Positions 1 to 64,000 of a DNA stretch of 64,000 nt are shown piece after piece; the first letter of the stretch is position 1, and each line of letters opens with the position of its first letter. The translations under genes and the position numbers were made by a program. Source of the DNA: Gloeothece verrucosa PCC 7822 (lineage in GTDB: Bacteria; Cyanobacteriota; Cyanobacteriia; Cyanobacteriales; Microcystaceae). The notes beneath the pieces were generated by a model that made no database searches, was not told the DNA's origin, and saw only the letters and a list, made by a program, of their open reading frames with translations. The stretch is taken from positions 5,076,501 through 5,140,500 of the forward strand of contig NC_014501.1 in NCBI RefSeq assembly GCF_000147335.1, read 5' to 3'.

Positions 1-122
1 AATTTTTCATCGATAGCTGTAGCTAAATCATACAAATCTCTAGCTGATCGTTCAAAATCTTTAGCCAGTTCTATGAGTTTATCTAGAGTTTCATCATCGG
101 GTAATTGTTTAATTTCTTTCAT
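1..122 (-). CDS. hypothetical protein, N-terminal part only (runs off the window edge)
   Basis: An open frame starts with ATG at 122 and is still open at base 1, giving about 40 residues beginning MKEIKQLPDDETLDKLIELA. It is rich in Asp, Glu, Lys and Leu and looks helical. Its ATG overlaps the TGA of the upstream gene (ATGA, 4-nt overlap), so the two genes are probably translationally coupled. I do not recognise the family. A coupled pair of small acidic helical proteins could be a toxin-antitoxin or accessory pair, but nothing in the sequence proves that. Confidence 0.6.
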   Translation of the reverse strand, partial: MKEIKQLPDDETLDKLIELAKDFERSARDLYDLATAIDEK

Positions 123-466
123 CTTATTTCATCCAAAATATTAAGAATTCGACGACCTCTAATTTGTGTTTCTAAAATTTGCCCTAATAGAGTTCCTAAT
201 TCTTCTCCTGCATTTTGAATCTCTTGTTCTGTAACATCTGGTACTGCAATTTTTTCATAAATGCCTTGTATTCGTCTTCTAGAGATCTCTACTAAGAATA
301 AGCCGTTATTGAAGAAAGCTAGGAACTGTATTAGTCTAACATTATCGGAAAATTGTGACAACAAAAGTCTAATCAGACTCACGCCTTCGCTTGCATCTTG
401 TTCAATTTGGCTGAGTTCTTGATTAAGTCTGTCTATAAGTTCGGTAATTTCTGAGGGAATAGGCAT
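119..466 (-). CDS. conserved hypothetical protein, 115 aa
   Basis: This is a complete frame of 115 residues starting MPIPSEITELIDRLNQEL. It is predicted mostly helical, with a hydrophobic middle (LIQFLAFFNNGLFLVEI) too polar at its edges to be an obvious membrane helix, and a basic Arg-rich stretch (EISRRRIQGIYEK). The stop overlaps the start of the next gene by 4 nt, so the pair looks co-transcribed. I do not recognise a family. The spacing, start and coupling argue that it is a real gene. Confidence 0.6.
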   Translation of the reverse strand: MPIPSEITELIDRLNQELSQIEQDASEGVSLIRLLLSQFSDNVRLIQFLAFFNNGLFLVEISRRRIQGIYEKIAVPDVTEQEIQNAGEELGTLLGQILETQIRGRRILNILDEIR

Positions 467-473
467 ATTTGAG

Positions 474-752
474 CTAATTAATTTGAGATGAACATTTATT
501 ATCCCAATTTTTTAACTGAATATCATACCGAGGTTTAGGATTATTAGCATCCCCCCATCTTGCATCCGCTTTCCAAGCGCCGTCTTCTTTTTCTTTTTTC
601 GGAGTTTCAACCGTTAATTTATGCGTTTCGGGATCGATACAAAGTAAGTTATATTGCTAGTTATCATAGTTATTTTCTAAAGGTTGGTCACAAGCGGCAG
701 CAATGGCATTAGGATTAATCTTGGCGCGGCTTTTATAATAGACCTCTTGCAT
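474..752 (-). pseudogene. hypothetical gene interrupted by an in-frame TAG
   Basis: Read on the minus strand from ATG at 752, the frame runs 31 codons to a TAG and continues in the same frame for 61 more codons to a second stop at 474-476. Both parts look protein-like: before the stop NPNAIAAACDQPLENNYDN, after it LLCIDPETHKLTVETPKKEK and KNWDNKCSSQIN. A single nonsense change (for example from CAG or TGG) would explain it. The gene is just upstream of, and co-oriented with, the two small hypothetical genes at 119-466 and 1-122. The function is unknown. Read-through or a sequencing error cannot be excluded. Confidence 0.5.
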
Positions 753-821
753 AATTTACATTTTTAATAGACTCCCCTCTCCTTGTAGGAAAGGGGTTGG
801 GCGAGAGATCAGATGAAGAAA

Positions 822-1148
822 TTACATTCGCGTCAGCGCGGCTATCTTAGCCAGTTTATCTTGATCGAGTCCCTCTAAATCCTTAAGATGCAACCATCCC
901 TCTTTGACCAACTGGGCAAAGACAAAAATTAGAGCAGAATATTGATAATCATATTTGCCATCTATTTGATGTCTTCTTGCACTTAAGAAGTCATGTAACT
1001 GCCAGACCTGATCGAGATCGACAATTTCAGTAGCTTGAGATCGAATTTGGTTGATTAAAAAAGATGTTTCCCTTTGGTAAGCTTTTGAAAAAGCCTCCTG
1101 AGCAATTTTTTGCTCGGTTTCCGACCAAATAATTTCTGTTTGCTGCAT
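822..1148 (-). CDS. frp: fluorescence recovery protein (FRP)
   Basis: The 108-residue product matches cyanobacterial FRP in length and in its signature segment (VWQLHDFLSARRHQIDGKYD). FRP is a small helical dimer that binds the C-terminal domain of photoactivated orange carotenoid protein. It speeds the return from the red to the orange form and detaches OCP from the phycobilisome. Residues known to matter in the Synechocystis protein (W50, H53, D54, R60) appear here as W49, H52, D53 and R59. The gene lies 111 bp downstream of ocp on the same strand, the usual ocp-frp order. The spacer holds a strong hairpin that could set the ratio of the two products. Confidence 0.93.
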   Translation of the reverse strand: MQQTEIIWSETEQKIAQEAFSKAYQRETSFLINQIRSQATEIVDLDQVWQLHDFLSARRHQIDGKYDYQYSALIFVFAQLVKEGWLHLKDLEGLDQDKLAKIAALTRM

Positions 1149-1169
1149 TTAATTAAGTGCTTATTAATT

Positions 1170-1243
1170 GATAATGGATAAAGGATAATTGATAATGAAG
1201 AATTAATACCAAATTAAGAAAAAATTATCAATTATCCATTATC
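1170..1243. repeat. inverted repeat in the ocp-frp spacer
   Basis: GGATAATTGATAAT at 1183-1196 is perfectly complementary to ATTATCAATTATCC at 1224-1237. The overlapping pair GATAATGGATAA (1170-1181) and TTATCCATTATC (1232-1243) gives an alternative perfect pairing. The loop is AT-rich and no T-run follows, so this is not a clear terminator. It could act as an mRNA processing or attenuation element between ocp and frp, or be a small palindromic repeat. Confidence 0.6.
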
Positions 1244-1259
1244 TATTCTTCGCTTTGTT

Positions 1260-2219
1260 TTAGCGAACAAAGTTCAACAATTCTTTGGGAGAGGCTAAGA
1301 GATCGATGGCCACAAAGAAAATTTTGCCTTCTGGATTGAGCAAGAACCGCCAAGCAATATTCATGCCCACATTAGCACCAAACCAAGGAGTTTGTACTTT
1401 ACCAGTAACTTTAATTTGCGTGTAACCGTCGTCTGCGGGTTCAGATACGCCTTTTTCGGGGATTAATTTCAGGTTTTGACATTCTTCTTGGAAAAAGCGT
1501 AATATGGCTTCTTTGCCGACGATGGGTCTTTGGAAGGGAGGTTGCAACCCTCCGTCAGGAGTAAACAGGTCAATGAGTGCCTTAAAGTCGTTGGCGTTGA
1601 GGTTGTCCATATAACTTAAGACAGTGGAATTGGTAACTCCGTCAATTGTGACCTGAGTCCGTTGTGACATGGCTTTTGGAGGTTCCACCGGTTCAGAGAC
1701 ACGGGTATAGTTGCCCAATTTACCCGCTTCAAATCCCATATCTACCACGCAATTGCGTAACACGGTAATTTGTTGGCCGGATTCAAGTGCTTTAATGGCT
1801 TCTAATACCGCTTTAGCATTCGCTGAAAGTTTATAACCTTCTGGAATCGGTGCTACAGTGCCGTCTTCCATACCTTGTCCTAATTGAAACCAGAATCCCA
1901 ATTTGATATTAGGGGACCAAGTACCGTAGGTTCTGCAAATGGGTGTGTCAGCACGGTTAGCTAGGTCACACATCACCTGTGTTTGTTGCAGACGGGTCAT
2001 TTGTTTAATTTCTTTGAGAGTGGCTTCAGCCAATACCATGCTCGCCGCTCCCGGAGCCGCAATGGTAATGGTTTTACCCATTTCTAAATAAGCAAACCAA
2101 ATCAGAGCCAATTGATCTTCAGCACTAAGCTGGTTGAATCGAGCAATCGTAGCTGGCACGGCATCAGCAGCTAACGTATTGGGGAAAATGTTACGGGCTG
2201 AATCAATCGTAAATGGCAT
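1260..2219 (-). CDS. ocp: orange carotenoid-binding protein (OCP)
   Basis: The 319-residue protein is a full-length OCP, the blue-light-activated photoprotective protein that binds a keto-carotenoid and quenches phycobilisome excitation. Residues 1 to about 165 form the helical carotenoid-binding domain and 195 to the end the NTF2-like domain. Landmarks visible are N104 and R155 in the N-terminal domain, and Y203, E246, W279 and W290, which correspond to Synechocystis Y201, E244, W277 and W288 (carotenoid keto-group contacts and the interdomain salt bridge). The linker (residues 166-190) and the presence of frp just downstream fit the OCP1 type. Regulation was not readable beyond an AT-rich 220-bp upstream region. 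Confidence 0.97.
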   Translation of the reverse strand: MPFTIDSARNIFPNTLAADAVPATIARFNQLSAEDQLALIWFAYLEMGKTITIAAPGAASMVLAEATLKEIKQMTRLQQTQVMCDLANRADTPICRTYGTWSPNIKLGFWFQLGQGMEDGTVAPIPEGYKLSANAKAVLEAIKALESGQQITVLRNCVVDMGFEAGKLGNYTRVSEPVEPPKAMSQRTQVTIDGVTNSTVLSYMDNLNANDFKALIDLFTPDGGLQPPFQRPIVGKEAILRFFQEECQNLKLIPEKGVSEPADDGYTQIKVTGKVQTPWFGANVGMNIAWRFLLNPEGKIFFVAIDLLASPKELLNFVR

Positions 2220-2440
2220 AGATTTACCAGTATTTAAAGTTTTTTACATTGCTTAACATTACTTTACACTAAGTCGGTATTTATGAGAAAGAGTTCAAAT
2301 GAACCGAAAATAAGATTAGGGCTTCATTTGCTCTCAAATAGTAACGATAAAAATTAAGCTATACTCTAATATTTCTCAGGTTTTAGCCCAAATATTTTAA
2401 CAAAACTTAACATTAACTGAAAAAGGCAGTTAGAATCGTA

Positions 2441-2651
2441 GGAGTTACGCACTCCTGATTAAAAACAACGATTTTATGTCCCAAGCGAGCCTTGCTCCCG
2501 ATCGCGGACAATCTCAAACCCTAATAGACTTCTTGCAGAAGTCGGGAAAAGGGGAAAGGGGAAAGGGGAAAGGCTTGATCCTTTATTCGTTTTCTTCAAA
2601 AATGATGATTTGTGCAAGAGGTCTAATGATTTAGTTACGGTGCGTAAGTCC
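2441..2651. mobile_element. MITE-like element A, interrupted by a second element
   Basis: The ends are imperfect inverted repeats: GGAGTTACGCAC at 2441-2452 and GTGCGTAAGTCC at 2640-2651 (11 of 12 pair). Inside the left end is CTGATTAAAAACAACGATTT, and before the right end ATGATTTAGTTACG. The same two blocks occur in the reverse orientation at 24795-24895, so this is a dispersed element of about 109 bp once the nested insertion is removed. It has no coding capacity. Confidence 0.7.
2526..2624. mobile_element. MITE-like element nested inside element A, with a 3-bp target duplication
   Basis: The 99-bp element begins AGACTTCTTGCA and ends TGCAAGAGGTCT, terminal inverted repeats with one mismatch in 12. 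It is flanked on both sides by AAT (2523-2525 and 2625-2627). Comparison with the uninterrupted relative at 24795-24895 shows continuous sequence across this point, so the element was inserted into element A with duplication of AAT. The inside contains a short GAAAAGGGG-type run and no frame. The transposase that moved it is not in the window. Confidence 0.7.
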
Positions 2652-2802
2652 TAAATCGGTAAGATGCGGCGCAGTGAGGGAAAAAGAAGAAAGGTTATCC
2701 CGTCCACCTTTTACCGCGTGGCGATATAAAACCCCAAATCATTACCTAGAAAGATTAATCAAAAAAGCCGTTGAATCTTTTCAGAGTAATAGGTGAGGGT
2801 TT

Positions 2803-3222
2803 CTAAGTTTTAACCAATACTTTATCCCCATCCAACTTAACCTCATAAGTCTTCAAAGGATCTTTAGCCGGACCCTTAACCACCTTACCATCAGCCGCAA
2901 ACTTAGACTCATGACAAGGACAAACAAAGGCTTTTTGATCAGCTTTCCAAGCTACTGTACAACCGGCATGAGTACAAGTAGGATTAACAGCATCAACCTG
3001 ATTGGAATTGGTAGGATTTTTAACCACCACTACCGAACCCCCAGCAATTTTCCCCTCTAAAAAACCCTGTTTATCTAAATCAGTAATCGTTCCCACAGGT
3101 TCAAAAGTGCCCTGAGAAACTTCACCTTGATTTGATTGCTGATTACAAGCGGCTAAAGCAATGGGTAAAGAACTTGCCAACCAACCCACTCCAACCCAAC
3201 CTAAAAACTCTCGACGGTTCAT
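2803..3222 (-). CDS. Rieske [2Fe-2S] protein with Tat-type lipoprotein signal
   Basis: The 139-residue protein has an N-terminal twin-arginine motif (NRREFLGWVG) followed by a hydrophobic stretch ending in a lipobox-like AAC, so it is probably exported folded and anchored outside the membrane. The C-terminal half is a Rieske domain with both cluster-binding boxes, CTHAGC and CPCHESKF, giving the two Cys and two His ligands. It is shorter than cytochrome b6f PetC (about 180 aa) and lacks that protein's usual transmembrane arrangement. It is therefore more likely a stand-alone Rieske ferredoxin of unknown electron partner. It follows the rubrerythrin gene on the same strand, 75 bp apart, which suggests a shared role in extracytoplasmic redox or peroxide handling. 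Confidence 0.85.
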   Translation of the reverse strand: MNRREFLGWVGVGWLASSLPIALAACNQQSNQGEVSQGTFEPVGTITDLDKQGFLEGKIAGGSVVVVKNPTNSNQVDAVNPTCTHAGCTVAWKADQKAFVCPCHESKFAADGKVVKGPAKDPLKTYEVKLDGDKVLVKT

Positions 3223-3297
3223 GATTAAACCTACTTAGCTAAATACCTGTACAAATTGTAATGTAAACCCCGCCCTCCTTGAGCGAGGTCTAAATAT

Positions 3298-3990
3298 TTA
3301 GCTAACTTTTTCTAAGGGTTTTTTAGTTCCATCAGTCGTGGCGCAATTATTTTGCTTATCTGTAATCGTCGTTGCACCAGATACAGGACAAACATACAAA
3401 TCTTTAGACACTTTCCAATTATCCATATCTTCTAAAGCTTGCTTGTACAGTTGGGCGTGTTGGGCTTCAGCATCAGAAGCATAAGTAAAGGTTTCTACCG
3501 CGTCTTTTTTCCCTTCTTTTTCGGCTTCTTTAATGAACTCAGGATACATTTCCTGCCGCTCATAAGTTTCCCCTTTAACCGCATTTTCTAAGTTTTCTTT
3601 GGTGGATTTTACTTCAGGAGTTTTAAGATTATTTTCTGGCGTTCCGCCCATTTCTTTAATGACCTTAGCATGATTATCCCGATGAATTTCTTCAGCCCTA
3701 GCGGCTGCTTTAAACAGACTCGCTGCGCCTTTATAACCTTCTTCTTCAGCTTTTTTCGCATAGGCTAAATACATCAGATGGGCGTTTGATTCCCCATTGT
3801 AAGCCGCTTGTAAATTCTTCAGCGTTGAATCTTCTTTTGAGGTGGTTTTTGCGGTTTCGGCGGCTGTTGTTGATTGTGTGTCGGGTTCAACTTGAGCAGA
3901 TGGGGTGGTTTGACTACATCCAAATAGAACAAGGCTCATAGCCATCGATAAAAATAGGGCTTTTTTTTGATAAATACTAGGGAATAACAT
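3298..3990 (-). CDS. exported rubrerythrin-like ferritin-fold lipoprotein
   Basis: I chose the ATG at 3990 because AGGAGG lies 10 nt upstream (complement of 4001-4006); the longer frame to 4014 starts on the other side of that ribosome site. The 230-residue product has a lipoprotein signal (MSLVLFGCSQ), a Ser/Thr-rich linker, and a rubrerythrin four-helix domain with repeated di-iron ligand motifs (NLQAAYNGESNAHLMY, AARAEEIHRDNH, ETYERQEMYPEF, ASDAEAQHAQLY). Rubrerythrins reduce peroxide. The C-terminus, where a rubredoxin domain with CxxC pairs is expected, has CPVSGATT and a lone later Cys, so a normal FeCys4 site cannot form. It sits between a PepSY-like membrane protein gene and a Rieske gene. 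Confidence 0.85.
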   Translation of the reverse strand: MLFPSIYQKKALFLSMAMSLVLFGCSQTTPSAQVEPDTQSTTAAETAKTTSKEDSTLKNLQAAYNGESNAHLMYLAYAKKAEEEGYKGAASLFKAAARAEEIHRDNHAKVIKEMGGTPENNLKTPEVKSTKENLENAVKGETYERQEMYPEFIKEAEKEGKKDAVETFTYASDAEAQHAQLYKQALEDMDNWKVSKDLYVCPVSGATTITDKQNNCATTDGTKKPLEKVS

Positions 3991-4039
3991 AGTTAAATAA
4001 CCTCCTACGTTCAATTAAAATTTACCTAGGAAATATTTT

Positions 4040-4324
4040 TTAGTCTTCAATATTTGTCGGTTTTGGGCGTTTTTTAAATAACCCAGTCATGCTCAAGCCA
4101 GTCACCAGCAAGCCGATTAATCCTAATCCATTCAGTAGAGGATAAATCTTTTCTAAATGGATAATTTCAAAGGTATGAATTCCTAACAGAAACTCACCCA
4201 ATTCTCCTTGCTCAAACCACTCATCGACAATGGTATAACCAACTCCTGTAATCACCGTTAAAATTAAGGGAAGTGCAGCAATGATTGCAATTTGACGATG
4301 ATATTTACGAAAGGCACGAAGCAT
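4040..4324 (-). CDS. small two-helix membrane protein, PepSY-associated type
   Basis: The 94-residue protein has two clear transmembrane segments, IAIIAALPLILTVITGVGY (about 12-31) and YPLLNGLGLIGLLVTGLSM (about 61-80), joined by an acidic outside loop. The pattern of a short basic N-terminus with HRQIAIIAALPLILTVITG resembles the first helix of PepSY-associated membrane proteins. It is 25 to 50 bp upstream of the rubrerythrin gene on the same strand and probably in the same transcript. Such proteins often hold heme or other redox parts in the membrane, but no heme ligands are certain here. Confidence 0.65.
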   Translation of the reverse strand: MLRAFRKYHRQIAIIAALPLILTVITGVGYTIVDEWFEQGELGEFLLGIHTFEIIHLEKIYPLLNGLGLIGLLVTGLSMTGLFKKRPKPTNIED

Positions 4325-4429
4325 GATTATTCTCCTCTACCCAAAAGATTGAATGCTGTCAGACTTGAGAGTTTATAGCTATTAGTGTAGAGAAAAAATG
4401 TAAGGATCTCGGGTGGAGCAACAATTTTT

Positions 4430-5746
4430 TTAAGCTTTGGGTAAACGCACTTGAAAACAGCTACCCACACCTAACTGACTTTTAACCGTAATTTCGCCGC
4501 GATGACGATGAGCAATGGCTTGAGCAATGGCCAGTCCTAACCCTGTTCCCTCACAACGATAGCAACGAGCATCATCTGCTCTCCAAAAACGATCAAAAAT
4601 ATGAGGGAGTTGTGCTGAAGAAATGCCGATTCCCGTATCTTCTACCGAAACCAACACATAACGCTCATTCTGATTCAGGCTCACGGTTACCTGTCCTCCT
4701 TGAGGGGTATATTGTAGAGCATTATTTAATAAATTAGAAAATAAACGAGATAATTGCTCACTATCTCCTTTAATAAAAACTTCTATTAATCCCTCAAATT
4801 TAAGATTAATCTCGCGAGCATTGGCGGTCAATTCCAGAAAATCCACGAGGTCTTCTAACACTTCATGCAAAGGAATTAAACCCCATTCTTGAGGATAAGG
4901 ATCGCTAATTTTTTCAGTACGAGCTAATAATAATAAATTTTCTACTAAACTACTCATCTGTTTCGTGGCACTGACGATGCCGTTGAATTTTTCCACATCG
5001 GCGGGGTGAATTCGTTCGGGATGAGTTTGCATCACCTCCACAGAGGTTTTAATCACCGTTAGCGGACTACGTAATTCATGAGAAGCATCCGCCGTAAACT
5101 GTTTTAACTGTGCAAAGCTTTGTTCAACCGGACCCAGAGATTGCCGCGTTAACCACATTCCCCCGATCCCGGTTAAAATAATAGCGATGGTTCCTCCTAA
5201 GCCAAACCCCCAACGCAATTGAATTAAGGTTTTTTGCACTTCTTGGTTAGACTCACTAACTCGAATATACCCTTCTAAATGAGGTGTTCCTTGGGGATAA
5301 CTATAAGCAGGAATGGTTAGGGTGCGAATTTGTCCATGTTGTTGTTGCTCAAACCCGACTTTTAGGGGTAGGGTAGGAAATAAAGTACCAGCCATCGCTA
5401 AACGCTGCTCATTGGCAGCATACCATTCTACCCCCTGAGAAGGTAAACGCAAATTCTGCCAAGGAATATCAAGGTCTCCATCGTGATCAAAGTCTCTGCC
5501 AGGTAAATCGTCAATCACATTTTTATCATGTTTAAGTGTTATTAAACTGTGAGAAGCGGCTTGAGCTAAATTGAGTAAGCGGTTATCTACCTGTTGATAA
5601 ATACTGCGGCTAAAGAATTGATAAACCACTACGGCGGATGTGCCTAGTATCGTCACCATTACCGCCAAATAAGAAAGTAATAACCGCCAGTGAAGTGTTT
5701 GAAATTCACGGTTGACAAAAAATTGAGTTTTATCTTTCTTGCTCAT
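4430..5746 (-). CDS. OmpR-partner sensor histidine kinase
   Basis: The 438-residue kinase has an N-terminal transmembrane helix (about 23-45), an extracytoplasmic sensor region of about 130 residues, a second helix (about 178-200), then HisKA with the H-box ADASHELRSPLTVIKTS and HATPase with the N box (LLNNALQYTP), DTGIGIS and GTGLGLAIA. The gene begins 10 bp after the response-regulator gene, so the two form an operon. The sensor region has no Cys pair or known ligand-binding motif that I can name. The downstream rubrerythrin and Rieske genes suggest a redox or metal stimulus, by context only. It resembles cyanobacterial RppB/NrsS-like kinases in general build, but I would not assign the name. 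Confidence 0.9.
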   Translation of the reverse strand: MSKKDKTQFFVNREFQTLHWRLLLSYLAVMVTILGTSAVVVYQFFSRSIYQQVDNRLLNLAQAASHSLITLKHDKNVIDDLPGRDFDHDGDLDIPWQNLRLPSQGVEWYAANEQRLAMAGTLFPTLPLKVGFEQQQHGQIRTLTIPAYSYPQGTPHLEGYIRVSESNQEVQKTLIQLRWGFGLGGTIAIILTGIGGMWLTRQSLGPVEQSFAQLKQFTADASHELRSPLTVIKTSVEVMQTHPERIHPADVEKFNGIVSATKQMSSLVENLLLLARTEKISDPYPQEWGLIPLHEVLEDLVDFLELTANAREINLKFEGLIEVFIKGDSEQLSRLFSNLLNNALQYTPQGGQVTVSLNQNERYVLVSVEDTGIGISSAQLPHIFDRFWRADDARCYRCEGTGLGLAIAQAIAHRHRGEITVKSQLGVGSCFQVRLPKA

Positions 5747-5756
5747 CTACAACCTG

Positions 5757-6431
5757 TTAACTTTGTTTCAGTCGATAACCCAAACCATATACAGTCTCGA
5801 TTAAATCTGGAGAAGCTCCCACCGCTTTCAGTTTTTTTCTTAACTCTTTGATGTGAACTTTGACCGCTTCTTCACTGGGAGGGTCTTCAAAAGACCAAAG
5901 ATGATCTAAAATTTGACTACGACTCAAAACCAGATGAGTATTGCGAAGAAATAATTCTAATAATTTATACTCTTTTGGGGTTAAATGTAGAGGGTGTCCG
6001 GCATAATTCACTTCACAACTATTCGGATTAAGGCGTAAATTTTCCCACTCTAAGACGGGGGGTAAAGTAGTATTGCTTCGACGCAACAAAGCCCGAATTC
6101 TAGCGGCTAACTCCGGCAAATCGAAGGGTTTAACCACATAATCATCGGCTCCTGCATCTAACCCCTTAACCTTATCTCTACTGGTATCTCTGGCTGTCAA
6201 CATCAAAACGGGTGTCATATATCCTGTGTCTCGCAAGCGTTGACAAAGTGCAGTCCCACTCAGTTTAGGCAGCATGACATCTAAGATAATTAAATCATAG
6301 GAAAAGCTTTGAATAAAATCCCAACCCTTTTCCCCATCAAAAGCTAAATCAACCAGATATTGCCGATCTTTGAGAGTCTCTGCCAGAGCGTTAGCAATCC
6401 GTTCATCATCTTCTACCAGCAGAATCCGCAT
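5757..6431 (-). CDS. OmpR/PhoB-family response regulator
   Basis: The 224-residue protein has an N-terminal receiver domain with the acidic pocket (VEDDER), the phospho-acceptor Asp in LIILDVMLPKL, the Thr in LMLTARD and Lys in VVKPFDLPE. A winged-helix DNA-binding domain follows from about 130 (LTPKEYKLLELFLRN, VKVHIKELRKKL, ETVYGLGYRL). Length and order are normal for the family. It is the first gene of the regulator-kinase pair and starts 4 bp after the upstream zinc-ribbon gene ends. The regulon is unknown; the genes just downstream (PepSY-like, rubrerythrin, Rieske) are the obvious candidates. Confidence 0.93.
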   Translation of the reverse strand: MRILLVEDDERIANALAETLKDRQYLVDLAFDGEKGWDFIQSFSYDLIILDVMLPKLSGTALCQRLRDTGYMTPVLMLTARDTSRDKVKGLDAGADDYVVKPFDLPELAARIRALLRRSNTTLPPVLEWENLRLNPNSCEVNYAGHPLHLTPKEYKLLELFLRNTHLVLSRSQILDHLWSFEDPPSEEAVKVHIKELRKKLKAVGASPDLIETVYGLGYRLKQS

Positions 6432-6435
6432 ATTA

Positions 6436-6996
6436 CTAACTCAATCGATGCCCACAACTCGAACAAAAGCGATCATTAGGTTCTAGTTTAGCTCCACATT
6501 GACTACAATAGTGCTTTGGCGAAGCGGCTGAAGATCCTGATCCGATCCGCATTTCCATGTTACCCATCCGCATTTGCATCGGGTTCATACTCATTTCCAT
6601 ATCCCCCATTTTCATCGGTTCTAGGGGTTTCATCGGTTCTAGGGGTTTCATGGGTTCTAGGGGTTTCATCGGAGGCATTGAAGAGGTAGGTGTGCCAGAA
6701 ACTTGTTGCAGTTGCATTTGTTGAGCATGACTCACCCCTGGGGTACCACTCATGACGGCTATACTACCCCCCTGCACCTGTACAAAATGTTCCCCTGAAG
6801 CGGCAGTTATTTTAATGATTACACCGTTAGCCGTTTGGAATAATTGCGGGGGAGATGTCCAACTGCCGGTTACAAACCCACTTGAGGACTGTTGCTGTTG
6901 TCCTCCACTACTGCTATGGGTAGTGATGAGAGTCTGGTTACCCTGATTATCTATATAGAGTGTTTGCCCTGTCCCTAACTCACAGACGTAAGCCAT
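6436..6996 (-). CDS. zinc-ribbon protein with Met/Pro-rich hexapeptide repeats
   Basis: The 186-residue protein has three visible parts: an N-terminal beta-rich region (about 1-95) with a Gln/Ser-rich loop, a middle with three tandem MKPLEP units followed by Met-rich sequence, and a C-terminal double-CxxC zinc ribbon (CSQCGAKLEPNDRFCSSCG). The function is unknown. Ribbons of this kind often sit at the end of membrane- or nucleic-acid-associated cyanobacterial proteins. The repeats are encoded by an 18-bp tandem repeat (about 6617-6671), a likely site of copy-number variation. It is first in the minus-strand run ahead of the two-component genes, 4 bp from the next start. Confidence 0.7.
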   Translation of the reverse strand: MAYVCELGTGQTLYIDNQGNQTLITTHSSSGGQQQQSSSGFVTGSWTSPPQLFQTANGVIIKITAASGEHFVQVQGGSIAVMSGTPGVSHAQQMQLQQVSGTPTSSMPPMKPLEPMKPLEPMKPLEPMKMGDMEMSMNPMQMRMGNMEMRIGSGSSAASPKHYCSQCGAKLEPNDRFCSSCGHRLS

Positions 6997-7166
6997 AATA
7001 ATCTTTTGTGATAAATCTTTCTTGCTCTCTTCAGTGTATGTTGCCCTGTCTCAAACCCTTAACTTTTTAACAATTGCTTATTAGATTTGCGGACAATTCT
7101 TAGCCGCTCACAGGGAAATTAAGTTACCCTAGATCAAGGCTCGTCTAAGTTTGCTCTCATTTAACT

Positions 7167-8411
7167 GTGTTACCTTTAAAAAATTATTCTATTCGTATGG
7201 GTTTTGTTGCCTGCTTAGTCGGACTATTGACGGCTTGTAGCGGCAATGGACAATTAGAGGGGAAATTAGCCCCAGATCCAGCCTTAAAAAACAACGCTCA
7301 AACCCCTTCAACGCCTTCACCCACCCCTTCAAACACGCTTTCTTCTGAGAATTTACCCAAAGAGATCCCAGTCTATCCTAATGCCCAACTGCAAACTGCT
7401 CAAGCCGGCTCAACTCCTAACTCAGGAACCATTCGCTGGACCTCTTCAGATCCGAGAAATTTGATAGAAAACTTTTATCAACAGCAATTTACAGCCGCCA
7501 AATGGCAGATCACTCAACCTTTTTCTGCTGATACCGAGAACAATACTTTAATGGCTAGTAGAGAGGGATTAGATGTTAAAGTGACGGTGACTCCTTCATC
7601 AACCAATCGTGGTAATACCGATTTGCTTATTGAATATCAACCGAGTAACAATTCAGCCCAATCTCAGACTAACACTCCAACCTCAACCCCTACACCTACT
7701 CCTAGTGCAACCCCTACCACTCCCCCTACAGACACCAATTTTTCTGATCTCTCACAAGTGCCTGAACCTTGGCGCAATTATGTGCAAGATTTAGCGAGTT
7801 TAGGCGTTTTAAGTGCGGATAAAGGCAATCAATTTAATCCTAATGCGCCTATTACCCGTCGAGATTTTGCCCGTTGGTTATACAATGCCAATAATAAAAT
7901 CTTTGCTAATGCTGCGGGTAAGCAAATTCGGCCGGGTTCAACGAGTTCTCAAAGTGCTTTTACTGATGTTAAGCCGAATGATCCTGATTTTCCCATTATC
8001 CAAGGATTAGCAGAAGCGGGGTTAATTCCTTCTCCTTTAACTGGTGATAGTAATGCTTTGCTATTTCGTCCCAATGCGCCTCTGACTCGGGAAGAATTAG
8101 TACAGTGGAAAGTTCCTTTAGATTCTCGTAAGGGGCTACCTACCGCCTCTATGGAGAGTGTTAAGGAAACTTGGGGATTCCAAGACCTTAATAAAATCAA
8201 TCCTTTAGCCTTGCGATCGCTTTATGCTGACTATCAAAATGGAGAGCAAGCGAATATTAAGCGTGTATTTGGTTATACGACCCTATTTCAGCCGAAAAAA
8301 CCGGTAACTCGTGCCGAAGCGGCGGCGGCTTTATGGTATTTTGGCTATCAGGGTGATGGAATGTCTGCCCAAGATGCGCTACAGGCTCAAAAGGCCCAAA
8401 ATCCCAGTTAG
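7167..8411 (+). CDS. S-layer homology (SLH) domain lipoprotein
   Basis: The 414-residue protein starts at GTG 7167. I prefer this to the ATG at 7197 because the signal peptide needs the basic residues of MLPLKNYSIRMGF before the hydrophobic core and lipobox LLTACSG. A Pro/Thr/Ser-rich low-complexity linker occurs twice (about 45-65 and 165-195). Between them lies a small alpha/beta region (about 65-160), and the C-terminal half has SLH-type units (PEPWRNYVQDLASLGVLSA, NPNAPITRRDFARWL, FQPKKPVTRAEAAAAL). SLH domains bind cell-wall polymers, so this is likely a cell-envelope protein. It stands alone. Confidence 0.85.
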   Translation: MLPLKNYSIRMGFVACLVGLLTACSGNGQLEGKLAPDPALKNNAQTPSTPSPTPSNTLSSENLPKEIPVYPNAQLQTAQAGSTPNSGTIRWTSSDPRNLIENFYQQQFTAAKWQITQPFSADTENNTLMASREGLDVKVTVTPSSTNRGNTDLLIEYQPSNNSAQSQTNTPTSTPTPTPSATPTTPPTDTNFSDLSQVPEPWRNYVQDLASLGVLSADKGNQFNPNAPITRRDFARWLYNANNKIFANAAGKQIRPGSTSSQSAFTDVKPNDPDFPIIQGLAEAGLIPSPLTGDSNALLFRPNAPLTREELVQWKVPLDSRKGLPTASMESVKETWGFQDLNKINPLALRSLYADYQNGEQANIKRVFGYTTLFQPKKPVTRAEAAAALWYFGYQGDGMSAQDALQAQKAQNPS

Positions 8412-8497
8412 ATATCCTATATTTCAGGCAATAGTTCAAAAATACCAATAGAAATCGGGTAAGATGAACCTACCCTTTGTTAAGATTTTTTGTTGAC

Positions 8498-9007
8498 TTA
8501 AACTTGATTAAATTCAGGCTGATAATTCACCACTCCTTTATGACCCCCTAATGCCCCATTTAAAAGTTCTTTGACCATAAAAAACTCTGAGGGAATATCA
8601 AAAGAAGAATAGAGTTGATATAAAGAAGCCTGACGAAAACCAAAACGATTATAAAACTCAGGAGCGCCTAAAACAACAATGGCCTGATAACCCATTTTTT
8701 GACATTCTATTAATCCAGTTTCTACCAATTTTGAGCCGATTTCCTGTCGTTGATAGGGAGGTAAAATGGCCAAAGGCGCTAACCCTAAAATTTTCTGCGT
8801 CGAACTTTCTGACTCGATCTCCACTGGACTAAAAGCAATATATCCGACGATTTGCCCGTCAATATGGGCAACCATTGATAAAGTAATTACTTCTCGTTCA
8901 CGAAGAGTATCCACTAGATCCGCTTCTTGGGGACGACCAAAGGTTTTCTCCAAAAGCAAACGCACTCCCTCTACATCATCCTTTATTTCAGGGCGAATAG
9001 AATACAT
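8498..9007 (-). CDS. GNAT-family N-acetyltransferase
   Basis: The 169-residue protein has the GNAT fold signature: an N-terminal MYSIRPEIKDDVEGVRLLL, and motif A with the acetyl-CoA pyrophosphate loop LAILPPYQRQEIGSKLVETG. It closes with VVLGAPEFYNRFGFRQAS, typical of the YhbS-like subgroup. The substrate cannot be told from sequence. The gene is alone between an SLH protein (convergent) and the DRTGG ATPase gene, 24 bp away on the same strand, so the two may be co-transcribed. Confidence 0.88.
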   Translation of the reverse strand: MYSIRPEIKDDVEGVRLLLEKTFGRPQEADLVDTLREREVITLSMVAHIDGQIVGYIAFSPVEIESESSTQKILGLAPLAILPPYQRQEIGSKLVETGLIECQKMGYQAIVVLGAPEFYNRFGFRQASLYQLYSSFDIPSEFFMVKELLNGALGGHKGVVNYQPEFNQV

Positions 9008-9031
9008 AGATATATGATTTAATTCTCCAAA

Positions 9032-10105
9032 TTATACTGAGCGGTTGAGTTTTTCCAGAAATCGATTCATATCAAAATATTTTTCCATCATTTCCTGAAT
9101 ACAATCTACCTTGATTTGTTCCTGAAGACGGACCTTACCAAATGCCTGATCCACAATTTCAACGGTGGTTAAAGTATCCAGTTTCACCGATAAAATCGGT
9201 ATTTCTAAATCTTCTGCTCGAGTTAGAATCAATTCATCAGGAGCAATATTACCCGTCAAAATCAGACAACTGGCCGAAGTTTCTAAAGCCGCTAATTGTA
9301 AATCGGTGCGATCGCCGCCGGTTACCACTGCCATATTTTGACCTTGACGGAAAAACTCTAAAGCCGCATTGACATTCATCGCCCCGATGGTTAAACTCTC
9401 TACCATCAAATCTAAGCGATCTTGACGACACAATACTTGTGCCCCTAACTGTTGACTCAGTTGTCTAACACTAACACTGCGGAGTAATTTACTCTTGGGC
9501 ACCAGGGCTAACACAGGAATTCCCTCGTTTTCGAGAAAAGGTTTCAATAAATCCACCCTCTGCTCTAATTCATCTGGTGGTATATCATTAATTACAACAC
9601 CTAAAAGGCGATCCCCTAACTCTTGTTTGGCTTTGAGGAGACTTTCCACCACCAGAGGAGAGGTGTAACGCACGACTATTAAAACCTCAGCCCCGATGAG
9701 AGCGGCAATTCTCGGCAAGGACAGATCAAATATACTGCCTTCCCATAAGGTTCCTGCTCCTTCAATTAAAATGATGTCTCCGCATAGCTCCTGCACATAA
9801 TCTTTGACGGCTTGCTCATAATTTGTGGTATCTTCTCGATGTAGGCGTTTATGGATCGTTTTTTCATCGAGATAAATCAAGGGCGAGCGCACTTGTGCGT
9901 CAGATAATCCTAGGGACTGACTGACAAACTCTATATCCTCATCTACGATAGCGCTCTCATCAAAACGCAAACAAGTTCCCAGGATTTTACCATAAGCAAC
10001 GAGTTGCCCCCGTTGTTGTAGCTGATGGGCAATGCCCAGAATCGTCCCTGACTTTCCACTATAGGCTTCCACTGACCCAATCAGCAAACATTTGGCATTG
10101 GCCAC
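9032..10105 (-). CDS. BioD-like P-loop ATPase with DRTGG domain (phosphotransacetylase-like family)
   Basis: I chose the GTG at 10105 because AAGGAG precedes it at good spacing and because the longer frame would overlap the upstream gene and add an unrelated basic stretch. The product is 357 residues. The N-terminal P-loop domain ([15 protein letters not shown]) resembles dethiobiotin synthetase and cobyrinate amidation enzymes ([24 protein letters not shown]). A DRTGG domain follows ([16 protein letters not shown]). Proteins with this build are conserved in cyanobacteria and related to the N-terminal part of long phosphotransacetylases, but the acetyltransferase domain is absent. The biochemical role is unknown, perhaps regulatory. 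It follows the ebsA-like gene by 25 bp. Confidence 0.8.
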
Positions 10106-10130
10106 GCTTTCACTCCTTATGCTATTTCTC

Positions 10131-10517
10131 TTATGTGGGTTGTTCTTCAAATCGTAGCAGTTTTCGGTAGAACCCTTGAGGAAAATCTCCTGCACCGAGT
10201 TGTTTGAAGACTTTAATCACATCTATTAAATAATCAATAAATTCCGCATTCAGCACCGTCATTTCGTAGCTTAACTCGGCCTGTCCTTCAAATTGTATCC
10301 GACAGCGAGTTAATTCTGAAGGAAGCTTAGAGACATACCAAGAAGCGACAAAGGGGATATTATCACTTCCCTCTATCTGGCGTTGTCCTTCTAAATAACC
10401 CTGTTGATAAAGAGTGATGGCATAGGGCAGGAGACTATGTTTATCTTTGGGATAGTAAGGCATATAAACTACCACATCCCCTTTAGAAGCCGGTTCAAGT
10501 TTGTCGATACTAGACAT
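10131..10517 (-). CDS. ebsA: EbsA-like type IV pilus / biofilm-control protein
   Basis: The 128-residue protein contains conserved stretches I associate with cyanobacterial EbsA ([50 protein letters not shown]). In Synechococcus elongatus EbsA is needed for type IV pilus assembly and for suppression of biofilm formation, and works with the pilus ATPase complex. No signal peptide or transmembrane helix is visible, as expected for a cytoplasmic partner. It is the upstream gene of a close pair with the DRTGG ATPase. The family name is from memory of the motif pattern, so the symbol is moderately certain. Confidence 0.68.
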
Positions 10518-10681
10518 GAGTGTTGATAACCATTAATCTCTGGAAATTTAAACAGTAGCTTGCTGATCGGTTAAACCTCTATTTTGATTGTATCCTTGAA
10601 TCAGGCTGTTAGTCTCTAGTTAAAAGCTCTGAGTTCTTTTCTTTTCTGTTAACATAACTATAAGAATCTGCCTATTCAACC

Positions 10682-11671
10682 TTGATTATCCATTATCAAT
10701 TACTCGCTAATCCTTTGAGTGTTGCGCCGATGATGGAGCGCACCGACCGCCATTTTCGCTATTTGATGCGCCAAATTACCCGCCGCACTTTACTCTATAC
10801 TGAGATGATTACTACGGCGGCTATCATACACGGTGATCGCCATAAATTATTAGATTTTTCTACAGAGGAAAAACCCCTTGCTTTACAATTAGGTGGAGAT
10901 AACCCCCAAGAGTTAGCCCTATGTGCTTCGATTGCGGCTGATTGGGGCTATGATGAGGTTAATCTTAATGTGGGATGTCCGAGTGATCGCGTGCAGAATG
11001 GCAATTTTGGGGCTTGTTTGATGGCTCAACCGGAAAAAGTTGCTCACTGCGTAGCCGCTATGCAAAAAGCCGTTAATATTCCCGTTACCGTCAAGCATCG
11101 CATTGGTATTGATGATCGTGATCGTTACGAAGATTTGGCGAATTTTGTGCGTATTGTCTCAGAAGCCGGCTGTTGCCGCTTTAGTGTACACGCTCGCAAA
11201 GCTTGGTTAAAAGGGTTAAGCCCCAAGGAAAACCGCACTATTCCCCCTCTACGTTATGAGGATGTTTATCGTCTTAAACAAGAGTTTCCTCATTTATTTA
11301 TTGAAATTAATGGCGGCATAACCACTTTAGAACAAGTTCATCAGCAATTACAATGGGTGGATGGGGTAATGATTGGACGTGCGGCTTATGATAATCCTTA
11401 TTTGTTTGCTACTGTAGATCGAGATATTTATGGGGAAGAAACCATTCCGCCCACCCGTCACCAAGTGGCTGAGAAAATGTTGCCCTATATTGAAGATATA
11501 GTCAGCCAAGGGATTAAACTTCATGCCATTAGCCGCCACTTATTACAACTGTTTAGCGGACAACCGGGAACTAAAGCTTGGAAGCGTTATATTAGTGAAA
11601 ATGTTCATCATCAGGCGGCTGGTGCAGAAGTGATTGAGGCGGCATTAGCTCAAGTTCCTTTATGGGGTTGA
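10682..11671 (+). CDS. dusA: tRNA-dihydrouridine synthase (DusA type)
   Basis: The 329-residue flavoenzyme reduces uridines in tRNA to dihydrouridine. Recognisable pieces are SVAPMMERTDRHFRYLMRQ at the FMN-binding start of the TIM barrel, NVGCPSDRVQNGNFGACLM with the catalytic Cys, VKHRIGIDD, FSVHARKAWLKGLSPKENR and the phosphate-binding INGGI and GVMIGRAAYDNP. The 'LSPKENR' segment is typical of DusA. The start is uncertain: the frame opens with TTG at 10682 and has no ATG until 10730, inside the conserved region, so TTG 10682 is the best choice. It is alone on the plus strand. Confidence 0.9.
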   Translation: MIIHYQLLANPLSVAPMMERTDRHFRYLMRQITRRTLLYTEMITTAAIIHGDRHKLLDFSTEEKPLALQLGGDNPQELALCASIAADWGYDEVNLNVGCPSDRVQNGNFGACLMAQPEKVAHCVAAMQKAVNIPVTVKHRIGIDDRDRYEDLANFVRIVSEAGCCRFSVHARKAWLKGLSPKENRTIPPLRYEDVYRLKQEFPHLFIEINGGITTLEQVHQQLQWVDGVMIGRAAYDNPYLFATVDRDIYGEETIPPTRHQVAEKMLPYIEDIVSQGIKLHAISRHLLQLFSGQPGTKAWKRYISENVHHQAAGAEVIEAALAQVPLWG

Positions 11672-11751
11672 TCTTCTGTACCACAAAAAGGGTAGATTTT
11701 GCGGGCTTATTTTGTTAAATACTACCGCATTTTTGTGGGGGTTAGAGCCAA

Positions 11752-13056
11752 TTAAGGAATAGTATTAAGAACTGCCAAGGCTTGTTGAACTTTAGCTGCA
11801 TCTTTTTGCTGTTGGAATAAAATAACAGCTTGTTGTAAATCGGCTTTTGCTCCTTGTTTATCTCCTACCTGATAACGGGCAACTCCTCGATTATTGTAGG
11901 CCAGAGCATAATTATTATCAAAACGAATCGCTAAAGTGTAATCTTCTATCGCACCTCGATAATCTTTTAATTGATAACGAATATTCCCCCGATTATGATA
12001 GGCAACAGATGATACAGGATTCTCTTGGATAGCTTGGTTAAAGGGTTGTAGAATAGCCTCAGCATTTTTTAACGGATTACGGCCAAGCAAAACATCGAAG
12101 TTAGTGATCAATAGACGAGGATTTAAATTAGTGGCTTGAATATAATCATCAATCGCTTGCTGAAAAGAGCCTATTTCTGCATAGTTAATGCCTCGGCCAT
12201 AGTAAGCATGGGCCTCTTTAGGTTGACGACGAATAACTTGGCTATAATTGTCGATCGCTTCTTGATATCTTCCTGATTCATCAAAGACTGTGGCTCGGTT
12301 ACCATAAGGTTTAATTTCGCTAGGATCAAGGCTGGTAGAGCGATTTAGGTCTTCAATCACCCCTGAATAACTGCCCAATAGATAACGAACAATGCCTCTG
12401 TTGTTGTAGGCGATAGCAATGCTAGGATCAAGACGAATAGCCCGCTCAAAATCTTCTAGTCCTTCTTGAAAGTTACCCAGATTACTCAAGGTGACTCCTC
12501 GATTATTGTAAGCTGTAGCATTTTTGGGATCGAGGCGGAGAGCTTGGTTATGATCGGCTAAGGCTCTGCGATAATCTCTTAATTCATCTCGAATAAATCC
12601 TCGATTAGTATAAGCTTCGGCTAATTTGGGATTGAGGCTGATGGCTTTATTATAGTCTTCGAGGGCACTTTTACTGTCTCCTGACCTATGAAGTGCTAAT
12701 CCTCGGTTATTATAATATCTAGCTTCTTTAGGATTGAGGCTGATGGCTTTATTATAATCTTCTATGGCTCCTCGATAATCTTTTAAGCCCGAACGAGCCA
12801 GTCCTCGGTTGTTGAAAGCTTCAGAAATCTGAGGGTTAATGGCGATTACTTTGCTGAACTCGACAATAGCACCTTGATAGTCTTTCGCTTTGAGTTTACT
12901 TTGCCCTATTTGAAAGTCATGGTAGGCTCTTTGTTGTTGCTCATAAGTTGGCTGTGTGGGGGGTGAATTAGCCATCGCGCCAGCTATAGAGATCATGCTC
13001 ATGCTCATTCCTAGCAAAACGATGGGAACAGCCGCTAAACCTTTAAATCTAATCAT
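11752..13056 (-). CDS. exported tetratricopeptide-repeat protein
   Basis: The 434-residue protein has an N-terminal signal peptide (hydrophobic core VPIVLLGMSMSMISIAGAMA) and then about ten TPR units of 34 residues running almost to the C-terminus. Their consensus is close to AYNNRG...G.Y..AIEDYNKAI.LNP (see for example ISLNPKLAEAYTNRGFIRDE). TPR arrays are protein-protein interaction scaffolds. The substrate or partner is unknown. One unit near residues 320-345 is irregular (NFDVLLGRNPLKNAEAIL). The gene stands alone, with an AT-rich upstream region. Confidence 0.85.
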   Translation of the reverse strand: MIRFKGLAAVPIVLLGMSMSMISIAGAMANSPPTQPTYEQQQRAYHDFQIGQSKLKAKDYQGAIVEFSKVIAINPQISEAFNNRGLARSGLKDYRGAIEDYNKAISLNPKEARYYNNRGLALHRSGDSKSALEDYNKAISLNPKLAEAYTNRGFIRDELRDYRRALADHNQALRLDPKNATAYNNRGVTLSNLGNFQEGLEDFERAIRLDPSIAIAYNNRGIVRYLLGSYSGVIEDLNRSTSLDPSEIKPYGNRATVFDESGRYQEAIDNYSQVIRRQPKEAHAYYGRGINYAEIGSFQQAIDDYIQATNLNPRLLITNFDVLLGRNPLKNAEAILQPFNQAIQENPVSSVAYHNRGNIRYQLKDYRGAIEDYTLAIRFDNNYALAYNNRGVARYQVGDKQGAKADLQQAVILFQQQKDAAKVQQALAVLNTIP

Positions 13057-13155
13057 GGTAAAATAGAATAGGTTAGAATGTTGCTATTAGTGTTCCCAAA
13101 AATCAGCAAAATATTGGCTTAAAATTTAAAATATTATCAATGATTGCAGCCCTGT

Positions 13156-13503
13156 ATGCAAAACTCTTTAATGGTAATTGTTCCCTATCGATATGAGGGA
13201 ACTTGGGTATTTGATGACGAGCGAGTAGGTTTAATAAAAGAACCTTTTGTTGCTGGAATTCCACAAATGATCGAGGTAATGGTTAAAGAGATTCCCCACC
13301 CAGAGCAAGGGTTTAGATTATTATTTGGCGCTACTCCTTTTCCAGGATATCAATTAGAGTTAGATTGGATCAGAGAGGAATTTCAAGGACATTGGTATGC
13401 TTGGAAAGAAAAAAATTTAGAAGGTTGGTTATGTCCGGCTTTGTTTAAATATTTTTGGCAAGCGCCTCTCAAAATCTATTGTAAAGCCGAACCCAAATCT
13501 TAA
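13156..13503 (+). CDS. conserved hypothetical protein, about 115 aa
   Basis: The frame is open from TTG 13144; I take the first ATG (13156), although ATG 13171 (MVIVPYRYEGTWVFDD) would also fit. The product is Trp- and aromatic-rich with no signal peptide or membrane helix (FPGYQLELDWIREEFQGHWY, EGWLCPALFKYFW). It looks like a compact soluble domain of the small cyanobacterial/proteobacterial unknown family type; I cannot name it with certainty. It is convergent with the ABC ATPase gene, 9 bp apart. Confidence 0.65.
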   Translation: MQNSLMVIVPYRYEGTWVFDDERVGLIKEPFVAGIPQMIEVMVKEIPHPEQGFRLLFGATPFPGYQLELDWIREEFQGHWYAWKEKNLEGWLCPALFKYFWQAPLKIYCKAEPKS

Positions 13504-13512
13504 GAATAATGG

Positions 13513-14610
13513 CTATACCACCATAGAAACCGGATCAGACGAAGGCGTTTGAATAGAATTTAGGGGAAAAACTTGAGCCGCATTCGCGTTAACCGATAAG
13601 CTAACTTTTGTCCCGATGGATAACTGAGTATTGGTGGTAGTCCGAGCATGAATTTGATTTCCTGAAGGCGTTTGTAAACAGTAGCGGTATTCCCGTCCTA
13701 AAAACTGGCGATCACAGATGACCACTGAGGCGGTTTCATCCGGTTTGAGCAAAATATCTTCTTGTCTGAGCATTAATTCGCCTTGTTCAAAAGCCGTAGA
13801 CTCAGGAATTTCCCAAGTGCCAATTTCAGTTTGCCAAATATTGCCGGCTCGTTTAGCGGGTAAAAAGTTAGCCTGAGTCACGAACTCAGCGACAAAACGC
13901 GAAGCCGGTTGAGCATAAATTTCTTCGGGTGTTCCCACCTGTTCGAGTTTTCCTTGCCGCATCACGGCAATTTGATCACAGATCGCCATTGCTTCTTCTT
14001 GATCGTGGGTGACAAAGATGGCAGAAATCCCCGTCGCTTTGATGATGTGGCGGATCTCATGACGCAGGTATTGACGGACCTGTACATCTAAGTTACTGAG
14101 GGGTTCATCCAATAAGATTAACTCCGGTTGGGGAGCTAAGGCCCTAGCTAATGCGACTCGCTGCTGTTGTCCCCCTGAAAGTTGATGAGGATAGCGCTTT
14201 TCTAGTCCTGATAAACTGACTAATTGAAGCACTTCCTGGACACGCGATAAAAGGCTTTGACGAGAGAATTTTTCCAGGCGTTTTAAGCCAAAGGCGATAT
14301 TTTCAGCGATGGTTAAATGGGGAAATAAAGCATAATCTTGAAATACCATGCCTGTATTTCGTTTTTCTGGCGGTAAAAAACTTTTTTCACATGCCACCAG
14401 TTGTCCGGCGATTTCTACCGTACCCTGAGTGGGTTGTTCAAATCCAGCAATAATCCGTAATAAGGTGGTTTTTCCACATCCAGAGGGCCCGAGTAATCCT
14501 AATATCTGTCCCTTCAATAACGTTAAACTGACTTGTTTTACTGCCGCCTGAGAATGGTGAGAAAATTGTTTGGTAATTTGGGATAGATTAAGAATTACTG
14601 GTTCTTTCAT
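13513..14610 (-). CDS. ABC transporter ATP-binding protein, FutC/PotA-like
   Basis: This is the ATPase subunit of an importer. It has Walker A (GPSGCGKTT), Q-loop (VFQDYALFPHLT), signature LSGGQQQR, Walker B with LILLDEPLSNLD and the H-loop FVTHDQEEA, then a C-terminal TOBE-like domain (LMLRQEDILLKP onwards). I take ATG 14610 (MKEPVILNLSQ), where family similarity begins, giving 365 aa. The frame extends upstream to ATG 14739, adding 43 residues of low similarity to anything I know. Neither ATG has a clear ribosome site. The build fits iron(III) (FutC), spermidine or sulfate importers. No permease or binding protein is adjacent, so the substrate is open. Confidence 0.85.
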   Translation of the reverse strand: MKEPVILNLSQITKQFSHHSQAAVKQVSLTLLKGQILGLLGPSGCGKTTLLRIIAGFEQPTQGTVEIAGQLVACEKSFLPPEKRNTGMVFQDYALFPHLTIAENIAFGLKRLEKFSRQSLLSRVQEVLQLVSLSGLEKRYPHQLSGGQQQRVALARALAPQPELILLDEPLSNLDVQVRQYLRHEIRHIIKATGISAIFVTHDQEEAMAICDQIAVMRQGKLEQVGTPEEIYAQPASRFVAEFVTQANFLPAKRAGNIWQTEIGTWEIPESTAFEQGELMLRQEDILLKPDETASVVICDRQFLGREYRYCLQTPSGNQIHARTTTNTQLSIGTKVSLSVNANAAQVFPLNSIQTPSSDPVSMVV

Positions 14611-14818
14611 CGGATTTAGTCTTGTTTGTACCAAGCTAGAACAACTGTTAGGGATGGAGTCACGGTTAGTTGAGGTCAACCAATTTCCATGAGCATTAGG
14701 GTTAAATAATGCGTCTTTTGGAGGATGACACTCACTCATATAAGTCTTATGCCTATGAACTCACTATTTTCTTTTATAGCACTAAACCCTTTTAAATAGG
14801 AAACTTTCTCAAAAAAAT

Positions 14819-15562
14819 ATGATCGATTCAACGCCCTCAAAGCTAGACTTAAACCCGGTGACAAACAGCATTGATGCAATTTTAGTGCCTCAAGGTGCAG
14901 AGTATCAGGCAGTTTGCCGAGGTTTGAAAGGCAAATCAGAGCTAAAGCCAAAAGTCATTTCTATTGCGATGGGTTGTCAGTCTTCTGGTGCCTCTCTGGA
15001 GCAGTGGATACAATCTACAGAGTTTCTTAATAAGCCGCCTAAAAACCTGTTATTAATGGGATTATGTGGGGGGTTATCGCCGAACGCTCGAGTCGGGGAG
15101 ATTGTCATCTATTCTGGATGTGGTTATGCTGAGGGAGCCGCTCAATTATTATGGCAAGACTGCCAGAGTGATTTAGTAAAATTTCTGCAAAATCAGCTAA
15201 AAGATCAAGCCAAGCTAGTGAAGGGATTAACCAGTGATCGCTTAATCACATTAGCGAAGGAAAAACAAGCTTTATATCAGCAGTATCAGATGGATGTGGT
15301 TGATATGGAAGGGTTTACAGCGTTAAAAGTTTTCAATGAAGTGGGAATCAAAACCGCTATGATTAGGGTAATTAGTGATGACTGCCAGCAAAATTTACCC
15401 AATATAACCTCAGCCATTAGTGCTGATGGTTCTTTAAAACCCATACCCTTAGCGCTATCGATGATCCAACAGCCCTATGCCGCCATTCAATTAATTAAGA
15501 GTTCCTTAAAAGGTTTACGGGTTCTAGAAGAACTTAGTAGTCAATTAATATTTACTCTTTAA
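14819..15562 (+). CDS. nucleoside phosphorylase-superfamily protein
   Basis: The 247-residue protein belongs to the PNP/MTA-SAH nucleosidase fold. It has a Gly-rich motif LLLMGLCGGLSPNARVGEIV that binds phosphate or the ribosyl site, and VVDMEGFTALKVFNEVGIKTAMIRVISDD, the region with the conserved Met-Glu that contacts ribose. The N-terminal motif is degenerate (IDAILVPQGAEYQAVCRGL). In cyanobacteria this group includes nucleosidases and the hopanoid-associated phosphorylase family; the substrate cannot be told here. It is divergent from the ABC ATPase gene and alone. Confidence 0.75.
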   Translation: MIDSTPSKLDLNPVTNSIDAILVPQGAEYQAVCRGLKGKSELKPKVISIAMGCQSSGASLEQWIQSTEFLNKPPKNLLLMGLCGGLSPNARVGEIVIYSGCGYAEGAAQLLWQDCQSDLVKFLQNQLKDQAKLVKGLTSDRLITLAKEKQALYQQYQMDVVDMEGFTALKVFNEVGIKTAMIRVISDDCQQNLPNITSAISADGSLKPIPLALSMIQQPYAAIQLIKSSLKGLRVLEELSSQLIFTL

Positions 15563-15872
15563 ATACTCCCTGTGTTGGAGTGAAATTCATTCAAGAGAAT
15601 GATGTCCCAGAGTGCAAAGCTTCTCGCCGGCTGAGAGTAAAGTTGAGAGGTGGCAATATTTACTTTTGCTGATCTCATTGATGCCGATCTCAGTTATGCT
15701 GATTTTAGCAATCTCCATCAAGTCGGAGCCTAAAATAGATAGAACCACCTTAAACTATAGGTAATCGGTAGATGATTCTCAACAGATAAATAGTTAGTGA
15801 TGAATTTCATAAAAATTTAATGTGGCAAGAATCATTGAAAAGATTAGGGTAAAAAAAACTTAAGGAGAAACG
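15563..15872. other. intergenic region with a pentapeptide-repeat remnant
   Basis: No full gene is seen in these 310 bp. A frame at 15650-15733 (plus strand, GTG to TAA, 27 residues) reads FADLIDADLSYADFSNLHQV, which fits the A(D/N)LxX pattern of pentapeptide-repeat proteins and may be the tail of a lost gene. The last 100 bp before the FKBP gene are AT-rich and end in AAGGAGAAACG, a good ribosome site for that gene. Confidence 0.45.
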
Positions 15873-16301
15873 ATGGCACAAGCTAAACAAGGTGACCAAG
15901 TAAAAGTTCACTATACCGGCAAACTAGACAACGGTGAAATTTTTGATTCTTCTGTGGAGCGCACTCCTCTAGAGTTTTCTATTGGCAAACAAGAGGTTAT
16001 TCCAGGTTTTGAAGAAGCGGTGATAGGCATGAGTCCGGGGGATTCTAAAACGGTGAAGATTCCTTCAGAAGAAGCTTATGGCCCTTATTACGAAGAACTG
16101 GTAATGGTGATTGAGCGTGAACAAATTCCCCCAGATTTAGAGCTTGAGGTCGGCCAACAATTGCAAATTCAACAGGAAACTGGTCAAACGATTCCGGTTA
16201 TAGTCAGAGAGCTTTCTGAAGACGATGTAACCCTAGATGCTAACCATCCTTTAGCCGGGGAAGATTTGACTTTTGAGATTGAATTAGTCGCCATTCATTA
16301 G
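15873..16301 (+). CDS. SlyD-like FKBP-type peptidyl-prolyl isomerase
   Basis: The 142-residue protein starts at ATG 15873 after AAGGAG. It has the split FKBP domain of SlyD/FkpB proteins (VKVHYTGKLDNGEIFDSS, FSIGKQEVIPGFEEAVIGM, then DLTFEIELVAI at the end), with the chaperone-type insert-in-flap domain between (about 68-125). It catalyses proline cis-trans isomerisation and aids folding. The His-rich metal-binding tail of E. coli SlyD is missing, as is common in cyanobacterial forms. It is a single-gene unit followed by a terminator-like hairpin. Confidence 0.93.
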   Translation: MAQAKQGDQVKVHYTGKLDNGEIFDSSVERTPLEFSIGKQEVIPGFEEAVIGMSPGDSKTVKIPSEEAYGPYYEELVMVIEREQIPPDLELEVGQQLQIQQETGQTIPVIVRELSEDDVTLDANHPLAGEDLTFEIELVAIH

Positions 16302-16314
16302 TCATCTGTTCTTT

Positions 16315-16355
16315 TTCCCCCTTTCTCCTACCGAGTCGTATTCCGGAAGGGGGAA
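16315..16355 (+). terminator. terminator-like hairpin after the FKBP gene
   Basis: TTCCCCCTT (16315-16323) and AAGGGGGAA (16347-16355) form a perfect 9-bp stem 14 bp after the stop codon. The loop is 23 nt, and only a weak T-stretch follows, so termination may be inefficient. Confidence 0.5.
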
Positions 16356-16551
16356 TTCAACAATATTTGTGATCAGCCTTTTAACCTAGTTATTTTTGTA
16401 GGTGATGGGGCCATGGCCTCTTTCAGAATAAATAAATTTTCTAAATTTTTTCTCATTCCTTTGAAAGAAGAGGTTTTTTGTCAAGAATATTAATCTATTA
16501 ATTAGAGATAAAAACTCATAAAAAAAACGATTAATATTTGGAGAAGATAAA

Positions 16552-16929
16552 ATGATGCGTCCGATAGGAGTAGTCCTAGGTATAGGAGCATTAATTCTTA
16601 TTTCAACTAATGAAGCCGTAGCCGCTCCGCTACCGAATAATGCTAATCAAGGAGTACAAAAGCGTGCAGATCGTGCTTTATCGAATATAGAAAATCGTTC
16701 GGTTTCTAAAGATTTTGAGGCTTTCTTTTTAGATCAAACAACCATTAATTATCCTCAAGGAACGGTAGGAGAACGTTCTCAAGGTCAAAACCAACCCCAA
16801 TTACTGGATAATATTAGGATTGAGATCGGGGATGATAGTCCTAATAATAAGATGGAACTTTTCCCCAATGCGAGAGGGGCTGATCGCTCTAATAGCTCTC
16901 AAATTTTATATCAATTTGAAGAATGGTAA
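16552..16929 (+). CDS. hypothetical exported protein, C-terminus possibly set by a MITE
   Basis: The frame starts with tandem ATG codons at 16552/16555 after GGAGAAG and encodes 125 residues: a signal peptide (VVLGIGALILISTNEAVAA) and then a polar, Asn/Gln-rich mature part with no cysteines or repeats I recognise. The TAA stop (16927-16929) is made of the first three bases of a MITE whose terminal repeat begins exactly there. The present C-terminus may therefore be a truncation caused by the insertion. The function is unknown. Confidence 0.6.
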   Translation: MMRPIGVVLGIGALILISTNEAVAAPLPNNANQGVQKRADRALSNIENRSVSKDFEAFFLDQTTINYPQGTVGERSQGQNQPQLLDNIRIEIGDDSPNNKMELFPNARGADRSNSSQILYQFEEW

Positions 16930-17057
16930 GTACCTGGACAAAATTAAAGTTAACTGTTTGGTAAGGGAACACCGGATCTGGGAACAGGGAACAGGTAAGA
17001 CTTTCAAGGTTTTTACATTTCTTAACATAATCAACTTTATTTATGTCCAGGTACTTA
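16927..17057. mobile_element. MITE with 25-bp terminal inverted repeats
   Basis: The 131-bp element begins TAAGTACCTGGACA and ends TGTCCAGGTACTTA. The terminal inverted repeats extend to 25 bp with two mismatches (AAAATTAAAGTT against ATAAATAAAGTT). The inside carries the short string GGGAACAGGGAACAGG and no coding frame. It touches the stop codon of the gene at 16552-16929. The mobilising transposase is not present. Confidence 0.8.
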
Positions 17058-17143
17058 AGTCCTTAGACATCATTAAAGTAGGGGTGGCCTTTCCCCGCTC
17101 CTACTAGATAAAAATTATTAGAGGTCATCACCCGATTTTAAGC

Positions 17144-19318
17144 TTATTGTTGAGGTAAATTGGACATCATTTGTGCCACTTCGGCATTATAAATTCGTAA
17201 GTAATTCCAATAATTGCCAAAGACAGACTCAACATAACCTCTTGTTTCTTTAAAAGGGATTTTTTCCACAAACACATCCGGATCAGATAAACCAAATTTT
17301 TTCTGCCATTGATTCACATTACCCGGACCAGCATTATAACTAGCCACCGCCAACATGGAATTATTCCCATATTCTTTATGAGTATAATCTAGATACCAAG
17401 TGCCCATTTTAATATTATCATCGGGATTTTTCAAAGAATATTTAGTAATATTGGCTTTGTCAGCTATCCATCGCCCAGTAGAAGGCATCACCTGCATTAA
17501 TCCCACAGCCCCTACAGGCGAGAGAATTTCTTTTTCAAAACGAGACTCTTGACGGATCAAAGATGTCACTAACAGAGGATTTAAAGACCGTTGCTGTGAC
17601 CAACCTTCAATCAAATCATAATAGGGAAAAGGAAATAAAGCCTGCCAGTATTCGGGTTTATTTCTTAATACTTGCCATTGAGCTTGTTCGGCGGCACTGT
17701 CTCGATTTCTTAAATCCCAAACTAAATTAATACCTTCTAAAAATTGCTGTTGTTTTTGTTTAAATATGCCTAAAGCAAATTGTTCATCAACGGTTAACTG
17801 CCAAGGGTTAGGCACTTCGGCTTGAAAAAGCGTCCAGGCTTCATCATCTAAACCCAGCCGATAAAGTTCTTTAAAGGCTTGAGAACCTGATGGTAAAACC
17901 GGCCTTGTCTCGGGGAAAACCACTGTGGGCGCATAATAGCGTACATCCTCAAAATCTCCGACTTTCCAGCCCAACTGAACCGCCGAACGCCAAGCATAGT
18001 AAGATTGGGGATAACGGGCAAGGGTATGAAGAAAGGCATCTTTTGCATCTTGGGGACGGTTTAATTTTTGGGCCCATTTCCCCACCCAGAAACCCGCCTT
18101 AGCCGCCACTGTTGTATCAGGAGCATTGATAGTGATCGGTTGTGCCCATTCCCACGCTTTAACTAAATCTCCTTTATCAGCATAACTTTTAGCAATTTTC
18201 CAACGATAGCCGGCGGCGGCTTCTGAGTTAGGATATTGAACCAGTAGCTGTTGTCGCGCTTTAGAGGCGGCTTGTTTGCTGTTGAGTAGGTCGAGCAATT
18301 CGGCTCTTTTGAGGAGAGCGTCGGGGGCTTGTAGAGGAAACTTGTTAATGGCATAATCCAGATAGCCTAGCGCTTCTGAACTCCCCGATAAACCCACTAA
18401 ACGCATCAGAGCTTCTCCGGTTTCTGGAGCATCGGGAAATGAGCGCACCAATTGTTGATAAGCTTGTTTGGCTTGAGCTTTTTGTCCACTGAGATGAAGC
18501 CCTCTAGCATAACGATAGAGGTTAACGGGGGTACGACTCGCCTTATAGTAAGCTTGGGTAGCCTTTCTATAGTCCCCAAACTCCCAATAACCATTACCTA
18601 TGACTTCCCAGTCTTGAGGGGTTAACTCGGGGGCATAATCTTTAACTAAGCGATCGCGTACTGCATTCATGCTTGGATCAAAAGCATTATATTTCACCAG
18701 CAGTAGCATTAACTTGGGTTGTTTGGGATTATCCTTGAGACGTTTGTTGATAATTTCCCAAGTACGGGGATGGTTAGGAAATTGACTGATGGCTTGATCC
18801 CAATATTTGGGGTCATATTTTCCTAAATAATAAAGAGCTTCAGCGACCACCGGGTCACTTGGATAAGTTTGTATCAGTTTTTTCCAAGTTTCTTGGGCTA
18901 AATCATTTTCATTACTCAACTCATAACCCCTACCCTGTTTGAGCAAAATCCAGGGGGCTAAGGTGGGGTATTCTTGTTCTAAACCCTCTAAGAAGCGTAA
19001 TGCTGGGCCTCCCTCATATTTTTTTATTAACTCTGTAGCCAAAATATAACGGGCCCGACTTCGTTCTAAGGAAGGTTTTTCTGATAAGGCGATGGTTTTC
19101 AGTTGTTCAAGTCTGTCTTGAGCAGAAGCATTAGCTAGTTTTAGCACAACAGAAGGAGAGTTATCATCTTCTTGTAGTGCAATTTCCGTTTTTTGTTGCC
19201 AAGTTTCTATCTTTTCCAGAATTTTTGGGCTAAATCCGACTAATCCCACTAGGGCGATCAGAGCCGTTCCTGAGCCAATGGCTAATACAGAAGTTTTTTG
19301 TCTGAGTTTTTTGAGCAT
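17144..19318 (-). CDS. soluble lytic murein transglycosylase (Slt-type) with TPR-like helical superhelix
   Basis: The 724-residue protein has an N-terminal signal/anchor helix (about 12-30, GSGTALIALVGLVGFSP), a long helical region of TPR-like units (about 50-560), and a C-terminal SLT domain. That domain has the catalytic Glu in SLIRQESRFEKE, then GLMQVMPSTGRWIA, and later SYNAGPGNVNQW and FGNYWNYLRIYN. The enzyme cleaves peptidoglycan glycan strands to 1,6-anhydro ends in the periplasm, for wall turnover or insertion of large structures. The length is typical for the cyanobacterial enzyme. It is a single gene preceded by a long non-coding region. Confidence 0.92.
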   Translation of the reverse strand: MLKKLRQKTSVLAIGSGTALIALVGLVGFSPKILEKIETWQQKTEIALQEDDNSPSVVLKLANASAQDRLEQLKTIALSEKPSLERSRARYILATELIKKYEGGPALRFLEGLEQEYPTLAPWILLKQGRGYELSNENDLAQETWKKLIQTYPSDPVVAEALYYLGKYDPKYWDQAISQFPNHPRTWEIINKRLKDNPKQPKLMLLLVKYNAFDPSMNAVRDRLVKDYAPELTPQDWEVIGNGYWEFGDYRKATQAYYKASRTPVNLYRYARGLHLSGQKAQAKQAYQQLVRSFPDAPETGEALMRLVGLSGSSEALGYLDYAINKFPLQAPDALLKRAELLDLLNSKQAASKARQQLLVQYPNSEAAAGYRWKIAKSYADKGDLVKAWEWAQPITINAPDTTVAAKAGFWVGKWAQKLNRPQDAKDAFLHTLARYPQSYYAWRSAVQLGWKVGDFEDVRYYAPTVVFPETRPVLPSGSQAFKELYRLGLDDEAWTLFQAEVPNPWQLTVDEQFALGIFKQKQQQFLEGINLVWDLRNRDSAAEQAQWQVLRNKPEYWQALFPFPYYDLIEGWSQQRSLNPLLVTSLIRQESRFEKEILSPVGAVGLMQVMPSTGRWIADKANITKYSLKNPDDNIKMGTWYLDYTHKEYGNNSMLAVASYNAGPGNVNQWQKKFGLSDPDVFVEKIPFKETRGYVESVFGNYWNYLRIYNAEVAQMMSNLPQQ

Positions 19319-19960
19319 TACACCGCGCTATTACACTCATCAGTCATTTATTATCAATGATTATGCGCTCTAATGGATCAAACTGTCGAACTGAGGTTTC
19401 CACAAAAAACCGGCTTGACTGCCGGCACTATATTGATTGAAATTATCCAAATAAACTCAACTATAATTATAAGCTATATAAAAAGGTCGGTTATCTAAAG
19501 GATGGCTCAAAAAAGTCAGGAAAAGGGATGACAGAGAAAAATCACTCGTCTCTATTTCTTCATCCCTTGTCCTACTTGCTAAAGTATCATTCCCTTGGTT
19601 GACAAATTAGTCTTGATGAAGATTTAATTCCAGACAAAGCTGCTATTTAAATCTCTGTTCTATTATAGGTTGATGAATTTGCTAAAAACCTGAGTATTTT
19701 CCAGGATTTTTCCGGACTCATCCTCAAGCGTTTTGTCCGATTTATGTATTTCTTTTAAATAAACCTTAAACAGAATTGACTGACAAAGAAAAACTGAAAT
19801 AATCTTTAAAAATCCCATAGATGAAACTGATCTAGGGTTTTCTTAATTTAAGATTTGAGAACTTAAGCGGCTGGAAAAGTGGTATTTTTCGGTTAAAATG
19901 GCGGGACAGGGCCGATTAAAAAGCCGATCTAGCCCCGACCTTGTCCATCTGCGGCTATGC
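19319..19960. other. 642-bp non-coding region between slt and rpmB
   Basis: No gene is seen on either strand. A small hairpin CCGGC/GCCGG lies near 19415. Close to the rpmB end (about 19905-19947), GGACAGGG and CCTTGTCC can form an 8-bp stem (one G-U pair) enclosing CCGAT/ATCGG-type inner pairing; on the minus strand this lies just after rpmB and could be its terminator. The size of the region leaves room for a small RNA, but I recognise none. Confidence 0.45.
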
Positions 19961-20197
19961 TTAAAACAGGTTTAAATTAATACCTGCTTCCTTAGCCATA
20001 AGTGCTATCCCTTTCTTTTCTAGGGTTTTAATCGCTTTGGTAGACAAGCGCAGTTTTACCCAACGTTTTCCTTCTGCCCACCAAATTCGCTTCCATTGTA
20101 AATTAGCTTCTTGTAATCTTTTGGTACGGCGGTGAGAGTGGGAGATGCTATAAGCGTTATTTGCTTTCTTTCCAGTTAATTGACAATGACGGGCCAT
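19961..20197 (-). CDS. rpmB: 50S ribosomal protein L28
   Basis: The 78-residue protein is a complete bacterial/plastid-type L28: [19 protein letters not shown] at the start, [20 protein letters not shown] and the C-terminal [16 protein letters not shown]. It has only one Cys, so it lacks the zinc-binding CxxC pairs of some L28 forms, which is normal in cyanobacteria. It is a single gene with its own upstream region shared with htpG's end. Confidence 0.96.
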
Positions 20198-20351
20198 AAC
20201 AATTTTTTTGCTTTTTCTATACGTCCAACCTTTCTAGTTTAGATCGTCATTAGTCATTAGTCATTAATCATCGGTTATTATTTATGTGTCATTCGTTTTG
20301 ATTTTGCCGAATTTCTAGGGACTAAGGACTAGCGACTAATGACAATCACTG
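20198..20351. repeat. short tandem CATTAGT-type repeats between rpmB and htpG
   Basis: Three copies of the heptamer family CATTAGT stand in tandem near 20248-20268. Scattered related bits (GACTAGCGACTAATGACAAT) lie before the htpG stop, giving partial inverted repeats. These resemble cyanobacterial short tandemly repeated sequences. No gene is present. Confidence 0.5.
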
Positions 20352-22358
20352 TTAAAGTTTTTCGGTTAGCGTCGTTAATACCTGATTAGAGCGTTCTACA
20401 AAGGATTTCATGCCCTGTGCATCAAACCCTTTTTGCGTCATCAAGGCTAAGTCATAAACGTGCTGACATAACATTTTAGCCATTTGAGCAGAAGGAGATT
20501 CTCCACTACCGGTGACAATACCCCCTTGACTGAGTTTAAGAATATTTTCAATTAGGGGATGGGCGGTATTAATCATCAGGATGTGTTCTTCTGGGAAGGC
20601 CAGGGTTTGTTGTTGATACAAGGCCGTCATTTCCCGTAGTCGCCGCATGGCTTCAGGTAATAATACAATGGCCGGGGGCGTTCCTTGAGGGTCATCCGAT
20701 TTAAGCGCCTCGGTTTTAAGATTAATTTTGGGATTGTTGAGCGCTTTCTCAAAGATTTCTTTGATCTGTTCACTACGGGTTTTATTCGTCGCAGGATCTA
20801 CGATTTCACTCGCTTTATCTTGCTGTAACAAGGTTGAGTCTAATTCCGAGTCTACGCGAGAGAATTTAACTTGATCATATTCTCGCTCTAAGAAGGGGAT
20901 AAAGTAATTGGTATCAATAAAGGAGTCAAAATAGAGGACTTCTACACCCTGATTTTTGTACAGTTCAACGTAGGTTGCTTGGGTAGAAGCATCGGTGCAG
21001 TAAAAGACTCGGTTTTCATGCCGCTCTTTATTGCGGTCTAGATAAGATTGGAGAGTGGTATAACCTTGTTTTTCGATGGCGGCTAAAGGAGTATCAGCCG
21101 CTTTTTCTGGGGTGACATCTTGCCATAAATCTTCTTGTGCGCTTTGGACTTCCACTTTAGGCGTTTCGCTGTCAGTTTTATTTTCGCTTTCGGAGGGTTT
21201 GTAGGTAGTGCGATAAATGAGGATATCTTCTACCTGTTTTTTAAATTTCTCTTCTTTGAGAGAACCATATTTAATAAAGGTGCCCACATCTTCCCAACAA
21301 CGAATATATTCTTGGGCGTTTTCGTTGTAAAGGTTTTTGAGGCGATCCCCGATTTTTTTAGCGATAAAATCAGCGATGCGGCGAACGGTGCGATGATTGG
21401 TTAAGGAACTTCTCGAAACATTGAGAGGAATATCCGGACTATCAATAACCCCTCGTAAGGGCATCAAAAATTCGGGAATAATTTCTTCACAGTGATCAGA
21501 GACAAAGACTTGGTTACAGAAGAGTTTTATTTGTCCTTTTGAGACATCTACATCGGGTCTAAGTTTAGGGAAATAGAGAATCCCATTGAGCAGAAAAGGA
21601 TAATCTGTGTTTAAATGAACCCAAAGTAAGGGGTCTTCTTGGAATGGATACAGATAACGATAAAATTCTAAATAGTCCTCATCCTTTAAATTTTGGGGCG
21701 ATTCTTTCCATAAAGCCCGTTGTTTGTTGATTTGCTCGCCTTCAAATTTGATCGCAACAGGAATAAAATCTGAGTAGGTTTTGACTAATTGTTTAATTCG
21801 TGAGGGTTCGAGATATTCAGTTTCATCATCGAGTAAGGTCAAGGTAATGGTAGTTCCCACTTCCTGACGGTTTGATTGACTTAATTCAAATTCGGGTGAA
21901 CCATCACAAGACCAATGAACCGCTTCTGCTCCTTCTTTGTAGGAGAGGGTATCTATTTGTACCTTTTTAGCCACCATAAAGGCAGAATAAAACCCTAGTC
22001 CGAAGTGTCCGATAAAATCATTGGCACTCTTTTGATATTTGCTGATAAAGTCTTCTGCACTAGAGAAGGCCACTTGGTTGATATATTTTTTTACCTCATC
22101 TACGGTCATTCCGATGCCGTTATCCGAGATAGAGAGGGTTTTTTCGTCTTTATTAACACTAATAACAATTTCCGGTTCGGGTAAGTCGCCTTTGACTTCT
22201 CCGGCTAAGGATGCCATTTTTAGCTTAGAGATAGCATCAACGGAGTTTGAGATCAGTTCTCGCAAAAAGATTTCGTGGTCAGTGTAGAGAGACTTTTTGA
22301 TAATGGGAAAGATATTCTCTGTATGAATCGTAATATTGCCTTTTTCTAGTACGGTCAT
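20352..22358 (-). CDS. htpG: chaperone HtpG (Hsp90)
   Basis: The 668-residue protein is a full bacterial Hsp90: the N-terminal GHKL ATPase domain with LRELISNSVDAI, DNGIGMT and GHFGLGFYSAFMVA; the middle domain with the FVSDHCEEIIPEFL, GVIDSPDIPLNVSR and ASTQATYVELYKNQG stretches; and a C-terminal dimerisation domain (NTAHPLIENI, LALMTQKGFD). It is an ATP-driven cytosolic chaperone important in cyanobacterial heat and light stress. It stands alone. I saw no CIRCE element upstream, so control is probably by other heat-shock signals. Confidence 0.97.
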   Translation of the reverse strand: MTVLEKGNITIHTENIFPIIKKSLYTDHEIFLRELISNSVDAISKLKMASLAGEVKGDLPEPEIVISVNKDEKTLSISDNGIGMTVDEVKKYINQVAFSSAEDFISKYQKSANDFIGHFGLGFYSAFMVAKKVQIDTLSYKEGAEAVHWSCDGSPEFELSQSNRQEVGTTITLTLLDDETEYLEPSRIKQLVKTYSDFIPVAIKFEGEQINKQRALWKESPQNLKDEDYLEFYRYLYPFQEDPLLWVHLNTDYPFLLNGILYFPKLRPDVDVSKGQIKLFCNQVFVSDHCEEIIPEFLMPLRGVIDSPDIPLNVSRSSLTNHRTVRRIADFIAKKIGDRLKNLYNENAQEYIRCWEDVGTFIKYGSLKEEKFKKQVEDILIYRTTYKPSESENKTDSETPKVEVQSAQEDLWQDVTPEKAADTPLAAIEKQGYTTLQSYLDRNKERHENRVFYCTDASTQATYVELYKNQGVEVLYFDSFIDTNYFIPFLEREYDQVKFSRVDSELDSTLLQQDKASEIVDPATNKTRSEQIKEIFEKALNNPKINLKTEALKSDDPQGTPPAIVLLPEAMRRLREMTALYQQQTLAFPEEHILMINTAHPLIENILKLSQGGIVTGSGESPSAQMAKMLCQHVYDLALMTQKGFDAQGMKSFVERSNQVLTTLTEKL

Positions 22359-22964
22359 AAGCTTTTAATTGTTTTAGGTTGAACTTTGGGTATAAATACC
22401 TCCTTTCTTCTCCTTGAGGAGCAGATTAGAGCAGGAGGGTATTACTGATTCTATCTCTTGATTTTGCCTGATTATGCTTAAGGAGTGTTTCTGGGATTGC
22501 CCACCCTCAATATTTCGGATAACCGTACTCTATAACGTCAGTTCGACAGAGTAATAATTTTATTGAAAGAAAACCCGATCACAAGTTTCTAGCCCGAGTC
22601 CGCACCATTTCAAGGCGCGGAGTGGCTCAAAAAAGAATAAGGGGAAAGCCGCAAAGTAAAAGTTCCTAGAACTTTTTCCCTTTTTTAAAGAGTTATTAAA
22701 GATATGTTTGATTAGAACTTATATTAATAAAGCTTTTTTAGGACATTAGTATTAAAAATATTACGCTTAGAAGTTAATTTTTTAACTGGCGAACGCGCAT
22801 CGTTCACTACTTGTGAAAAACTTGTCCATGTACTGACTAGGAGCGACAACGATAAAACCTTCTGATTAAATTTTTTATAAGTACGGGAGAGCTATTTGCT
22901 AATTTAAATAATTTTGTTAGAATTTGAGCGTCGTTTAAAATCTCTCTTTTGGGGGATGTTAAAA
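22359..22964. other. non-coding region between htpG and a PEP-CTERM gene
   Basis: No gene is visible in these 606 bp, apart from an unlikely TTG-started extension of the downstream gene. A 75-bp repeat copy (22760-22834, annotated separately) precedes the PEP-CTERM gene. The part near htpG (22359-22560) should hold the htpG promoter. Confidence 0.5.
22760..22834. repeat. 75-bp repeat upstream of a PEP-CTERM gene, copy 1
   Basis: This 75-bp block matches 24987-25061 with three substitutions and in the same orientation. Inside it are two small hairpins: AGTTAA-TTTT-TTAACT, and GAACG-CGCAT-CGTTC. The block ends about 130 bp before the start of the PEP-CTERM gene at 22965. The second copy precedes the other PEP-CTERM gene by 36 bp. 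Confidence 0.85.
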
Positions 22965-23804
22965 ATGAATTTAGCGATAAAAAAAACAATCATCGGCCTG
23001 TCTGCGCTCAGCATTTCCGCATTGGGTTCTTCTGCCCAAGCAGCCAGTATCAATTTAGTTAAGAATGGGGGTTTTGAAAACTATACTCAAAATGCGCCCA
23101 AAGCGTACTATAGTAATCCGTCCACAGTGATCGGTTATGGTAATGGAGGAGCATTGGATCAGTCTGTTACTGTCAACGATTGGAGTAACCCAACATTGAT
23201 CGCGCCTAATCAACCAGCCTTAAATTTTCTTTTGCTGCCTAATTCATCAAACCAAACATCTGGCCCCGGCGTGCCTGGCTACTCTGCTTTCCCTTTAGCT
23301 GGTCCTTATAATGGACATAACAATGGTTTGACTGAGAGTCCTGCTGGCGGAAATTATATCGCTTCAGACAGCGATCCTACCTACTCAGGCCCCCTTCAAC
23401 AGGTGATAACGGGTCTTATTGTAGGGCATACATACGAGTTAAGTTTTTATGAAGGTGCTGCCCAGGAAGCGACTGCACAATTGAATCCAGTTACAAGATG
23501 GTATGTTGGTTTTGGAAACCAAACATTTACATCAACTCTTTTCAATCTACCCAATCAGGGTTTTTCTGGATGGCAAAAACAAACAACAACATTCACCGCA
23601 ACTTCTACATCACAATTGCTTCAATTCGTAGCTTTGGGAGGTCCATCAGGCGCTCCACCTGTATCCCTTTTGGATGGAGTCTCTCTGGTTGATACTGCCC
23701 CCGTACCCGAACCCTTCACCATCCTCGGTTCTGCTGCCGCTTTAGGTCTCGGTGCTGGGTTCAAATCCAAAATAGGTAAGAAAGCTAAAAGCGATAAGGT
23801 CTAA
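22965..23804 (+). CDS. PEP-CTERM sorted exported protein
   Basis: I chose ATG 22965 (MNLAIKKTIIGLSALSIS), preceded by GGGGGA at 9-nt spacing; a frame-open extension reaches TTG 22914. The product is about 279 residues with a signal peptide ending AQAAS, a beta-rich body (LVKNGGFENYTQNAP, NYIASDSDPTYSGPLQQVI, typical of a DUF642/carbohydrate-binding jelly roll), and the C-terminal sorting signal VPEPFTILGSAAALGLGAGF followed by basic residues. PEP-CTERM proteins are processed by exosortase-type systems and exported with exopolysaccharide. No exosortase gene is in the window. A terminator hairpin follows. Confidence 0.85.
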   Translation: MNLAIKKTIIGLSALSISALGSSAQAASINLVKNGGFENYTQNAPKAYYSNPSTVIGYGNGGALDQSVTVNDWSNPTLIAPNQPALNFLLLPNSSNQTSGPGVPGYSAFPLAGPYNGHNNGLTESPAGGNYIASDSDPTYSGPLQQVITGLIVGHTYELSFYEGAAQEATAQLNPVTRWYVGFGNQTFTSTLFNLPNQGFSGWQKQTTTFTATSTSQLLQFVALGGPSGAPPVSLLDGVSLVDTAPVPEPFTILGSAAALGLGAGFKSKIGKKAKSDKV

Positions 23805-23824
23805 TGCAATTAAATGTTAAAAAC

Positions 23825-23849
23825 TTACCCCCACAAAAATGGGGGGTAA
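23825..23849 (+). terminator. terminator after the PEP-CTERM gene
   Basis: TTACCCCC (23825-23832) and GGGGGTAA (23842-23849) form an 8-bp stem with a short A-rich loop, followed by TTTG. It lies 20 bp after the stop. Confidence 0.65.
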
Positions 23850-23935
23850 TTTGAAAAAGAGTAAACTACCTATGCTGGCTATTGTTACAGCATAGGTACT
23901 TCCATTGTAGTCTGGATTTCTAGAAGCACCAACCT

Positions 23936-24766
23936 ATGCACCACTTTATCGCCTCACTTGTGCTAGATCTTTTGAGATTATCAGTTTGGTTAGTCCTTCT
24001 GATGCTCATTTTCGTTCCCCTAGAAAGGCTTAGTCCTCGGCACAAACAAAAAGTATTTCGTCGGGAATTTCTGATAGATTTGCTCTATTATTTTCTCAAC
24101 AGTATTGTGCCTAAATTGCTTCTCGTCCTACCCCTGTCAATCCTTGCCTGGACGGTTCATCGCCTTGAACCCATTGGTTTTTATACTTGGGTCGCTAGTC
24201 TGCCGGTGGGAACACGCCTTCTCCTAGCCATTATTGTGGGAGAATTCGGCGCTTATTGGGGTCATCGCTGGATGCACGAAATTCCCTTACTATGGCGATT
24301 TCACGCTATTCACCATAGTGCCAAAGAAATGGATTGGCTAGTCAATACCCGCGCTCACCCTTTGGATATGTTTTTGACCCGACTCTGTGGTTTAGTACCT
24401 ATCTATTTACTAGGTTTGGCGCAACCCACCGGAAAAACTGCCGATATAGTCCCCTTACTTTACGTCGTTTTTGGGACTATCTGGAGCTTTTTTATTCATG
24501 CCAATATGTGCTGGCGTTTCGGTTTTCTCGAAAAGTTGATCGTTACTCCCGCTTTTCACCATTGGCATCATACCAATGACGGAGCCGAGTATATTGATAA
24601 AAATTATGCTGCGATTTTTCCTTGGGTTGACCAAATCTTTGGAACATTTTACCTCCCTAAAAATCGATGGCCTAAGAAATATGGTATTGATATGCCTGTC
24701 GCTTCAGAAATCACTGGACAACTGCTGCAACCGTTAGAAAATATTTTATTTTTTAGACAACAATAA
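23936..24766 (+). CDS. sterol desaturase / fatty acid hydroxylase family membrane enzyme
   Basis: The 276-residue protein has several hydrophobic helices (LVLDLLRLSVWLVLLMLIFV, LLLVLPLSILAWTV, LLLAIIVGEFGAYWGH, IYLLGLAQPT, VVFGTIWSFFIHANM). The His clusters bind a di-iron centre: HRWMHE, HAIHHSAKEMDW, and HHWHHTND. This is the FA_hydroxylase family, which oxidises lipids or carotenoids in the membrane using O2. The substrate is unknown; beta-carotene hydroxylase (CrtR) is a different, longer subgroup. It lies between two PEP-CTERM genes with no obvious operon partner. Confidence 0.88.
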   Translation: MHHFIASLVLDLLRLSVWLVLLMLIFVPLERLSPRHKQKVFRREFLIDLLYYFLNSIVPKLLLVLPLSILAWTVHRLEPIGFYTWVASLPVGTRLLLAIIVGEFGAYWGHRWMHEIPLLWRFHAIHHSAKEMDWLVNTRAHPLDMFLTRLCGLVPIYLLGLAQPTGKTADIVPLLYVVFGTIWSFFIHANMCWRFGFLEKLIVTPAFHHWHHTNDGAEYIDKNYAAIFPWVDQIFGTFYLPKNRWPKKYGIDMPVASEITGQLLQPLENILFFRQQ

Positions 24767-24794
24767 CATGAAGATATCATCGATGAAGCTTTCT

Positions 24795-24895
24795 AGAACT
24801 TACGTACTGTAACCAAATCATAAAGGTTTGAGATTCCAAGCGGAGAGCGAAGAATGAGATAAAATCGTTCTTTTTAATCGGGAGTACGTAAGTCT
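24795..24895. mobile_element. MITE-like element A, uninterrupted copy
   Basis: ACTTACGTACT (24798-24808) and AGTACGTAAGT (24883-24893) are perfect 11-bp inverted repeats. The reverse complement of the inside (CCGATTAAAAAGAACGATTT and ATCTCAAACC next to ATGATTTGGTTAC) matches the ends and flanks of the element at 2441-2651. This copy lacks the nested insertion and so shows the original joining sequence. A 66-codon frame over it (minus strand) is not a gene. Confidence 0.75.
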
Positions 24896-24986
24896 TAATA
24901 TTTTGAGGGGTAAAGGGGTTTAAAATCGATTTTAGGGGCAGATCTTGAAAAGTGTGGTCAGGCCAACAGGCCAACAAAGTAAAACA

Positions 24987-25061
24987 ATTACGCTTAGAAG
25001 TTAATTTTTTAACTGGCGAACGCGCATCGTTCGCTACTTGTGAAAAACTTGTCTATCTACT
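24987..25061. repeat. 75-bp repeat upstream of a PEP-CTERM gene, copy 2
   Basis: This is the second copy of the block at 22760-22834 (72 of 75 identical). Here the second hairpin is longer, GCGAACG-CGCAT-CGTTCGC (7 bp), because of a G where copy 1 has A. It ends 36 bp before the start of the PEP-CTERM gene at 25098, so part of it is probably in the promoter or mRNA leader. Confidence 0.85.
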
Positions 25062-25097
25062 TATAATGAGGTGTAACTAATTCTAGAGAATAGATTT

Positions 25098-25781
25098 ATG
25101 ATTCCTTCTTGGTTAAAATGGACAACCCTGACGGCTTGTACAATCATTCCCATAAATATGATTGCTCTACAGCCAGTGCAAGCCGCTTCCTTTAAATTTA
25201 ATTTTGTCTCTTATGAAGATCCTTTATTTTCTTATGGTTCTGGTGAGTTATCTTTTGATGATTCTAGTTTACAAGGGTTTGGCAAAGAGACTGTTAATAT
25301 TACTGAATTAAAAAATGTTAACTTTAATTATTTTTTAACCAGTAAGGGATATTTGGGAGATGTTCTATATTACGGGAGATGGATAACATCTGACCTAGAC
25401 TTAGCTTATAACTCGGATATTGATTTGGAATTTAATAACGGAGAATTGAGCGGTTTATTTTTTAACGAATATCAGAATTATACTAGAGGAGGTTATGGTG
25501 GAAGTATAATTTATGAGATTAATATAGATTATAAATTAGCCTTTGAAGGAAAAACTTTCTTAGAAAGTTATTCAGGAACAGAGTATTCGGCTGGATACGA
25601 TTACAATAATGATGAATTTTTTGAATACACCAACGACATCAGTGCGACCGGAGCTTACGGAACTATCACTTTTGAAACTATTGTCCCTGTTGAACCAGTT
25701 CCTGAACCTCTTACGATTTTAGGCACAGGAACAGCGATCGGCTTTAGTCTTTTGTTTAAAAAAATGAAGCAAAAAAATTAA
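25098..25781 (+). CDS. PEP-CTERM sorted exported protein, aromatic-rich
   Basis: The 227-residue protein has a signal peptide ending VQAAS, a mature domain rich in Tyr, Asn, Asp and Gly with alternating hydrophobic pattern (LDLAYNSDIDLEFNNGEL, EYQNYTRGGYGGS) and the C-terminal signal PVPEPLTILGTGTAIGFSL with basic end KKMKQKN. It is probably an extracellular beta-rich protein exported by an exosortase-like route. The VPEP-T-ILG form of the motif is the cyanobacterial type and matches that of the gene at 22965. A terminator hairpin follows. Confidence 0.82.
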   Translation: MIPSWLKWTTLTACTIIPINMIALQPVQAASFKFNFVSYEDPLFSYGSGELSFDDSSLQGFGKETVNITELKNVNFNYFLTSKGYLGDVLYYGRWITSDLDLAYNSDIDLEFNNGELSGLFFNEYQNYTRGGYGGSIIYEINIDYKLAFEGKTFLESYSGTEYSAGYDYNNDEFFEYTNDISATGAYGTITFETIVPVEPVPEPLTILGTGTAIGFSLLFKKMKQKN

Positions 25782-25794
25782 GTTCAATCACAAA

Positions 25795-25811
25795 GGTGGG
25801 CAATGCCCACC
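25795..25811 (+). terminator. terminator-like hairpin after the second PEP-CTERM gene
   Basis: GGTGGGC-AAT-GCCCACC is a perfect 7-bp stem with a 3-nt loop 14 bp after the stop, followed by AT-rich sequence. The same GGTGGGCA string recurs at 26385-26472, so it may also be part of a dispersed repeat family. Confidence 0.55.
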
Positions 25812-26039
25812 CTAATTATTTATAAAAGTAAGTATTTATGCTCAAAAAATTAGCGATCACCACGTCAGGTTAATTAATTTCACTAATTTTAAATTTATGC
25901 TAAACTGTCTATAGAGACAAAAAATCGTTGAACTTTCTTTGATTATGATAGTCGTCGGACAATCACGCGCGTTATTATTTGACAGGTCAGTCTCCGAAAT
26001 TTATTCTCGCTACACATTGATTTTATCAGGAGACATCCC

Positions 26040-26336
26040 ATGTCAATTTATGTTGGAAATCTACCCCATGAAGTAGAAGATAAGCACCTTTCAGAAGTTT
26101 TCAGCGATTACGGTAAAGTCAATCGAGTTTATCTCCCCACTGACCGAGAAACAGGTCTTCGTCGCGGTTTCGCGTTCGTAGAAATGGAAACCCCTGAAAT
26201 GGAAGATGCGGCTATTTCCACCCTCGATGGTGCAGAATGGATGGGACGAGAATTAAAAGTTAACAAAGCCAGAGAACGCGAAAACCGTAACTCCGGCGGT
26301 GGTGGCGGCAATTATCGTCGCAATAATCGTTACTAA
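26040..26336 (+). CDS. rbp: RRM-type RNA-binding protein (Rbp), glycine-rich tail
   Basis: The 98-residue protein has one RRM with RNP2 (IYVGNL, residues 3-8) and RNP1 (RRGFAFVEM, about 42-50), then a short tail NSGGGGGNYRRNNRY. Cyanobacterial Rbp proteins of this size bind RNA in vivo; glycine-tailed ones are cold-induced and some target photosynthesis mRNAs to the thylakoid. It starts at ATG 26040 after AGGAGAC. The about 200-bp upstream stretch without a gene (25812-26039) could contain the long leader common in cold-induced rbp genes, though I cannot prove it. Confidence 0.93.
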   Translation: MSIYVGNLPHEVEDKHLSEVFSDYGKVNRVYLPTDRETGLRRGFAFVEMETPEMEDAAISTLDGAEWMGRELKVNKARERENRNSGGGGGNYRRNNRY

Positions 26337-26384
26337 ACTTAACGATGGTTAATTGTAAAGATTAACTGAATAATTTAATTTGTC

Positions 26385-26472
26385 AGGTGGGCAAAGCTTG
26401 CCCTGAGCAGTAGCGAAGGGTTGGTAATAATCTCTCAAAAGAGGTTTGCACCTTTTAAAGTTTTGCCCACCT
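26385..26472. repeat. imperfect long inverted repeat after rbp
   Basis: AGGTGGGCAAA (26385-26395) pairs perfectly with TTTGCCCACCT (26462-26472). The interior has GCTTGCCCTGAGC and GGTTGGTAATAATC. This may be a dispersed repeat or a large terminator-like structure. The related GGTGGGCA hairpin at 25795 suggests a small repeat family. Confidence 0.6.
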
Positions 26473-26585
26473 TACTATTTATAGAAGTTGATCTACTCAT
26501 TTGTAAAGCTTATGTATGGTAGGCGATTGAAAATCAATGAGTGTGCTACTCTATAGTTAAAGTAGGTATCAAAGATAGTAATCCC

Positions 26586-26753
26586 ATGCCAACAGTTTTA
26601 ATGAAAAATGGGGAATTGCTAGAAGTCCCTGACGATCAAATGCTGTCTTTCCTAGAAAAAAATCGGGACTCTATTCAACAGCGTTACTCACCTAGAAAAC
26701 GGCCAATTAAAAGATCTGATTCTTCCTCAGTAGAAATTACCAGTACAACTTGA
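26586..26753 (+). CDS. small conserved-looking protein, 55 aa
   Basis: From ATG 26586 the frame encodes MPTVLMKNGELLEVPDDQML, then FLEKNRDSIQ and a basic/Ser-rich end. The open frame extends to GTG 26541, but the ATG is more likely. The acidic then basic build looks like a short soluble protein of unknown role. It ends 17 bp inside the end of the convergent frame at 26737-27027. Confidence 0.5.
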   Translation: MPTVLMKNGELLEVPDDQMLSFLEKNRDSIQQRYSPRKRPIKRSDSSSVEITSTT

Positions 26754-27027
26754 TATTGACATTAGTATCTTTATACTGATAAATGCCCTGCTCTGCTTGT
26801 TCCTCAGTTTCAGAGTATTCAATAGTACATCCACGAAAAAACTTGTATTCTGTTTTGGGGTCGTCTTTTGGGTTTTCTTTATATTCTTCTTCAGTGCCTA
26901 GCTTGATATATAAATATACTCCTTTATATTTCCCGTAAACCTCTTCATTAGTTTTAGCCGCTTCAAATTCTAGTTTATTTAACAAAATACTTTGATCATG
27001 ATCAAACCCCTCTCCGTTCACGTTCAA
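26737..27027 (-). CDS. hypothetical protein, start uncertain
   Basis: The frame is open from TTG 27027 (or GTG 27021) and encodes up to 96 residues rich in Glu, Lys and Tyr (EEVYGKYKGVYLYIKLGTEE, CTIEYSETEEQAEQGIYQYK), which look protein-like. No ATG occurs near the start, and the first codons lie inside an inverted repeat (AACCCCTC/GAGGGGTT, 27004-27038) that may be the groEL terminator. It could be a gene with a rare start or a fragment. The function is unknown. Confidence 0.4.
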   Translation of the reverse strand: MNVNGEGFDHDQSILLNKLEFEAAKTNEEVYGKYKGVYLYIKLGTEEEYKENPKDDPKTEYKFFRGCTIEYSETEEQAEQGIYQYKDTNVNIKLYW

Positions 27028-27065
27028 GAAGAGGGGTTAAAAATCGGGTATAACAAGGACTAGGC

Positions 27066-28730
27066 TTACATCATGCCCATGCCGCCCATGCCGCCCATGC
27101 CACCCATGCCGCCCATACCGCCCATATCAGGCGCAGCCGGCGGGTTTTTTTCAGGTTTTTCTACTACCAAAGCTTCAGTAGTCAGAACCATCCCTGCAAT
27201 AGAAGCCGCATTTTGGAGGGCAGAACGTACCACTTTAGCCGGGTCAATAATACCGGCGGCGATCAAGTCTTCAAACTCGCCGGTTAACGCATTGTAACCC
27301 ACGTTAAAATCGGTTTTGCGTACCCCTTCAACAATAACAGAGCCTTCTAAACCCGCATTATCAGCCAGTTGACGTAAGGGCGCTTCTAAAGCCTTAGCCA
27401 TGATATCAGCCGCGACTTTTTCCTCGTCATTGCTCAGAGTATTTTTGAACTCACTCAGCTTACCGGACAAGTGTATTAAAGTTGTCCCACCACCGGGAAC
27501 AATGCCTTCAGCAACAGCCGCTTTAGTGGCATTAAGAGCATCTTCAATGCGAAGTTTCTTGTCTTTAAGTTCGGTTTCGGTGGCTGCCCCAACTTTAATC
27601 ACAGCTACGCCACCAGCTAATTTAGCAATGCGTTCTTGCAGTTTTTCGCTATCGTATTCCGAGTCGGTAGCGGCTAATTCCCGGCGCAGTTGGGCGATGC
27701 GTTTTTGCACATCTTCTTTATTATCACCACCCGCGACAATGGTGGTATTTTCTTTATCAATGGTAATTTTAACCGCTTGACCGAGCAGGTCTGGGGTGAC
27801 TGTTTCTAAACTTAAGCCGATATCTTCAGAAATCACACGCCCGCCGGTTAGGATCGCAATATCCTGTAAAGCGGCTTTGCGGCGTTCACCAAAACTGGGA
27901 GCTTTAATAGCAGCAACATTTAAAACCCCTCTGGCCTTATTCACCACTAAGGTTGCTAAAGCTTCCCCTTCGATATCTTCAGCAATAATTAACAGTGCCT
28001 TACCTTGACGGGCGACCGTTTCCAGGACCGGAACCAAATCAGCGATGGCGCTAATTTTCTTATCAGTGAGCAGAATGTAGGGGTGATCAAAGTCTACCAA
28101 TTGACGTTCTTGATCGGTAATAAAATAAGGAGAAATATAGCCGCGATCAATTTGCATCCCTTCTACTACATCTAGTTCAGTAGACAGAGACTTAGATTCC
28201 TCCACCGTGATCACGCCATCTTTAGTGACTTTTTCCATTGCCTGAGCGATCATCGCCCCAATTTCTTCATCATTACCCGCCGAAACGCTGGCTACTTGAG
28301 CGATGGCTTCCCCGACTTCCACAGGTTGGGCAATGCCTTCAATTTCACTAACCAAGAATTGAGTCACTTTTTCTAGCCCTCGGCGCAAAGCCACTGGGTT
28401 AGCCCCGGCGGTAACATTTCTTAACCCTTCTCTAATCAGGGCTTGAGCGATGACTGTAGCGGTGGTGGTGCCATCTCCTGCCACATCTTTGGTTTTGGCG
28501 GCTACTTCTTGGATCAGTTTTGCGCCTGTGTTTTCTAAAGGATCTTCTAGTTCAATTTCTTTAGCAACGGTGATCCCATCATTGACAATTTGGGGGGCCC
28601 CAAATTTTTTCTCTAACAGGACATTGCGCCCTCTTGGGCCTAAGGTGATCTTTACAGCATCAGCAAGGGCATTAATTCCCCTTTCTAAGGCTCTTCTAGA
28701 TTCATCTTTGAAGGAAACAATTTTGGCCAT
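27066..28730 (-). CDS. groEL: chaperonin GroEL (Cpn60), not linked to groES
   Basis: The 554-residue protein is a full group I chaperonin: [19 protein letters not shown], the ATP-binding [25 protein letters not shown], the hinge/apical region, [12 protein letters not shown], and a C-terminal tail of six GGM repeats ending GMM. It forms the 14-mer folding chamber that needs a GroES co-chaperonin. No groES is adjacent, so this is likely the second, monocistronic groEL of the cyanobacterium. A perfect CIRCE inverted repeat lies 38 bp upstream, showing HrcA control. The tail coding region is a repetitive GGC/ATG sequence (27070-27125). Confidence 0.97.
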
Positions 28731-28767
28731 TTTTTTCCTTTGTTGTGTTGTCTCTCCATTAGTAAAT

Positions 28768-28794
28768 TTAGCACTCTTAGGGCGAGAGTGCTAA
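28768..28794. promoter_or_regulatory. CIRCE element (HrcA operator) upstream of groEL
   Basis: TTAGCACTC-N9-GAGTGCTAA occurs as a perfect inverted repeat, exactly the CIRCE consensus. It lies between the groEL start (28730) and the fabG side, 38 bp from the ATG. HrcA bound here would repress groEL under non-stress conditions. hrcA itself is not in the window. Confidence 0.97.
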
Positions 28795-28810
28795 CTTTGT
28801 TATCAGTTAT

Positions 28811-28848
28811 TAGTCATCAGTCATTAGTCATCAGTCATTAGTCATCAG
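28811..28848. repeat. 14-bp tandem repeat TAGTCATCAGTCAT
   Basis: The unit TAGTCATCAGTCAT occurs 2.7 times in a row in the groEL-fabG intergenic region. It belongs to the same CATTAGT-type short repeats seen near 20248, a common class in cyanobacterial intergenic DNA. It contains no spacer-like unique sequences. Confidence 0.75.
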
Positions 28849-28953
28849 TAGCCCACCGGTTCGGTTGCTATTGTGCAACGGGTTGAGGGTAGGTTAGGTT
28901 CTATTTAATGTCTTGTTGAGCGAGCCAAAAAACCCTTAACTCTTGACTCTTGA

Positions 28954-29715
<762 letters not shown>

Positions 29716-29879
29716 TTACCAAAATAACACGGTTCTCGCGAAAGCCTTTGTAATTCATTCAAAGGATGAAGCCCGAGGATACGGACTTTAGTCCGATGTG
29801 TCTATTTGCTTTTTTGATTTTCAATGTACTTGTTAATTATGTCTGTACTATAATGATCAACAAGTGTAAAGTCAACTTT

Positions 29880-31163
29880 ATGTACGGATGCCAACAAAAC
29901 CTGATAACTACTAGCTCAGAACTAAAAGCCATTCTAGAGTTTATTTGCTCGGAGTCTCATAAGTTAACTAACTGCGGTATTTATTACGCTCGTCAGTTAT
30001 ACTTTAAGACTCGAAAAATTCTGGGGAAATTCGACTTAGAAAAAGAATATAAAACTAACAAACATTTTCAGGTTTTATATTCCCAGGCTGCACAGCAAAT
30101 ACTTAGAAGTGTTGCTGAGTCTTTTAAGTCCTTCCAAGAGTTAAACAAGAAATATAAGAAAGGAGAATTAAAGGATAAATCAAAACTCCCAAAGTATCGT
30201 AAGAAAGGAGGTCTAGCACTTATAACTTATCCAAAACAAGCATTAAAATTAGTAGATAACCAGATTCGTATTCCACTAGGTAAAACCGTTAAAAGATGGT
30301 TTAGCATCGATAGTTTTTCTTTGCTAATGCCATCAAATTTTAAATTTGAAGATATTAAAGAACTGAGAATACTACCTCGTAACCAGTGCTTTTATGTCGA
30401 GTTTGTTTATGAATTAGAAACACAAGATAAAAGTTTAAATCAAGACAACGTACTCGGTTTAGACCCAGGAATTAACAACTGGATTACTGCTGTTTCTAAT
30501 GTAGGTACATCATTTATTATTGATGGGAAGCACCTAAAATCTGTTAACCGTTGGTACAACAAGCAAGTATCGACAATTAAGGAAGGAAAATCACAAGGAT
30601 TCTGGTCTAATAGGTTAGCGAAAATAACCGAGAGGCGCAACAGGCAGATGAGAGATGCTGTTAACAAAGCAGCGAGAATAGTAATTAATCACTGTCTTGA
30701 CAATAACATTGGTGTTATTGTTTTTGGTTGGAATGACGAAGTCAAAAAAGGGGTTAACCTAGGCAAGAAAAACCATCAATCCTTTGTCTCAATCCCTACT
30801 GCTAAATTAAAAAATAGAATAGCTCAATTATGTGAATTGTATAAAATTAAATTCATACAACAGGACGAGAGCTACACTTCTAAATCAAGCTTTTTAGATG
30901 GTGATTTTATCCCGACTTATGGTGAGAAACCCAACGAATGGAAGTCATCAGGAAAAAGAGTAAAAAGAGGCTTGTTTCGTACCTCTAACAATCAATATAT
31001 TAATGCAGATTGTAATGGTGCTGCTAACGTAATCCGTAAGCTTCAACAAGTAAGCACAATACTCAATTTTGATTTGAGTCGAGTGTCTAGGGCTGTTTTG
31101 ACTCAGCCCCAGAAATTAAAATTCTGGTCAGCTAAAAAGACGCGAAGCAACGTCGATTTATAA
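29880..31163 (+). CDS. tnpB: TnpB RNA-guided nuclease, zinc-finger-less subfamily
   Basis: I chose ATG 29880 (MYGCQQNLITTSSELKAI), where similarity to cyanobacterial TnpB begins; the frame extends upstream to 29766 through the element's left end. The 427-residue product has a helical N-terminal part, a RuvC-like nuclease with Asp in VLGLDPGINNW, a Glu in VIVFGWNDEVKKG and the final Asp in INADCNGAANVIRK. The usual CxxC...CxxC zinc ribbon between the last two motifs is replaced by DESYTSKSSFLDGD without cysteines, as in one large subfamily. TnpB cuts DNA guided by a right-end RNA and helps keep the element. Confidence 0.88.
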   Translation: MYGCQQNLITTSSELKAILEFICSESHKLTNCGIYYARQLYFKTRKILGKFDLEKEYKTNKHFQVLYSQAAQQILRSVAESFKSFQELNKKYKKGELKDKSKLPKYRKKGGLALITYPKQALKLVDNQIRIPLGKTVKRWFSIDSFSLLMPSNFKFEDIKELRILPRNQCFYVEFVYELETQDKSLNQDNVLGLDPGINNWITAVSNVGTSFIIDGKHLKSVNRWYNKQVSTIKEGKSQGFWSNRLAKITERRNRQMRDAVNKAARIVINHCLDNNIGVIVFGWNDEVKKGVNLGKKNHQSFVSIPTAKLKNRIAQLCELYKIKFIQQDESYTSKSSFLDGDFIPTYGEKPNEWKSSGKRVKRGLFRTSNNQYINADCNGAANVIRKLQQVSTILNFDLSRVSRAVLTQPQKLKFWSAKKTRSNVDL

Positions 31164-31265
31164 GGGGCTGTGTGGCAAGGTTGCCTCGCCACTTTATACG
31201 CCCCGTCGCGTTGCGTAGCATCCGCTTAGAATCCCCGTTGGTTTATCGCGGGGAGAAGTCAACAA
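31164..31265 (+). ncRNA. candidate omega-RNA scaffold region at the tnpB right end
   Basis: Just after the tnpB stop, GGGGC (31164-31168) pairs with GCCCC (31200-31204), enclosing GTGGC (31172-31176) and GCCAC (31188-31192). A further stem, TCCCCG (31232-31237) and CGGGGA (31249-31254), lies near the element's end. In studied TnpB systems the guide RNA is made from this 3' part and its last bases read the flanking DNA. The structure is seen in the sequence; the RNA is inferred. Confidence 0.5.
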
Positions 31266-31302
31266 CATTTCATCATAATCTGAAACTGACTTATTAACTG
31301 AA

Positions 31303-32424
31303 TTAAGCAACTGGCAGACAAAAACGAAAAATAGTGCCCTTACCTAATTCGCTTTCTACTTCGATCTGACCATTTTGTAATTCTACTAAACGCCGCACGA
31401 TCGCCAGTCCTATGCCACTGCCGCCAGAGTATCGACTTCGAGAGCGATCTGCCCGCCAAAAGCGTTCAAAAACAAACGGTAAATCTTCTTGTGAAATGCC
31501 TATACCGGTATCGATAACGGCTATCCAAATTCTGTCTTTTTCTAACCAAGCTTTGAGGAGAATATTGCCTTTTTCGGTGTAGCGTAGGGCATTTCCTAAT
31601 AAGTTTACTAAAATTTGTTCTGTGCGGTCTATATCGGCTAAAACCGGTGGTAAATCAGCCGGACAGTCTAGGGCTAAAACCGGTCCTTCATCCATTAATT
31701 GATCGGAAAATTTTTCGATCAAAGATTGTAATAAAGTGTAGAGATATAGGGGTTGAATATTAATAACTAAATAGCCGGCTTCGGCTTTGGAAAGTTCTTG
31801 TAAATCATAGGTTAATCTTTCTAATCTTCGCGTTTCTTTAACCAACTTTAAATAAAGTTCTGTTGAGGGTTCAATGGAGTAATCTGATAATTGTTCTAAA
31901 TAGCCTCTGACTACGGTTAAAGGGGTTCGTAATTCATGAGTGAGGTCGCTAATTAATTCTCGGCGGCGTTTTTCCACATCTTCTAATCCATTCGCCATGC
32001 GATTAAAACTAATAGCTAATTGATTTAATTCGGGAATATCGCTTTCCGGCACTCTTTCATTTAAATCGCCCGAGGCAAATTTTTTGGTAATGGTTTTCAT
32101 CTGTTTTAAGGGTTTAACAATGCGTTTGGATACCAAATAACTTAATCCTCCTGCGGTTGTTGCCCCGAAAATAACTGACCAAAAAGCACTACTATTCCAG
32201 GCTGTCTCAAATCCTTTAATGAGGAAAGTGCGGCTAGTAATACCACGAACTAATCCGTTTCTTTCCATCTGTTCAAGACGGACGATAAACATTCTAGGTG
32301 AGAAGACTTTAGCCATAATAATAAAACTGCCTAATCCCACCGTCATCACTAATAGATGAGAAAAAAATAAGCGAGTTCCTAAACTGAATTTAAACATAGG
32401 AGAAGAACTTACTAGCTTAGTCAT
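31303..32424 (-). CDS. sensor histidine kinase with HAMP domain
   Basis: The kinase has two transmembrane segments (LFFSHLLVMTVGLGSFIIMA and SAFWSVIFGATTAGGLSYLV) around a short outside loop. A HAMP domain follows (KRIVKPLKQMKTITKKFASG), then HisKA (ISDLTHELRTPLTVVRGYLE) and HATPase (LVNLLGNALRYTEKG, DTGIGIS, GSGIGLAIVRRL). The likely start is ATG 32424, which overlaps the regulator's stop by 8 nt; ATG 32397 is an alternative and a longer frame reaches 32448. Coupling to the upstream response regulator is tight. The stimulus is unknown. Confidence 0.9.
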   Translation of the reverse strand: MTKLVSSSPMFKFSLGTRLFFSHLLVMTVGLGSFIIMAKVFSPRMFIVRLEQMERNGLVRGITSRTFLIKGFETAWNSSAFWSVIFGATTAGGLSYLVSKRIVKPLKQMKTITKKFASGDLNERVPESDIPELNQLAISFNRMANGLEDVEKRRRELISDLTHELRTPLTVVRGYLEQLSDYSIEPSTELYLKLVKETRRLERLTYDLQELSKAEAGYLVINIQPLYLYTLLQSLIEKFSDQLMDEGPVLALDCPADLPPVLADIDRTEQILVNLLGNALRYTEKGNILLKAWLEKDRIWIAVIDTGIGISQEDLPFVFERFWRADRSRSRYSGGSGIGLAIVRRLVELQNGQIEVESELGKGTIFRFCLPVA

Positions 32425-33121
32425 CTTCAAATTTGTATCCAACACCAATAACTGTTTTTATAAAACTTGGATTGGCTGGATCAGGCTCAATTTTTTTGCG
32501 TAATCGACGAATATGAGTATCTACCACTCTTTCATCCCCAAAAAAATCATTTCCCCAGAGTTTATCAATTAACTGAGTACGGCTCCAGACTCTTCCAGGA
32601 TAACTCATAAATGTAGAAAGTAGATTAAATTCTAGGGTTGTTAAGTCTAAAAGTTCTGATTCTTCATTGTCTAGCTGTCGAGTGGCAAGATGCTGATCTA
32701 AATCAACGCTAAAATGGTTGGTTCGATAAACTTGATTAGGTTGTCCTCCATGACGTAAGCTGCGGCGTAGTAATGCCCTAACTCTTGCCACTAATTCGAT
32801 AGGACTAAAGGGTTTAACGAGATAATCATCGGCACCGGTTGATAATCCAATAATGCGATCAATCTCTTCTCCTCTGGCTGTTAGCATTAAAATATAAGGG
32901 TCTTTTGTCCCAGGTTTTTGACGGATGCGGGTACAAACTTCTAACCCGTCTAATTCCGGTAGCATAATATCTAAAACGATCACATCGGGTTGTAGTTGTC
33001 CGAAAAATTCTAAAGCTTGTAATCCGGTCCTAGCGATGTGACAGGTAAAATTTTCTCTTTCTAGAGTTTCTCGGATCAGTTGAGCAATTTCGGGTTCATC
33101 TTCTACAATCAGAATATTCAT
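32417..33121 (-). CDS. OmpR/PhoB-family response regulator
   Basis: The 234-residue regulator has a receiver domain (VEDEPEIAQL; the phospho-accepting Asp in VIVLDIMLPELDG; LMLTARG; VKPFSPIEL) and a winged-helix output domain (LTTLEFNLLSTFMSYPG, VVDTHIRRLRKKIEPDP, KTVIGVGYKFEDD). Its TAA overlaps the kinase start, so the two are translationally coupled. It is divergent from nothing nearby; the gene next upstream is the NACHT NTPase, 76 bp away on the same strand, possibly in the same transcript. Confidence 0.93.
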   Translation of the reverse strand: MNILIVEDEPEIAQLIRETLERENFTCHIARTGLQALEFFGQLQPDVIVLDIMLPELDGLEVCTRIRQKPGTKDPYILMLTARGEEIDRIIGLSTGADDYLVKPFSPIELVARVRALLRRSLRHGGQPNQVYRTNHFSVDLDQHLATRQLDNEESELLDLTTLEFNLLSTFMSYPGRVWSRTQLIDKLWGNDFFGDERVVDTHIRRLRKKIEPDPANPSFIKTVIGVGYKFEDD

Positions 33122-33197
33122 AATACTAATAGGGAATAGACAATAAAAATTTTACCGAGCATCCGCTTATGTCCGGCTCATTAATCATCAATTTTGT

Positions 33198-35495
33198 TCA
33201 AATTGGCAACAAGATATTTTCTTCAATATTTTTCCGAAGTGTAGAACTCACCTGGCAATCACTGTTGAGACATTCAATGAGAAACTCATTAGCACGATAA
33301 TACTGTTGAGCGGCTTCTTTTTGTTCCGCACTTAATTGCCAATCATAGCCTATTTGACGGTATTTGAAAAGAATTTGACGGAACTGTTGAACCCAGTTTT
33401 TTCCCTCTGTTTGCCACCACATTTGAATGTTTTCTTTACCTTGTTCGGGATCGGGTAATAGCTCTTTCAGTTGCTTTAAAGACTGTTTAAAATTTGGCTC
33501 TAAAGCAAATTTACTTTCTAAATCTAAGCTCAAACTCAGATTAATAAATTTTTTTCTATCAGGTTGGTTAACGAGATTAATACTATCAGTAAAAGCACGA
33601 GCGAGGCTATAATCTAAGTCTAAAGAGGCATCAAAATTTTTTAAGCTCACGAACTTTTTATCTAGGGAAATCGCTAAATTAAAATCTCGATTTTGCAGCA
33701 AGGTAAAATAAAAAGCTCGAGTGGCTGATAATCCATAGGGTAAATTAAGATTTTGAACTTTTTCTTGAATGATGCTTAAAAATTCTTGTAAACCGGCATT
33801 TTTTTGTAACATACAATTAATTTTTTCTTTCATTTTTTCTATTAAAAAATCTGCTTTAGGAAGCATACTAGCGGTTAATAAAATCACTTCTCGCCACCGA
33901 TAATCAGTGGTATGATTAGCCAGTTTTTCTAATTCTTGTTTTAAACATTCGCCCGGTGAGGTTAGAGTAATTTTTCTCGCGGTTAGATACTCTTGAAAAC
34001 TTAAATGGGAAAAAGAATAAACATCTCTGGCTCGTTCTATTAACAAGCCATGCTGAAATTCAATCGATTTTAGCACTGCCTCGCTATTTAACCATAGGAT
34101 TTCCACATCCAGATTAGCATTAGGTAAATTTCTTAAATAATCTTCAATGATGGGTAAAAGTTCACTGCTTTCAAAAAAATAATTGCCTTCTTCAAAAGTC
34201 TTAGCCGCTATTTGACTGAGCAATTTTATTTTATCTGATAAAGCCAGATAGCGATAAATTTGATCTCTATGAATCCCTCTCGCTTGGTCCCAACGGAGCA
34301 GTAAAATGTCTAAACCTGCTTGATAAAGTTTGGCTCGTTTTGTCGGGAAATTTGCTCTTTCTTTAAACACTGAACAAAGCAAATTGAGTAAAATTGGCGT
34401 GACACATAATTCTCTGATCGGTTGATTATAAGGGAGAGCTAATTGTTCAAGAAATTGTTGAGCTTTTTTTTGTCCTTCTGATAGTTCATTGGCTGTAGCG
34501 ACGAACCATTTATGAACAAAATTTTCAATCTGATTCTGATTAAAATCGGCTAATTCTACATAAGTAAATCCTTGGAAATAATATTTTTGAAATCCCGTTC
34601 TAGAAGTAATAATAATGGGATTTTTATAATAAGTCAGCAAAAATTGATTGACTTCTTGGAAAATCATCTCAGTTTCTTCCTCAGAAACTTCATCTAAGCC
34701 ATCCAACAGGAGCAAAAATTTTCCCTCTTCGAGTAAAGTCATGGTTTGTTCATCGCTCAGATTGTAGCGCCTGCCCAAACGAAGAATGATAGTGAGCAAA
34801 TTAAAGTTATCTTCTTCGGGGATTTCTGCGGACCAGGTTCGCAATTGAAAGAAAAAAGGCACTAAATCGGGTCTATAGTAGCCGCCGATGGATTGAAGGG
34901 CTATATATTGCACAAACGTCGTTTTCCCGGCTCCGGGTTTTCCTAAAATCATCAGTCGTTCATATTGAGCAATAATATCCATGCCCGAGACAGCCTCTTG
35001 ATTGAGATGGCTCAAGATTGGTCGTTCAAAACTCGCATTCGAATCTTGAAAATCGGAGACTTCCAACCATCGCTGATTAGACGGCTGTGGAATAATTCTG
35101 GTCAGAATGTAAATTTGTTCTAATAAGGGTTGGGTTAGAGCAATCGGAGATTGTAGCGTATTGCATTGGGTTTGAATTTGTTCATGAAGCTGTAAGCGCA
35201 AAAGATTGACACAGCCTTCTACACCCAAGTCATTGATGCTTTGATCTTCTTGAGTAGAGGGCTTTTCTCCTTGGGGTAAATCAGCAATTTCTTCCCAAGT
35301 GAGGTCTAATTGAAAACACATTTCCTTAAACAAATGACGTTCGATGGGCCTACCGGTAAAAAATTTCCAGACGGACTGGCGACTGGAGAGTCCGACCGCT
35401 TCAGCGAGTTGCTCTTGAGTCCATCCTTTTTTTTCAAAGGCTTCTTTGGCTATTTGTGTTCCTCGGGTTGAGGCTTTCAGCGATCGCTTTCCCAT
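33198..35495 (-). CDS. HTH-NACHT NTPase
   Basis: The 765-residue protein opens with a helix-turn-helix-like segment (WTQEQLAEAVGLSSRQSVWK, about 25-45). A NACHT NTPase follows, with Walker A GKPGAGKT (185-192), Walker B FLLLLDGLDEVSEE (about 260-273) and the Arg-rich sensor region IIITSRTGF. Next comes a winged-helix/helical part ending YSFSHLSFQEYLTAR, the typical NACHT closing motif (about 490-505). The last 250 residues are an irregular helical region. NACHT proteins are STAND-type switches; several bacterial ones (bNACHT) protect against phage. The N-terminal DNA-binding domain suggests a regulatory rather than a nuclease effector. No partner gene is evident. Confidence 0.85.
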   Translation of the reverse strand: MGKRSLKASTRGTQIAKEAFEKKGWTQEQLAEAVGLSSRQSVWKFFTGRPIERHLFKEMCFQLDLTWEEIADLPQGEKPSTQEDQSINDLGVEGCVNLLRLQLHEQIQTQCNTLQSPIALTQPLLEQIYILTRIIPQPSNQRWLEVSDFQDSNASFERPILSHLNQEAVSGMDIIAQYERLMILGKPGAGKTTFVQYIALQSIGGYYRPDLVPFFFQLRTWSAEIPEEDNFNLLTIILRLGRRYNLSDEQTMTLLEEGKFLLLLDGLDEVSEEETEMIFQEVNQFLLTYYKNPIIITSRTGFQKYYFQGFTYVELADFNQNQIENFVHKWFVATANELSEGQKKAQQFLEQLALPYNQPIRELCVTPILLNLLCSVFKERANFPTKRAKLYQAGLDILLLRWDQARGIHRDQIYRYLALSDKIKLLSQIAAKTFEEGNYFFESSELLPIIEDYLRNLPNANLDVEILWLNSEAVLKSIEFQHGLLIERARDVYSFSHLSFQEYLTARKITLTSPGECLKQELEKLANHTTDYRWREVILLTASMLPKADFLIEKMKEKINCMLQKNAGLQEFLSIIQEKVQNLNLPYGLSATRAFYFTLLQNRDFNLAISLDKKFVSLKNFDASLDLDYSLARAFTDSINLVNQPDRKKFINLSLSLDLESKFALEPNFKQSLKQLKELLPDPEQGKENIQMWWQTEGKNWVQQFRQILFKYRQIGYDWQLSAEQKEAAQQYYRANEFLIECLNSDCQVSSTLRKNIEENILLPI

Positions 35496-35962
35496 GCTCC
35501 GATTTTACCTACTGTTGATGGTATAGACTGATTGAGGTTGACATATCTTTATTATCCAATCAGTATGTTGATCAAGATCACATTCAAATGTTGATGAAGT
35601 TCACTGCCTTCGGGGAGGTACAAAGACATACTAAAGAATAAAGATTATGTTTAGGCAAAATGCTTATCATGGTGTTTTAGTTAGATTTTTAAAGGTTAAG
35701 CCGGTGATGTAGCTAGAAAATACCCTTTGTCTATCTCTCCTGGGGAGGAGAATCCTTAAGAGGAATTTTGCTATATCTTAACCAAGTCCCTCGTTCAATT
35801 GAGCTATTTTACTTAAATTTTCTAGCTTAAAGCGTATACCATCTGATCCCCAATATATTCTATAAAAAATCTTAAAAATCTTTAATTTTAAGCTAAAATG
35901 TGCATCAGCTGGGTTGGAGTCGAGGAAACTGCCTAAAAGGCCAGATAGGAAGGAAACCGCTC
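35496..35962. other. 467-bp non-coding region before the split kinase gene
   Basis: I see no gene here. A frame-open extension of the kinase gene reaches GTG 35900, but ATG 35963 with a GGAAGGAAA ribosome site is better. The 60 bp ahead of it (35900-35962) are unusually G-rich for the surroundings and could be a structured leader; I recognise no riboswitch class. Confidence 0.45.
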
Positions 35963-36206
35963 ATGAGAGAAATTAAAAGAAAATTGGGCAAATTACAATC
36001 TAGTATGACCTTTCGCTATCTGGGGCTGACTAGCGTTTTTATAGTCGGAATTCAGACGTTATTAGCTGTAGGTCAGGTACGCTGGACCTACCAACAAAAA
36101 TTAGATAGCTTAGATCAAAGAGTCAAAGATATTGGAAATTTGCTAGGAGCTATTGGACAAGAACCGGCTTTAACTTTAAATGATAATACTCTAGGGAGGC
36201 TACTCA
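35963..36206 (+). pseudogene. hybrid sensor kinase, N-terminal fragment (gene split by the integrated plasmid)
   Basis: ATG 35963 starts a kinase N-terminus: basic MREIKRKLGKLQSSMTF, a transmembrane helix (YLGLTSVFIVGIQTLLAVG) and the start of an outside domain (QQKLDSLDQRVKDIGN). After LTLNDNTLGRLL the reading runs into the IS copy at 36207 and stops within it. Joining base 36206 to 52977, which removes the insert and one copy of the TCA duplication, continues the same frame as NQINLEDELVYGIVLNDQGK. The whole reconstructed gene is 2808 nt (935 residues). The fragment alone has no kinase domain. Confidence 0.9.
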
Positions 36207-37113
36207 GAGGGTGTTTATAAAGTAAATCTAAAGACAAGAAAAAAATAGGCCAAAAACGATTAATCTAATCTGGGTAATTGTTCGCAATCAAAAGTGAGGA
36301 GCGATCTGCTTGTATCCAAGTGATTTATCTGATGCCGAATGGGAATTGCTTGCCCCACTTATTCCAGCCGCTAAATCCGGGGGACATCCGCGTACTACAG
36401 ATATTAGACAAGTCTGTAATGCGATATATTATCATTTGAAGACCGGATGCCAATGGAGATATTTACCCAAAAATTTTCCTCCTCCCTCCACAGTCTATAG
36501 TTATTATCGCAAATGGGTCAAAAAGGGGGTTTGGGAAAAAATCAATCACACCCTCCGGCAGATGGTTCGTCAACAGGTAGGGAAATCTCCGCAAAGTAGT
36601 GTAATCATAGCAGACAGCCAATCGGTGGAAACAACCGAAAAAAGGGGGATGTGTATGGCTTTGACGGTGGAAAAAAAGTCAAAGGCCGAAAAAGGCAATT
36701 ATTAGTTGATAGTTTAGGATTAATCTTGAAAGTAATTGTAGCTGAAGCTCATGGTCAAGAAAGAGTCTTAGCGGCGACGGCGGTAATGGAACTATTAGAA
36801 GAAAATCCCAAACTGCTTGAAAAAGTGGCTTTAATGTGGGTAGATGCTGGTTATAGTGGTGATAAATTTGCTCTGGCTATTTGGTTGATGATTCAAGCAA
36901 GAGTAGAAGTAATAAAGCGTTCAGACAAAAAATTTAAAGTTTTACCGAAAAGATGGATTGTGGAACGAACGTTCGGCTGGTTTAACTGGTATCGTCGTTT
37001 GAGTAAAGATTATGAAAAATTATCAGAAATGAGTGAAGCCGCTATTTATGCAGTTATGACAAGGATAATGTTGCGTCGCCTCGTTTCTTAAGATTGACTT
37101 TATAAATAGCCTC
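36207..37113 (+). mobile_element. IS5-family insertion sequence, copy 1 (907 bp)
   Basis: The element begins GAGGGTGTTTATAAAGT and ends ACTTTATAAATAGCCTC, imperfect terminal inverted repeats. It encodes one transposase in two overlapping frames. A second copy of the same length, with identical predicted proteins and identical sequence wherever I compared, lies at 52067-52973 in the same orientation, offset by 15,860 bp. The left flank is TCA (36204-36206) and the right flank is TAA (37114-37116), so the element's two sides come from different target sites. The T-N-A triplet fits some IS5-family groups. Confidence 0.95.
36310..37091 (+). CDS. IS5-family transposase, made by -1 frameshift (copy 1)
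   Basis: Frame one runs from TTG 36310 to 36705 (MYPSDLSDAEWELLAPLIP) and frame two to 37091 (ending MTRIMLRRLVS). They overlap over a run of seven A (36671-36677, in GTGGAAAAAAAGTC), a typical -1 slippage site, so the active transposase should be a fusion of about 260 residues. The DDE residues are split across the frames: Asp in VIIADSQSVET (frame one), Asp in VALMWVDAGYSGDKF and Glu in RWIVERTFGWFNWYRRL (frame two). The same arrangement is present in copy 2. Confidence 0.92.
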
Positions 37114-38247
37114 TAATAATTTCTGTTTACTAAATCTGAAAAAATGTTCAATATCATAACGTTGTCGGTAAGATTGATAGCAATCAATCAGACTTAACTC
37201 TTCACGGCGAGAACCGATGACTATAAGCCACATAGGCTGCCAAACAGCATTATTAACTTCATCAGTGATGAGAATTTGTAGTAAAGTAAAAGGATAACTG
37301 TTCATTTTATAATTTTTATTTCCTCTCATTAACATCTGTTTCCATGCGGAAATTGTAGTGGTCAGTTGACGACCTGTTTTAGTAGTAAAGACGCATTGAG
37401 TAACTTCATTGGGTTGAGTCCAAGTGTTCTCATCTTTTAGGTCAAATTTATCCCCGTACCAACGGGGATGTCCCGACTTTTTTTGAGTAGTTATTTTCTC
37501 AATAAATTGTCTATAAAAAACCCGATTACTTCTGACTCGCGTAATAGTAACTAAGTTTTTATAATTGACTTGTTCGCCGATAAAATCTCGTTGACTATAA
37601 AAATTATCAGCGACTAAAACTGATAACTCTTGTCTTGAAAACGAAGAGCTTTCAAAAATTTCTTTAAGTTGTTTATTGCCCACATTCGCTGCTTTATCGT
37701 TACTCGGTACTCTTTCTCCTGATAAAGGAACTGCCCAAGGCTTATTACCTGTTATTGTTGGGTCAGGTAAAGCGCAGATAACTGAGTAAGTATGTCCAAT
37801 ATTTATGGGTTTATTTCCTTTAATAGGATTAGGATAATGGATAAATTTTTTATCAGCTAATACCGGTGAATACGGTCGTTGATAAGGAGTTGTATCTATT
37901 GCAAATAAGTTAAAATGTCGGGATTGAGATAATGGTATAGTAAGAGAAACTGCCTTGAGTAAATCTTTAATTTGTTTTAAGTATTCATCCTCAGTATCCT
38001 CAGTTTGATAAGGAAAAAATTCTTGAATTCCTTTATATAAACTGTTATAATTTCGTCTAAACAAGGGATTAAGAGATAATTCCACTACTGATGTTGCTTG
38101 TTGATTACTGGAGAGTGCATCTATCAACTCTATGAGAGACTCTTTTCTGGCTTTAAGCCCATTAAAAAGATTTTCCCTCCAACGACGAAACTCTTTAATT
38201 GCCTTTTCAGTTTCTTGATTTTTCATGGTCATTACTAACTTTTTCAA
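37114..38247 (-). pseudogene. DDE transposase, N-terminal part (split at the circle junction)
   Basis: From ATG 38247 the frame encodes 378 residues up to FRFSKQKLL (including the Leu codon in the TAA duplication), after which reading enters the IS copy. The rest of the gene is at 51734-52066, at the other end of the insert. Visible features are FAIDTTPYQRPYSP and LSVLVADNFYSQRDFIGEQV (probable catalytic Asp regions) and the block YRQRYDIEHFFRFSKQKLL, in which the Glu fits the third catalytic position of IS4/IS701-like enzymes. The rebuilt protein would be 487 residues. The gene was inactivated when the IS entered the plasmid. Confidence 0.85.
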
Positions 38248-38248
38248 A

Positions 38249-38273
38249 TATTAGCGTAATATATACGCTAATA
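38249..38273. repeat. palindrome TATTAGCGTA / TACGCTAATA, copy 1
   Basis: A perfect 10-bp inverted repeat with a 5-nt loop begins 2 bp upstream of the transposase start. The core TTAGCGTA/TACGCTAA recurs at 38774-38802 and 51618-51640, and as a half-site in the promoter at 43874-43881. It may be a binding site for a plasmid protein or part of the ends of the old transposon. Confidence 0.75.
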
Positions 38274-38306
38274 TAAAGGGAGGTCAATAGTTTCTCAAGA
38301 TGTCAA

Positions 38307-38665
38307 ATGGATTCCCAAAATTGTCTGAAAACCAATCAAGACCCGACCCGAAGAGCTAGACAAATTAAAAACCTAATCCGCAAATTTAAGCAAAAAATTC
38401 AGAAGATTCAAAACGAAGGAGAAGTCGCTCCCCCTAATTGTCATATTATTCGTTACCAAGTTACCCTTTCATCAAAAAATCTATTGGTATTATAAACTAC
38501 AAGCCGCCGAACCTATCTTTACACGAGCCACTGACAGCCAAAAAAAAACGCTTAGATGTATATTTAGGTAAAGCTGGCAGTGAAGCTCATATTGATGCAA
38601 TAGAGAAATTAACAAGAAGAGATCTTATTGATGAGTTAGAAAGGGTTATTAATTCTCTTCTGTGA
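38307..38665 (+). pseudogene. hypothetical plasmid gene with two frameshifts in poly-A runs
   Basis: Three pieces in successive frames make one protein-like sequence: MDSQNCLKTNQDPTRRARQI... to RYQVTLSSK; then IYWYYKLQAAEPIFTRATDS; then RLDVYLGKAGSEAHIDAIEK to ERVINSLL. Removing one A from the A6 run near 38473 and one A from the A8 run near 38541 joins all three into a single 118-residue frame. The pattern (basic coiled start, YWYYKLQA, LGKAGS.AH) resembles a small family I have seen beside cyanobacterial mobile elements, of unknown function. Slippage at the A-runs could have inactivated it, or could restore it during transcription. Confidence 0.6.
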
Positions 38666-38773
38666 AAGCTACTTGGATATTTATTTTGGAGGAGAAGTAG
38701 AAACCGACTCTTCCTATTGTACAGAAGAATTAAAAGATGATTGATTTTTTTGCCGCTTCTCAAAAAAAACTTT

Positions 38774-38802
38774 TTAATTAGCGTATTTTTTACGCTAATT
38801 AA
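38774..38802. repeat. palindrome TTAATTAGCGTA / TACGCTAATTAA, copy 2
   Basis: A perfect 12-bp stem with loop TTTTT, downstream of the frameshifted gene and of the TIR gene (38840, minus strand). With the T-run in the loop and TTTTCTCC after it, it might act as a terminator, but the shared core with 38249-38273 and 51618-51640 points to a family of sites. Confidence 0.75.
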
Positions 38803-38839
38803 TTTTCTCCTTTGTCCAAAGTCCAATTGAGAGCAAAAT

Positions 38840-39238
38840 CTAGTTTGATTGACGGAGTGACAAGCTTTTTACACCTTGTCTCCTAAGCGTACCGCTTCGT
38901 AGCGCGCGTATCTCAGAGTAGCTATGCGCGCAACCATATTTGGCAGAAAGGAACTTCACCCAGGGGTTTTCTGGCGATCGCTTGACGGGATGACCAACAG
39001 GTTTTGAGCGCACCCGTAGCACAGCCGCAGATACTTTCTGTAGAGTAATTTGTATCTCGTCGTGCCAGTCAGTGCCTAATTCAATCCTTTGGTCCGACCA
39101 AATATCGGCTTGATCATTTAGCTGTAAGGGTTCTAATTGTTCTAGCAGACGATCTAACCAGCGCTTAGATGGATCTAGACTCTCGTTATCATTGTGAGCG
39201 TAACAAATAAAGATTTGAGGAGAACTTGTAGCACTCAT
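38840..39238 (-). CDS. TIR-domain protein, C-terminus decayed
   Basis: The first 70 residues are a good TIR domain start: SSPQIFICYAHNDNESLDPS, then LQLNDQADIWSDQRIELGTD and WHDEIQITLQKVSAAVL. The expected continuation (a strand followed by FLxSxFC...E with the catalytic Glu) is broken by an in-frame stretch (RVRSKPVGHPVKRSPENPW) and the last 45 residues come from a GCGCGC-rich repeat (38890-38935). The NADase centre is therefore probably lost. It follows a ribbon-helix-helix gene by 11 bp. An intact relative would be a candidate signalling or defence effector; this one is likely a remnant. Confidence 0.65.
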   Translation of the reverse strand: MSATSSPQIFICYAHNDNESLDPSKRWLDRLLEQLEPLQLNDQADIWSDQRIELGTDWHDEIQITLQKVSAAVLRVRSKPVGHPVKRSPENPWVKFLSAKYGCAHSYSEIRALRSGTLRRQGVKSLSLRQSN

Positions 39239-39249
39239 CTACGAGATCC

Positions 39250-39468
39250 TCACCACTGACCTTTAACCAATACTTCTAGCTCACCGACTCGTTTTTCGAG
39301 TTGAGCCACTTTTACTGATGTAGGTACATCTTCTGTACTGTTGAGGTATTGAGCCAAAGCACTTAAAACCACTTCGGTTTTAGTGACATTGACATTTTGA
39401 GCATGAAGCTTCAACTTTTCAAACAAGGAAGGAGGAACTCGCAGCGCCATTTGTATGCTATTAGGCAT
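39250..39468 (-). CDS. ribbon-helix-helix protein with coiled-coil tail
   Basis: The 72-residue protein starts MPNSIQMALRVPPSLFEKLK, a CopG/Arc-type strand and helix (about 5-45, with TKTEVVLSALAQYL as the second helix), then a short heptad stretch (VAQLEKRVGELEVLV). RHH proteins bind DNA as dimers and often repress their own operon or act as antitoxins or plasmid copy/partition regulators. It is 11 bp upstream of the TIR gene on the same strand, so it may have controlled it. The upstream region is the large non-coding segment 39469-40259. Confidence 0.72.
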   Translation of the reverse strand: MPNSIQMALRVPPSLFEKLKLHAQNVNVTKTEVVLSALAQYLNSTEDVPTSVKVAQLEKRVGELEVLVKGQW

Positions 39469-40259
39469 TTTCCTTTTTAATAATTGCCATACATAATATA
39501 GTTGCTGAAATGCGAACTCGTCAGTATTCGTTTTACATTATTTAATATTTAACCAAAATTCTCTATTTCCCAAAATTTTGTCTTAATGTCGAGCTTAAAA
39601 GCGTTATCTGATAGTTATTGCTCTTATTGACATCAACCAACTCAAAATTTTTACTCCCCCCTTAAACGCCTTCTAAGTGTTGACTAACCCTAAAACCTTA
39701 CCAAATAAGCATTTAACGATTTCAACACTTGTGCTTGTCAAATCTTTGTTGACGACTTGTTGACTAACTGTTTATAATCTGTTGAATAAAATGTAATGTA
39801 TATATATCAATACTTATAACGATTAATTAAACTCCCATACGATACACCTTGTAGAGGAGGGGTGTTATCTGACCTCTTCACAAAACTTAACGTTCAAGTT
39901 AATGAGAATATATTTCATTTAAGTGAAGATAGCACCTAAAAATAGTAATACGAACTTTTCCATTACTATTTGTCAATCCGGTAAGGCTTTTTTACCTCCA
40001 CTTTCCACACCTAATTTTTAATCAAATGCTCCCCTTAACAAGCACATTTATATGAGCATGATTCATCTACTGGTTAAATGTAGATTTAAGGGTATTAAAA
40101 ATAGCATTATCTCAATTTTTAAGCAACTTAAATTAAGTTTGTTATAATTATTTTTAACAAACCAATATACTTTAGTCACTCAAGCTATTAATCAATAACA
40201 GTGGTGTTTAAAGCAGGTTATTCAGTTTTTTTTGCTGTCGATCACCCTTTAAAGCGAGT
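39469..40259. other. 791-bp non-coding plasmid region, candidate replication origin
   Basis: No gene is seen. It is AT-rich and holds short repeats: GTGTTGACTAAC at 39677-39688 and TTGTTGACTAAC at 39757-39768, with a third TTTGTTGAC at 39745-39753, and the inverse TTCAACACTT at 39721-39730. AATAGTAAT (39941-39949) pairs with ATTACTATT (39962-39970). It adjoins the end of the replicative helicase gene. Directly repeated units beside a rep-type gene are a usual origin layout, but the repeats are few and the assignment is inference. Confidence 0.4.
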
Positions 40260-42494
40260 TTAACCACCTTTATTATCATCAACTAAAGTTGGCTTTAAAT
40301 ACCGTTCATAAACCCAAGTAGCGGCTAGATCATTAAGCAAGTAAACCCATTCAAAAACCCGAAAGACTCGCCCCTCAATTGTTAGCCCTTTTTGTGTTAA
40401 ATCATAAGTCGGAATGTAACGCTCCACTTTTTGACCAATTTCAAACAGGGGAGCCGGTTTAGATGGTTGGGTTTCTACTGTCTGGTTATCATCTAATTCA
40501 TTTGAATTAGTTTCTTCAACTTGATCGTTAGGAGCCTCCTGAGATAAATTAGCTGCATAGGGTGCCACATTACCATTATTAGTTGTGCCAGCGCTGCTGG
40601 TAATATGTGGTTCTGAGTGTTCAACAGAGATCGCCTCATGATCACAGAGGCATTCAGTAAAGGGCGGAGTATCCGGTACCGGAGGAGTACCACCACCGTT
40701 ATCATCATCCCCAGTAGTCGGCAAACAATACAGCCAACGCCTGGGGTTAAGTTGAGAACGCTGTTTAGTGATCAATTGACGATCCTCTAAACGATCCAGG
40801 ACTGTATAAAGGGATCGCCCAATATTGAGATAACCATCTATCTCACTGTAATCCAACCCATGCGGCGCAAACCGAGCTAGTAAATCAAGCACTCGCTGAC
40901 CCTGAGTTCGTTTCTCGCCGTTCTCGTCACCGAATTCGCCAACATAATCAAATATGGTGCTAGATGCCCATAAATCCTTGGGATTAAGCTTGAGAATATG
41001 ACAAACCGCTTGACCTTCACGCGGCTTAACCTTCAGCCAACGACGAGGATCTTGTTCATCGTCAGGGTTAACGGCTTTCAATTGCCACACGCCCCAAGTC
41101 GCCGCTACAATTCTCGCACTTCCTGAAACTTGGTTGATTCCCTTAGCATCCGGACACTTGTTCTCATGATGTACTAATATTCCTGATGCTCCATAGCTAC
41201 CGATTAAGTTTTTCAAATGATAAATCGAACGAGCAAACTCTGGGTCTTTTTCCGATACTCCTAAATTATCGGTAATGCTAGTCAATGAATCAATAATTAC
41301 CAACACCGGTTGATGCTCTCCCAGTGCTTTGTCCAGGGGCGATAAGTCATTGATGTCTAGCTTTGTTAGAATCCGCAGATCGTTACAGTTAGCCAGTAAG
41401 TCAAAGCCTTTGGCTCTCAAGCGTCTTCTTGTCGAGTTCGGCGACTCGTCAGAAGTTACCAACAGGACTTTACCCTTAACGCCGGGATACTCTCCCAAGA
41501 CACGATCGCCACTTAGGACGGAATAGGCTATATCAGTGGCTAATAGAGTTTTGCCGGTTTTGGCTAGAGCGGCTAAGATAACGGTTTCCCCTGCCGGTAA
41601 TATGCCCGGAACCACCCAATTTAGGGCGGATGTCCCAGTATTCAAGAACTCCTCAAAACTGAAATCAAATTGCTCAGTTGTCTCTAATTCTTTTTCGGTT
41701 TGTTGTACCAGATGGTTTAGGTCAGCTTTAGAGAGGCGGTAGTGGCTACAGATGTGCCCCTTGAGCAACATTTTCTCATACGGGTCCAGGGTTTGGATAT
41801 AAGCCAAAATTTCTAGCCGAAGCCGAGCTTTCTCAGTCTCACCCCGAAGCTCTTTTTTAGCGGCTTCGACAAAGTTCTTTTGCCATTGGTAGGGGTTGAT
41901 CTTTAGTTCTTCCCTGAGTTGTTCGAGCTTTCCATTCTGCTCAAGTTCAGTTAAATCAGGGATCTTGAGGATCTGTTTGATTCGTGCGATCGCTCTTGAT
42001 ATGAGTGACTTGTCCCCTGAAGCAATGGTAAGAGCCTGGGCTTGATGAATAATCAGTTCAGCGATCTGAGCGGGGGAATAATTAGGGTCTTCTACCCAGT
42101 CATTAATTTTGTGAGAGAGTGATTGTAATTCCCGCTTTTCCCAATGCTTTCTGACAATATTTCGAGCATAGCTGTCTATGTTAGCTGCCGATACGGTTCG
42201 CTCAATTAACGTTGCTAACCGAGAAATTCCGCCAATTTGTTCTAAAACGCCCTTTTCCCGTAACCGATGCTCAACAGTCATCAAATCTGTTGGTAAGCCC
42301 GACCTGTAAAGTTCTAATGCTGTTTCGTAAATAGTAGCGTGGGCGCGAACGTAAAAATGTTCTGGTGATAAAATATTTTCGACTTTGGCGATCGCGCGAT
42401 GGTCGAACAAAATTCCACCTAATATTAGTTCTTCGGCTTCGGGATTTGCTAAAAATTTATGCTCTGTTGTTTTATCAATGGTTGCTGTTGTCAT
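40260..42494 (-). CDS. plasmid replicative helicase (DnaB N-terminal domain fused to RepA-like RecA ATPase)
   Basis: The 744-residue protein has a DnaB-type N-terminal domain (residues about 15-120, EAEELILGGILFDHRAIAKV and GGISRLATLIERT), a helical linker (about 160-270) and a RecA-like core. The core has Walker A ALAKTGKTLL (about 309-318) and Walker B VLVIIDSLTSITDN, with VHHENKCPDAKGINQVSGSA as later motifs, as in RepA/AAA_25 helicases. A winged-helix segment follows (about 545-610, LDYSEIDGYLNIGRSLYTVL), then a polar linker and a C-terminal beta-rich domain (RYIPTYDLTQKGLTIEGRVF). It is probably the replication protein of the plasmid. Regulation is suggested by inverted repeats upstream. 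Confidence 0.85.
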   Translation of the reverse strand: MTTATIDKTTEHKFLANPEAEELILGGILFDHRAIAKVENILSPEHFYVRAHATIYETALELYRSGLPTDLMTVEHRLREKGVLEQIGGISRLATLIERTVSAANIDSYARNIVRKHWEKRELQSLSHKINDWVEDPNYSPAQIAELIIHQAQALTIASGDKSLISRAIARIKQILKIPDLTELEQNGKLEQLREELKINPYQWQKNFVEAAKKELRGETEKARLRLEILAYIQTLDPYEKMLLKGHICSHYRLSKADLNHLVQQTEKELETTEQFDFSFEEFLNTGTSALNWVVPGILPAGETVILAALAKTGKTLLATDIAYSVLSGDRVLGEYPGVKGKVLLVTSDESPNSTRRRLRAKGFDLLANCNDLRILTKLDINDLSPLDKALGEHQPVLVIIDSLTSITDNLGVSEKDPEFARSIYHLKNLIGSYGASGILVHHENKCPDAKGINQVSGSARIVAATWGVWQLKAVNPDDEQDPRRWLKVKPREGQAVCHILKLNPKDLWASSTIFDYVGEFGDENGEKRTQGQRVLDLLARFAPHGLDYSEIDGYLNIGRSLYTVLDRLEDRQLITKQRSQLNPRRWLYCLPTTGDDDNGGGTPPVPDTPPFTECLCDHEAISVEHSEPHITSSAGTTNNGNVAPYAANLSQEAPNDQVEETNSNELDDNQTVETQPSKPAPLFEIGQKVERYIPTYDLTQKGLTIEGRVFRVFEWVYLLNDLAATWVYERYLKPTLVDDNKGG

Positions 42495-42533
42495 AATTCT
42501 CCAGTTTTTGAATTGCTGGAGTTCCCATAAACA

Positions 42534-42624
42534 GTGGCAAAACCTGAAGGAGTAAGAGACAATAAAAGTAATACAGGATTGAGAGGCATGGGCAAGCCTC
42601 TGGTTAAAACTCCAGTTTTGCCAC
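42534..42624 (-). promoter_or_regulatory. leader with inverted repeats upstream of the helicase gene
   Basis: GTGGCAAAAC (42534-42543) pairs perfectly with GTTTTGCCAC (42615-42624), and inside is the smaller hairpin GAGGC/GCCTC around 42580-42600. It lies 40-130 bp ahead of the helicase start. Such structures before plasmid rep genes often serve attenuation or antisense-RNA control of copy number; that role is inferred. Confidence 0.5.
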
Positions 42625-42651
42625 CAGGGGAACCCCGGCTATTTTCTGTGT

Positions 42652-43530
42652 TTAATCGTTGGGGTTGTCCAATTCCCCCAAAAGCATTTGTCTAGTTCCT
42701 TTTTTATTGGCATACTGTTTATCGAGCCAGGGCAGAAGATCACGAGGCAATTTTTTGGATTTAACTAAAGCTGGTTCGATTAACCATTGCTCGTCACTAA
42801 CGCCTATGGTGGCCAACCAGTGATAGCAAGCCTTTGTGTTCTTTCCAAAACCATATCGCTTGGCCAAATAAGTAATTCCTACTCCCTCATATTTAGAAAC
42901 CGCTCTACCATATTGATCAACTGGTATTAAGGTTTCGACCCTTTCGGTTTTGGTGATGATGGCTTCAGGTTTGCCTAAGATTAAAGCGACCATTTCACTT
43001 CCGTGTAGAGTAGCTATAGCTTGAGTGGTCATGAGTAACCGTTCCTGAGTTTTCGCTAACTCTAGTTCTAGCTTTAGTTTTTCAATTTCTTGGGTTTGGG
43101 CGGGAATGACTTTTTCAACAGCATTCAATAAAGATGTTCGGACAAGTTTAGCTACTTCTGAATCGGTAAGCAACATCGCCAATCTTAACGCACCGCGAGG
43201 TGTCCATAAAGTTACATTAGAAGATGTTGAAGTGAGTGACACTCTGTCACGCACATCCTTTAAATCTTTACCCCGTATAGTCTTTACCCCATCTGCATCA
43301 AATTCATCTTTGTGACGCTGATAGACTTTTCGGATAGTGGCAGTAGATTGAACCTCAAAAAAATCAGCTAACTGTTCAGTAGTGCTTATGCCTGTGCCTC
43401 GCCAAAGAGAAAAGTATAAAGACTTAACGTTGAGTAAAATTGATTGGGCACGTTCAGGCGAAATTAAGCCGAGTTGATTGTTCCGAGCCGTTGCTGACTC
43501 AATGAGTACGTTTTCACTGAGTAAATTCAT
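42652..43530 (-). CDS. phage-regulator/antirepressor-like protein
   Basis: The 292-residue protein has an N-terminal helical domain (about 20-110) of the type seen in phage-derived regulators (ISTTEQLADFFEVQSTATIR, TLWTPRGALRLAMLLTDSEV, KLVRTSLLNAVEKV), a coiled coil (about 125-160), and a C-terminal DNA-binding-like part (KYEGVGITYLAKRYGFGKNT, HWLATIGVSDEQW). The order resembles BRO/Rha/ANT-type antirepressors. It is followed by the helicase gene and preceded by the XRE repressor gene, both on the same strand, so the three may be one regulatory and replication operon. Confidence 0.55.
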   Translation of the reverse strand: MNLLSENVLIESATARNNQLGLISPERAQSILLNVKSLYFSLWRGTGISTTEQLADFFEVQSTATIRKVYQRHKDEFDADGVKTIRGKDLKDVRDRVSLTSTSSNVTLWTPRGALRLAMLLTDSEVAKLVRTSLLNAVEKVIPAQTQEIEKLKLELELAKTQERLLMTTQAIATLHGSEMVALILGKPEAIITKTERVETLIPVDQYGRAVSKYEGVGITYLAKRYGFGKNTKACYHWLATIGVSDEQWLIEPALVKSKKLPRDLLPWLDKQYANKKGTRQMLLGELDNPND

Positions 43531-43562
43531 GATGTTAGCCTTAAAACTTTAAATATCTTTGA

Positions 43563-43805
43563 TTAATGTGAGTTACCGTTGTCTCCAGTTTGATCGGCTT
43601 CAAGATACTCAATTAACTCATTAGGGGCGCATTCAAGAGCATCACATAAACGAATTACTCTTTCTATCCATTCAAGAACGCTACGGCCTTTTTCATAATT
43701 TCTAATGGTGGTTTCAGTTACACCAACTTTATCGGCTAACTCTCGCTGAGTTAGCCCCGCTTTTTCACGAAGTATAGCTATTTTACTCACTGGTATTTTT
43801 CCCAT
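43563..43805 (-). CDS. XRE-family transcriptional repressor
   Basis: I take ATG 43805 (MGKIPVSKIAILREKAGLTQ); the frame extends ten codons upstream. The 80-residue product is a single Cro/CI helix-turn-helix domain (TQRELADKVGVTETTIRNYE) with EWIERVIRLCDALECAPNEL completing the five-helix fold, and an acidic tail. It is divergent from the plus-strand accessory genes, with a strong promoter and palindrome between (43855-43889), so it probably represses the divergent promoter and its own. Confidence 0.88.
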   Translation of the reverse strand: MGKIPVSKIAILREKAGLTQRELADKVGVTETTIRNYEKGRSVLEWIERVIRLCDALECAPNELIEYLEADQTGDNGNSH

Positions 43806-43854
43806 AAAAAGGTTTATAGCAAAATTATAACGCAAAAGTCTTTACATAAAAGTA

Positions 43855-43889
43855 TTGACAGCATAAATAGTTTTACGCTAAACTATTTA
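43855..43889 (+). promoter_or_regulatory. promoter with overlapping operator between the XRE gene and the accessory cluster
   Basis: TTGACA (43855-43860), an 18-bp spacer and TAAACT (43879-43884) form a good sigma-70-type promoter pointing to the plus-strand cluster. A perfect 10-bp inverted repeat, TAAATAGTTT (43864-43873) and AAACTATTTA (43880-43889), overlaps the spacer and -10 box, where a repressor would block it. The middle contains the half-site TACGCTAA (43874-43881), the core also found in the plasmid palindromes. Confidence 0.7.
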
Positions 43890-44058
43890 CAGTTGCTCAA
43901 AGCACAACCAATCCGACAAAACTGTAAAACAGTTTGTCATCAATGCTCTTAGAGGGGCATGATGCAAATTATTCCCTATTTCAAATAAGGCAAAGAGGAG
44001 AACGAAGTTTATTGCCTCGCTCTCCTAACAAATTCATTCAATTTCTTATTCTTTTATC

Positions 44059-44481
44059 ATGTCACATACTCAAGTATTACAACAAACCCAAACTGTAGAA
44101 GCCGCAGGTATCCCTCGTATAGAGTACCGCCCACAACCCGAAGAAAAGACAGCTATCTGCATCCATTTCACCCCGACTTACCCTCACGACGAATACGCTT
44201 ACTCCGAACCTAAGTTTGTTTGGGGTACTGAAGTGGCAATAGCCGCAGAATGGGAGAAGGTACAGGGAACCGAAGCGGCTTCGGAACTGAAGTTTTACCG
44301 CATCCGAGCAATAGAATTGGTGGAGCCGCTCGTCAAAACCAACGCAAAAGAGCGGCTATTCGACGAACCGTACTGGCTCTATGCTGTCGGTGATTCACGC
44401 TACGAGCGTGGGCTACGCTGGCTGAGTGAGGATGAATTACTTCATAAACGAGAGCTAGAAGTCGAAATCGAACCATTCTAA
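44059..44481 (+). CDS. hypothetical plasmid protein, 140 aa
   Basis: ATG 44059 opens a 140-residue frame, first in the plus-strand accessory run and about 170 bp after the promoter at 43855. The sequence is acidic and aromatic-rich (YRPQPEEKTAICIHFTPTYP, EPKFVWGTEVAIAAEWEKVQ, GLRWLSEDELLHKRELEVEI). The build recalls small cyanobacterial plasmid/heterocyst-associated unknown families (for example the DUF1392 type), but I cannot confirm that. It has no membrane helix or catalytic motif. An inverted repeat of part of the 3' end (GCTACGAGCGTGGGCTACG) is an ordinary palindrome-rich stretch. Confidence 0.7.
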   Translation: MSHTQVLQQTQTVEAAGIPRIEYRPQPEEKTAICIHFTPTYPHDEYAYSEPKFVWGTEVAIAAEWEKVQGTEAASELKFYRIRAIELVEPLVKTNAKERLFDEPYWLYAVGDSRYERGLRWLSEDELLHKRELEVEIEPF

Positions 44482-44619
44482 AAATATCTGAGAAAGAGGG
44501 GGCAATCCCTCCTCTTTCACCCACTATAGTCTCTAACTAGGTTTTACTTGCACTTAATTAGCCATCGCAACGGGAGAGGGCTTGTAACTCTCCCAACGAG
44601 AAAAAAGGAGATTAAAGCC

Positions 44620-44808
44620 ATGAGAAACCGATGGAAAAGCCAATTATCTCAGGTATGCAAAGAATATTACCTCTTAGTTAACGCCAATAACTGTTACTGG
44701 GAAGGTAACAATTGGACGACGGATAGGTACAAAGCGAAACGGTATTTAACTTTAACGACGGCTAGATCGGCACAGAGCCGGTTAAAGCGGCAAGGGCCGA
44801 ATTTTTAA
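44620..44808 (+). CDS. hypothetical plasmid protein, 62 aa, basic
   Basis: ATG 44620 follows AAAAAAGGAGATTAAAGCC, a clear ribosome site; the open frame extends to 44548 without another good start. The product (MRNRWKSQLSQVCKEYYLLV to QSRLKRQGPNF) is basic, with many Tyr, Trp and Arg residues, and could bind nucleic acid. I recognise no family. It lies between two other unknown genes of the accessory run. Confidence 0.6.
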   Translation: MRNRWKSQLSQVCKEYYLLVNANNCYWEGNNWTTDRYKAKRYLTLTTARSAQSRLKRQGPNF

Positions 44809-44838
44809 ATCCTTTACAACAACAATCGAGGCAGCGTT

Positions 44839-45252
44839 ATGATTAACAATTCACCAATTCCTGAACAATACTCAGTTTTGGTCGTGGAACCCACCTTGAT
44901 CAAAGGCAATAAAAACGGAATTTTAGATTTATTAATTGTTCTTGCCAATGCTTTATCTGATGGTGGAGCTTGTTCGGAATTTTTAAATCCCAAGGGAGAT
45001 GCTTTTGACGTACAAGCTCGGTGGTGTAACACTTTTGAGCAGCTAGAAGGAAACAGCCAAACTGTTTCCACCCCAGACATAAATCAGGAATTAGAAGTAA
45101 TTTTAAGGCAGCTAATTAATAAGCATTCTTTAATTGGAATTCTGACGACTTTAAAGCATATTGGCGATCAGGCTCATAAAAACGATCCTGATGGCGATTG
45201 GAAACAAGACGCAGATGCTTTATCAGTAGCAATTGAGAGGATAGAAAACTAA
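44839..45252 (+). CDS. hypothetical plasmid protein, 137 aa
   Basis: ATG 44839 lies 30 bp after the previous gene. The 137-residue acidic protein has a hydrophobic helix-like core (ILDLLIVLANALSDGGACSE) and a helical C-terminal part (LEVILRQLINKHSLIGILTT, then DGDWKQDADALSVAIERI). No catalytic motif is seen. Its TAA overlaps the next ATG (TAATG), so the two genes are translationally coupled. Confidence 0.65.
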   Translation: MINNSPIPEQYSVLVVEPTLIKGNKNGILDLLIVLANALSDGGACSEFLNPKGDAFDVQARWCNTFEQLEGNSQTVSTPDINQELEVILRQLINKHSLIGILTTLKHIGDQAHKNDPDGDWKQDADALSVAIERIEN

Positions 45253-45863
45253 TGAATAATTCAACCTTAACAAATCTAAACTCTCCCGACATAGATATTA
45301 TTGCCGTTTGGCCGGGATTCGGGAAACCGGACTGTAAAAATGCCCAATTCGACTCAACGGCTAGAGTACGAATCTGGACTAACAAAACTCCCGTAATAGT
45401 AGTGTTCTCGGATTTAGACGGACTCGATACGGGATGCTCAATTACGAATTGCTCAGAAAACCTTGCCACGTTGGTGAAGCTGCACTACAAGTTAACTGAA
45501 CCGATAACATGGCTAGAACATTACCCCCGTCATAACCGTTCCGAGATTGATTTGAAAATTAATAAGCTTACTGAGGATGTCAGTCAAGTCTTTTATTGCA
45601 CTAAAAACGGTTATTATTTCCATCCCCGTTGGAAACATCTGGATTTAGATGCTGCCCGTAAAATGATTGGCCATTCTCTGTCAATGGATGGGGAATTTAA
45701 TTTGCCCGTTGTGCGGCTAGTAACACCATACGAACAGCAACGAATGGATTTTGAGGCAGGGTTAGCCGATGCCAAAAACGGAGTATCTAAGATAGCCGAT
45801 GCTAATGATGCCTATCAACAGGGGTACAGCTACGGACTCCAATTAAACATGACTCCCAATTAG
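45252..45863 (+). CDS. hypothetical plasmid protein, 203 aa
   Basis: ATG 45252 shares one base with the preceding stop. The 203-residue protein starts with an alpha/beta-like part (IIAVWPGFGKPDCKNAQFDS, TPVIVVFSDLDGLDTGC) and ends in a region with DFEAGLADAKNGVSKIAD and AYQQGYSYGLQL, a motif like those in small DNA-associated phage or plasmid proteins ('F..G..DA..G....AY..GY'). It may be a host-interaction or DNA-modification accessory protein. I cannot assign a function. Confidence 0.65.
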   Translation: MNNSTLTNLNSPDIDIIAVWPGFGKPDCKNAQFDSTARVRIWTNKTPVIVVFSDLDGLDTGCSITNCSENLATLVKLHYKLTEPITWLEHYPRHNRSEIDLKINKLTEDVSQVFYCTKNGYYFHPRWKHLDLDAARKMIGHSLSMDGEFNLPVVRLVTPYEQQRMDFEAGLADAKNGVSKIADANDAYQQGYSYGLQLNMTPN

Positions 45864-45909
45864 CAGAACTGGAAAATTTTAGCCTTAATTACCATAAAAA
45901 TCATTTTTT

Positions 45910-46122
45910 ATGAACAATCCGATGAATTACAAAACCCAACCAGGATTAATCGCGGCCTTGAAAAGAGCAACCTCTAAACCTATGTCAGTAAAGTTGGCTT
46001 GGTGGTTTAAACAGGCAGAATACGCTCTTATCAATAATTTGGGTGGGATGAAGAGTCAGCAGCAACATTGGTCGCTTCACATCACCCCAGAATTTCGGTC
46101 TATCGGGCTACGGACTGAGTAA
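45910..46122 (+). CDS. hypothetical small protein, 70 aa
   Basis: ATG 45910 opens a 70-residue basic, Trp-rich frame (MNNPMNYKTQPGLIAALKRA, KLAWWFKQAEYALINNLGG) without known motifs. It is in line with the accessory run, 46 bp after the previous gene. Its small size and lack of a clear ribosome site make it less certain than its neighbours. Confidence 0.45.
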   Translation: MNNPMNYKTQPGLIAALKRATSKPMSVKLAWWFKQAEYALINNLGGMKSQQQHWSLHITPEFRSIGLRTE

Positions 46123-46180
46123 AGAGCCAAATTCTCCTCTAGTTGAGTTTAAAACTGATAAATTGCACATTTTTTTAATC

Positions 46181-46375
46181 ATGAAACAGCAACGAAGAAC
46201 TAACTTACCCATATCCAGATGCCAGTGTGGGCAGTGTCAGCAATTGGAAATAGAAGACGGCTATCCCCATACCTTCATCTGTAGCGGATGTAATCAACAA
46301 CGTTGGTGGTGCTACGGGGCAGATGATGAAAATTTTTCTCTGTGTGACTTTTGTGTAGTAGCAGGAGACAAATGA
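46181..46375 (+). CDS. small eight-cysteine zinc-binding protein
   Basis: ATG 46181 (MKQQRRTNLPISRCQCGQCQ) starts a 64-residue protein with eight cysteines: CQCGQC, FICSGC, WWC and LCDFC. These spacings suit one or two treble-clef or ribbon zinc sites. Such tiny zinc proteins on plasmids often bind nucleic acid or act as adaptors. No wider family is recognised. The stop lies 90 bp before the next gene's start. Confidence 0.6.
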   Translation: MKQQRRTNLPISRCQCGQCQQLEIEDGYPHTFICSGCNQQRWWCYGADDENFSLCDFCVVAGDK

Positions 46376-46464
46376 ATTTTCATCTCCTGTAACACAGATG
46401 GGGGAAGCGCATCCAACCAACACGCTTTTTGGAAATTTTTATTGCACTTTACTTAAAACCAACC

Positions 46465-47277
46465 ATGAAAATCATTACTTCTGATTCACAAAAAACATCA
46501 GTTTTACTGCCAACGCAACTAACCCAACTGTACACGAGACTGGATGGGGGTGCGATCGTTAACCGACAATTCGATTCGGATTTGAGCGAAGCCTTCCGTT
46601 CGGGGGAATTCGACGCTCATATTGTCGCCCAGAAAGCCGATTTAGTTTTAATTAATCCTTCGCGTCCCAATTACTCTCCCGTTCGCCCCTTAACTCTGGG
46701 AGATTTTTATAAGGGGGAACTATTCAGAGAGATTTTTGCCATTCCCGTATCTGGCTGGATTCTCAAAGATAAACAGTTTGTGGAGAAAACCCGGCGCGAA
46801 CCTAATCGCTTGGAAGAGAATGTTTTATGTACATTTCTCTTGAGGGGCAGAAGTCTTGACGAGTACGCCAAAATGGTGACACCGTTTGAAGTGTCGTTGT
46901 TTCAGGAATACATAGCCAAAGTTTCCGAGTTAAAACCCGACTATCCCACGATAGAATCTTACGTTGCAGCTAAAGCTAATACGATTTACAGCGAGAAAAT
47001 ATTCAGCTTTGTCTTCACTCACACTAACAAAGGAGTGAAAGCACATTGGTATCTCACTTGGAGCTACCGCGACCCCATAAACGAGACTGAAAAAGAATTG
47101 CTCGAAATCGGCAACAAAATTTCCAGCGATCCCGAAATTTGCTCCCATTACCTCGTCAATCCCGTAGCCGAAAAGGGTTATTTAAAAGCCATATCGGGTG
47201 AATCTGCTGCTCCATCAGTACCCGGACTGCGCCCAGGACTGGCAACCAATTCACTACCAGCTACAGCAACTAAATAA
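46465..47277 (+). CDS. hypothetical plasmid protein upstream of a nuclease, 270 aa
   Basis: ATG 46465 (MKIITSDSQKTSVLLPTQLT) gives 270 residues; the frame is open 12 codons further up. It is mixed alpha/beta, with LVLINPSRPNYSPVRPLTLG, FREIFAIPVSGWILKDKQFV, FSFVFTHTNKGVKAHWYLTW, and a Pro/Ala-rich C-terminal tail. The position directly before a PD-(D/E)XK exonuclease gene and the disordered tail are like phage single-strand annealing or ssDNA-binding proteins, which pair with such exonucleases. This role is a guess from context, with no diagnostic motif. Confidence 0.6.
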   Translation: MKIITSDSQKTSVLLPTQLTQLYTRLDGGAIVNRQFDSDLSEAFRSGEFDAHIVAQKADLVLINPSRPNYSPVRPLTLGDFYKGELFREIFAIPVSGWILKDKQFVEKTRREPNRLEENVLCTFLLRGRSLDEYAKMVTPFEVSLFQEYIAKVSELKPDYPTIESYVAAKANTIYSEKIFSFVFTHTNKGVKAHWYLTWSYRDPINETEKELLEIGNKISSDPEICSHYLVNPVAEKGYLKAISGESAAPSVPGLRPGLATNSLPATATK

Positions 47278-47348
47278 TAACCATTACAGCAGTAGGGGTT
47301 TTTCTCCTGCTGCTCTGTTACTGTACCAATAGACGAGGAAAGAAACTA

Positions 47349-48074
47349 ATGAAGAAGGATAAACCTCCATACATTCATCCAGACGGGTCTATATTGCCCT
47401 CAGTCAATCAGATCTTAGATGCTACCGATGAAACCCCATCCAAGACAAGAACTCCCTCAGAAGAGAAAAAAAGACAAGAACGAATGTACCGAGGTAGTTG
47501 CTGTCATGCGGCGATCGCTGATCTCTTAACCGGGACTACGCCAGTGATTGATGAAGTAATTTTACCCTGGTGGGCCAGTATCAGTGGTTTTGTTGGGGCT
47601 GTAGTCAAAGGGGAAGCCAAAATACTACTCAGTGAAAAGCCTCTTGTTCATCCGATTTTGAGATATGGGGGGACTCCTGACCTGATTCTTCAATGGCCAT
47701 CCAACACAACTACTTTAATTGACTTAAAATCTACCGAGGGGTCATGGAGCTACGATAAAAAAACGAAAACCCGCAGCTATACCCCATACTGGAACGAATA
47801 CCGACAATTAGACCCATCAGAAACACCGCCTAGATTTCTCACCTGGGATAATGCCAATCCCTATCTCAAGCGGGCTTGGATTCAGTCAACTTTTTACAAG
47901 ATGTTAGCTGAATATCACGATATATCTATTTCGGAGATTTGGATCGTGGTTTTAACAAAGGCGAATTATCAGGTTATCCCACTGAGAGGAGATTTGTGGA
48001 GTCATTGTTACAGCGAAGCGATCGCAAGACTAGAAAAGTTTTATGCCCCAAAAATTGAAATAGAAGTGGCTTAA
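47349..48074 (+). CDS. PD-(D/E)XK superfamily nuclease
   Basis: The 241-residue protein contains the RecB/Cas4-like core: GSCCHAAIADLL (the His-containing helix), YGGTPDLILQW (catalytic Asp), and TTLIDLKSTEG (Asp-x-Lys), followed by a helix with a conserved Gln region (IQSTFYKMLAEYHDISISEI). It has no iron-sulfur cysteine set, so it is not a full Cas4. Related enzymes act as 5'-3' exonucleases in phage and plasmid recombination. It starts 72 bp after the previous gene and is 55 bp before the next. Confidence 0.78.
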   Translation: MKKDKPPYIHPDGSILPSVNQILDATDETPSKTRTPSEEKKRQERMYRGSCCHAAIADLLTGTTPVIDEVILPWWASISGFVGAVVKGEAKILLSEKPLVHPILRYGGTPDLILQWPSNTTTLIDLKSTEGSWSYDKKTKTRSYTPYWNEYRQLDPSETPPRFLTWDNANPYLKRAWIQSTFYKMLAEYHDISISEIWIVVLTKANYQVIPLRGDLWSHCYSEAIARLEKFYAPKIEIEVA

Positions 48075-48129
48075 GCTTAGGCCACCTCAACAAAACCCGC
48101 GCAATAATTTCAGTGGAGATCCTACCATT

Positions 48130-48984
48130 ATGAGCCAAGTAATTCTACCATCAGAATACCGAAGCGAATTTGTCATCAATCCTGATGGAACAGTAACCGC
48201 TACACGCCGGGCTACTGCCAGATTAGCCGGAGTCGATCCGACGCAGTTGTATCATGCCTCCCGTGATACGGGATTACTAAAAAATTTAGTTGATGGAAAA
48301 AACCTGTCTAAGGTACTTGAACCTTTTACGGGGAGAGACTTTAGGGGTGATGGAAATTTCTTGCCCGATGTAATAGTCGCGGCTATTATTCAGCATTATG
48401 CCTTTAAAGGTAACGAAACTGCACAACTGACTGCATTAGCTTTTAGTGCTGTGGGAATAAGAACTTGGTTGCATACTCAGCTTGGTTCACAGCAGCCGTC
48501 GCCCCCTAACTCATCGCTCTCAACCCTGGACGAGATTAATATTATATTTGCCGGACTGCAAAAACTGTCAATTAAACCTGAGTTAGTCGAATCAGCTAAA
48601 CTTACAGCGATCGCCAAAACATTACCCCATTTGCGATCAGCCGCAGAGGAAGGTAAAAAATTACTCTCATCACAAATGACGATCCCCCAACTGCCAATGT
48701 CCCCTACAGAATTAGGGAAAATCTTGGCGGCCAAGTTGGGTTTGCCCGAACCCATCTCACCTCGACGTATTAATGAAGCTTTAACTGAAGCTGGACTACA
48801 AACTGCCGAAACGATTATTAATAAAAAAGGGCAGAAAAAGATTCAGTACAAATTAACTGATACTGGAGAAAAATATGGACAGTTGCAGTTGGATAGCGCT
48901 GCCAATCATGGTAAGACTATCATGATTGTACGGTGGCATGAAACGGTTTTAAAAATTATTCAATCTCAGTTGACAGATGCCTAA
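48130..48984 (+). CDS. phage-regulator-like protein, 284 aa
   Basis: The 284-residue protein has an N-terminal region of the phage-antirepressor/KilA-N-like kind (INPDGTVTATRRATARLAGV, HASRDTGLLKNLVDGKNLSK, VIVAAIIQHYAFKGNETAQL), and a C-terminal winged-helix-like part (TELGKILAAKLGLPEPISPR, RINEALTEAGLQTAETIINK, YKLTDTGEKYGQLQL). That second part is common at the end of phage antirepressors and cyanobacterial plasmid regulators. It follows the nuclease gene by 55 bp. It is distinct from the protein at 42652-43530, though both carry phage-regulator features. Confidence 0.6.
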   Translation: MSQVILPSEYRSEFVINPDGTVTATRRATARLAGVDPTQLYHASRDTGLLKNLVDGKNLSKVLEPFTGRDFRGDGNFLPDVIVAAIIQHYAFKGNETAQLTALAFSAVGIRTWLHTQLGSQQPSPPNSSLSTLDEINIIFAGLQKLSIKPELVESAKLTAIAKTLPHLRSAAEEGKKLLSSQMTIPQLPMSPTELGKILAAKLGLPEPISPRRINEALTEAGLQTAETIINKKGQKKIQYKLTDTGEKYGQLQLDSAANHGKTIMIVRWHETVLKIIQSQLTDA

Positions 48985-49050
48985 TTTATTATGAGCTAAT
49001 GGCTTTTACTGTCCTTGAAAAATAACGGTAAATTTTTCTAAATCTACATC

Positions 49051-49356
49051 ATGAACCTTGACACTTTTAATGAAGAGTATTATCCTTTTTACATAGAGGT
49101 TGGTTACACAATCACAGATATTCCCTCCGTAACCGACGAAGAACTTGAAAAATTATATACCGACCTGGAAGCCGGACTAGAAGCGGCAGTTGAGAAAGGT
49201 TTTCGTGAAGGAAAAGTTAAATATTTTCTTCTTCTTTCCGGCTACGGTAATCGAATAGCTACCGTTCCCGTAGATACGGATAGCTTTGATCAGGAAGTCC
49301 CTCAAGAATTTTTTGAAACCGTTAAAAATTACCGGCCTTTTAAAGCTGACTTTTAA
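49051..49356 (+). CDS. hypothetical acidic protein, 101 aa
   Basis: ATG 49051 opens a 101-residue very acidic frame (MNLDTFNEEYYPFYIEVGYT, SVTDEELEKLYTDLEAGLEA, SFDQEVPQEFFETVKNYRPF). It has no membrane helix or known motif and could be a DNA mimic or inhibitor by charge, but this is speculative. It is followed 22 bp later by the next gene, after GGAGAAAAAAGA. Confidence 0.6.
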   Translation: MNLDTFNEEYYPFYIEVGYTITDIPSVTDEELEKLYTDLEAGLEAAVEKGFREGKVKYFLLLSGYGNRIATVPVDTDSFDQEVPQEFFETVKNYRPFKADF

Positions 49357-49378
49357 TGGCAAATAAGGAGAAAAAAGA

Positions 49379-50104
49379 ATGACCGAAGATAATTTCATTG
49401 TTAACGACAATACTTTTCCCGTACCCATTCCTTGCACAGTGATGTTAGAGGGTAAAAAACGGAAAGCTAAACAATTAAGAGAAATGCGGATAGGAACTGA
49501 TGCGAAAAATAGCCCTATTCTTAACAAACTAGACCAGATAGTTTTAGTAGAACTGGAAACCGGTGAGCGCTATTGGGTAAATTCAACCGCTATCTTAGAG
49601 TATTGTTTTCCTGGAGAGGGTTGGCTCAGTGTTGAACCAACAATCCCTGTAATAGTACAGAAAACTGATGGAGAAATTTATTATCTGGTGGGAACTGAAC
49701 AAGAGAAAGAAATCTTTTACGAGTGGGTTTCCTTATCAGGACAAACAATTTCTGTCGCTCAAATTGGAGCCGAGATTTTTCCCAAGTCGGAAAACTTCTC
49801 TTACATCTTGCGGGTAGAACCTATTTCTAATCTAGTTAATTATTGCTGTTTAATTTCTCCCCCTAAATTTTTAACTTGGTTAAATCGGCGAAGAATCTCA
49901 TCTTGTCGGGATTTCTCAAAAAAAATACTCGAACTCTACAAAGAAGAGAAAGAAATTGTTTTAGAAGAAGAAAACTATCCAGCATGGTTAGTTGAGTGGA
50001 GTCAGCGCCTTGATAGCGAGTACGATCCTTGCTTAACTCTAGCCATTAACATTTTAAGTAAATGCCCTTGGGGTTCACCTAGAGTCTGTAATACGGTTCA
50101 TTAA
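49379..50104 (+). CDS. hypothetical plasmid protein, 241 aa
   Basis: ATG 49379 has a good AAGGAG site upstream. The 241-residue protein is beta-rich in its first 110 residues (PVPIPCTVMLEGKKRKAKQL, IVLVELETGERYWVNSTAIL), suggesting a small barrel. It is helical at the end, with Cys-containing pieces (ISNLVNYCCLISPPKFLTWL). I do not recognise it. It sits between two other unknown or nuclease genes of the run. Confidence 0.62.
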   Translation: MTEDNFIVNDNTFPVPIPCTVMLEGKKRKAKQLREMRIGTDAKNSPILNKLDQIVLVELETGERYWVNSTAILEYCFPGEGWLSVEPTIPVIVQKTDGEIYYLVGTEQEKEIFYEWVSLSGQTISVAQIGAEIFPKSENFSYILRVEPISNLVNYCCLISPPKFLTWLNRRRISSCRDFSKKILELYKEEKEIVLEEENYPAWLVEWSQRLDSEYDPCLTLAINILSKCPWGSPRVCNTVH

Positions 50105-50140
50105 TAAATAATTTACTGTCATTAAAATTGAAAGAAACTT

Positions 50141-51016
50141 ATGTCACAAATTGAAATTTGCCTAATAATAGATACAGAAACCGATGGAGATAAAGACCAT
50201 CCAAAGGTAATAGAAGTCGGGGCGGTTTTGTACTCGGTAACGGGACAATGTATGCTCAGTTGTGGCTCCTCGCTAATAACCACGGATGCAGATATCAACC
50301 AAGCGTATTGGATTAATAAAATTCCTATTGAAGCGACTCATCTTTGCCCACAGCAGCAAAATTATTTCCTCAATTGGTTACAGGCCGCTTATGTTTCTGC
50401 TGATGCTATTATTGCCCATAATGCTAACTTTGATAAAGAATTAATTACAGCCTTGACATGGGCAAAAAAATGGGATAAACTTTGGCTATGTACTTATAAA
50501 GATTTTGAACTATTTCCTGAACAATATAACGGCAAAAGAGACTTAATTAGTCTCTCTCAATTCTACGGGATTGGAATCAGTTGCACTCACCGAGCCATAG
50601 ATGATTGCTTACTCTTAAAAGAGGTTTTTAACCGAGTCCAAAATTTACCCGAACATTTTCGGATCGCGCAACTGCCATTAGTGGAAGCGATCGCACCCAG
50701 AAAAATAGAAGGGTCCGATAATGAAGCGGTCTTGAGTCATGGTTTTAAATGGGATAAAGACACACACGCGCTCGTGAAAAAGGATAGAAGCGAAACCTTT
50801 GATTTTCCGGTCATTCCCTATTCATCAGAAAGAAAGAAGTTTAAAGCACTGGTAAGCTTCGATGACAGACAAAAAGCTGCTGATTGGGGATTTGTCTGGA
50901 AAGGGGAAACAAAGACTTGGTGGCGCTTCGCCAACCCATACGCCATAGATTTCTTCCCCTTCCCGGTTGCCGAACTGCATCCTGACCCAGAACAAGAAAG
51001 TTTAATTTCTGCATAG
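50141..51016 (+). CDS. DnaQ-type 3'-5' exonuclease with Trp-rich C-terminal repeats
   Basis: The 291-residue protein has a DEDDh exonuclease domain (about 1-175): ICLIIDTETDGDKDHPKVIE (Exo I, with Asp and Glu), AIIAHNANFDKELITALTW (Exo II Asp), and CTHRAIDDCLLLKEVF (Exo III, His and Asp). The C-terminal 90 residues hold two similar Trp-rich motifs, SHGFKWDKDTHALVKK and ADWGFVWKGETKTWWRF, of the DUF5710-like kind found in plasmid and phage DNA enzymes. It likely trims or proofreads DNA. It has no polymerase beside it. It lies 36 bp after the previous gene. Confidence 0.82.
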   Translation: MSQIEICLIIDTETDGDKDHPKVIEVGAVLYSVTGQCMLSCGSSLITTDADINQAYWINKIPIEATHLCPQQQNYFLNWLQAAYVSADAIIAHNANFDKELITALTWAKKWDKLWLCTYKDFELFPEQYNGKRDLISLSQFYGIGISCTHRAIDDCLLLKEVFNRVQNLPEHFRIAQLPLVEAIAPRKIEGSDNEAVLSHGFKWDKDTHALVKKDRSETFDFPVIPYSSERKKFKALVSFDDRQKAADWGFVWKGETKTWWRFANPYAIDFFPFPVAELHPDPEQESLISA

Positions 51017-51026
51017 GAATTTGTTT

Positions 51027-51281
51027 ATGAAACCACATCAAAAACTTTTACTCAATTTGCCCCTAGGACGGAAGCTAAAAAAGAGACTTCCTTTAAAAGT
51101 TATCTTCTTTATAAGCCAATTACAGGAAGAGAATAAAAAACTTGTTCAAGAATTAGAACAATTTCGTTCAGCTAAAATTCCCGATTCTGCTCAATTCAGG
51201 ATTAACCAATTGCAGACCGAGAATTCAAAACTTAAACAAAAACTATCATCCCTGGTTCAACCGACCCATCAAAAAATTTAG
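51027..51281 (+). CDS. small coiled-coil protein, 84 aa
   Basis: ATG 51027 (MKPHQKLLLNLPLGRKLKKR) starts a basic N-terminus followed by heptad repeats (SQLQEENKKLVQELEQFRSA, FRINQLQTENSKLKQKLSSL). It is a likely dimeric coiled coil. The function is unknown; small coiled-coil proteins in such runs can be partition or structural factors. It is 10 bp after the exonuclease gene, so probably co-translated. Confidence 0.6.
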   Translation: MKPHQKLLLNLPLGRKLKKRLPLKVIFFISQLQEENKKLVQELEQFRSAKIPDSAQFRINQLQTENSKLKQKLSSLVQPTHQKI

Positions 51282-51333
51282 TTTCCACTTTTTTGACGGC
51301 CTTGATTAATTTTAATTAAAAAAGAGAAAAATC

Positions 51334-51618
51334 ATGAATTCACTGCAAAAATATATCGACATCCAAGCGACTCAAATTGAACAGAACTTAGCTGCGATCG
51401 CCGACCTCCAACAACAGCTAAACGAGCTTAACCAACAGGTTCGGGTACAGCAACAGGTCAACCAAGCACAAAAAACCTCCCAAGTTGAAGTCAGCAAAGC
51501 TTTAAAATCTTTGGAGAAACTGTTCAAGGATATCTGTGGAATTTACCCGCCAGAGGCTATTGATGATTTAGTTGCTGATATTAAAAAGATTTGGACTTTG
51601 GACAAAAGAAAAAAATAA
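51334..51618 (+). CDS. coiled-coil protein, 94 aa
   Basis: ATG 51334 follows AAAGAGAAAAATC. The 94-residue protein is a long coiled coil over about residues 1-60 (IDIQATQIEQNLAAIADLQQ, QLNELNQQVRVQQQVNQAQK) and a helical tail (KSLEKLFKDICGIYPPEAID). It is the last gene of the accessory run and its stop touches the palindrome at 51618-51640. The function is unknown. Confidence 0.6.
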   Translation: MNSLQKYIDIQATQIEQNLAAIADLQQQLNELNQQVRVQQQVNQAQKTSQVEVSKALKSLEKLFKDICGIYPPEAIDDLVADIKKIWTLDKRKK

Positions 51619-51640
51619 TTAGCGTAAATATTACGCTAAT
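51618..51640. repeat. palindrome ATTAGCGTAA / TTACGCTAAT, copy 3
   Basis: A perfect 10-bp inverted repeat with a 3-nt loop (ATA) directly after the last accessory gene and about 95 bp before the end of the split transposase. It shares the core TTAGCGTA/TACGCTAA and the following ATATAAA with copy 1 (38249-38273). On the original circle, copies 1 and 3 flank the transposase gene on both sides. Confidence 0.75.
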
Positions 51641-51733
51641 ATAAAATTGACAATATTCCCTCTACCTCAGCCGGTAAAAATTGCTGAGTAATCGGAAAAA
51701 GAACAGCTTACTTGGCGATTTGAAAGTCCGCTT

Positions 51734-52066
51734 TTACTTGTTCAGTTTATTTTTTTGTCTTTTTTTGATAACTTGATGGCGAGTTCGTGGGACTTGTTTA
51801 TAACCTTTAATACGTCCAGAGGAATAACCCCGACGTTTGGGAGAAGAGGCAAATGTGCCCAATGTTGAAATTATTCGCTCAAAATCTCTTTGAACTAAAC
51901 TAGGAGAAATTTTAATTAATTCATTGGTTTTTAAATACTGTTCCCAAGGGCGGGGCAAAACAACAGCTAATTTTCTAGCCGCCCATAAATTTACATAAGC
52001 CAATAGTGTTAATTTGAACCAGTTTTCTTCGTGCCTTACATCGGGAGTAGAATAGGCTGTCATTAA
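51734..52066 (-). pseudogene. DDE transposase, C-terminal part (split at the circle junction)
   Basis: The frame read from 52066 (Leu codon in the TAA duplication, then ATG 52063) is LMTAYSTPDVRHEENWFKLT, continuing to YLKTNELIKISPSLVQRDFE and a basic tail. It is in phase with, and continues, the fragment ending FRFSKQKLL at 37114-37117 once one TAA is removed. The whole is 487 residues. The region VNLWAARKLAVVLPRPWEQY is typical of the end of IS701/IS4-like transposases. It cannot be expressed as part of the intact protein in the present arrangement. Confidence 0.85.
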
Positions 52067-52973
52067 GAGGGTGTTTATAAAGTAAATCTAAAGACAAGAA
52101 AAAAATAGGCCAAAAACGATTAATCTAATCTGGGTAATTGTTCGCAATCAAAAGTGAGGAGCGATCTGCTTGTATCCAAGTGATTTATCTGATGCCGAAT
52201 GGGAATTGCTTGCCCCACTTATTCCAGCCGCTAAATCCGGGGGACATCCGCGTACTACAGATATTAGACAAGTCTGTAATGCGATATATTATCATTTGAA
52301 GACCGGATGCCAATGGAGATATTTACCCAAAAATTTTCCTCCTCCCTCCACAGTCTATAGTTATTATCGCAAATGGGTCAAAAAGGGGGTTTGGGAAAAA
52401 ATCAATCACACCCTCCGGCAGATGGTTCGTCAACAGGTAGGGAAATCTCCGCAAAGTAGTGTAATCATAGCAGACAGCCAATCGGTGGAAACAACCGAAA
52501 AAAGGGGGATGTGTATGGCTTTGACGGTGGAAAAAAAGTCAAAGGCCGAAAAAGGCAATTATTAGTTGATAGTTTAGGATTAATCTTGAAAGTAATTGTA
52601 GCTGAAGCTCATGGTCAAGAAAGAGTCTTAGCGGCGACGGCGGTAATGGAACTATTAGAAGAAAATCCCAAACTGCTTGAAAAAGTGGCTTTAATGTGGG
52701 TAGATGCTGGTTATAGTGGTGATAAATTTGCTCTGGCTATTTGGTTGATGATTCAAGCAAGAGTAGAAGTAATAAAGCGTTCAGACAAAAAATTTAAAGT
52801 TTTACCGAAAAGATGGATTGTGGAACGAACGTTCGGCTGGTTTAACTGGTATCGTCGTTTGAGTAAAGATTATGAAAAATTATCAGAAATGAGTGAAGCC
52901 GCTATTTATGCAGTTATGACAAGGATAATGTTGCGTCGCCTCGTTTCTTAAGATTGACTTTATAAATAGCCTC
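52067..52973 (+). mobile_element. IS5-family insertion sequence, copy 2 (907 bp)
   Basis: The same sequence as the copy at 36207-37113 as far as I compared, same orientation, same 907-bp length. The left flank is TAA (52064-52066) and the right flank is TCA (52974-52976), the reverse of copy 1. Sequence identity between the copies indicates that they have not diverged since duplication, so the event is recent or the region was homogenised. Confidence 0.95.
52170..52951 (+). CDS. IS5-family transposase, made by -1 frameshift (copy 2)
   Basis: Two overlapping frames, TTG 52170 to 52565 and to 52951, overlap over the A7 run at 52531-52537. The predicted products are identical to copy 1. It has the same DDE residues split across the frames and should be made by -1 slippage. 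Confidence 0.92.
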
Positions 52974-55540
52974 TCAACCAAATTAATTTAGAGGATGAAC
53001 TGGTTTATGGGATTGTCTTGAATGATCAAGGAAAGCCCATCGGCATTTTCCTCAATAAACAAACCCCCCTACTTTCTCAAATCTTAGAAGATGAATCTAA
53101 CCCCAATCTAAACCTACAAGAAATCATCAATATCCTTAAAAACAAGGAAAATGTTCGGGAAATTCGCCAACCGATTTGGAGCAACAACTCAAAAATGGGG
53201 AAAATAGCTCAAATTCGCATCGGTTATGTGCCCTCGAAGATCCATCAGGATATTTTTAACCAAGCAGAAACCACCCTGATCACTTCTATATGTCTAAGCG
53301 GTATTTTAATCGCTATTGTTTATTTATTATTTTCTCACGAAATACATTTTCCCCTAAAAACTTTAATCAAATGGGCTAAACAGCAATTACCCGAACAAGC
53401 GGACCTACAAGAGGATGGTCAGCAACTCGAGGAATTGGAAATCCTCAAACGAGTCATTGAAAAATTATTGGAACAACAGAAATTAAGCTCAGAACAAGCT
53501 CAATCATCATCCTATCCTCTAGAAACTCCCCAACCTTACTTACAATACGAAAATCCAGCTAAAAGTCATTTTCTAGCGATGGTGGGGCATGAGTTACGCA
53601 CTCCCCTCAATGCGGTCACCGGCATGACCGGACTATTGCTAGATACCAAATTAACCAGCCAACAACGAGAATTTATCAATATCATTCGCAACAGTGGGGA
53701 AACCCTCCTGACAATGATTAATAACATTCTCGATTTTGCCAAAATAGAAGCTAACAAATTAGAACTCGAAGAAACCCCCTTTGAATTAGGAGAGTGCTTA
53801 GAAGATGCCTTGCGGCTGTTTGTGCCCCAAGCCGCCGAAAAAAAATTAGAATTAGCCTATTTAATTGAACCCCATACCCCCAATGCGATCATCGGAGACC
53901 TGACTCGTCTCAAGCAAATCGTGGTCAATTTGCTCAGTAATGCGGTTAAATTTACTGAATCAGGGGAAGTGGTGGTCTATGTTAATGCTAGTCCTGTGGC
54001 GAATTCATCTGAGGGAAATCCGCCTCTGTATGAGATTCGCTTTGCGGTTAAAGATACCGGCATTGGCATTCCCCGAGATAGGATTGATCGTTTATTTAAA
54101 TCCTTTAGTCAAATTGATGCCTCTACCTCTCGCAAATACGGCGGAACAGGACTCGGTTTAGCCATCAGCAAGCGCTTAACCGAAATGATGGGAGGAAAAA
54201 TGTGGTTTCACTCAGTGGAAGGCAAAGGCTCTACCTTTTACTTTACCGTCATTGCTCCTGCGGCTCCTAGCTCGAGTCCGGCTAATTCCCCCACCGCCGA
54301 AGAAATTTTAGGCGGAAAGCGAATGCTGATCGTGGATGATGTGATCACCAATCAAAAAATTCTGACCCATCAAGCTAATAATTGGGGAATGTTGACTTGT
54401 ACGGTGGAATCAGCCACAAAAGCTTTAGAATGGCTCAAACAGAAATGGGCTTTTGATGTGGTAATTTTAGACATGAATATGCCTCAGATTGATGGGTTAA
54501 CTTTAGCTCAAGAGATCCGCAAACTCCCTCAATGCAAAAGATTACCGTTAGTGTTATTAAGTTCTCTGGGTAAACCCGAAGTCACCGAACAAATTGAAAA
54601 AATAGAATTTGCTGCCATCTTAACGAAACCTATTCAACAATCTCAACTGTATGAAGTGCTGGTGCGCGTGCTACGAGAAAAACCCATCATCGTAAACCAT
54701 ACCTTAACAGATGCAGAACAGAAAAGATTAGCTGATACTATCCCGTTGCGAATTTTGGTGGCTGAAGATATCACGGTTAATCAAGAAGTTATCCGACTAC
54801 AATTAGAAAAACTCGGTTATATCCCAGATATCGTTAGTAATGGCATTGAAGTGTTAGAAGCCTTACGTCGTCAACCCTATGATGTCATCTTAATGGATAT
54901 CCGTATGCCAGAAATGGACGGATTAACCGCAACGACTCATATTAAAGAAGAATGGCTGCCGGCTGTACGGCCTCAGATTATTGCGATGACGGCGGATGCG
55001 ATGCGAGGAGACCGGGAAAAATGCTTAGACATAGGAATGGATGATTATATTTCTAAACCGGTTCGCCTAGAGGAGCTACGTAGAGCAATCAGTAAATGTC
55101 AGCCGATTCCGGATAAACCCCCCGCGATCGATGCTAAAATCTTAAATGATTTAAAACAAATGGCCGGACAACGAGCATCTAAAGTCTTAGCTGAATTAGT
55201 CAAAAGTTATTTAGAAGATGCTCCTGAGCGGCTAACAGCAATAGCCATCGCTATTGAAAACAAAAATCCTGAAGCCCTACGTCAAGCCGCCCATGCTCTG
55301 CGTTCTGCGAGTCTTCAGTTAGGGGCAACCCCATTGGCTTATCTGTGTCAAGAATTGGAAACTTTGGCCAGAGCCGGAACTGTGCTAGGGACTACCGAGA
55401 AATTATCGGGGATTACTACAGAATATCAAAGAGTTTGTCAAGCTTTAGATGAGGAAATTACTCAAGCTCAATTGCCCTTAAACGTCAATAATAATAATGT
55501 TAGTAAAAATTCCCTGCTTATCATCAATGACCATAACTGA
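52974..55540 (+). pseudogene. hybrid sensor kinase, C-terminal part (gene split by the integrated plasmid)
   Basis: Reading from 52977 in the frame of the N-terminal piece gives NQINLEDELVYGIVLNDQGK, then a sensor region, a second membrane helix (TSICLSGILIAIVYLLF), HisKA (VGHELRTPLNAVTGM), HATPase (NLLSNAVKFTES, DTGIGIP, GTGLGLAISKRL), two receiver domains (phospho-Asp in VVILDMNMPQIDG and in VILMDIRMPEMDG) and a C-terminal HPt domain (RQAAHALRSASLQL). Whole, it is a 935-residue phosphorelay kinase. The part left could be expressed from TTG 53018 (822+ residues) but would lack the first membrane helix. Its last 14 nt overlap the REC-GAF gene. Confidence 0.9.
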
Positions 55541-56474
55541 AGTTACTTCTTCAGCAGACATTCCTTTAATTTTAGTAGTGGACGATGACCGTTCCACCAG
55601 AACGTTGCTTAAAGTCGCTATGGAAGAAGAAGGTTATCGCGTAGTTACTGCCAAAGATGGCGAGGAATGCTTGAATGAGTATAATCGTTGTCAGCCGGAT
55701 ATGGTGTTACTAGATGCGGTTATGCCTGAAATGGATGGTTTTAGTTGTTGTAAACGCTTAACTGAAATATCACAGGGGCATAATATTCCGATTTTAATGA
55801 TTACCGCTCTTGATGATCAAGACTCCATAGATCAGGCTTTTGCCTGTGGTGCTGTGGATTATATCACTAAACCGATTCATTGGGCAGTGCTGGCTCAACG
55901 GGTTAAACGACTCCTAACTACTAGCAAAGCTTTAGTACAACTTGAACAAGTCCAACAGCAGCTTCATGCCGCTCAAAAGTGGATGCGCTTTTTAGGCATG
56001 ATTAGCAAACGTTTATCAAGGCCTTTTGTTCCAGAAACTTTTTTACAAGAAATTCTTGATCGCCTCATTCTAACTTTTCCAGTTCAACAAGTGAGTCTCT
56101 ATCAAAAAAATGGACAGATGCGTCTACAATCGACTAGAACCGGATATCCTTGTAGAGACGATTTATCGGCTGAGTTCTTAGAGTTAGCGGCTTTCTACAA
56201 AACTCCTTATCAACAGGGAAAAGCCATCGCTATTCAAGATTTATATAGCACACCCAATTTACCTGAAACAGTGACCTCTACTTTGCTCAACCATCACCTT
56301 AGATCCATTTTAATCGTCCCGATTTTGATTCAAGAACAGGTGTGGGGCGTGCTATGTGTCAATTATTTTGAAACATTGCATTGCTGGGAGGCGGCAGAAA
56401 TTGAACAGTTTGAGAGTTTGGCTAATTTAGTAGCACTCTCTCTTAACAGTGAACGGTTAAGGGTTAACAGTTAA
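55527..56474 (+). CDS. response regulator with GAF domain
   Basis: ATG 55527 (MTITEVTSSADIPLILVVDD) overlaps the kinase stop by 14 nt; ATG 55497 is a possible longer start. The 315-residue protein has a receiver domain (VVDDDRSTRT; the Asp in DMVLLDAVMPEMDGF; ITALDD; YITKPIHWA), a linker coiled coil (VQLEQVQQQLHAAQKWM) and a GAF domain (about 170-310; GKAIAIQDLYSTPNLPETVT, LIVPILIQEQVWGVLCVNYF). It probably receives phosphate from the hybrid kinase, which is now split, so the pathway may be broken. No output domain beyond GAF is seen. Confidence 0.85.
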   Translation: MTITEVTSSADIPLILVVDDDRSTRTLLKVAMEEEGYRVVTAKDGEECLNEYNRCQPDMVLLDAVMPEMDGFSCCKRLTEISQGHNIPILMITALDDQDSIDQAFACGAVDYITKPIHWAVLAQRVKRLLTTSKALVQLEQVQQQLHAAQKWMRFLGMISKRLSRPFVPETFLQEILDRLILTFPVQQVSLYQKNGQMRLQSTRTGYPCRDDLSAEFLELAAFYKTPYQQGKAIAIQDLYSTPNLPETVTSTLLNHHLRSILIVPILIQEQVWGVLCVNYFETLHCWEAAEIEQFESLANLVALSLNSERLRVNS

Positions 56475-56477
56475 TCC

Positions 56478-56708
56478 TTATCGCTTTTTATCCTTGACTG
56501 GAGGAACCGGATCATAACCTCCAGGGTGAAAAGGATGACACCGCAAAATTCGTTTGATCCCCAACCAACTGCCCTTGAGTCCACCAAAACGCTCAATCGC
56601 TTCCATCGTATATTGAGAGCAAGTCGGCTGAAAACGACAAGAAGGAGGAAACAACGGCGAAATAAAAGTTCTATAAGCTCGAATTAACCCAATTAAAACC
56701 ACTTTCAT
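56478..56708 (-). CDS. yidD: membrane protein insertion efficiency factor YidD
   Basis: The 76-residue protein has the family signature [19 protein letters not shown], the [24 protein letters not shown] end, and a short N-terminal hydrophobic amphipathic helix ([20 protein letters not shown]). YidD assists the YidC insertase at the membrane. All conserved Cys are present. It is convergent with the REC-GAF gene, 3 bp apart; usual neighbours (rpmH, rnpA, yidC) are not here. Confidence 0.95.
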
Positions 56709-56955
56709 CTCAGTTATCCTATTTATTTAACTATTATTTTAATTTTATCTGTAATGCTTGAGAGCTTTGGGAAATCTATCTAGACCATTAAGTTTAATTA
56801 CCCCATAGCTCATGTTCATGAATTTTCATAAAATTGTCACATTAATTTAATATTTATCGTTTATTCTTGATCTAACCCTTGAGCAGACTCCAGTGATGGG
56901 GATCACAGCCCATTAACCAGAGTCTGTCTATGATCAAAAAAAATTGTTAAATAAT

Positions 56956-57384
56956 ATGCTTAAACTGACATCTTTCCTCAAAGTTCCTACAATAGGGCTT
57001 ACTTGTTTAGCCACATCAGCCGGCTTAAATTTTTCCCTCGTTTCACAAGCGCAAGCTACTGGCGCTCCCTCAGATATCGGACAATGTAGTGAAACTTATA
57101 TTACAAATATTGGCACCCGTTTAATAGATGGGGCAACTGGTGAGCCAATTGTTAATTCTGGAGTATCGCTCTATCTCAATAATGGGATTTTGTTGGTGTC
57201 CTCTAATTCCCTGGCCGAAGTCCTAGCCTCAAAACCGAACGATAAAGTTAAACTGTGCCTAGATTCAGTCCCCCAAAATTGTAGCCTTAATGACCATCGT
57301 GGAAAAGTTTACAAGGTGATCAATTATCGAACCGGAAAAGAATTTACATTAAAGAATTCTATAGAGTCCTGCCGTAGCTTATAA
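56956..57384 (+). CDS. hypothetical exported protein, 142 aa
   Basis: I choose ATG 56956 (MLKLTSFLKVPTIGLTCLAT); the frame also opens with TTG 56944. A signal peptide ends near SQAQA. The mature part has four cysteines (for example IGQCSETYITNIGTRLIDG, VKLCLDSVPQNCSLNDHRGK) that may form disulfides. The family is unknown. It is followed by another small exported protein with no link between them in sequence. Confidence 0.6.
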   Translation: MLKLTSFLKVPTIGLTCLATSAGLNFSLVSQAQATGAPSDIGQCSETYITNIGTRLIDGATGEPIVNSGVSLYLNNGILLVSSNSLAEVLASKPNDKVKLCLDSVPQNCSLNDHRGKVYKVINYRTGKEFTLKNSIESCRSL

Positions 57385-57545
57385 AAAAGATCTCAACTGA
57401 GGAGTGTCGGAAATCTCCGCTTTTTTCCCCAATAGCTTGGCTTTAAAGCGGCAAAGGAAAATTGTTACATTTTTTAACATCTAGAGCTTGTTTGAGGGGA
57501 AAAACTTTAATATATAGATATTGAATAAGTGTAAAAAATTAGAAC

Positions 57546-57995
57546 ATGAAAACTGCAAAGAAAAATCAATTTGCCTTTGTTGCAATGGTTCTAATACAAA
57601 TATTATCCCTTTTTTCACTATCGCTACCAGCAACCGCTCAGAAAGTGGGGACAGTCAAATGTAGCGTAAGCAATGGAAAAGCTAACAAACGAACCATGAG
57701 CGCGGCTAGTTTGAGTGCCACTCGAACAGGATTTAATTTAAACTTTAGTGATGAGATGGGCGACTATCTTTTAGAATTGAACAATAAATTAATTATTCAA
57801 GAAGCCCAAACACTAGGAAGCGATGAACCTGCTATGTGGAATTTGGTAGGTTATTATAGTAGCCCGACTCCAGTTTCTATTGATCGCGATGGCTATTTTT
57901 CCATTTCTATGATGGTTAGCACTCGTAGCACTTGTACCTTTAAGGGTCAACTCACTTTTGCTCCGGGCGCAAAAGAAAAATTGTTTGGACCTTAA
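57546..57995 (+). CDS. hypothetical exported protein, 149 aa
   Basis: ATG 57546 starts a signal peptide (LIQILSLFSLSLPATAQK). The mature 118 residues look like an all-beta domain (VGTVKCSVSNGKANKRTMSA, ISMMVSTRSTCTFKGQLTFA), with two cysteines that could pair. I recognise no family. It is separate from the upstream gene and preceded by an AT-rich promoter-like stretch. Confidence 0.6.
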   Translation: MKTAKKNQFAFVAMVLIQILSLFSLSLPATAQKVGTVKCSVSNGKANKRTMSAASLSATRTGFNLNFSDEMGDYLLELNNKLIIQEAQTLGSDEPAMWNLVGYYSSPTPVSIDRDGYFSISMMVSTRSTCTFKGQLTFAPGAKEKLFGP

Positions 57996-58144
57996 GAAGC
58001 TGAGAGTGAGAGCTTAAATAGTTCTGTTAACTTGTGTTGTCCTTGAGGGCGTTGAAACTGAGAAGGCGGCTTCATGATATAATAAGTGGCGAAAAAATTT
58101 TTAACCAGTCAGCGACCAACTGACAACAATCGCAAAAAAACTTT

Positions 58145-58438
58145 TTGGATGAAATTATTAAGGATACGTATCAAGTGAATTGGTATTTAGTCAGTCTCCG
58201 CCCTAATAAACGTGAATTATTTTTAAAATATTTAGCGATTGCTATTGAAAAAAATCAGCTACAAGACTTATTTTTAGAAACCATTGTGCCTAATGATCCA
58301 ATTTATAAAGATATGGTTTTACTTCATCTCAACGACTTAAAGACGGCCCGTTCTCATCTTCAATTAATTGAGCATTTTCAGAAAATAGAACCTAGACCCA
58401 TAGCTCCTGAACAGATCAGCCGAATATTGGAGACCTAG
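58145..58438 (+). CDS. small conserved protein with NusG-N-terminal-like pattern
   Basis: The frame is open from TTG 58145 to TAG 58438; I found no ATG in a suitable place, so the start is uncertain. The 97 residues include VNWYLVSLRPNKRELFLKYL, a NusG-like N-terminal strand-helix start, then FLETIVPNDPIYKDMVLLHL and a helical end. Related proteins are widespread in cyanobacteria and of unknown role. The similarity to the NGN domain is suggestive only. Confidence 0.55.
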   Translation: MDEIIKDTYQVNWYLVSLRPNKRELFLKYLAIAIEKNQLQDLFLETIVPNDPIYKDMVLLHLNDLKTARSHLQLIEHFQKIEPRPIAPEQISRILET

Positions 58439-58607
58439 TCAGGCAAGTCTCAGGTTTTCTCTTCCAAAGGCTACATAAAATCGCTAAAATAGACATCTGA
58501 GAAATAGCCTAACCGTCTCTGTAACAATAGACAGGTTAAAACTGAACCCAAGCTAAAATTTAATTGGATCTCAATTTGATCAGTATCTAAGAACTGCAAA
58601 AATTACT

Positions 58608-58850
58608 ATGTATAATCCCTCATTACAGCAAGAACCTCGTTATGAGCCGGCAAAAGTTGTTCCTCTGCCTGATGAACCATCCATGATTGAGTGGTTGACA
58701 GCGCAAGGAAGAATTATCAAACGCGATCCAGATGAGAAACAAGTGTCTCTTGAACCCCAAGATATAGATTTACTAGAAATAGAAGGGGATTATTACGATA
58801 CAGATGACACAGATGATGATGATTTTGAAATAGAAGATGATGACACCTAA
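58608..58850 (+). CDS. DUF3134-type cyanobacterial protein
   Basis: ATG 58608 encodes 80 residues. The start (MYNPSLQQEPRYEPAKVVPL) and the following IEWLTAQGRIIKRD match what I know of the DUF3134 family, small proteins found only in cyanobacteria. The end is a very acidic run (DTDDTDDDDFEIEDDD), longer than typical. No function is known. It stands alone and is followed by a hairpin. Confidence 0.72.
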   Translation: MYNPSLQQEPRYEPAKVVPLPDEPSMIEWLTAQGRIIKRDPDEKQVSLEPQDIDLLEIEGDYYDTDDTDDDDFEIEDDDT

Positions 58851-58903
58851 AATTGTCTGACAGTATGCCCTCGTTTGAGTCGGCTAGACTAGGCTTGATT
58901 TCA

Positions 58904-58931
58904 CCCCACTCCACTGATTTTAAGAGTGGGG
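58904..58931 (+). terminator. terminator-like hairpin after the DUF3134-type gene
   Basis: CCCCACTC (58904-58911) and GAGTGGGG (58924-58931) make a perfect 8-bp stem with a 12-nt loop, 53 bp after the stop; AT-rich sequence follows but no long T-run. Confidence 0.55.
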
Positions 58932-59084
58932 ATAATAATTTGATTTAACTCTAAAACTAGACAAGCGTCCCTTTTGCCAGACCACAACCCTCAAAAGACT
59001 GATTTTCAAAGATTGTATAAGAAAGATTTTTTGCCTCTTCAGAAGGAGCTAAACTATCAGATTATAACATCGAAAAATTGAGCC

Positions 59085-60023
59085 ATGAAAGAAAGCTTAG
59101 ATCCTTGGAGTCAAGTCACAAACCAATGGCTAAAAATTTGGGCGGCATCTAGCACGGCGGCCTGGAAAAATTGGCTTGTTTTAACGGGTTTCAATTCAAC
59201 CGATACGGACAATCATTGTGAGCATTCTCCTGAGCTATTGACTGACAATATTGAGGATTTAATCCGAAAATTAGTTGAAAAAACTGAAAAATCAGAAAAT
59301 CGAGAAGATTGGCAACGGCTTGAAGCGTTATGGGTGAAGTTAGCTAATATTTTACTTAACTCAAATTCTGAAGAGGCTCCGCAAAAAATATCGGAAATTG
59401 CTCATCAACTGGAAAACTTTTCATTACACCAAAAACCCGCGAGTAATGCTGAAGAAAATATTAAAAATTCTCAAACCCATAATTTACCGAATCATCCCAT
59501 CGAATTATCTAAGCAAGAGACGGCTGTACGCTCCTATGAACTGTTACCACAGGTTCAATTGGTTGGGGTGCGGAACGAGTTCCGCACTGAAAAGCCATTA
59601 TCTTCAAAAGAAGATAAACTAGATGTGAACCATTTTCTTGAACAAGAAAATAAAAAACAATCTCAAATAATTGAGCAATTAAAAGCTAGAATAGACGAAT
59701 TAGAAAATCATTTAGAACAATCCCAAAGCGGCTTATCTAAGAAAGAAATAGATGAGGATTCATCTGAATTGAAGCCGGTTAAATTACTTGAAGAACAATT
59801 ATCGGCCCAAGAGTATCAAATAACTCAATTAAACCATCAAATAACAGCCACTCAGGCCCAACTAGCTGAAAAAGCTAAAAACCTCTGGAGTCTTGAACAA
59901 GAAAATGAGCAAAAATCGCAAACAATAGAGCAATTACAAATTAAAATAGCACAATTAGAAACTGTAGCAGAAATTGGCAATAAGCAGCTTAATAAATGGC
60001 GCTTTCGGACTTTTTCTAATTGA
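59085..60023 (+). CDS. coiled-coil protein, 312 aa
   Basis: ATG 59085 starts a soluble N-terminal part rich in Trp (DPWSQVTNQWLKIWAASSTA) and then a long, low-complexity coiled coil (about 190-300, EQENKKQSQIIEQLKARIDE, TQLNHQITATQAQLAEKAKN). No membrane helix or enzyme motif is seen. Middle residues include a repeated-like block with SEEAPQKISEIAHQLENFSL. It could be a structural or scaffolding protein; the function is unknown. It is convergent with the cytochrome oxidase operon and separated from it by a strong bidirectional terminator. Confidence 0.65.
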   Translation: MKESLDPWSQVTNQWLKIWAASSTAAWKNWLVLTGFNSTDTDNHCEHSPELLTDNIEDLIRKLVEKTEKSENREDWQRLEALWVKLANILLNSNSEEAPQKISEIAHQLENFSLHQKPASNAEENIKNSQTHNLPNHPIELSKQETAVRSYELLPQVQLVGVRNEFRTEKPLSSKEDKLDVNHFLEQENKKQSQIIEQLKARIDELENHLEQSQSGLSKKEIDEDSSELKPVKLLEEQLSAQEYQITQLNHQITATQAQLAEKAKNLWSLEQENEQKSQTIEQLQIKIAQLETVAEIGNKQLNKWRFRTFSN

Positions 60024-60087
60024 CTTAAAATTTTTGTCTAAGCCAATAATTAATCATAATTAATCCGAGAATAATCACTTAATCCAG

Positions 60088-60109
60088 ACCCCGCCCTTAA
60101 GGGCGGGGT
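60088..60109. terminator. bidirectional terminator between convergent genes
   Basis: ACCCCGCCCTT-AAGGGCGGGGT is a perfect 22-bp palindrome at 60088-60109, flanked by TTTATA on the plus side. It lies 65 bp after the coiled-coil gene and 68 bp after ctaE, so it can end both transcripts. Confidence 0.75.
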
Positions 60110-60177
60110 TTATATCATAGTAGAAAAAGGGACAGTAAAAAATCTCTGTCCCTCCATCTGCTCACTTGAAAATCGGA

Positions 60178-60801
60178 CTAGGAGAGCAGATAAACAAGGA
60201 TAAATAGGATGATCCAAATGACATCTACAAAGTGCCAATAAAGTTCAGCCGCTTCTACGCCAAAATGAGATTGACTCGAATAATGTCCCTGACTACGAGA
60301 GCGCCATAAAACCGCCAGGATCAATAACAGTCCGAAAGTCACGTGCAGACCATGAAAACCGGTCAAAGCATAAAAAGAACTGGTAAACAAATTCGTGGTT
60401 AAACCAAAGCCGGTATGGGTATATTCATAACCCTGTCCCACCAGGAACAAGACCCCCATAATAGCTGTAATGCCAAACCACAGCCGCAAACCCTTTTCAT
60501 CATTCTTTTTAATAGCATTTTGTCCCAGATGCATAACAAAACTGCTGGAAATCAGAATGAAGGTATTAATACCAGGCAGTAACAGTTCTAATTCTGGTGT
60601 GCCTTCAGGTGGCCATTGTGGCAAGATACTGCTGTAAATGACAAAAGCAGCAAACAGCCCGAAGAAAATCATTCCTTCAGCGATCAGGAACAGCACTAAT
60701 CCAAACATCCGATGATCGGGATGTCCACCATGATGATGTGCTTCGGCTGACTGGTGATAGTCTAGAGCTAGTTTAGACTCTTCTAGTGTTGAACCTTGCA
60801 T
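60178..60801 (-). CDS. ctaE: cytochrome c oxidase subunit III
   Basis: The 207-residue protein is the five-helix form of subunit III typical of bacteria and cyanobacteria, without the two N-terminal helices of the mitochondrial form. Segments include FGLVLFLIAEGMIFFGLFAA, LILISSSFVMHLGQNAIKKN-like region, GFHGLHVTFGLLLILAVLWR and VEAAELYWHFVDVIWIILFI. The E and H residues of helix pairs (GFHGLH, WHFVDVIW) are conserved. It is the last gene of ctaC-ctaD-ctaE. The His-rich N-terminus (AEAHHHGGHPDH) is common in the family. Confidence 0.95.
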   Translation of the reverse strand: MQGSTLEESKLALDYHQSAEAHHHGGHPDHRMFGLVLFLIAEGMIFFGLFAAFVIYSSILPQWPPEGTPELELLLPGINTFILISSSFVMHLGQNAIKKNDEKGLRLWFGITAIMGVLFLVGQGYEYTHTGFGLTTNLFTSSFYALTGFHGLHVTFGLLLILAVLWRSRSQGHYSSQSHFGVEAAELYWHFVDVIWIILFILVYLLS

Positions 60802-60860
60802 AATTCCTAATGGGTTATGAGTAATTAGATGTTGGTTGTTTGTTATTAATCGTTAGTAAA

Positions 60861-60900
60861 TAGTCATTAGCTTTTCTTTTAGGTTAACAACTAATGACTA
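60861..60900. repeat. inverted repeat between ctaD and ctaE
   Basis: TAGTCATTAG (60861-60870) and CTAATGACTA (60891-60900) form a perfect 10-bp stem with a 20-nt loop in the 110-bp ctaD-ctaE spacer. It uses the same CATTAGT word as the tandem repeats at 20248 and 28811. It may influence relative expression of subunit III or be a dispersed repeat. Confidence 0.65.
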
Positions 60901-60911
60901 ATTACTGAAAA

Positions 60912-62597
60912 TTAATTCGATTCCGCACCAACTTCGGCCAAGATCTGGTCAACAGATTCCTCTCCCTCAAAGGTGGTTCGATCAATCCCGTAATCATAGG
61001 GTCCTGCCCATAACACAGGTTCTTCCTCGAAGTTTTCGATAATGGGAGGAGAAGAGGTTTGCCATTCTAAGGTTAGTGCCCGCCAAGGATTGCGGCCCGC
61101 TTTTTCACCTTTAAAAAGACTCCAGAAAACCGTAATGAGAAAAGGAATGGTAGAAACTCCCATCAGGTAAGCCCCAATGGTACTCAGGGAGTTTAAACCT
61201 TGGAATTGGGCATCATAGAGGGCGACACGGCGATTCATTCCCAATAATCCTAACTCGTGCATGGGCATAAAGGTTAGATTTAGCCCAATGAACGTGAGGA
61301 TAAAGTGAAGACGACCTAACGGTTCATTGATCATCCGTCCGGTCATTTTCGGGAACCAATGATAGAAGCCGGCAAACAGCCCTAAAGCCGCACCCCCAAA
61401 CAGAACATAGTGGAAATGTCCAACGATAAAATAGGTGTCATGAACATGAATATCAAAGGGAACCGAAGACACCATTACACCGGTTAACCCACCTAATAAG
61501 AAAGAAGAGACAAAGCCTATACCAAACAACATGGCCGTGTTTAAGCTCAGTTTGCCGCCCCAAATGGTAGCACACCAGCTAAAGACCTTAATTCCTGTCG
61601 GTACAGCAATCAACATGGTAGTTGCCATGAAGAACATCCGTAACCAGCCGGGGGTTCCACTGGTAAACATATGGTGCGCCCAAACGATTAAGCCCAAGAA
61701 ACTAATGGCTAAACTCGAGTAAGCGATCGCTCGATAACCGAAAATCGGTTTACGGGCATGAACGGGTAAAACTTCAGAAATCACCCCAAAGAACGGCAGA
61801 ATCATAATATAAACTGCCGGGTGGGAGTAAAACCAAAATAAGTGCTGGTAGACGACGGGATCTCCCCCGCCTGTAGGGTTAAAAAAGGCCGTGCCGGCAA
61901 TTAAGTCAAAAGACAGCAGCACCAAAGCACCGGCTAAAACAGGGGTGGAAAGAAGAATCAGAGCGGAGGTAGCGAGCATCGCCCAACAGAACAGGGGCAT
62001 ACTATGCAAATCCATCTCAGGAATTCGCATTTTCAGGATCGTGGTGATAAAGTTGATCGCCCCCAAAATCGAAGAGGTTCCTACCAACAAGATACTCAAA
62101 ATCCAAATTTCCTCACCCCACTTGCCGGATACCAGACTCAGGGGAGGGTAAGAGGTCCATCCTGCTTGAGGAGCGCCGACAAAGAAACTCGACATCAGCA
62201 ATAATCCCCCCACCGGAAATAGCCAGAAGGCTACCGCATTAAGGCGAGGAAAGGCCATGTCTTCTGTCCCAATCATCAAGGGGATCAGATAGTTGGCAAA
62301 AGCGGCTCCTGCCGGAACGATCCACAAAAAGATCATAATCGTTCCGTGCATGGTCATGAATTGGTTATACATTTCCGGAGAGATAAAATCCGGATCCGGA
62401 GTCGCTAACTCCGTTCGCATAATTTCGGCAAAAGAACCACCGACAAAGAAAAACAGGAAAGAGGTAGTTAGGTATTGAATCCCAATCACCTTGTGATCGG
62501 TACTAAAGGTAAAATAGTCTGTCCACTTCCGTTGCTGGTGTTTCGGTTCGGAAGGAGGAGTTGGCTTTGTGGCAGTAATTTCTGCTGATGTAGTCAT
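60912..62597 (-). CDS. ctaD: cytochrome c oxidase subunit I
   Basis: The 561-residue protein is the catalytic subunit of an aa3-type terminal oxidase: twelve helices, with the heme a and heme a3/CuB ligands in MHGTIMIFLWI, FWFYSHPAVYIMILP, WAHHMFTSG and VGHFHYVLFGG. The H-Y pair SHPAVY fits the proton-pumping A-type, and the K-channel region is present. It reduces O2 to water in the cyanobacterial respiratory chain on thylakoid or cytoplasmic membranes. It follows ctaC by 28 bp. The C-terminal 40-residue tail (VLWAGPYDYGIDRTTFEGEE) is typical in cyanobacteria. Confidence 0.97.
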   Translation of the reverse strand: MTTSAEITATKPTPPSEPKHQQRKWTDYFTFSTDHKVIGIQYLTTSFLFFFVGGSFAEIMRTELATPDPDFISPEMYNQFMTMHGTIMIFLWIVPAGAAFANYLIPLMIGTEDMAFPRLNAVAFWLFPVGGLLLMSSFFVGAPQAGWTSYPPLSLVSGKWGEEIWILSILLVGTSSILGAINFITTILKMRIPEMDLHSMPLFCWAMLATSALILLSTPVLAGALVLLSFDLIAGTAFFNPTGGGDPVVYQHLFWFYSHPAVYIMILPFFGVISEVLPVHARKPIFGYRAIAYSSLAISFLGLIVWAHHMFTSGTPGWLRMFFMATTMLIAVPTGIKVFSWCATIWGGKLSLNTAMLFGIGFVSSFLLGGLTGVMVSSVPFDIHVHDTYFIVGHFHYVLFGGAALGLFAGFYHWFPKMTGRMINEPLGRLHFILTFIGLNLTFMPMHELGLLGMNRRVALYDAQFQGLNSLSTIGAYLMGVSTIPFLITVFWSLFKGEKAGRNPWRALTLEWQTSSPPIIENFEEEPVLWAGPYDYGIDRTTFEGEESVDQILAEVGAESN

Positions 62598-62625
62598 AAT
62601 TAAAGATGAACTGGGACGTAAAATT

Positions 62626-63624
62626 TTACATTCCGTGATGATGAGCTAAGGAATTGATCTCGGCAAGCATTTCGCTATTAATACCCATTTCTTGAGCATA
62701 GGGAGCTAAAAATTCTCCTTCTGAAGCCGTCGCAGCATTAAAGGCGACAGTTTTTTCGGGTTGCTCGCTTTGCGCGAGGGTATTCTCTTGAACCCATTTG
62801 TTGAAATCTTCCTCGGTTTGGACATAGGCCATCGCTTTCATTCCTCCATGATAAGAACCACAGAGTTCCGCGCAGATGATGGGATATTCTCCTACTCGGT
62901 TAGAGATGAAGGCTAAGGTGGAGTCTCGGCCGGGAATAGCATCTTGTTTGAGACGTAATTCAGGAATCCACACGGCATGAAGTACGTCACTAGCACTTAT
63001 ATTGAGTTGAACTGGCCGATTAACGGGAATGTGGAGTTCTCCTGATACTATACCGGTTTCAGGATAGGTGAAAATCCAAGCAAATTGGATTCCTTTTACA
63101 TCTACTACGACGGGAGCTACTGTCTCATCTTCAGCTAAAGATGGACCAATTCCCAAGGCGATTCTTTCGGGTTGATCTCCCATAGCCATCATAGCTTGTC
63201 CACCCGAGAGGTGTCCGCCATGATAATGAGCCATCAGTCCTGGCTTGGCATCGCCGGCAGTTTTGGGATTTAAGCCGCCTATATTGGTGTAAACCTCGAA
63301 GCTATATACAGCCAGAATAAACACAATTACGGTTGGGATGGCTGTCCAGAGAATTTCTAGAGGCACATTTCCTTCGATAGGAGGCCCGTCAGTTTGATCG
63401 CCTTTGCGGCGGCGAAAAGCGAACAGGCTATAGATTAAGGCTCCTTCGACGATGAAAAATAACGCTGTGGCAATGGTCATCATCAGGTTGAAAACACTGT
63501 CTATTTGTTTTGCATCTTCTGATGCCGCCACCGGCATTAATCCATGATTCTGGCCATACCAAAGGCTGACCAACGTTAAGGCAATCCCAAGAATAAGGGT
63601 GATGATCGTACTTGGAATTTTCAC
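62626..63624 (-). CDS. ctaC: cytochrome c oxidase subunit II
   Basis: The 332-residue protein has two N-terminal transmembrane helices (IITLILGIALTLVSLWYGQN and MMTIATALFFIVEGALIYSLF) and an outside cupredoxin domain with the CuA site (DVLHAVWIPELRLKQ, CAELCGSYHGGM: two Cys, two His and Met). It accepts electrons from cytochrome c6 or plastocyanin. The domain has an insert (about 130-170) and a C-terminal extension, common in cyanobacteria. It is the first gene of the operon; the promoter should lie in 63625-63800. Confidence 0.96.
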   Translation of the reverse strand: MKIPSTIITLILGIALTLVSLWYGQNHGLMPVAASEDAKQIDSVFNLMMTIATALFFIVEGALIYSLFAFRRRKGDQTDGPPIEGNVPLEILWTAIPTVIVFILAVYSFEVYTNIGGLNPKTAGDAKPGLMAHYHGGHLSGGQAMMAMGDQPERIALGIGPSLAEDETVAPVVVDVKGIQFAWIFTYPETGIVSGELHIPVNRPVQLNISASDVLHAVWIPELRLKQDAIPGRDSTLAFISNRVGEYPIICAELCGSYHGGMKAMAYVQTEEDFNKWVQENTLAQSEQPEKTVAFNAATASEGEFLAPYAQEMGINSEMLAEINSLAHHHGM

Positions 63625-64000
63625 GGTTCTCTTCTCGATCTACGACTATTATCTAAGGGTATGATATCCTTTCAGAAATGATTGAATTATAGGTATCAAT
63701 CTGGACGGATCTTTGGCTTTTCTTTAGAATTATGCAGATAAACCTTATTTTTACCCAGTCTTAAAAATTTATTTCTCAATATTTTCTTAATCTTTTTTTT
63801 TGTATTTTTCTAATTTTTTTTGCTATGATATAAGCCTTTAAATTTAGGGTGAAAAACCCCAAATACTAAGCATTTTTATCTATGTGTCAAGCGTTAATTT
63901 CACTTAACTTGTTTTGCTCGGTATCAAGAACAATCTGTTTTGAACTATGAACCAAAGGCAACAAAGGACCGGTCTGTTCTGTTCCGGTTACGCCCAAATC
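63625..64000. other. non-coding region upstream of ctaC, with a possible gene start at the edge
   Basis: Bases 63625-63945 hold no gene; they are very AT-rich and should carry the ctaC promoter. A TATGATATAAG-type box near 63822 could serve a promoter in the plus direction. From ATG 63947 a plus-strand frame is open to the window edge (MNQRQQRTGLFCSGYAQI), too short to judge whether it is a gene. Confidence 0.35.

Follow-up and report, generated by a model that had tools for sequence, protein, structure and literature searches.

A nuclease-containing gene run in Gloeothece verrucosa PCC 7822 as a probable early region of a phage-like plasmid

Lambdoid immunity regions carry a repressor and an antirepressor divergent from the early operon, and regulators that differ between copies are seen in temperate immunity regions. 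In the lambda Red and RecET systems, a small DNA-binding protein is encoded beside an exonuclease gene. Among cyanobacterial elements, Planktothrix phage PaV-LD (NC_016564) has a protein of the phrog_26896 type (ORF142); in its vicinity lie a gene of weak HTH similarity and divergent genes for Rep and a DnaB-like helicase. Unnamed operons abound on large cyanobacterial plasmids, and the operon described here gives a testable function for phrog_26896, a widespread, unnamed and unstudied protein family.

The window analysed is a stretch of 64,000 nucleotides from Gloeothece verrucosa PCC 7822, and all coordinates refer to it unless a contig is named. With a probability of about 0.6, we take a run of genes in it to be the early region of a phage-like plasmid of cyanobacteria, with replication and recombination genes whose products together would process ends and recombination intermediates; the run probably reached the chromosome on a circle of ~15.9 kb, by insertion sequence (IS) recombination.

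The gene run, its copies and its regulators

Starting at 44059, the plus strand carries a compact, co-oriented run of 14 ORFs (g1 to g14). An earlier note on this DNA had described such a run and had pointed to a PD-(D/E)XK nuclease, a protein with a disordered tail directly before it, a DEDDh exonuclease and partial translational coupling. The run and these features were all found, as g8 (47349–48074), g7 (46465–47277, 270 aa, with a tail predicted to be disordered), g12 (50141–51016) and an overlap of g3 with g4, whose stop and start have base 45252 in common. The note had counted thirteen genes and not 14, and the position at which it ended the run, 51618, is not a natural end, since it lies inside a transposon that truncated the last gene. 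The conserved unit also reaches further left, to a helicase gene.

The module is present three times in the genome, as the chromosomal copy and as two copies on the 292-kb contig C2 (C2a and C2b). At 29–36 kb of C2, 11 of the 14 ORFs recur in the same order; at about 194–199 kb, 9 of the 14 recur, with g9 and g14 matched over their N-terminal parts only, and in C2b g8 is present and g7 absent. The helicase is 86% identical on C2a, 85% on C2b and 77–80% on contig C6. The recurrence of paralogous ORFs on C2 supports the reality of the genes. Ka/Ks was 0.07–0.27 in all 14 comparisons with the C2 copies (eight genes: the helicase, g1, g3, g4, g7, g8, g10 and g12), indicating purifying selection, the values being rough since several Ks exceed 1. 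With Ks of 0.36–2.1, the module copies are not recent duplicates. Gene order is conserved within this genome only: in tblastn, neither g8 nor the helicase had a match in any of the 64 neighbourhoods of g7 relatives (each 4–25 kb).

Much of the run has no named family. This applies to g1 (44059–44481, 140 aa; C2 paralogues at 58–61%; Ka/Ks 0.17–0.19), g2 (44620–44808, 62 aa; paralogues at 58% and 53%), g3 (44839–45252, 137 aa; 78% and 65%), g4 and g10 (49051–49356, 101 aa; 84–89%), and also to g5 (45910–46122, 70 aa) and g11 (49379–50104, 241 aa), which, like g6 (46181–46375, 64 aa), are without a paralogue in C2a or C2b. By eye, g6 has zinc-ribbon-looking cysteine pairs, and both g13 (51027–51281, 84 aa) and g14 (51334–51618) are coiled-coil-like.

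DEDDh exonucleases are marked by DxE, D and HxxxxD residues, present in g12 (291 aa) as DTET, HNANFD and HRAIDD. This 3'-5' exonuclease with an extra C-terminal part matched phrog_192 (E = 3e-18), a generic PADLOC DEDDh model (2.6e-18) and the PolC exonuclease 2p1j (3.4e-4).

On the minus strand, divergent from the operon, lie an Xre/Cro-type HTH repressor gene (43563–43805; PF01381, 1.1e-12), an ORF6N-type antirepressor gene (42652–43530; PF10543, 9.6e-7; PHROG anti-repressors) and the helicase gene hel (40260–42494), which encodes a DnaB N-terminal domain (PF00772, 2.3e-30) and AAA_25, a RecA-like ATPase (PF13481, 1.5e-35). The hel gene probably encodes the replicative helicase of the element. 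The repressor and antirepressor genes adjoin the replication genes, and a divergent repressor, antirepressor and DnaB-N helicase is the layout of a temperate early region. Repressors differ between module copies, as does the N-terminal part of the antirepressor, whose residues 137–292 are 84% identical to the C2b protein.

The operator control that had been proposed for the promoter of the run is no more than plausible, promoter-like hits and repeated motifs both being at chance level. A sigma70-like candidate upstream of g1 (TTGACA-18-TAAACT, 43855–43884, plus strand), with TTTTACGCTAAA (43871–43882) spanning its -10 box, is not above chance alone: the region has 22 promoter-like matches, against 20.3 ± 4.7 expected by chance. 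For repeated motifs in the chromosomal gap between xre and g1, the observed count was reached by 30 of 60 shuffles at k = 9 and by 48 of 60 at k = 10.

The roles and regulation that we infer for the run are as follows. The Xre repressor would repress the rightward operon and the antirepressor would relieve that repression, while the leftward-expressed DnaB-N/RecA-like helicase would serve replication of the element. The g7 protein may coat ssDNA at forks or resected ends, g8 may make or trim ssDNA ends, and g12 may trim 3' ends or proofread, so that, while the element replicates, g7, g8 and g12 would jointly process its ends and recombination intermediates.

A putative ssDNA-binding protein and its nuclease neighbour

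The g7 protein belongs to phrog_26896 (E = 3e-9; Ka/Ks 0.07), a family found on Nostoc plasmids and also in cyanophage PaV-LD and without a named function. Loci of the family comprise 57 that record titles assign to Nostoc and allied genera, eight plasmid records and one cyanophage; the window protein itself matched 8 of 72,556 plasmid records and no phage at E ≤ 0.01. All 17 members scanned against PHROGs matched phrog_26896, with four stray single-member matches besides. In Pfam at E ≤ 1, the same 17 gave four stray single-member matches (best E 0.0095) and no annealing-protein family, and by sequence the best match of g7 among solved chains was at E 0.43.

Two AlphaFold models of the family (pLDDT 61 and 70) both ranked gp32 ssDNA-binding cores first, but weakly (Z 4.5 and 5.3) and level with unrelated rows; many OB folds of SSB and RPA followed further down. 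A Foldseek search of the PDB with family models gave no match at E ≤ 0.001. The VIA rows of both models list no annealing-protein fold, and absence there does not exclude one. The structural comparison of 46465–47277 with RecT, Red-beta, Erf, Sak and SSB folds that the earlier note had called for weakly favoured gp32- and SSB-type OB folds and listed no annealing fold. An acidic C-terminal tail is typical of gp32/SSB-like ssDNA-binding proteins; g7 has no Asp or Glu among its last 20 residues. Since both models rank gp32 cores first, if weakly, a predicted OB-fold ssDNA-binding protein is the likelier, unproven reading of g7 rather than an annealer of the RecT/Red-beta kind.

The nuclease gene g8 (241 aa) begins 71 bp downstream of g7 and matched the exonuclease family phrog_298 (3.4e-16). 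RecB-type PD-(D/E)XK nucleases carry D...(D/E)xK and QxxxY motifs, and g8 has GGTPDLI, LIDLKS and QSTFY. Its relative L095 has AGTLDL, LFDFKT and QIAAY (QxxxY by eye), and the first two g8 motifs align with those of L095 and a second relative, L094. At three further loci of the chromosome, a g8-like gene is preceded by a distant g7 homologue of 205 aa (hhalign probability 95.7 and 96.3; E 8.6e-9 and 1.6e-9), and a distant homologue also precedes the same nuclease type on a Synechocystis plasmid. The chromosomal loci are near-identical (89–98% in the 205-aa protein) and two have broken nucleases, so we count them as about one recurrence. Six g8-like loci of other genomes have no g7-like ORF, even at E ≤ 1. 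In the stretches examined outside this genome, both types occurred together only on the Synechocystis plasmid record.

A phage recombination module of annealing protein plus exonuclease had been suggested for the run. Its phage-like part held, given the phrog_298 and phrog_192 matches, the presence of the g7 family in a cyanophage, and the repressor, antirepressor and DnaB-N helicase; its annealing part was not supported in the form proposed, there being no annealing-protein match and an order conserved in this genome only. A two-gene annealing recombinase made up of g7 and g8, like Red-beta/Exo or RecT/RecE, in which g8 resects and g7 anneals, is in our view unlikely. The genes are adjacent and on one strand in two module copies, the distant homologue recurs before the same nuclease type, and g8 falls in a phage exonuclease family, but the absence of an annealing profile in Pfam at E ≤ 1 for the 17 members, the fold ranking, the lack of g7 beside g8 in C2b and the single plasmid record outside this genome all count against such a pair. 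Less probable still is a defence or counter-defence island. Here we scanned ten proteins, g1, g3, g4, g7 to g12 and the antirepressor, for defence families. Residues 31–108 of g4 (45252–45863, 203 aa; C2a paralogue at 72%) resemble the N-terminal part of SduA (PADLOC, 1.3e-8), and candidate-system models were partially matched by g9, g12 and the antirepressor. The g9 protein (48130–48984, 284 aa), whose N-terminal region also occurs in genes close to g8-like ones at two loci elsewhere on the chromosome, is weakly similar to BstA. A NACHT gene and a TIR fragment are found in the vicinity. The TIR-domain ORF (38840–39238, minus strand) is probably a remnant, its TIR_2 match (E 0.0017) being below the curated cut-off. 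The SduA match, however, covers 78 positions (16–93) of a 360-position model, the NACHT gene is outside the IS borders, the gene layout is that of replication genes, and no complete known system was present among the ten proteins. The defence role raised in the earlier note thus found partial family matches and no support, and its conjugation-linked alternative met with no conjugation family among the ORFs scanned.

We tentatively entertain, as possible, a broader reading in which phrog_26896 and the 205-aa branch form one unrecognised ssDNA-binding (possibly annealing) superfamily of cyanobacterial plasmids and phages, with no detectable sequence kinship to the SSB, RecT, Red-beta, Erf or Sak families. 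In this reading, some members would pair with a dedicated RecB-type exonuclease for end-processing recombination, and both the early operons of plasmids and a chromosomal operon that includes a RecD2-like helicase would have recruited the pair. To our knowledge, recombineering tools for cyanobacteria are few, and g7 could be a seed for such tools if it binds or anneals ssDNA.

Insertion sequence junctions

The segment is bordered by direct repeats of an IS, which we take to be IS5-like: copy A on the left (36206–37114, plus strand, 909 bp) and copy B on the right (52066–52974, plus strand), 100% identical by self-BLAST and belonging to nine full-length identical copies in the genome. Inside them lie the halves of a 2,186-bp transposon split by the IS, both on the minus strand: the right half (37115–38826) encodes the N-terminal part of the transposase, and the left half (51591–52065) its C-terminal part, with a 56-bp terminal repeat at 51591–51646. 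From base 51591, g14 runs into this repeat, leaving 94 aa compared with 211 aa in its homologues. With the outer flanks joined, a kinase gene is restored that runs uninterrupted in all five relatives' loci compared; the inner flanks, joined with a one-base overlap, restore the whole transposon, intact copies of which, 100% identical to the split halves, stand at C2:277380–279565 and C1:6057324–6059509. Because of this reciprocal restoration of both interrupted targets around direct IS copies, we read 37115–52974, flanked by the two identical IS copies, as a circle of ~15.9 kb that has integrated; from its junctions, it probably entered the chromosome by recombination between two copies of one IS. 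We regard these junctions as making a clear candidate for a plasmid core that has been trapped in a chromosome. A plasmid setting had been assumed earlier; the window belongs to contig C1, of 6.09 Mb, and not to a plasmid contig, although the segment does resemble an integrated plasmid. No Rep family, ParA family or iteron array was identified within it.

Two other histories would leave similar borders. Direct, identical IS copies could bound a composite transposon that brought the segment in, with no circle involved. This is improbable: the inner flanks are complementary halves of one transposon with a one-base overlap, and whereas a circle accounts for this with a single insertion, a composite element calls for two transposon copies that were each hit at the same position. 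Such a coincidence is not impossible, as contig C6 carries a second such transposon that the IS has interrupted there. If, instead, identical IS copies had led the assembly to join a separate plasmid to the chromosome by mistake, the junctions would be the same as after recombination. Both the nine identical copies and the end of C6, which falls in this IS and in the same transposon, speak for such an error. We find it doubtful, the genome being in seven contigs at 99.98% completeness; in PMC4320622, the 6.1-Mb element is taken to be the main chromosome.

Comparison with known systems

An integrated phage-like plasmid circle has its nearest counterparts in two cyanobacterial elements. ORF142 of PaV-LD is 83.8% identical to a relative, but an HMM search that covered 50 kb of the 95-kb phage found no g8-like nuclease, and the segment, unlike that phage, is without a recognised capsid or tail gene. 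Among 17 segment ORFs compared with PHROGs for capsid, tail and packaging, structural families appeared only at E ≥ 0.06, mostly for the coiled-coil g14, and for this reason we do not class the segment as a phage. The 70.8-kb plasmid CP101713.1 of Synechocystis sp. B12 has on one record a helicase relative (44.5% identity over 42% of the query), a phrog_26896-type g7, the distant 205-aa homologue and a PD-(D/E)XK gene. Its genes are scattered, however, with the 205-aa gene split into two ORFs and a nuclease ORF of only 113 aa.

At the protein level, the T4/RB69 gp32 core is the top structural neighbour of both g7-family models (1gpc: Z 4.5, rmsd 4.7, 144 aligned; 2a1k: Z 5.3, rmsd 5.6, 149 aligned), at 3–6% identity and a Z below the level that shows relationship, and g7 differs in having no acidic tail. 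For the second model, the phiC31 recombination directionality factor (9teh chain; Z 5.1, rmsd 4.2, 122 aligned) ranks second in a tie with gp32; it is absent from the list for the window model, and no serine integrase was recognised among the ORFs scanned. As in lambda Red and RecET, a small DNA-binding candidate stands beside an exonuclease gene, but g7 has no annealing-family profile match and the partnership is not obligatory. Lambdoid immunity regions differ from the segment, in which no lysis or structural genes were recognised and the operators are candidates, but the two are alike in having regulators that differ between copies.

Gene content and paralogous modules

The window (C1:5076501-5140500) lies on C1, the main chromosomal contig (6,091,620 bp) of a 7,841,948-bp genome in seven contigs, among them C2 (291,993 bp), C5 (879,545 bp) and C6 (473,846 bp). 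A published description of Cyanothece sp. PCC 7822 gives replicons of 6.1 Mb and of 879, 473, 291, 47, 43 and 13 kb, with NC_014534, the second largest plasmid, being linear (PMC4320622). The plus-strand run at 44059-51618 contains 14 ORFs (g1-g14), one more than the thirteen genes counted in the earlier note, and the end assigned to it, 51618, falls within transposon sequence; g14 is cut by this transposon, with 94 aa remaining vs. 211 aa in its paralogues. Divergent from g1, to its left, are genes for an Xre protein, an antirepressor of the ORF6N type and a helicase that combines DnaB-N with AAA_25. Within the run, g8 (47349-48074), which matches phrog_298 (exonuclease) at 3.4e-16, contains GGTPDLI, LIDLKS and QSTFY, motifs of the RecB type, and g12 (50141-51016) is a DEDDh exonuclease. 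Our verdict is that these are probably plasmid replication and recombination genes, ordinary in kind. A literature search on topics including the Planktothrix phage PaV-LD and cyanobacterial plasmid replication listed no title on this module.

Two paralogous modules are present on contig C2. In C2a (29.2-39.0 kb), the helicase is accompanied by 11 of the 14 operon genes in unchanged order, plus an additional ORF between g1 and g2; in C2b (about 194-203 kb), it is accompanied by an antirepressor and 9 of the 14. Both are without g5, g6 and g11, and C2b is also without g4 and g7. A fourth, near-full-length helicase copy is found on C6, with no operon in the 35 kb examined. Compared with the chromosomal copy, Ka/Ks was 0.07-0.27 in all 14 comparisons, covering eight genes (g1, g3, g4, g7, g8, g10, g12 and the helicase), and Ks was 0.36-2.1, which together indicate old divergence under strong constraint, strongest in g7 (46465-47277) and the helicase. 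By these sequence comparisons, the genes are judged to be real, and their order more than chance within this genome.

The gene order holds inside the genome, in C2a and C2b, but not in 64 neighbourhoods of g7 relatives from other genomes (4-25 kb each; tblastn, E<=1e-4): none had a match to g8 or the helicase, one matched g12 and three matched g9. Elsewhere, at locus L141 (another genome, 673-kb contig), genes labelled by eye include a g1-like one (10826-11137) three genes upstream of a g8-like nuclease and a DUF932-like one between them. For the defence role also considered earlier, PADLOC returned partial or generic matches only among the ten proteins scanned, and we set aside a defence island. 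In g4 (45252-45863, plus strand), residues 31-108 align with the N-terminal region of SduA's model at 1.3e-8; this stretch is perhaps a domain outside the SduA nuclease part.

IS borders and a putative integrated circle

The segment at 37115-52974 is bordered by two 909-bp IS copies, identical and co-oriented (36206-37114 and 52066-52974), from a set of nine full-length copies of identical sequence in the genome. Taken alone, the flanks of either copy do not match each other. When the outer flanks are joined, a single open frame of about 957 codons results, encoding a kinase whose two halves are adjacent in all five relatives' loci compared (39 genomes searched). The inner flanks, once joined, contain an open frame for the transposase and rebuild a 2,186-bp transposon, overlapping by one base; intact copies of this transposon lie at C2:277380 and C1:6057324, and the inverted repeat at 38772-38826 and 51591-51646 represents its 56-bp terminal repeats. 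No consistent length of IS target-site duplication was seen at the nine copies checked, which makes the one-base overlaps weak evidence by themselves.

The simplest history, reading from the joined sequences, would be an integrated circle. The circle, about 15.9 kb in size or 12.8 kb once transposon and IS are subtracted, would have had both aboard already and would have recombined with an IS copy inside the kinase gene and so entered the chromosome. Two identical IS copies in the same orientation could also bound a composite transposon, which we consider unlikely. An unlikely source of the chromosomal placement is a wrong assembly join. Contig C6 terminates within this IS, itself inserted in the transposon as in the window (C6:473171-473846, 676 identical bases), which suggests that this repeat limited the assembly. 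Read as an integrated circle, the segment is a well-marked candidate for a plasmid core that has come to lie in a chromosome. Just beyond it is an NLR-like gene (33198-35495, minus strand; HTH, NACHT and NCH2), and a short TIR-domain ORF adjoining the transposon (38840-39238, minus strand) has the appearance of a decayed remnant.

The g7-g8 pair and the g7 family

At five of the six g8-type matches in the genome, the next ORF upstream is a g7-superfamily gene; the sixth, in C2b, has none in that position. The partner is g7 itself at two loci and a 205-aa protein at three, the latter linked to g7 by hhalign (probabilities 95.7 and 96.3; E 8.6e-9 and 1.6e-9). Because the three 205-aa loci are almost the same (89 and 98% identity with the first) and the nuclease is broken in two, they represent roughly a single recurrence. 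Downstream are, at one locus each, an intact RecD2-like helicase gene, a broken one and, by eye, transposon-type genes. Three plasmid records carry the 205-aa type, and in one, from Synechocystis B12, it is followed by a short ORF and, after that, a PD-(D/E)XK ORF, both partner genes being fragmentary; a g7 of the phrog_26896 type lies about 3 kb upstream, and a helicase relative is also present. Both g7 branches and the PD-(D/E)XK ORF fall within about 4.3 kb of this plasmid (CP101713.1, 19269-23607). At six g8-like loci of other genomes (five of 10-20 kb, one of 3.4 kb) no g7-like ORF was found even at E<=1, and the examined flanks of other genomes' phrog_26896-type g7 had no g8-like ORF except on the Synechocystis B12 plasmid. 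The g8 protein had no match in plasmid records and no relative in viral contigs.

The g7 protein matches phrog_26896 (function unknown in PHROG), as do all 17 family members tested, whose PHROG and Pfam matches include no annealing or SSB family at E<=1. With the window protein as query, 8 of 72,556 plasmid records carry the family; alignment and relative queries found 57 loci in genome contigs, by title from Nostoc and allied genera. Within the order, the PHROG profile matches 11 of 195 genomes, and within the phylum an alignment (A2) matches 8 of 386, own genome counted in each. Seven loci were found in viral contigs with query A3, and scans with A2 and A6 returned no relative there. Most of the Nostoc-type proteins listed have a near-invariant N-terminal stretch in common, and several genomes have more than one copy.

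A direct search of 50,697 phage records with window g7 gave no match at E<=0.01; the family member in PaV-LD (NC_016564) was reached via a relative. Its gene is at the end of the record, which starts with a weak-HTH gene and divergent Rep and DnaB-like helicase genes, an adjacency that presupposes circularity or permutation of the genome. Among the PaV-LD-type elements inspected, the gene upstream of g7 mostly encodes, by eye, a coiled-coil-like protein of 150-190 aa (L148 excepted), as at L131-L135, L138 and L149; at several of these, the gene after g7 resembles the DUF5131/gp37 kind. Plasmids of one other genome were considered as PaV-LD prophages and rejected, the shared features in 20-kb stretches being the g7 gene and, on one plasmid, an antirepressor stretch.

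AlphaFold models were obtained for window g7 (24 sequences, pLDDT 61, pTM 0.64) and a viral relative (22 sequences, pLDDT 70, pTM 0.69). Foldseek returned no PDB match for either at E<=0.001. In VIA, the T4 gp32 core (Z 4.5, rmsd 4.7, 144 aligned) headed the rows for one model and the RB69 gp32 core (Z 5.3, rmsd 5.6, 149 aligned) those for the other, both tied with their neighbours at Z gaps below 1; single Z values are uninformative, and these carry weight because the two models agree on one functional class. Lower rows include many SSB and RPA OB folds mixed with unrelated ones. For the second model, gp32 is followed by the phiC31 RDF (Z 5.1) and proteasome chains; we rejected an RDF of this type, which is the second row in one of the two models only. 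BFVD gave 13 matches for the second model at E<=0.001, one named as an ssDNA-binding protein and the rest without a functional name. The last 20 residues of g7 include no acidic ones. The comparison with RecT, Red-beta, Erf and Sak came out negative, with no profile match and no such protein in the rows of two structure comparisons, where absence does not exclude these folds. The family is unnamed, widespread and, from the predicted models, possibly ssDNA-binding.

Control region and likeness to temperate phages

The operator control assumed earlier for the chromosomal operon is only plausible, repeats in its xre-g1 gap being no more frequent than in shuffles. The C2a gap does exceed shuffles (0/60 reach the observed value at k=10), and that of C2b does not (6/60 at k=9, 56/60 at k=10). 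Between 38827 and 44100, a search for iteron arrays found two-copy repeats of 13-16 nt only. The Xre protein differs from one module copy to the next, and no useful alignment is obtained between the xre-g1 gaps. The C2b antirepressor is 84% identical to the window protein in its C-terminal part and different in its N-terminal part; temperate immunity regions diversify in this way.
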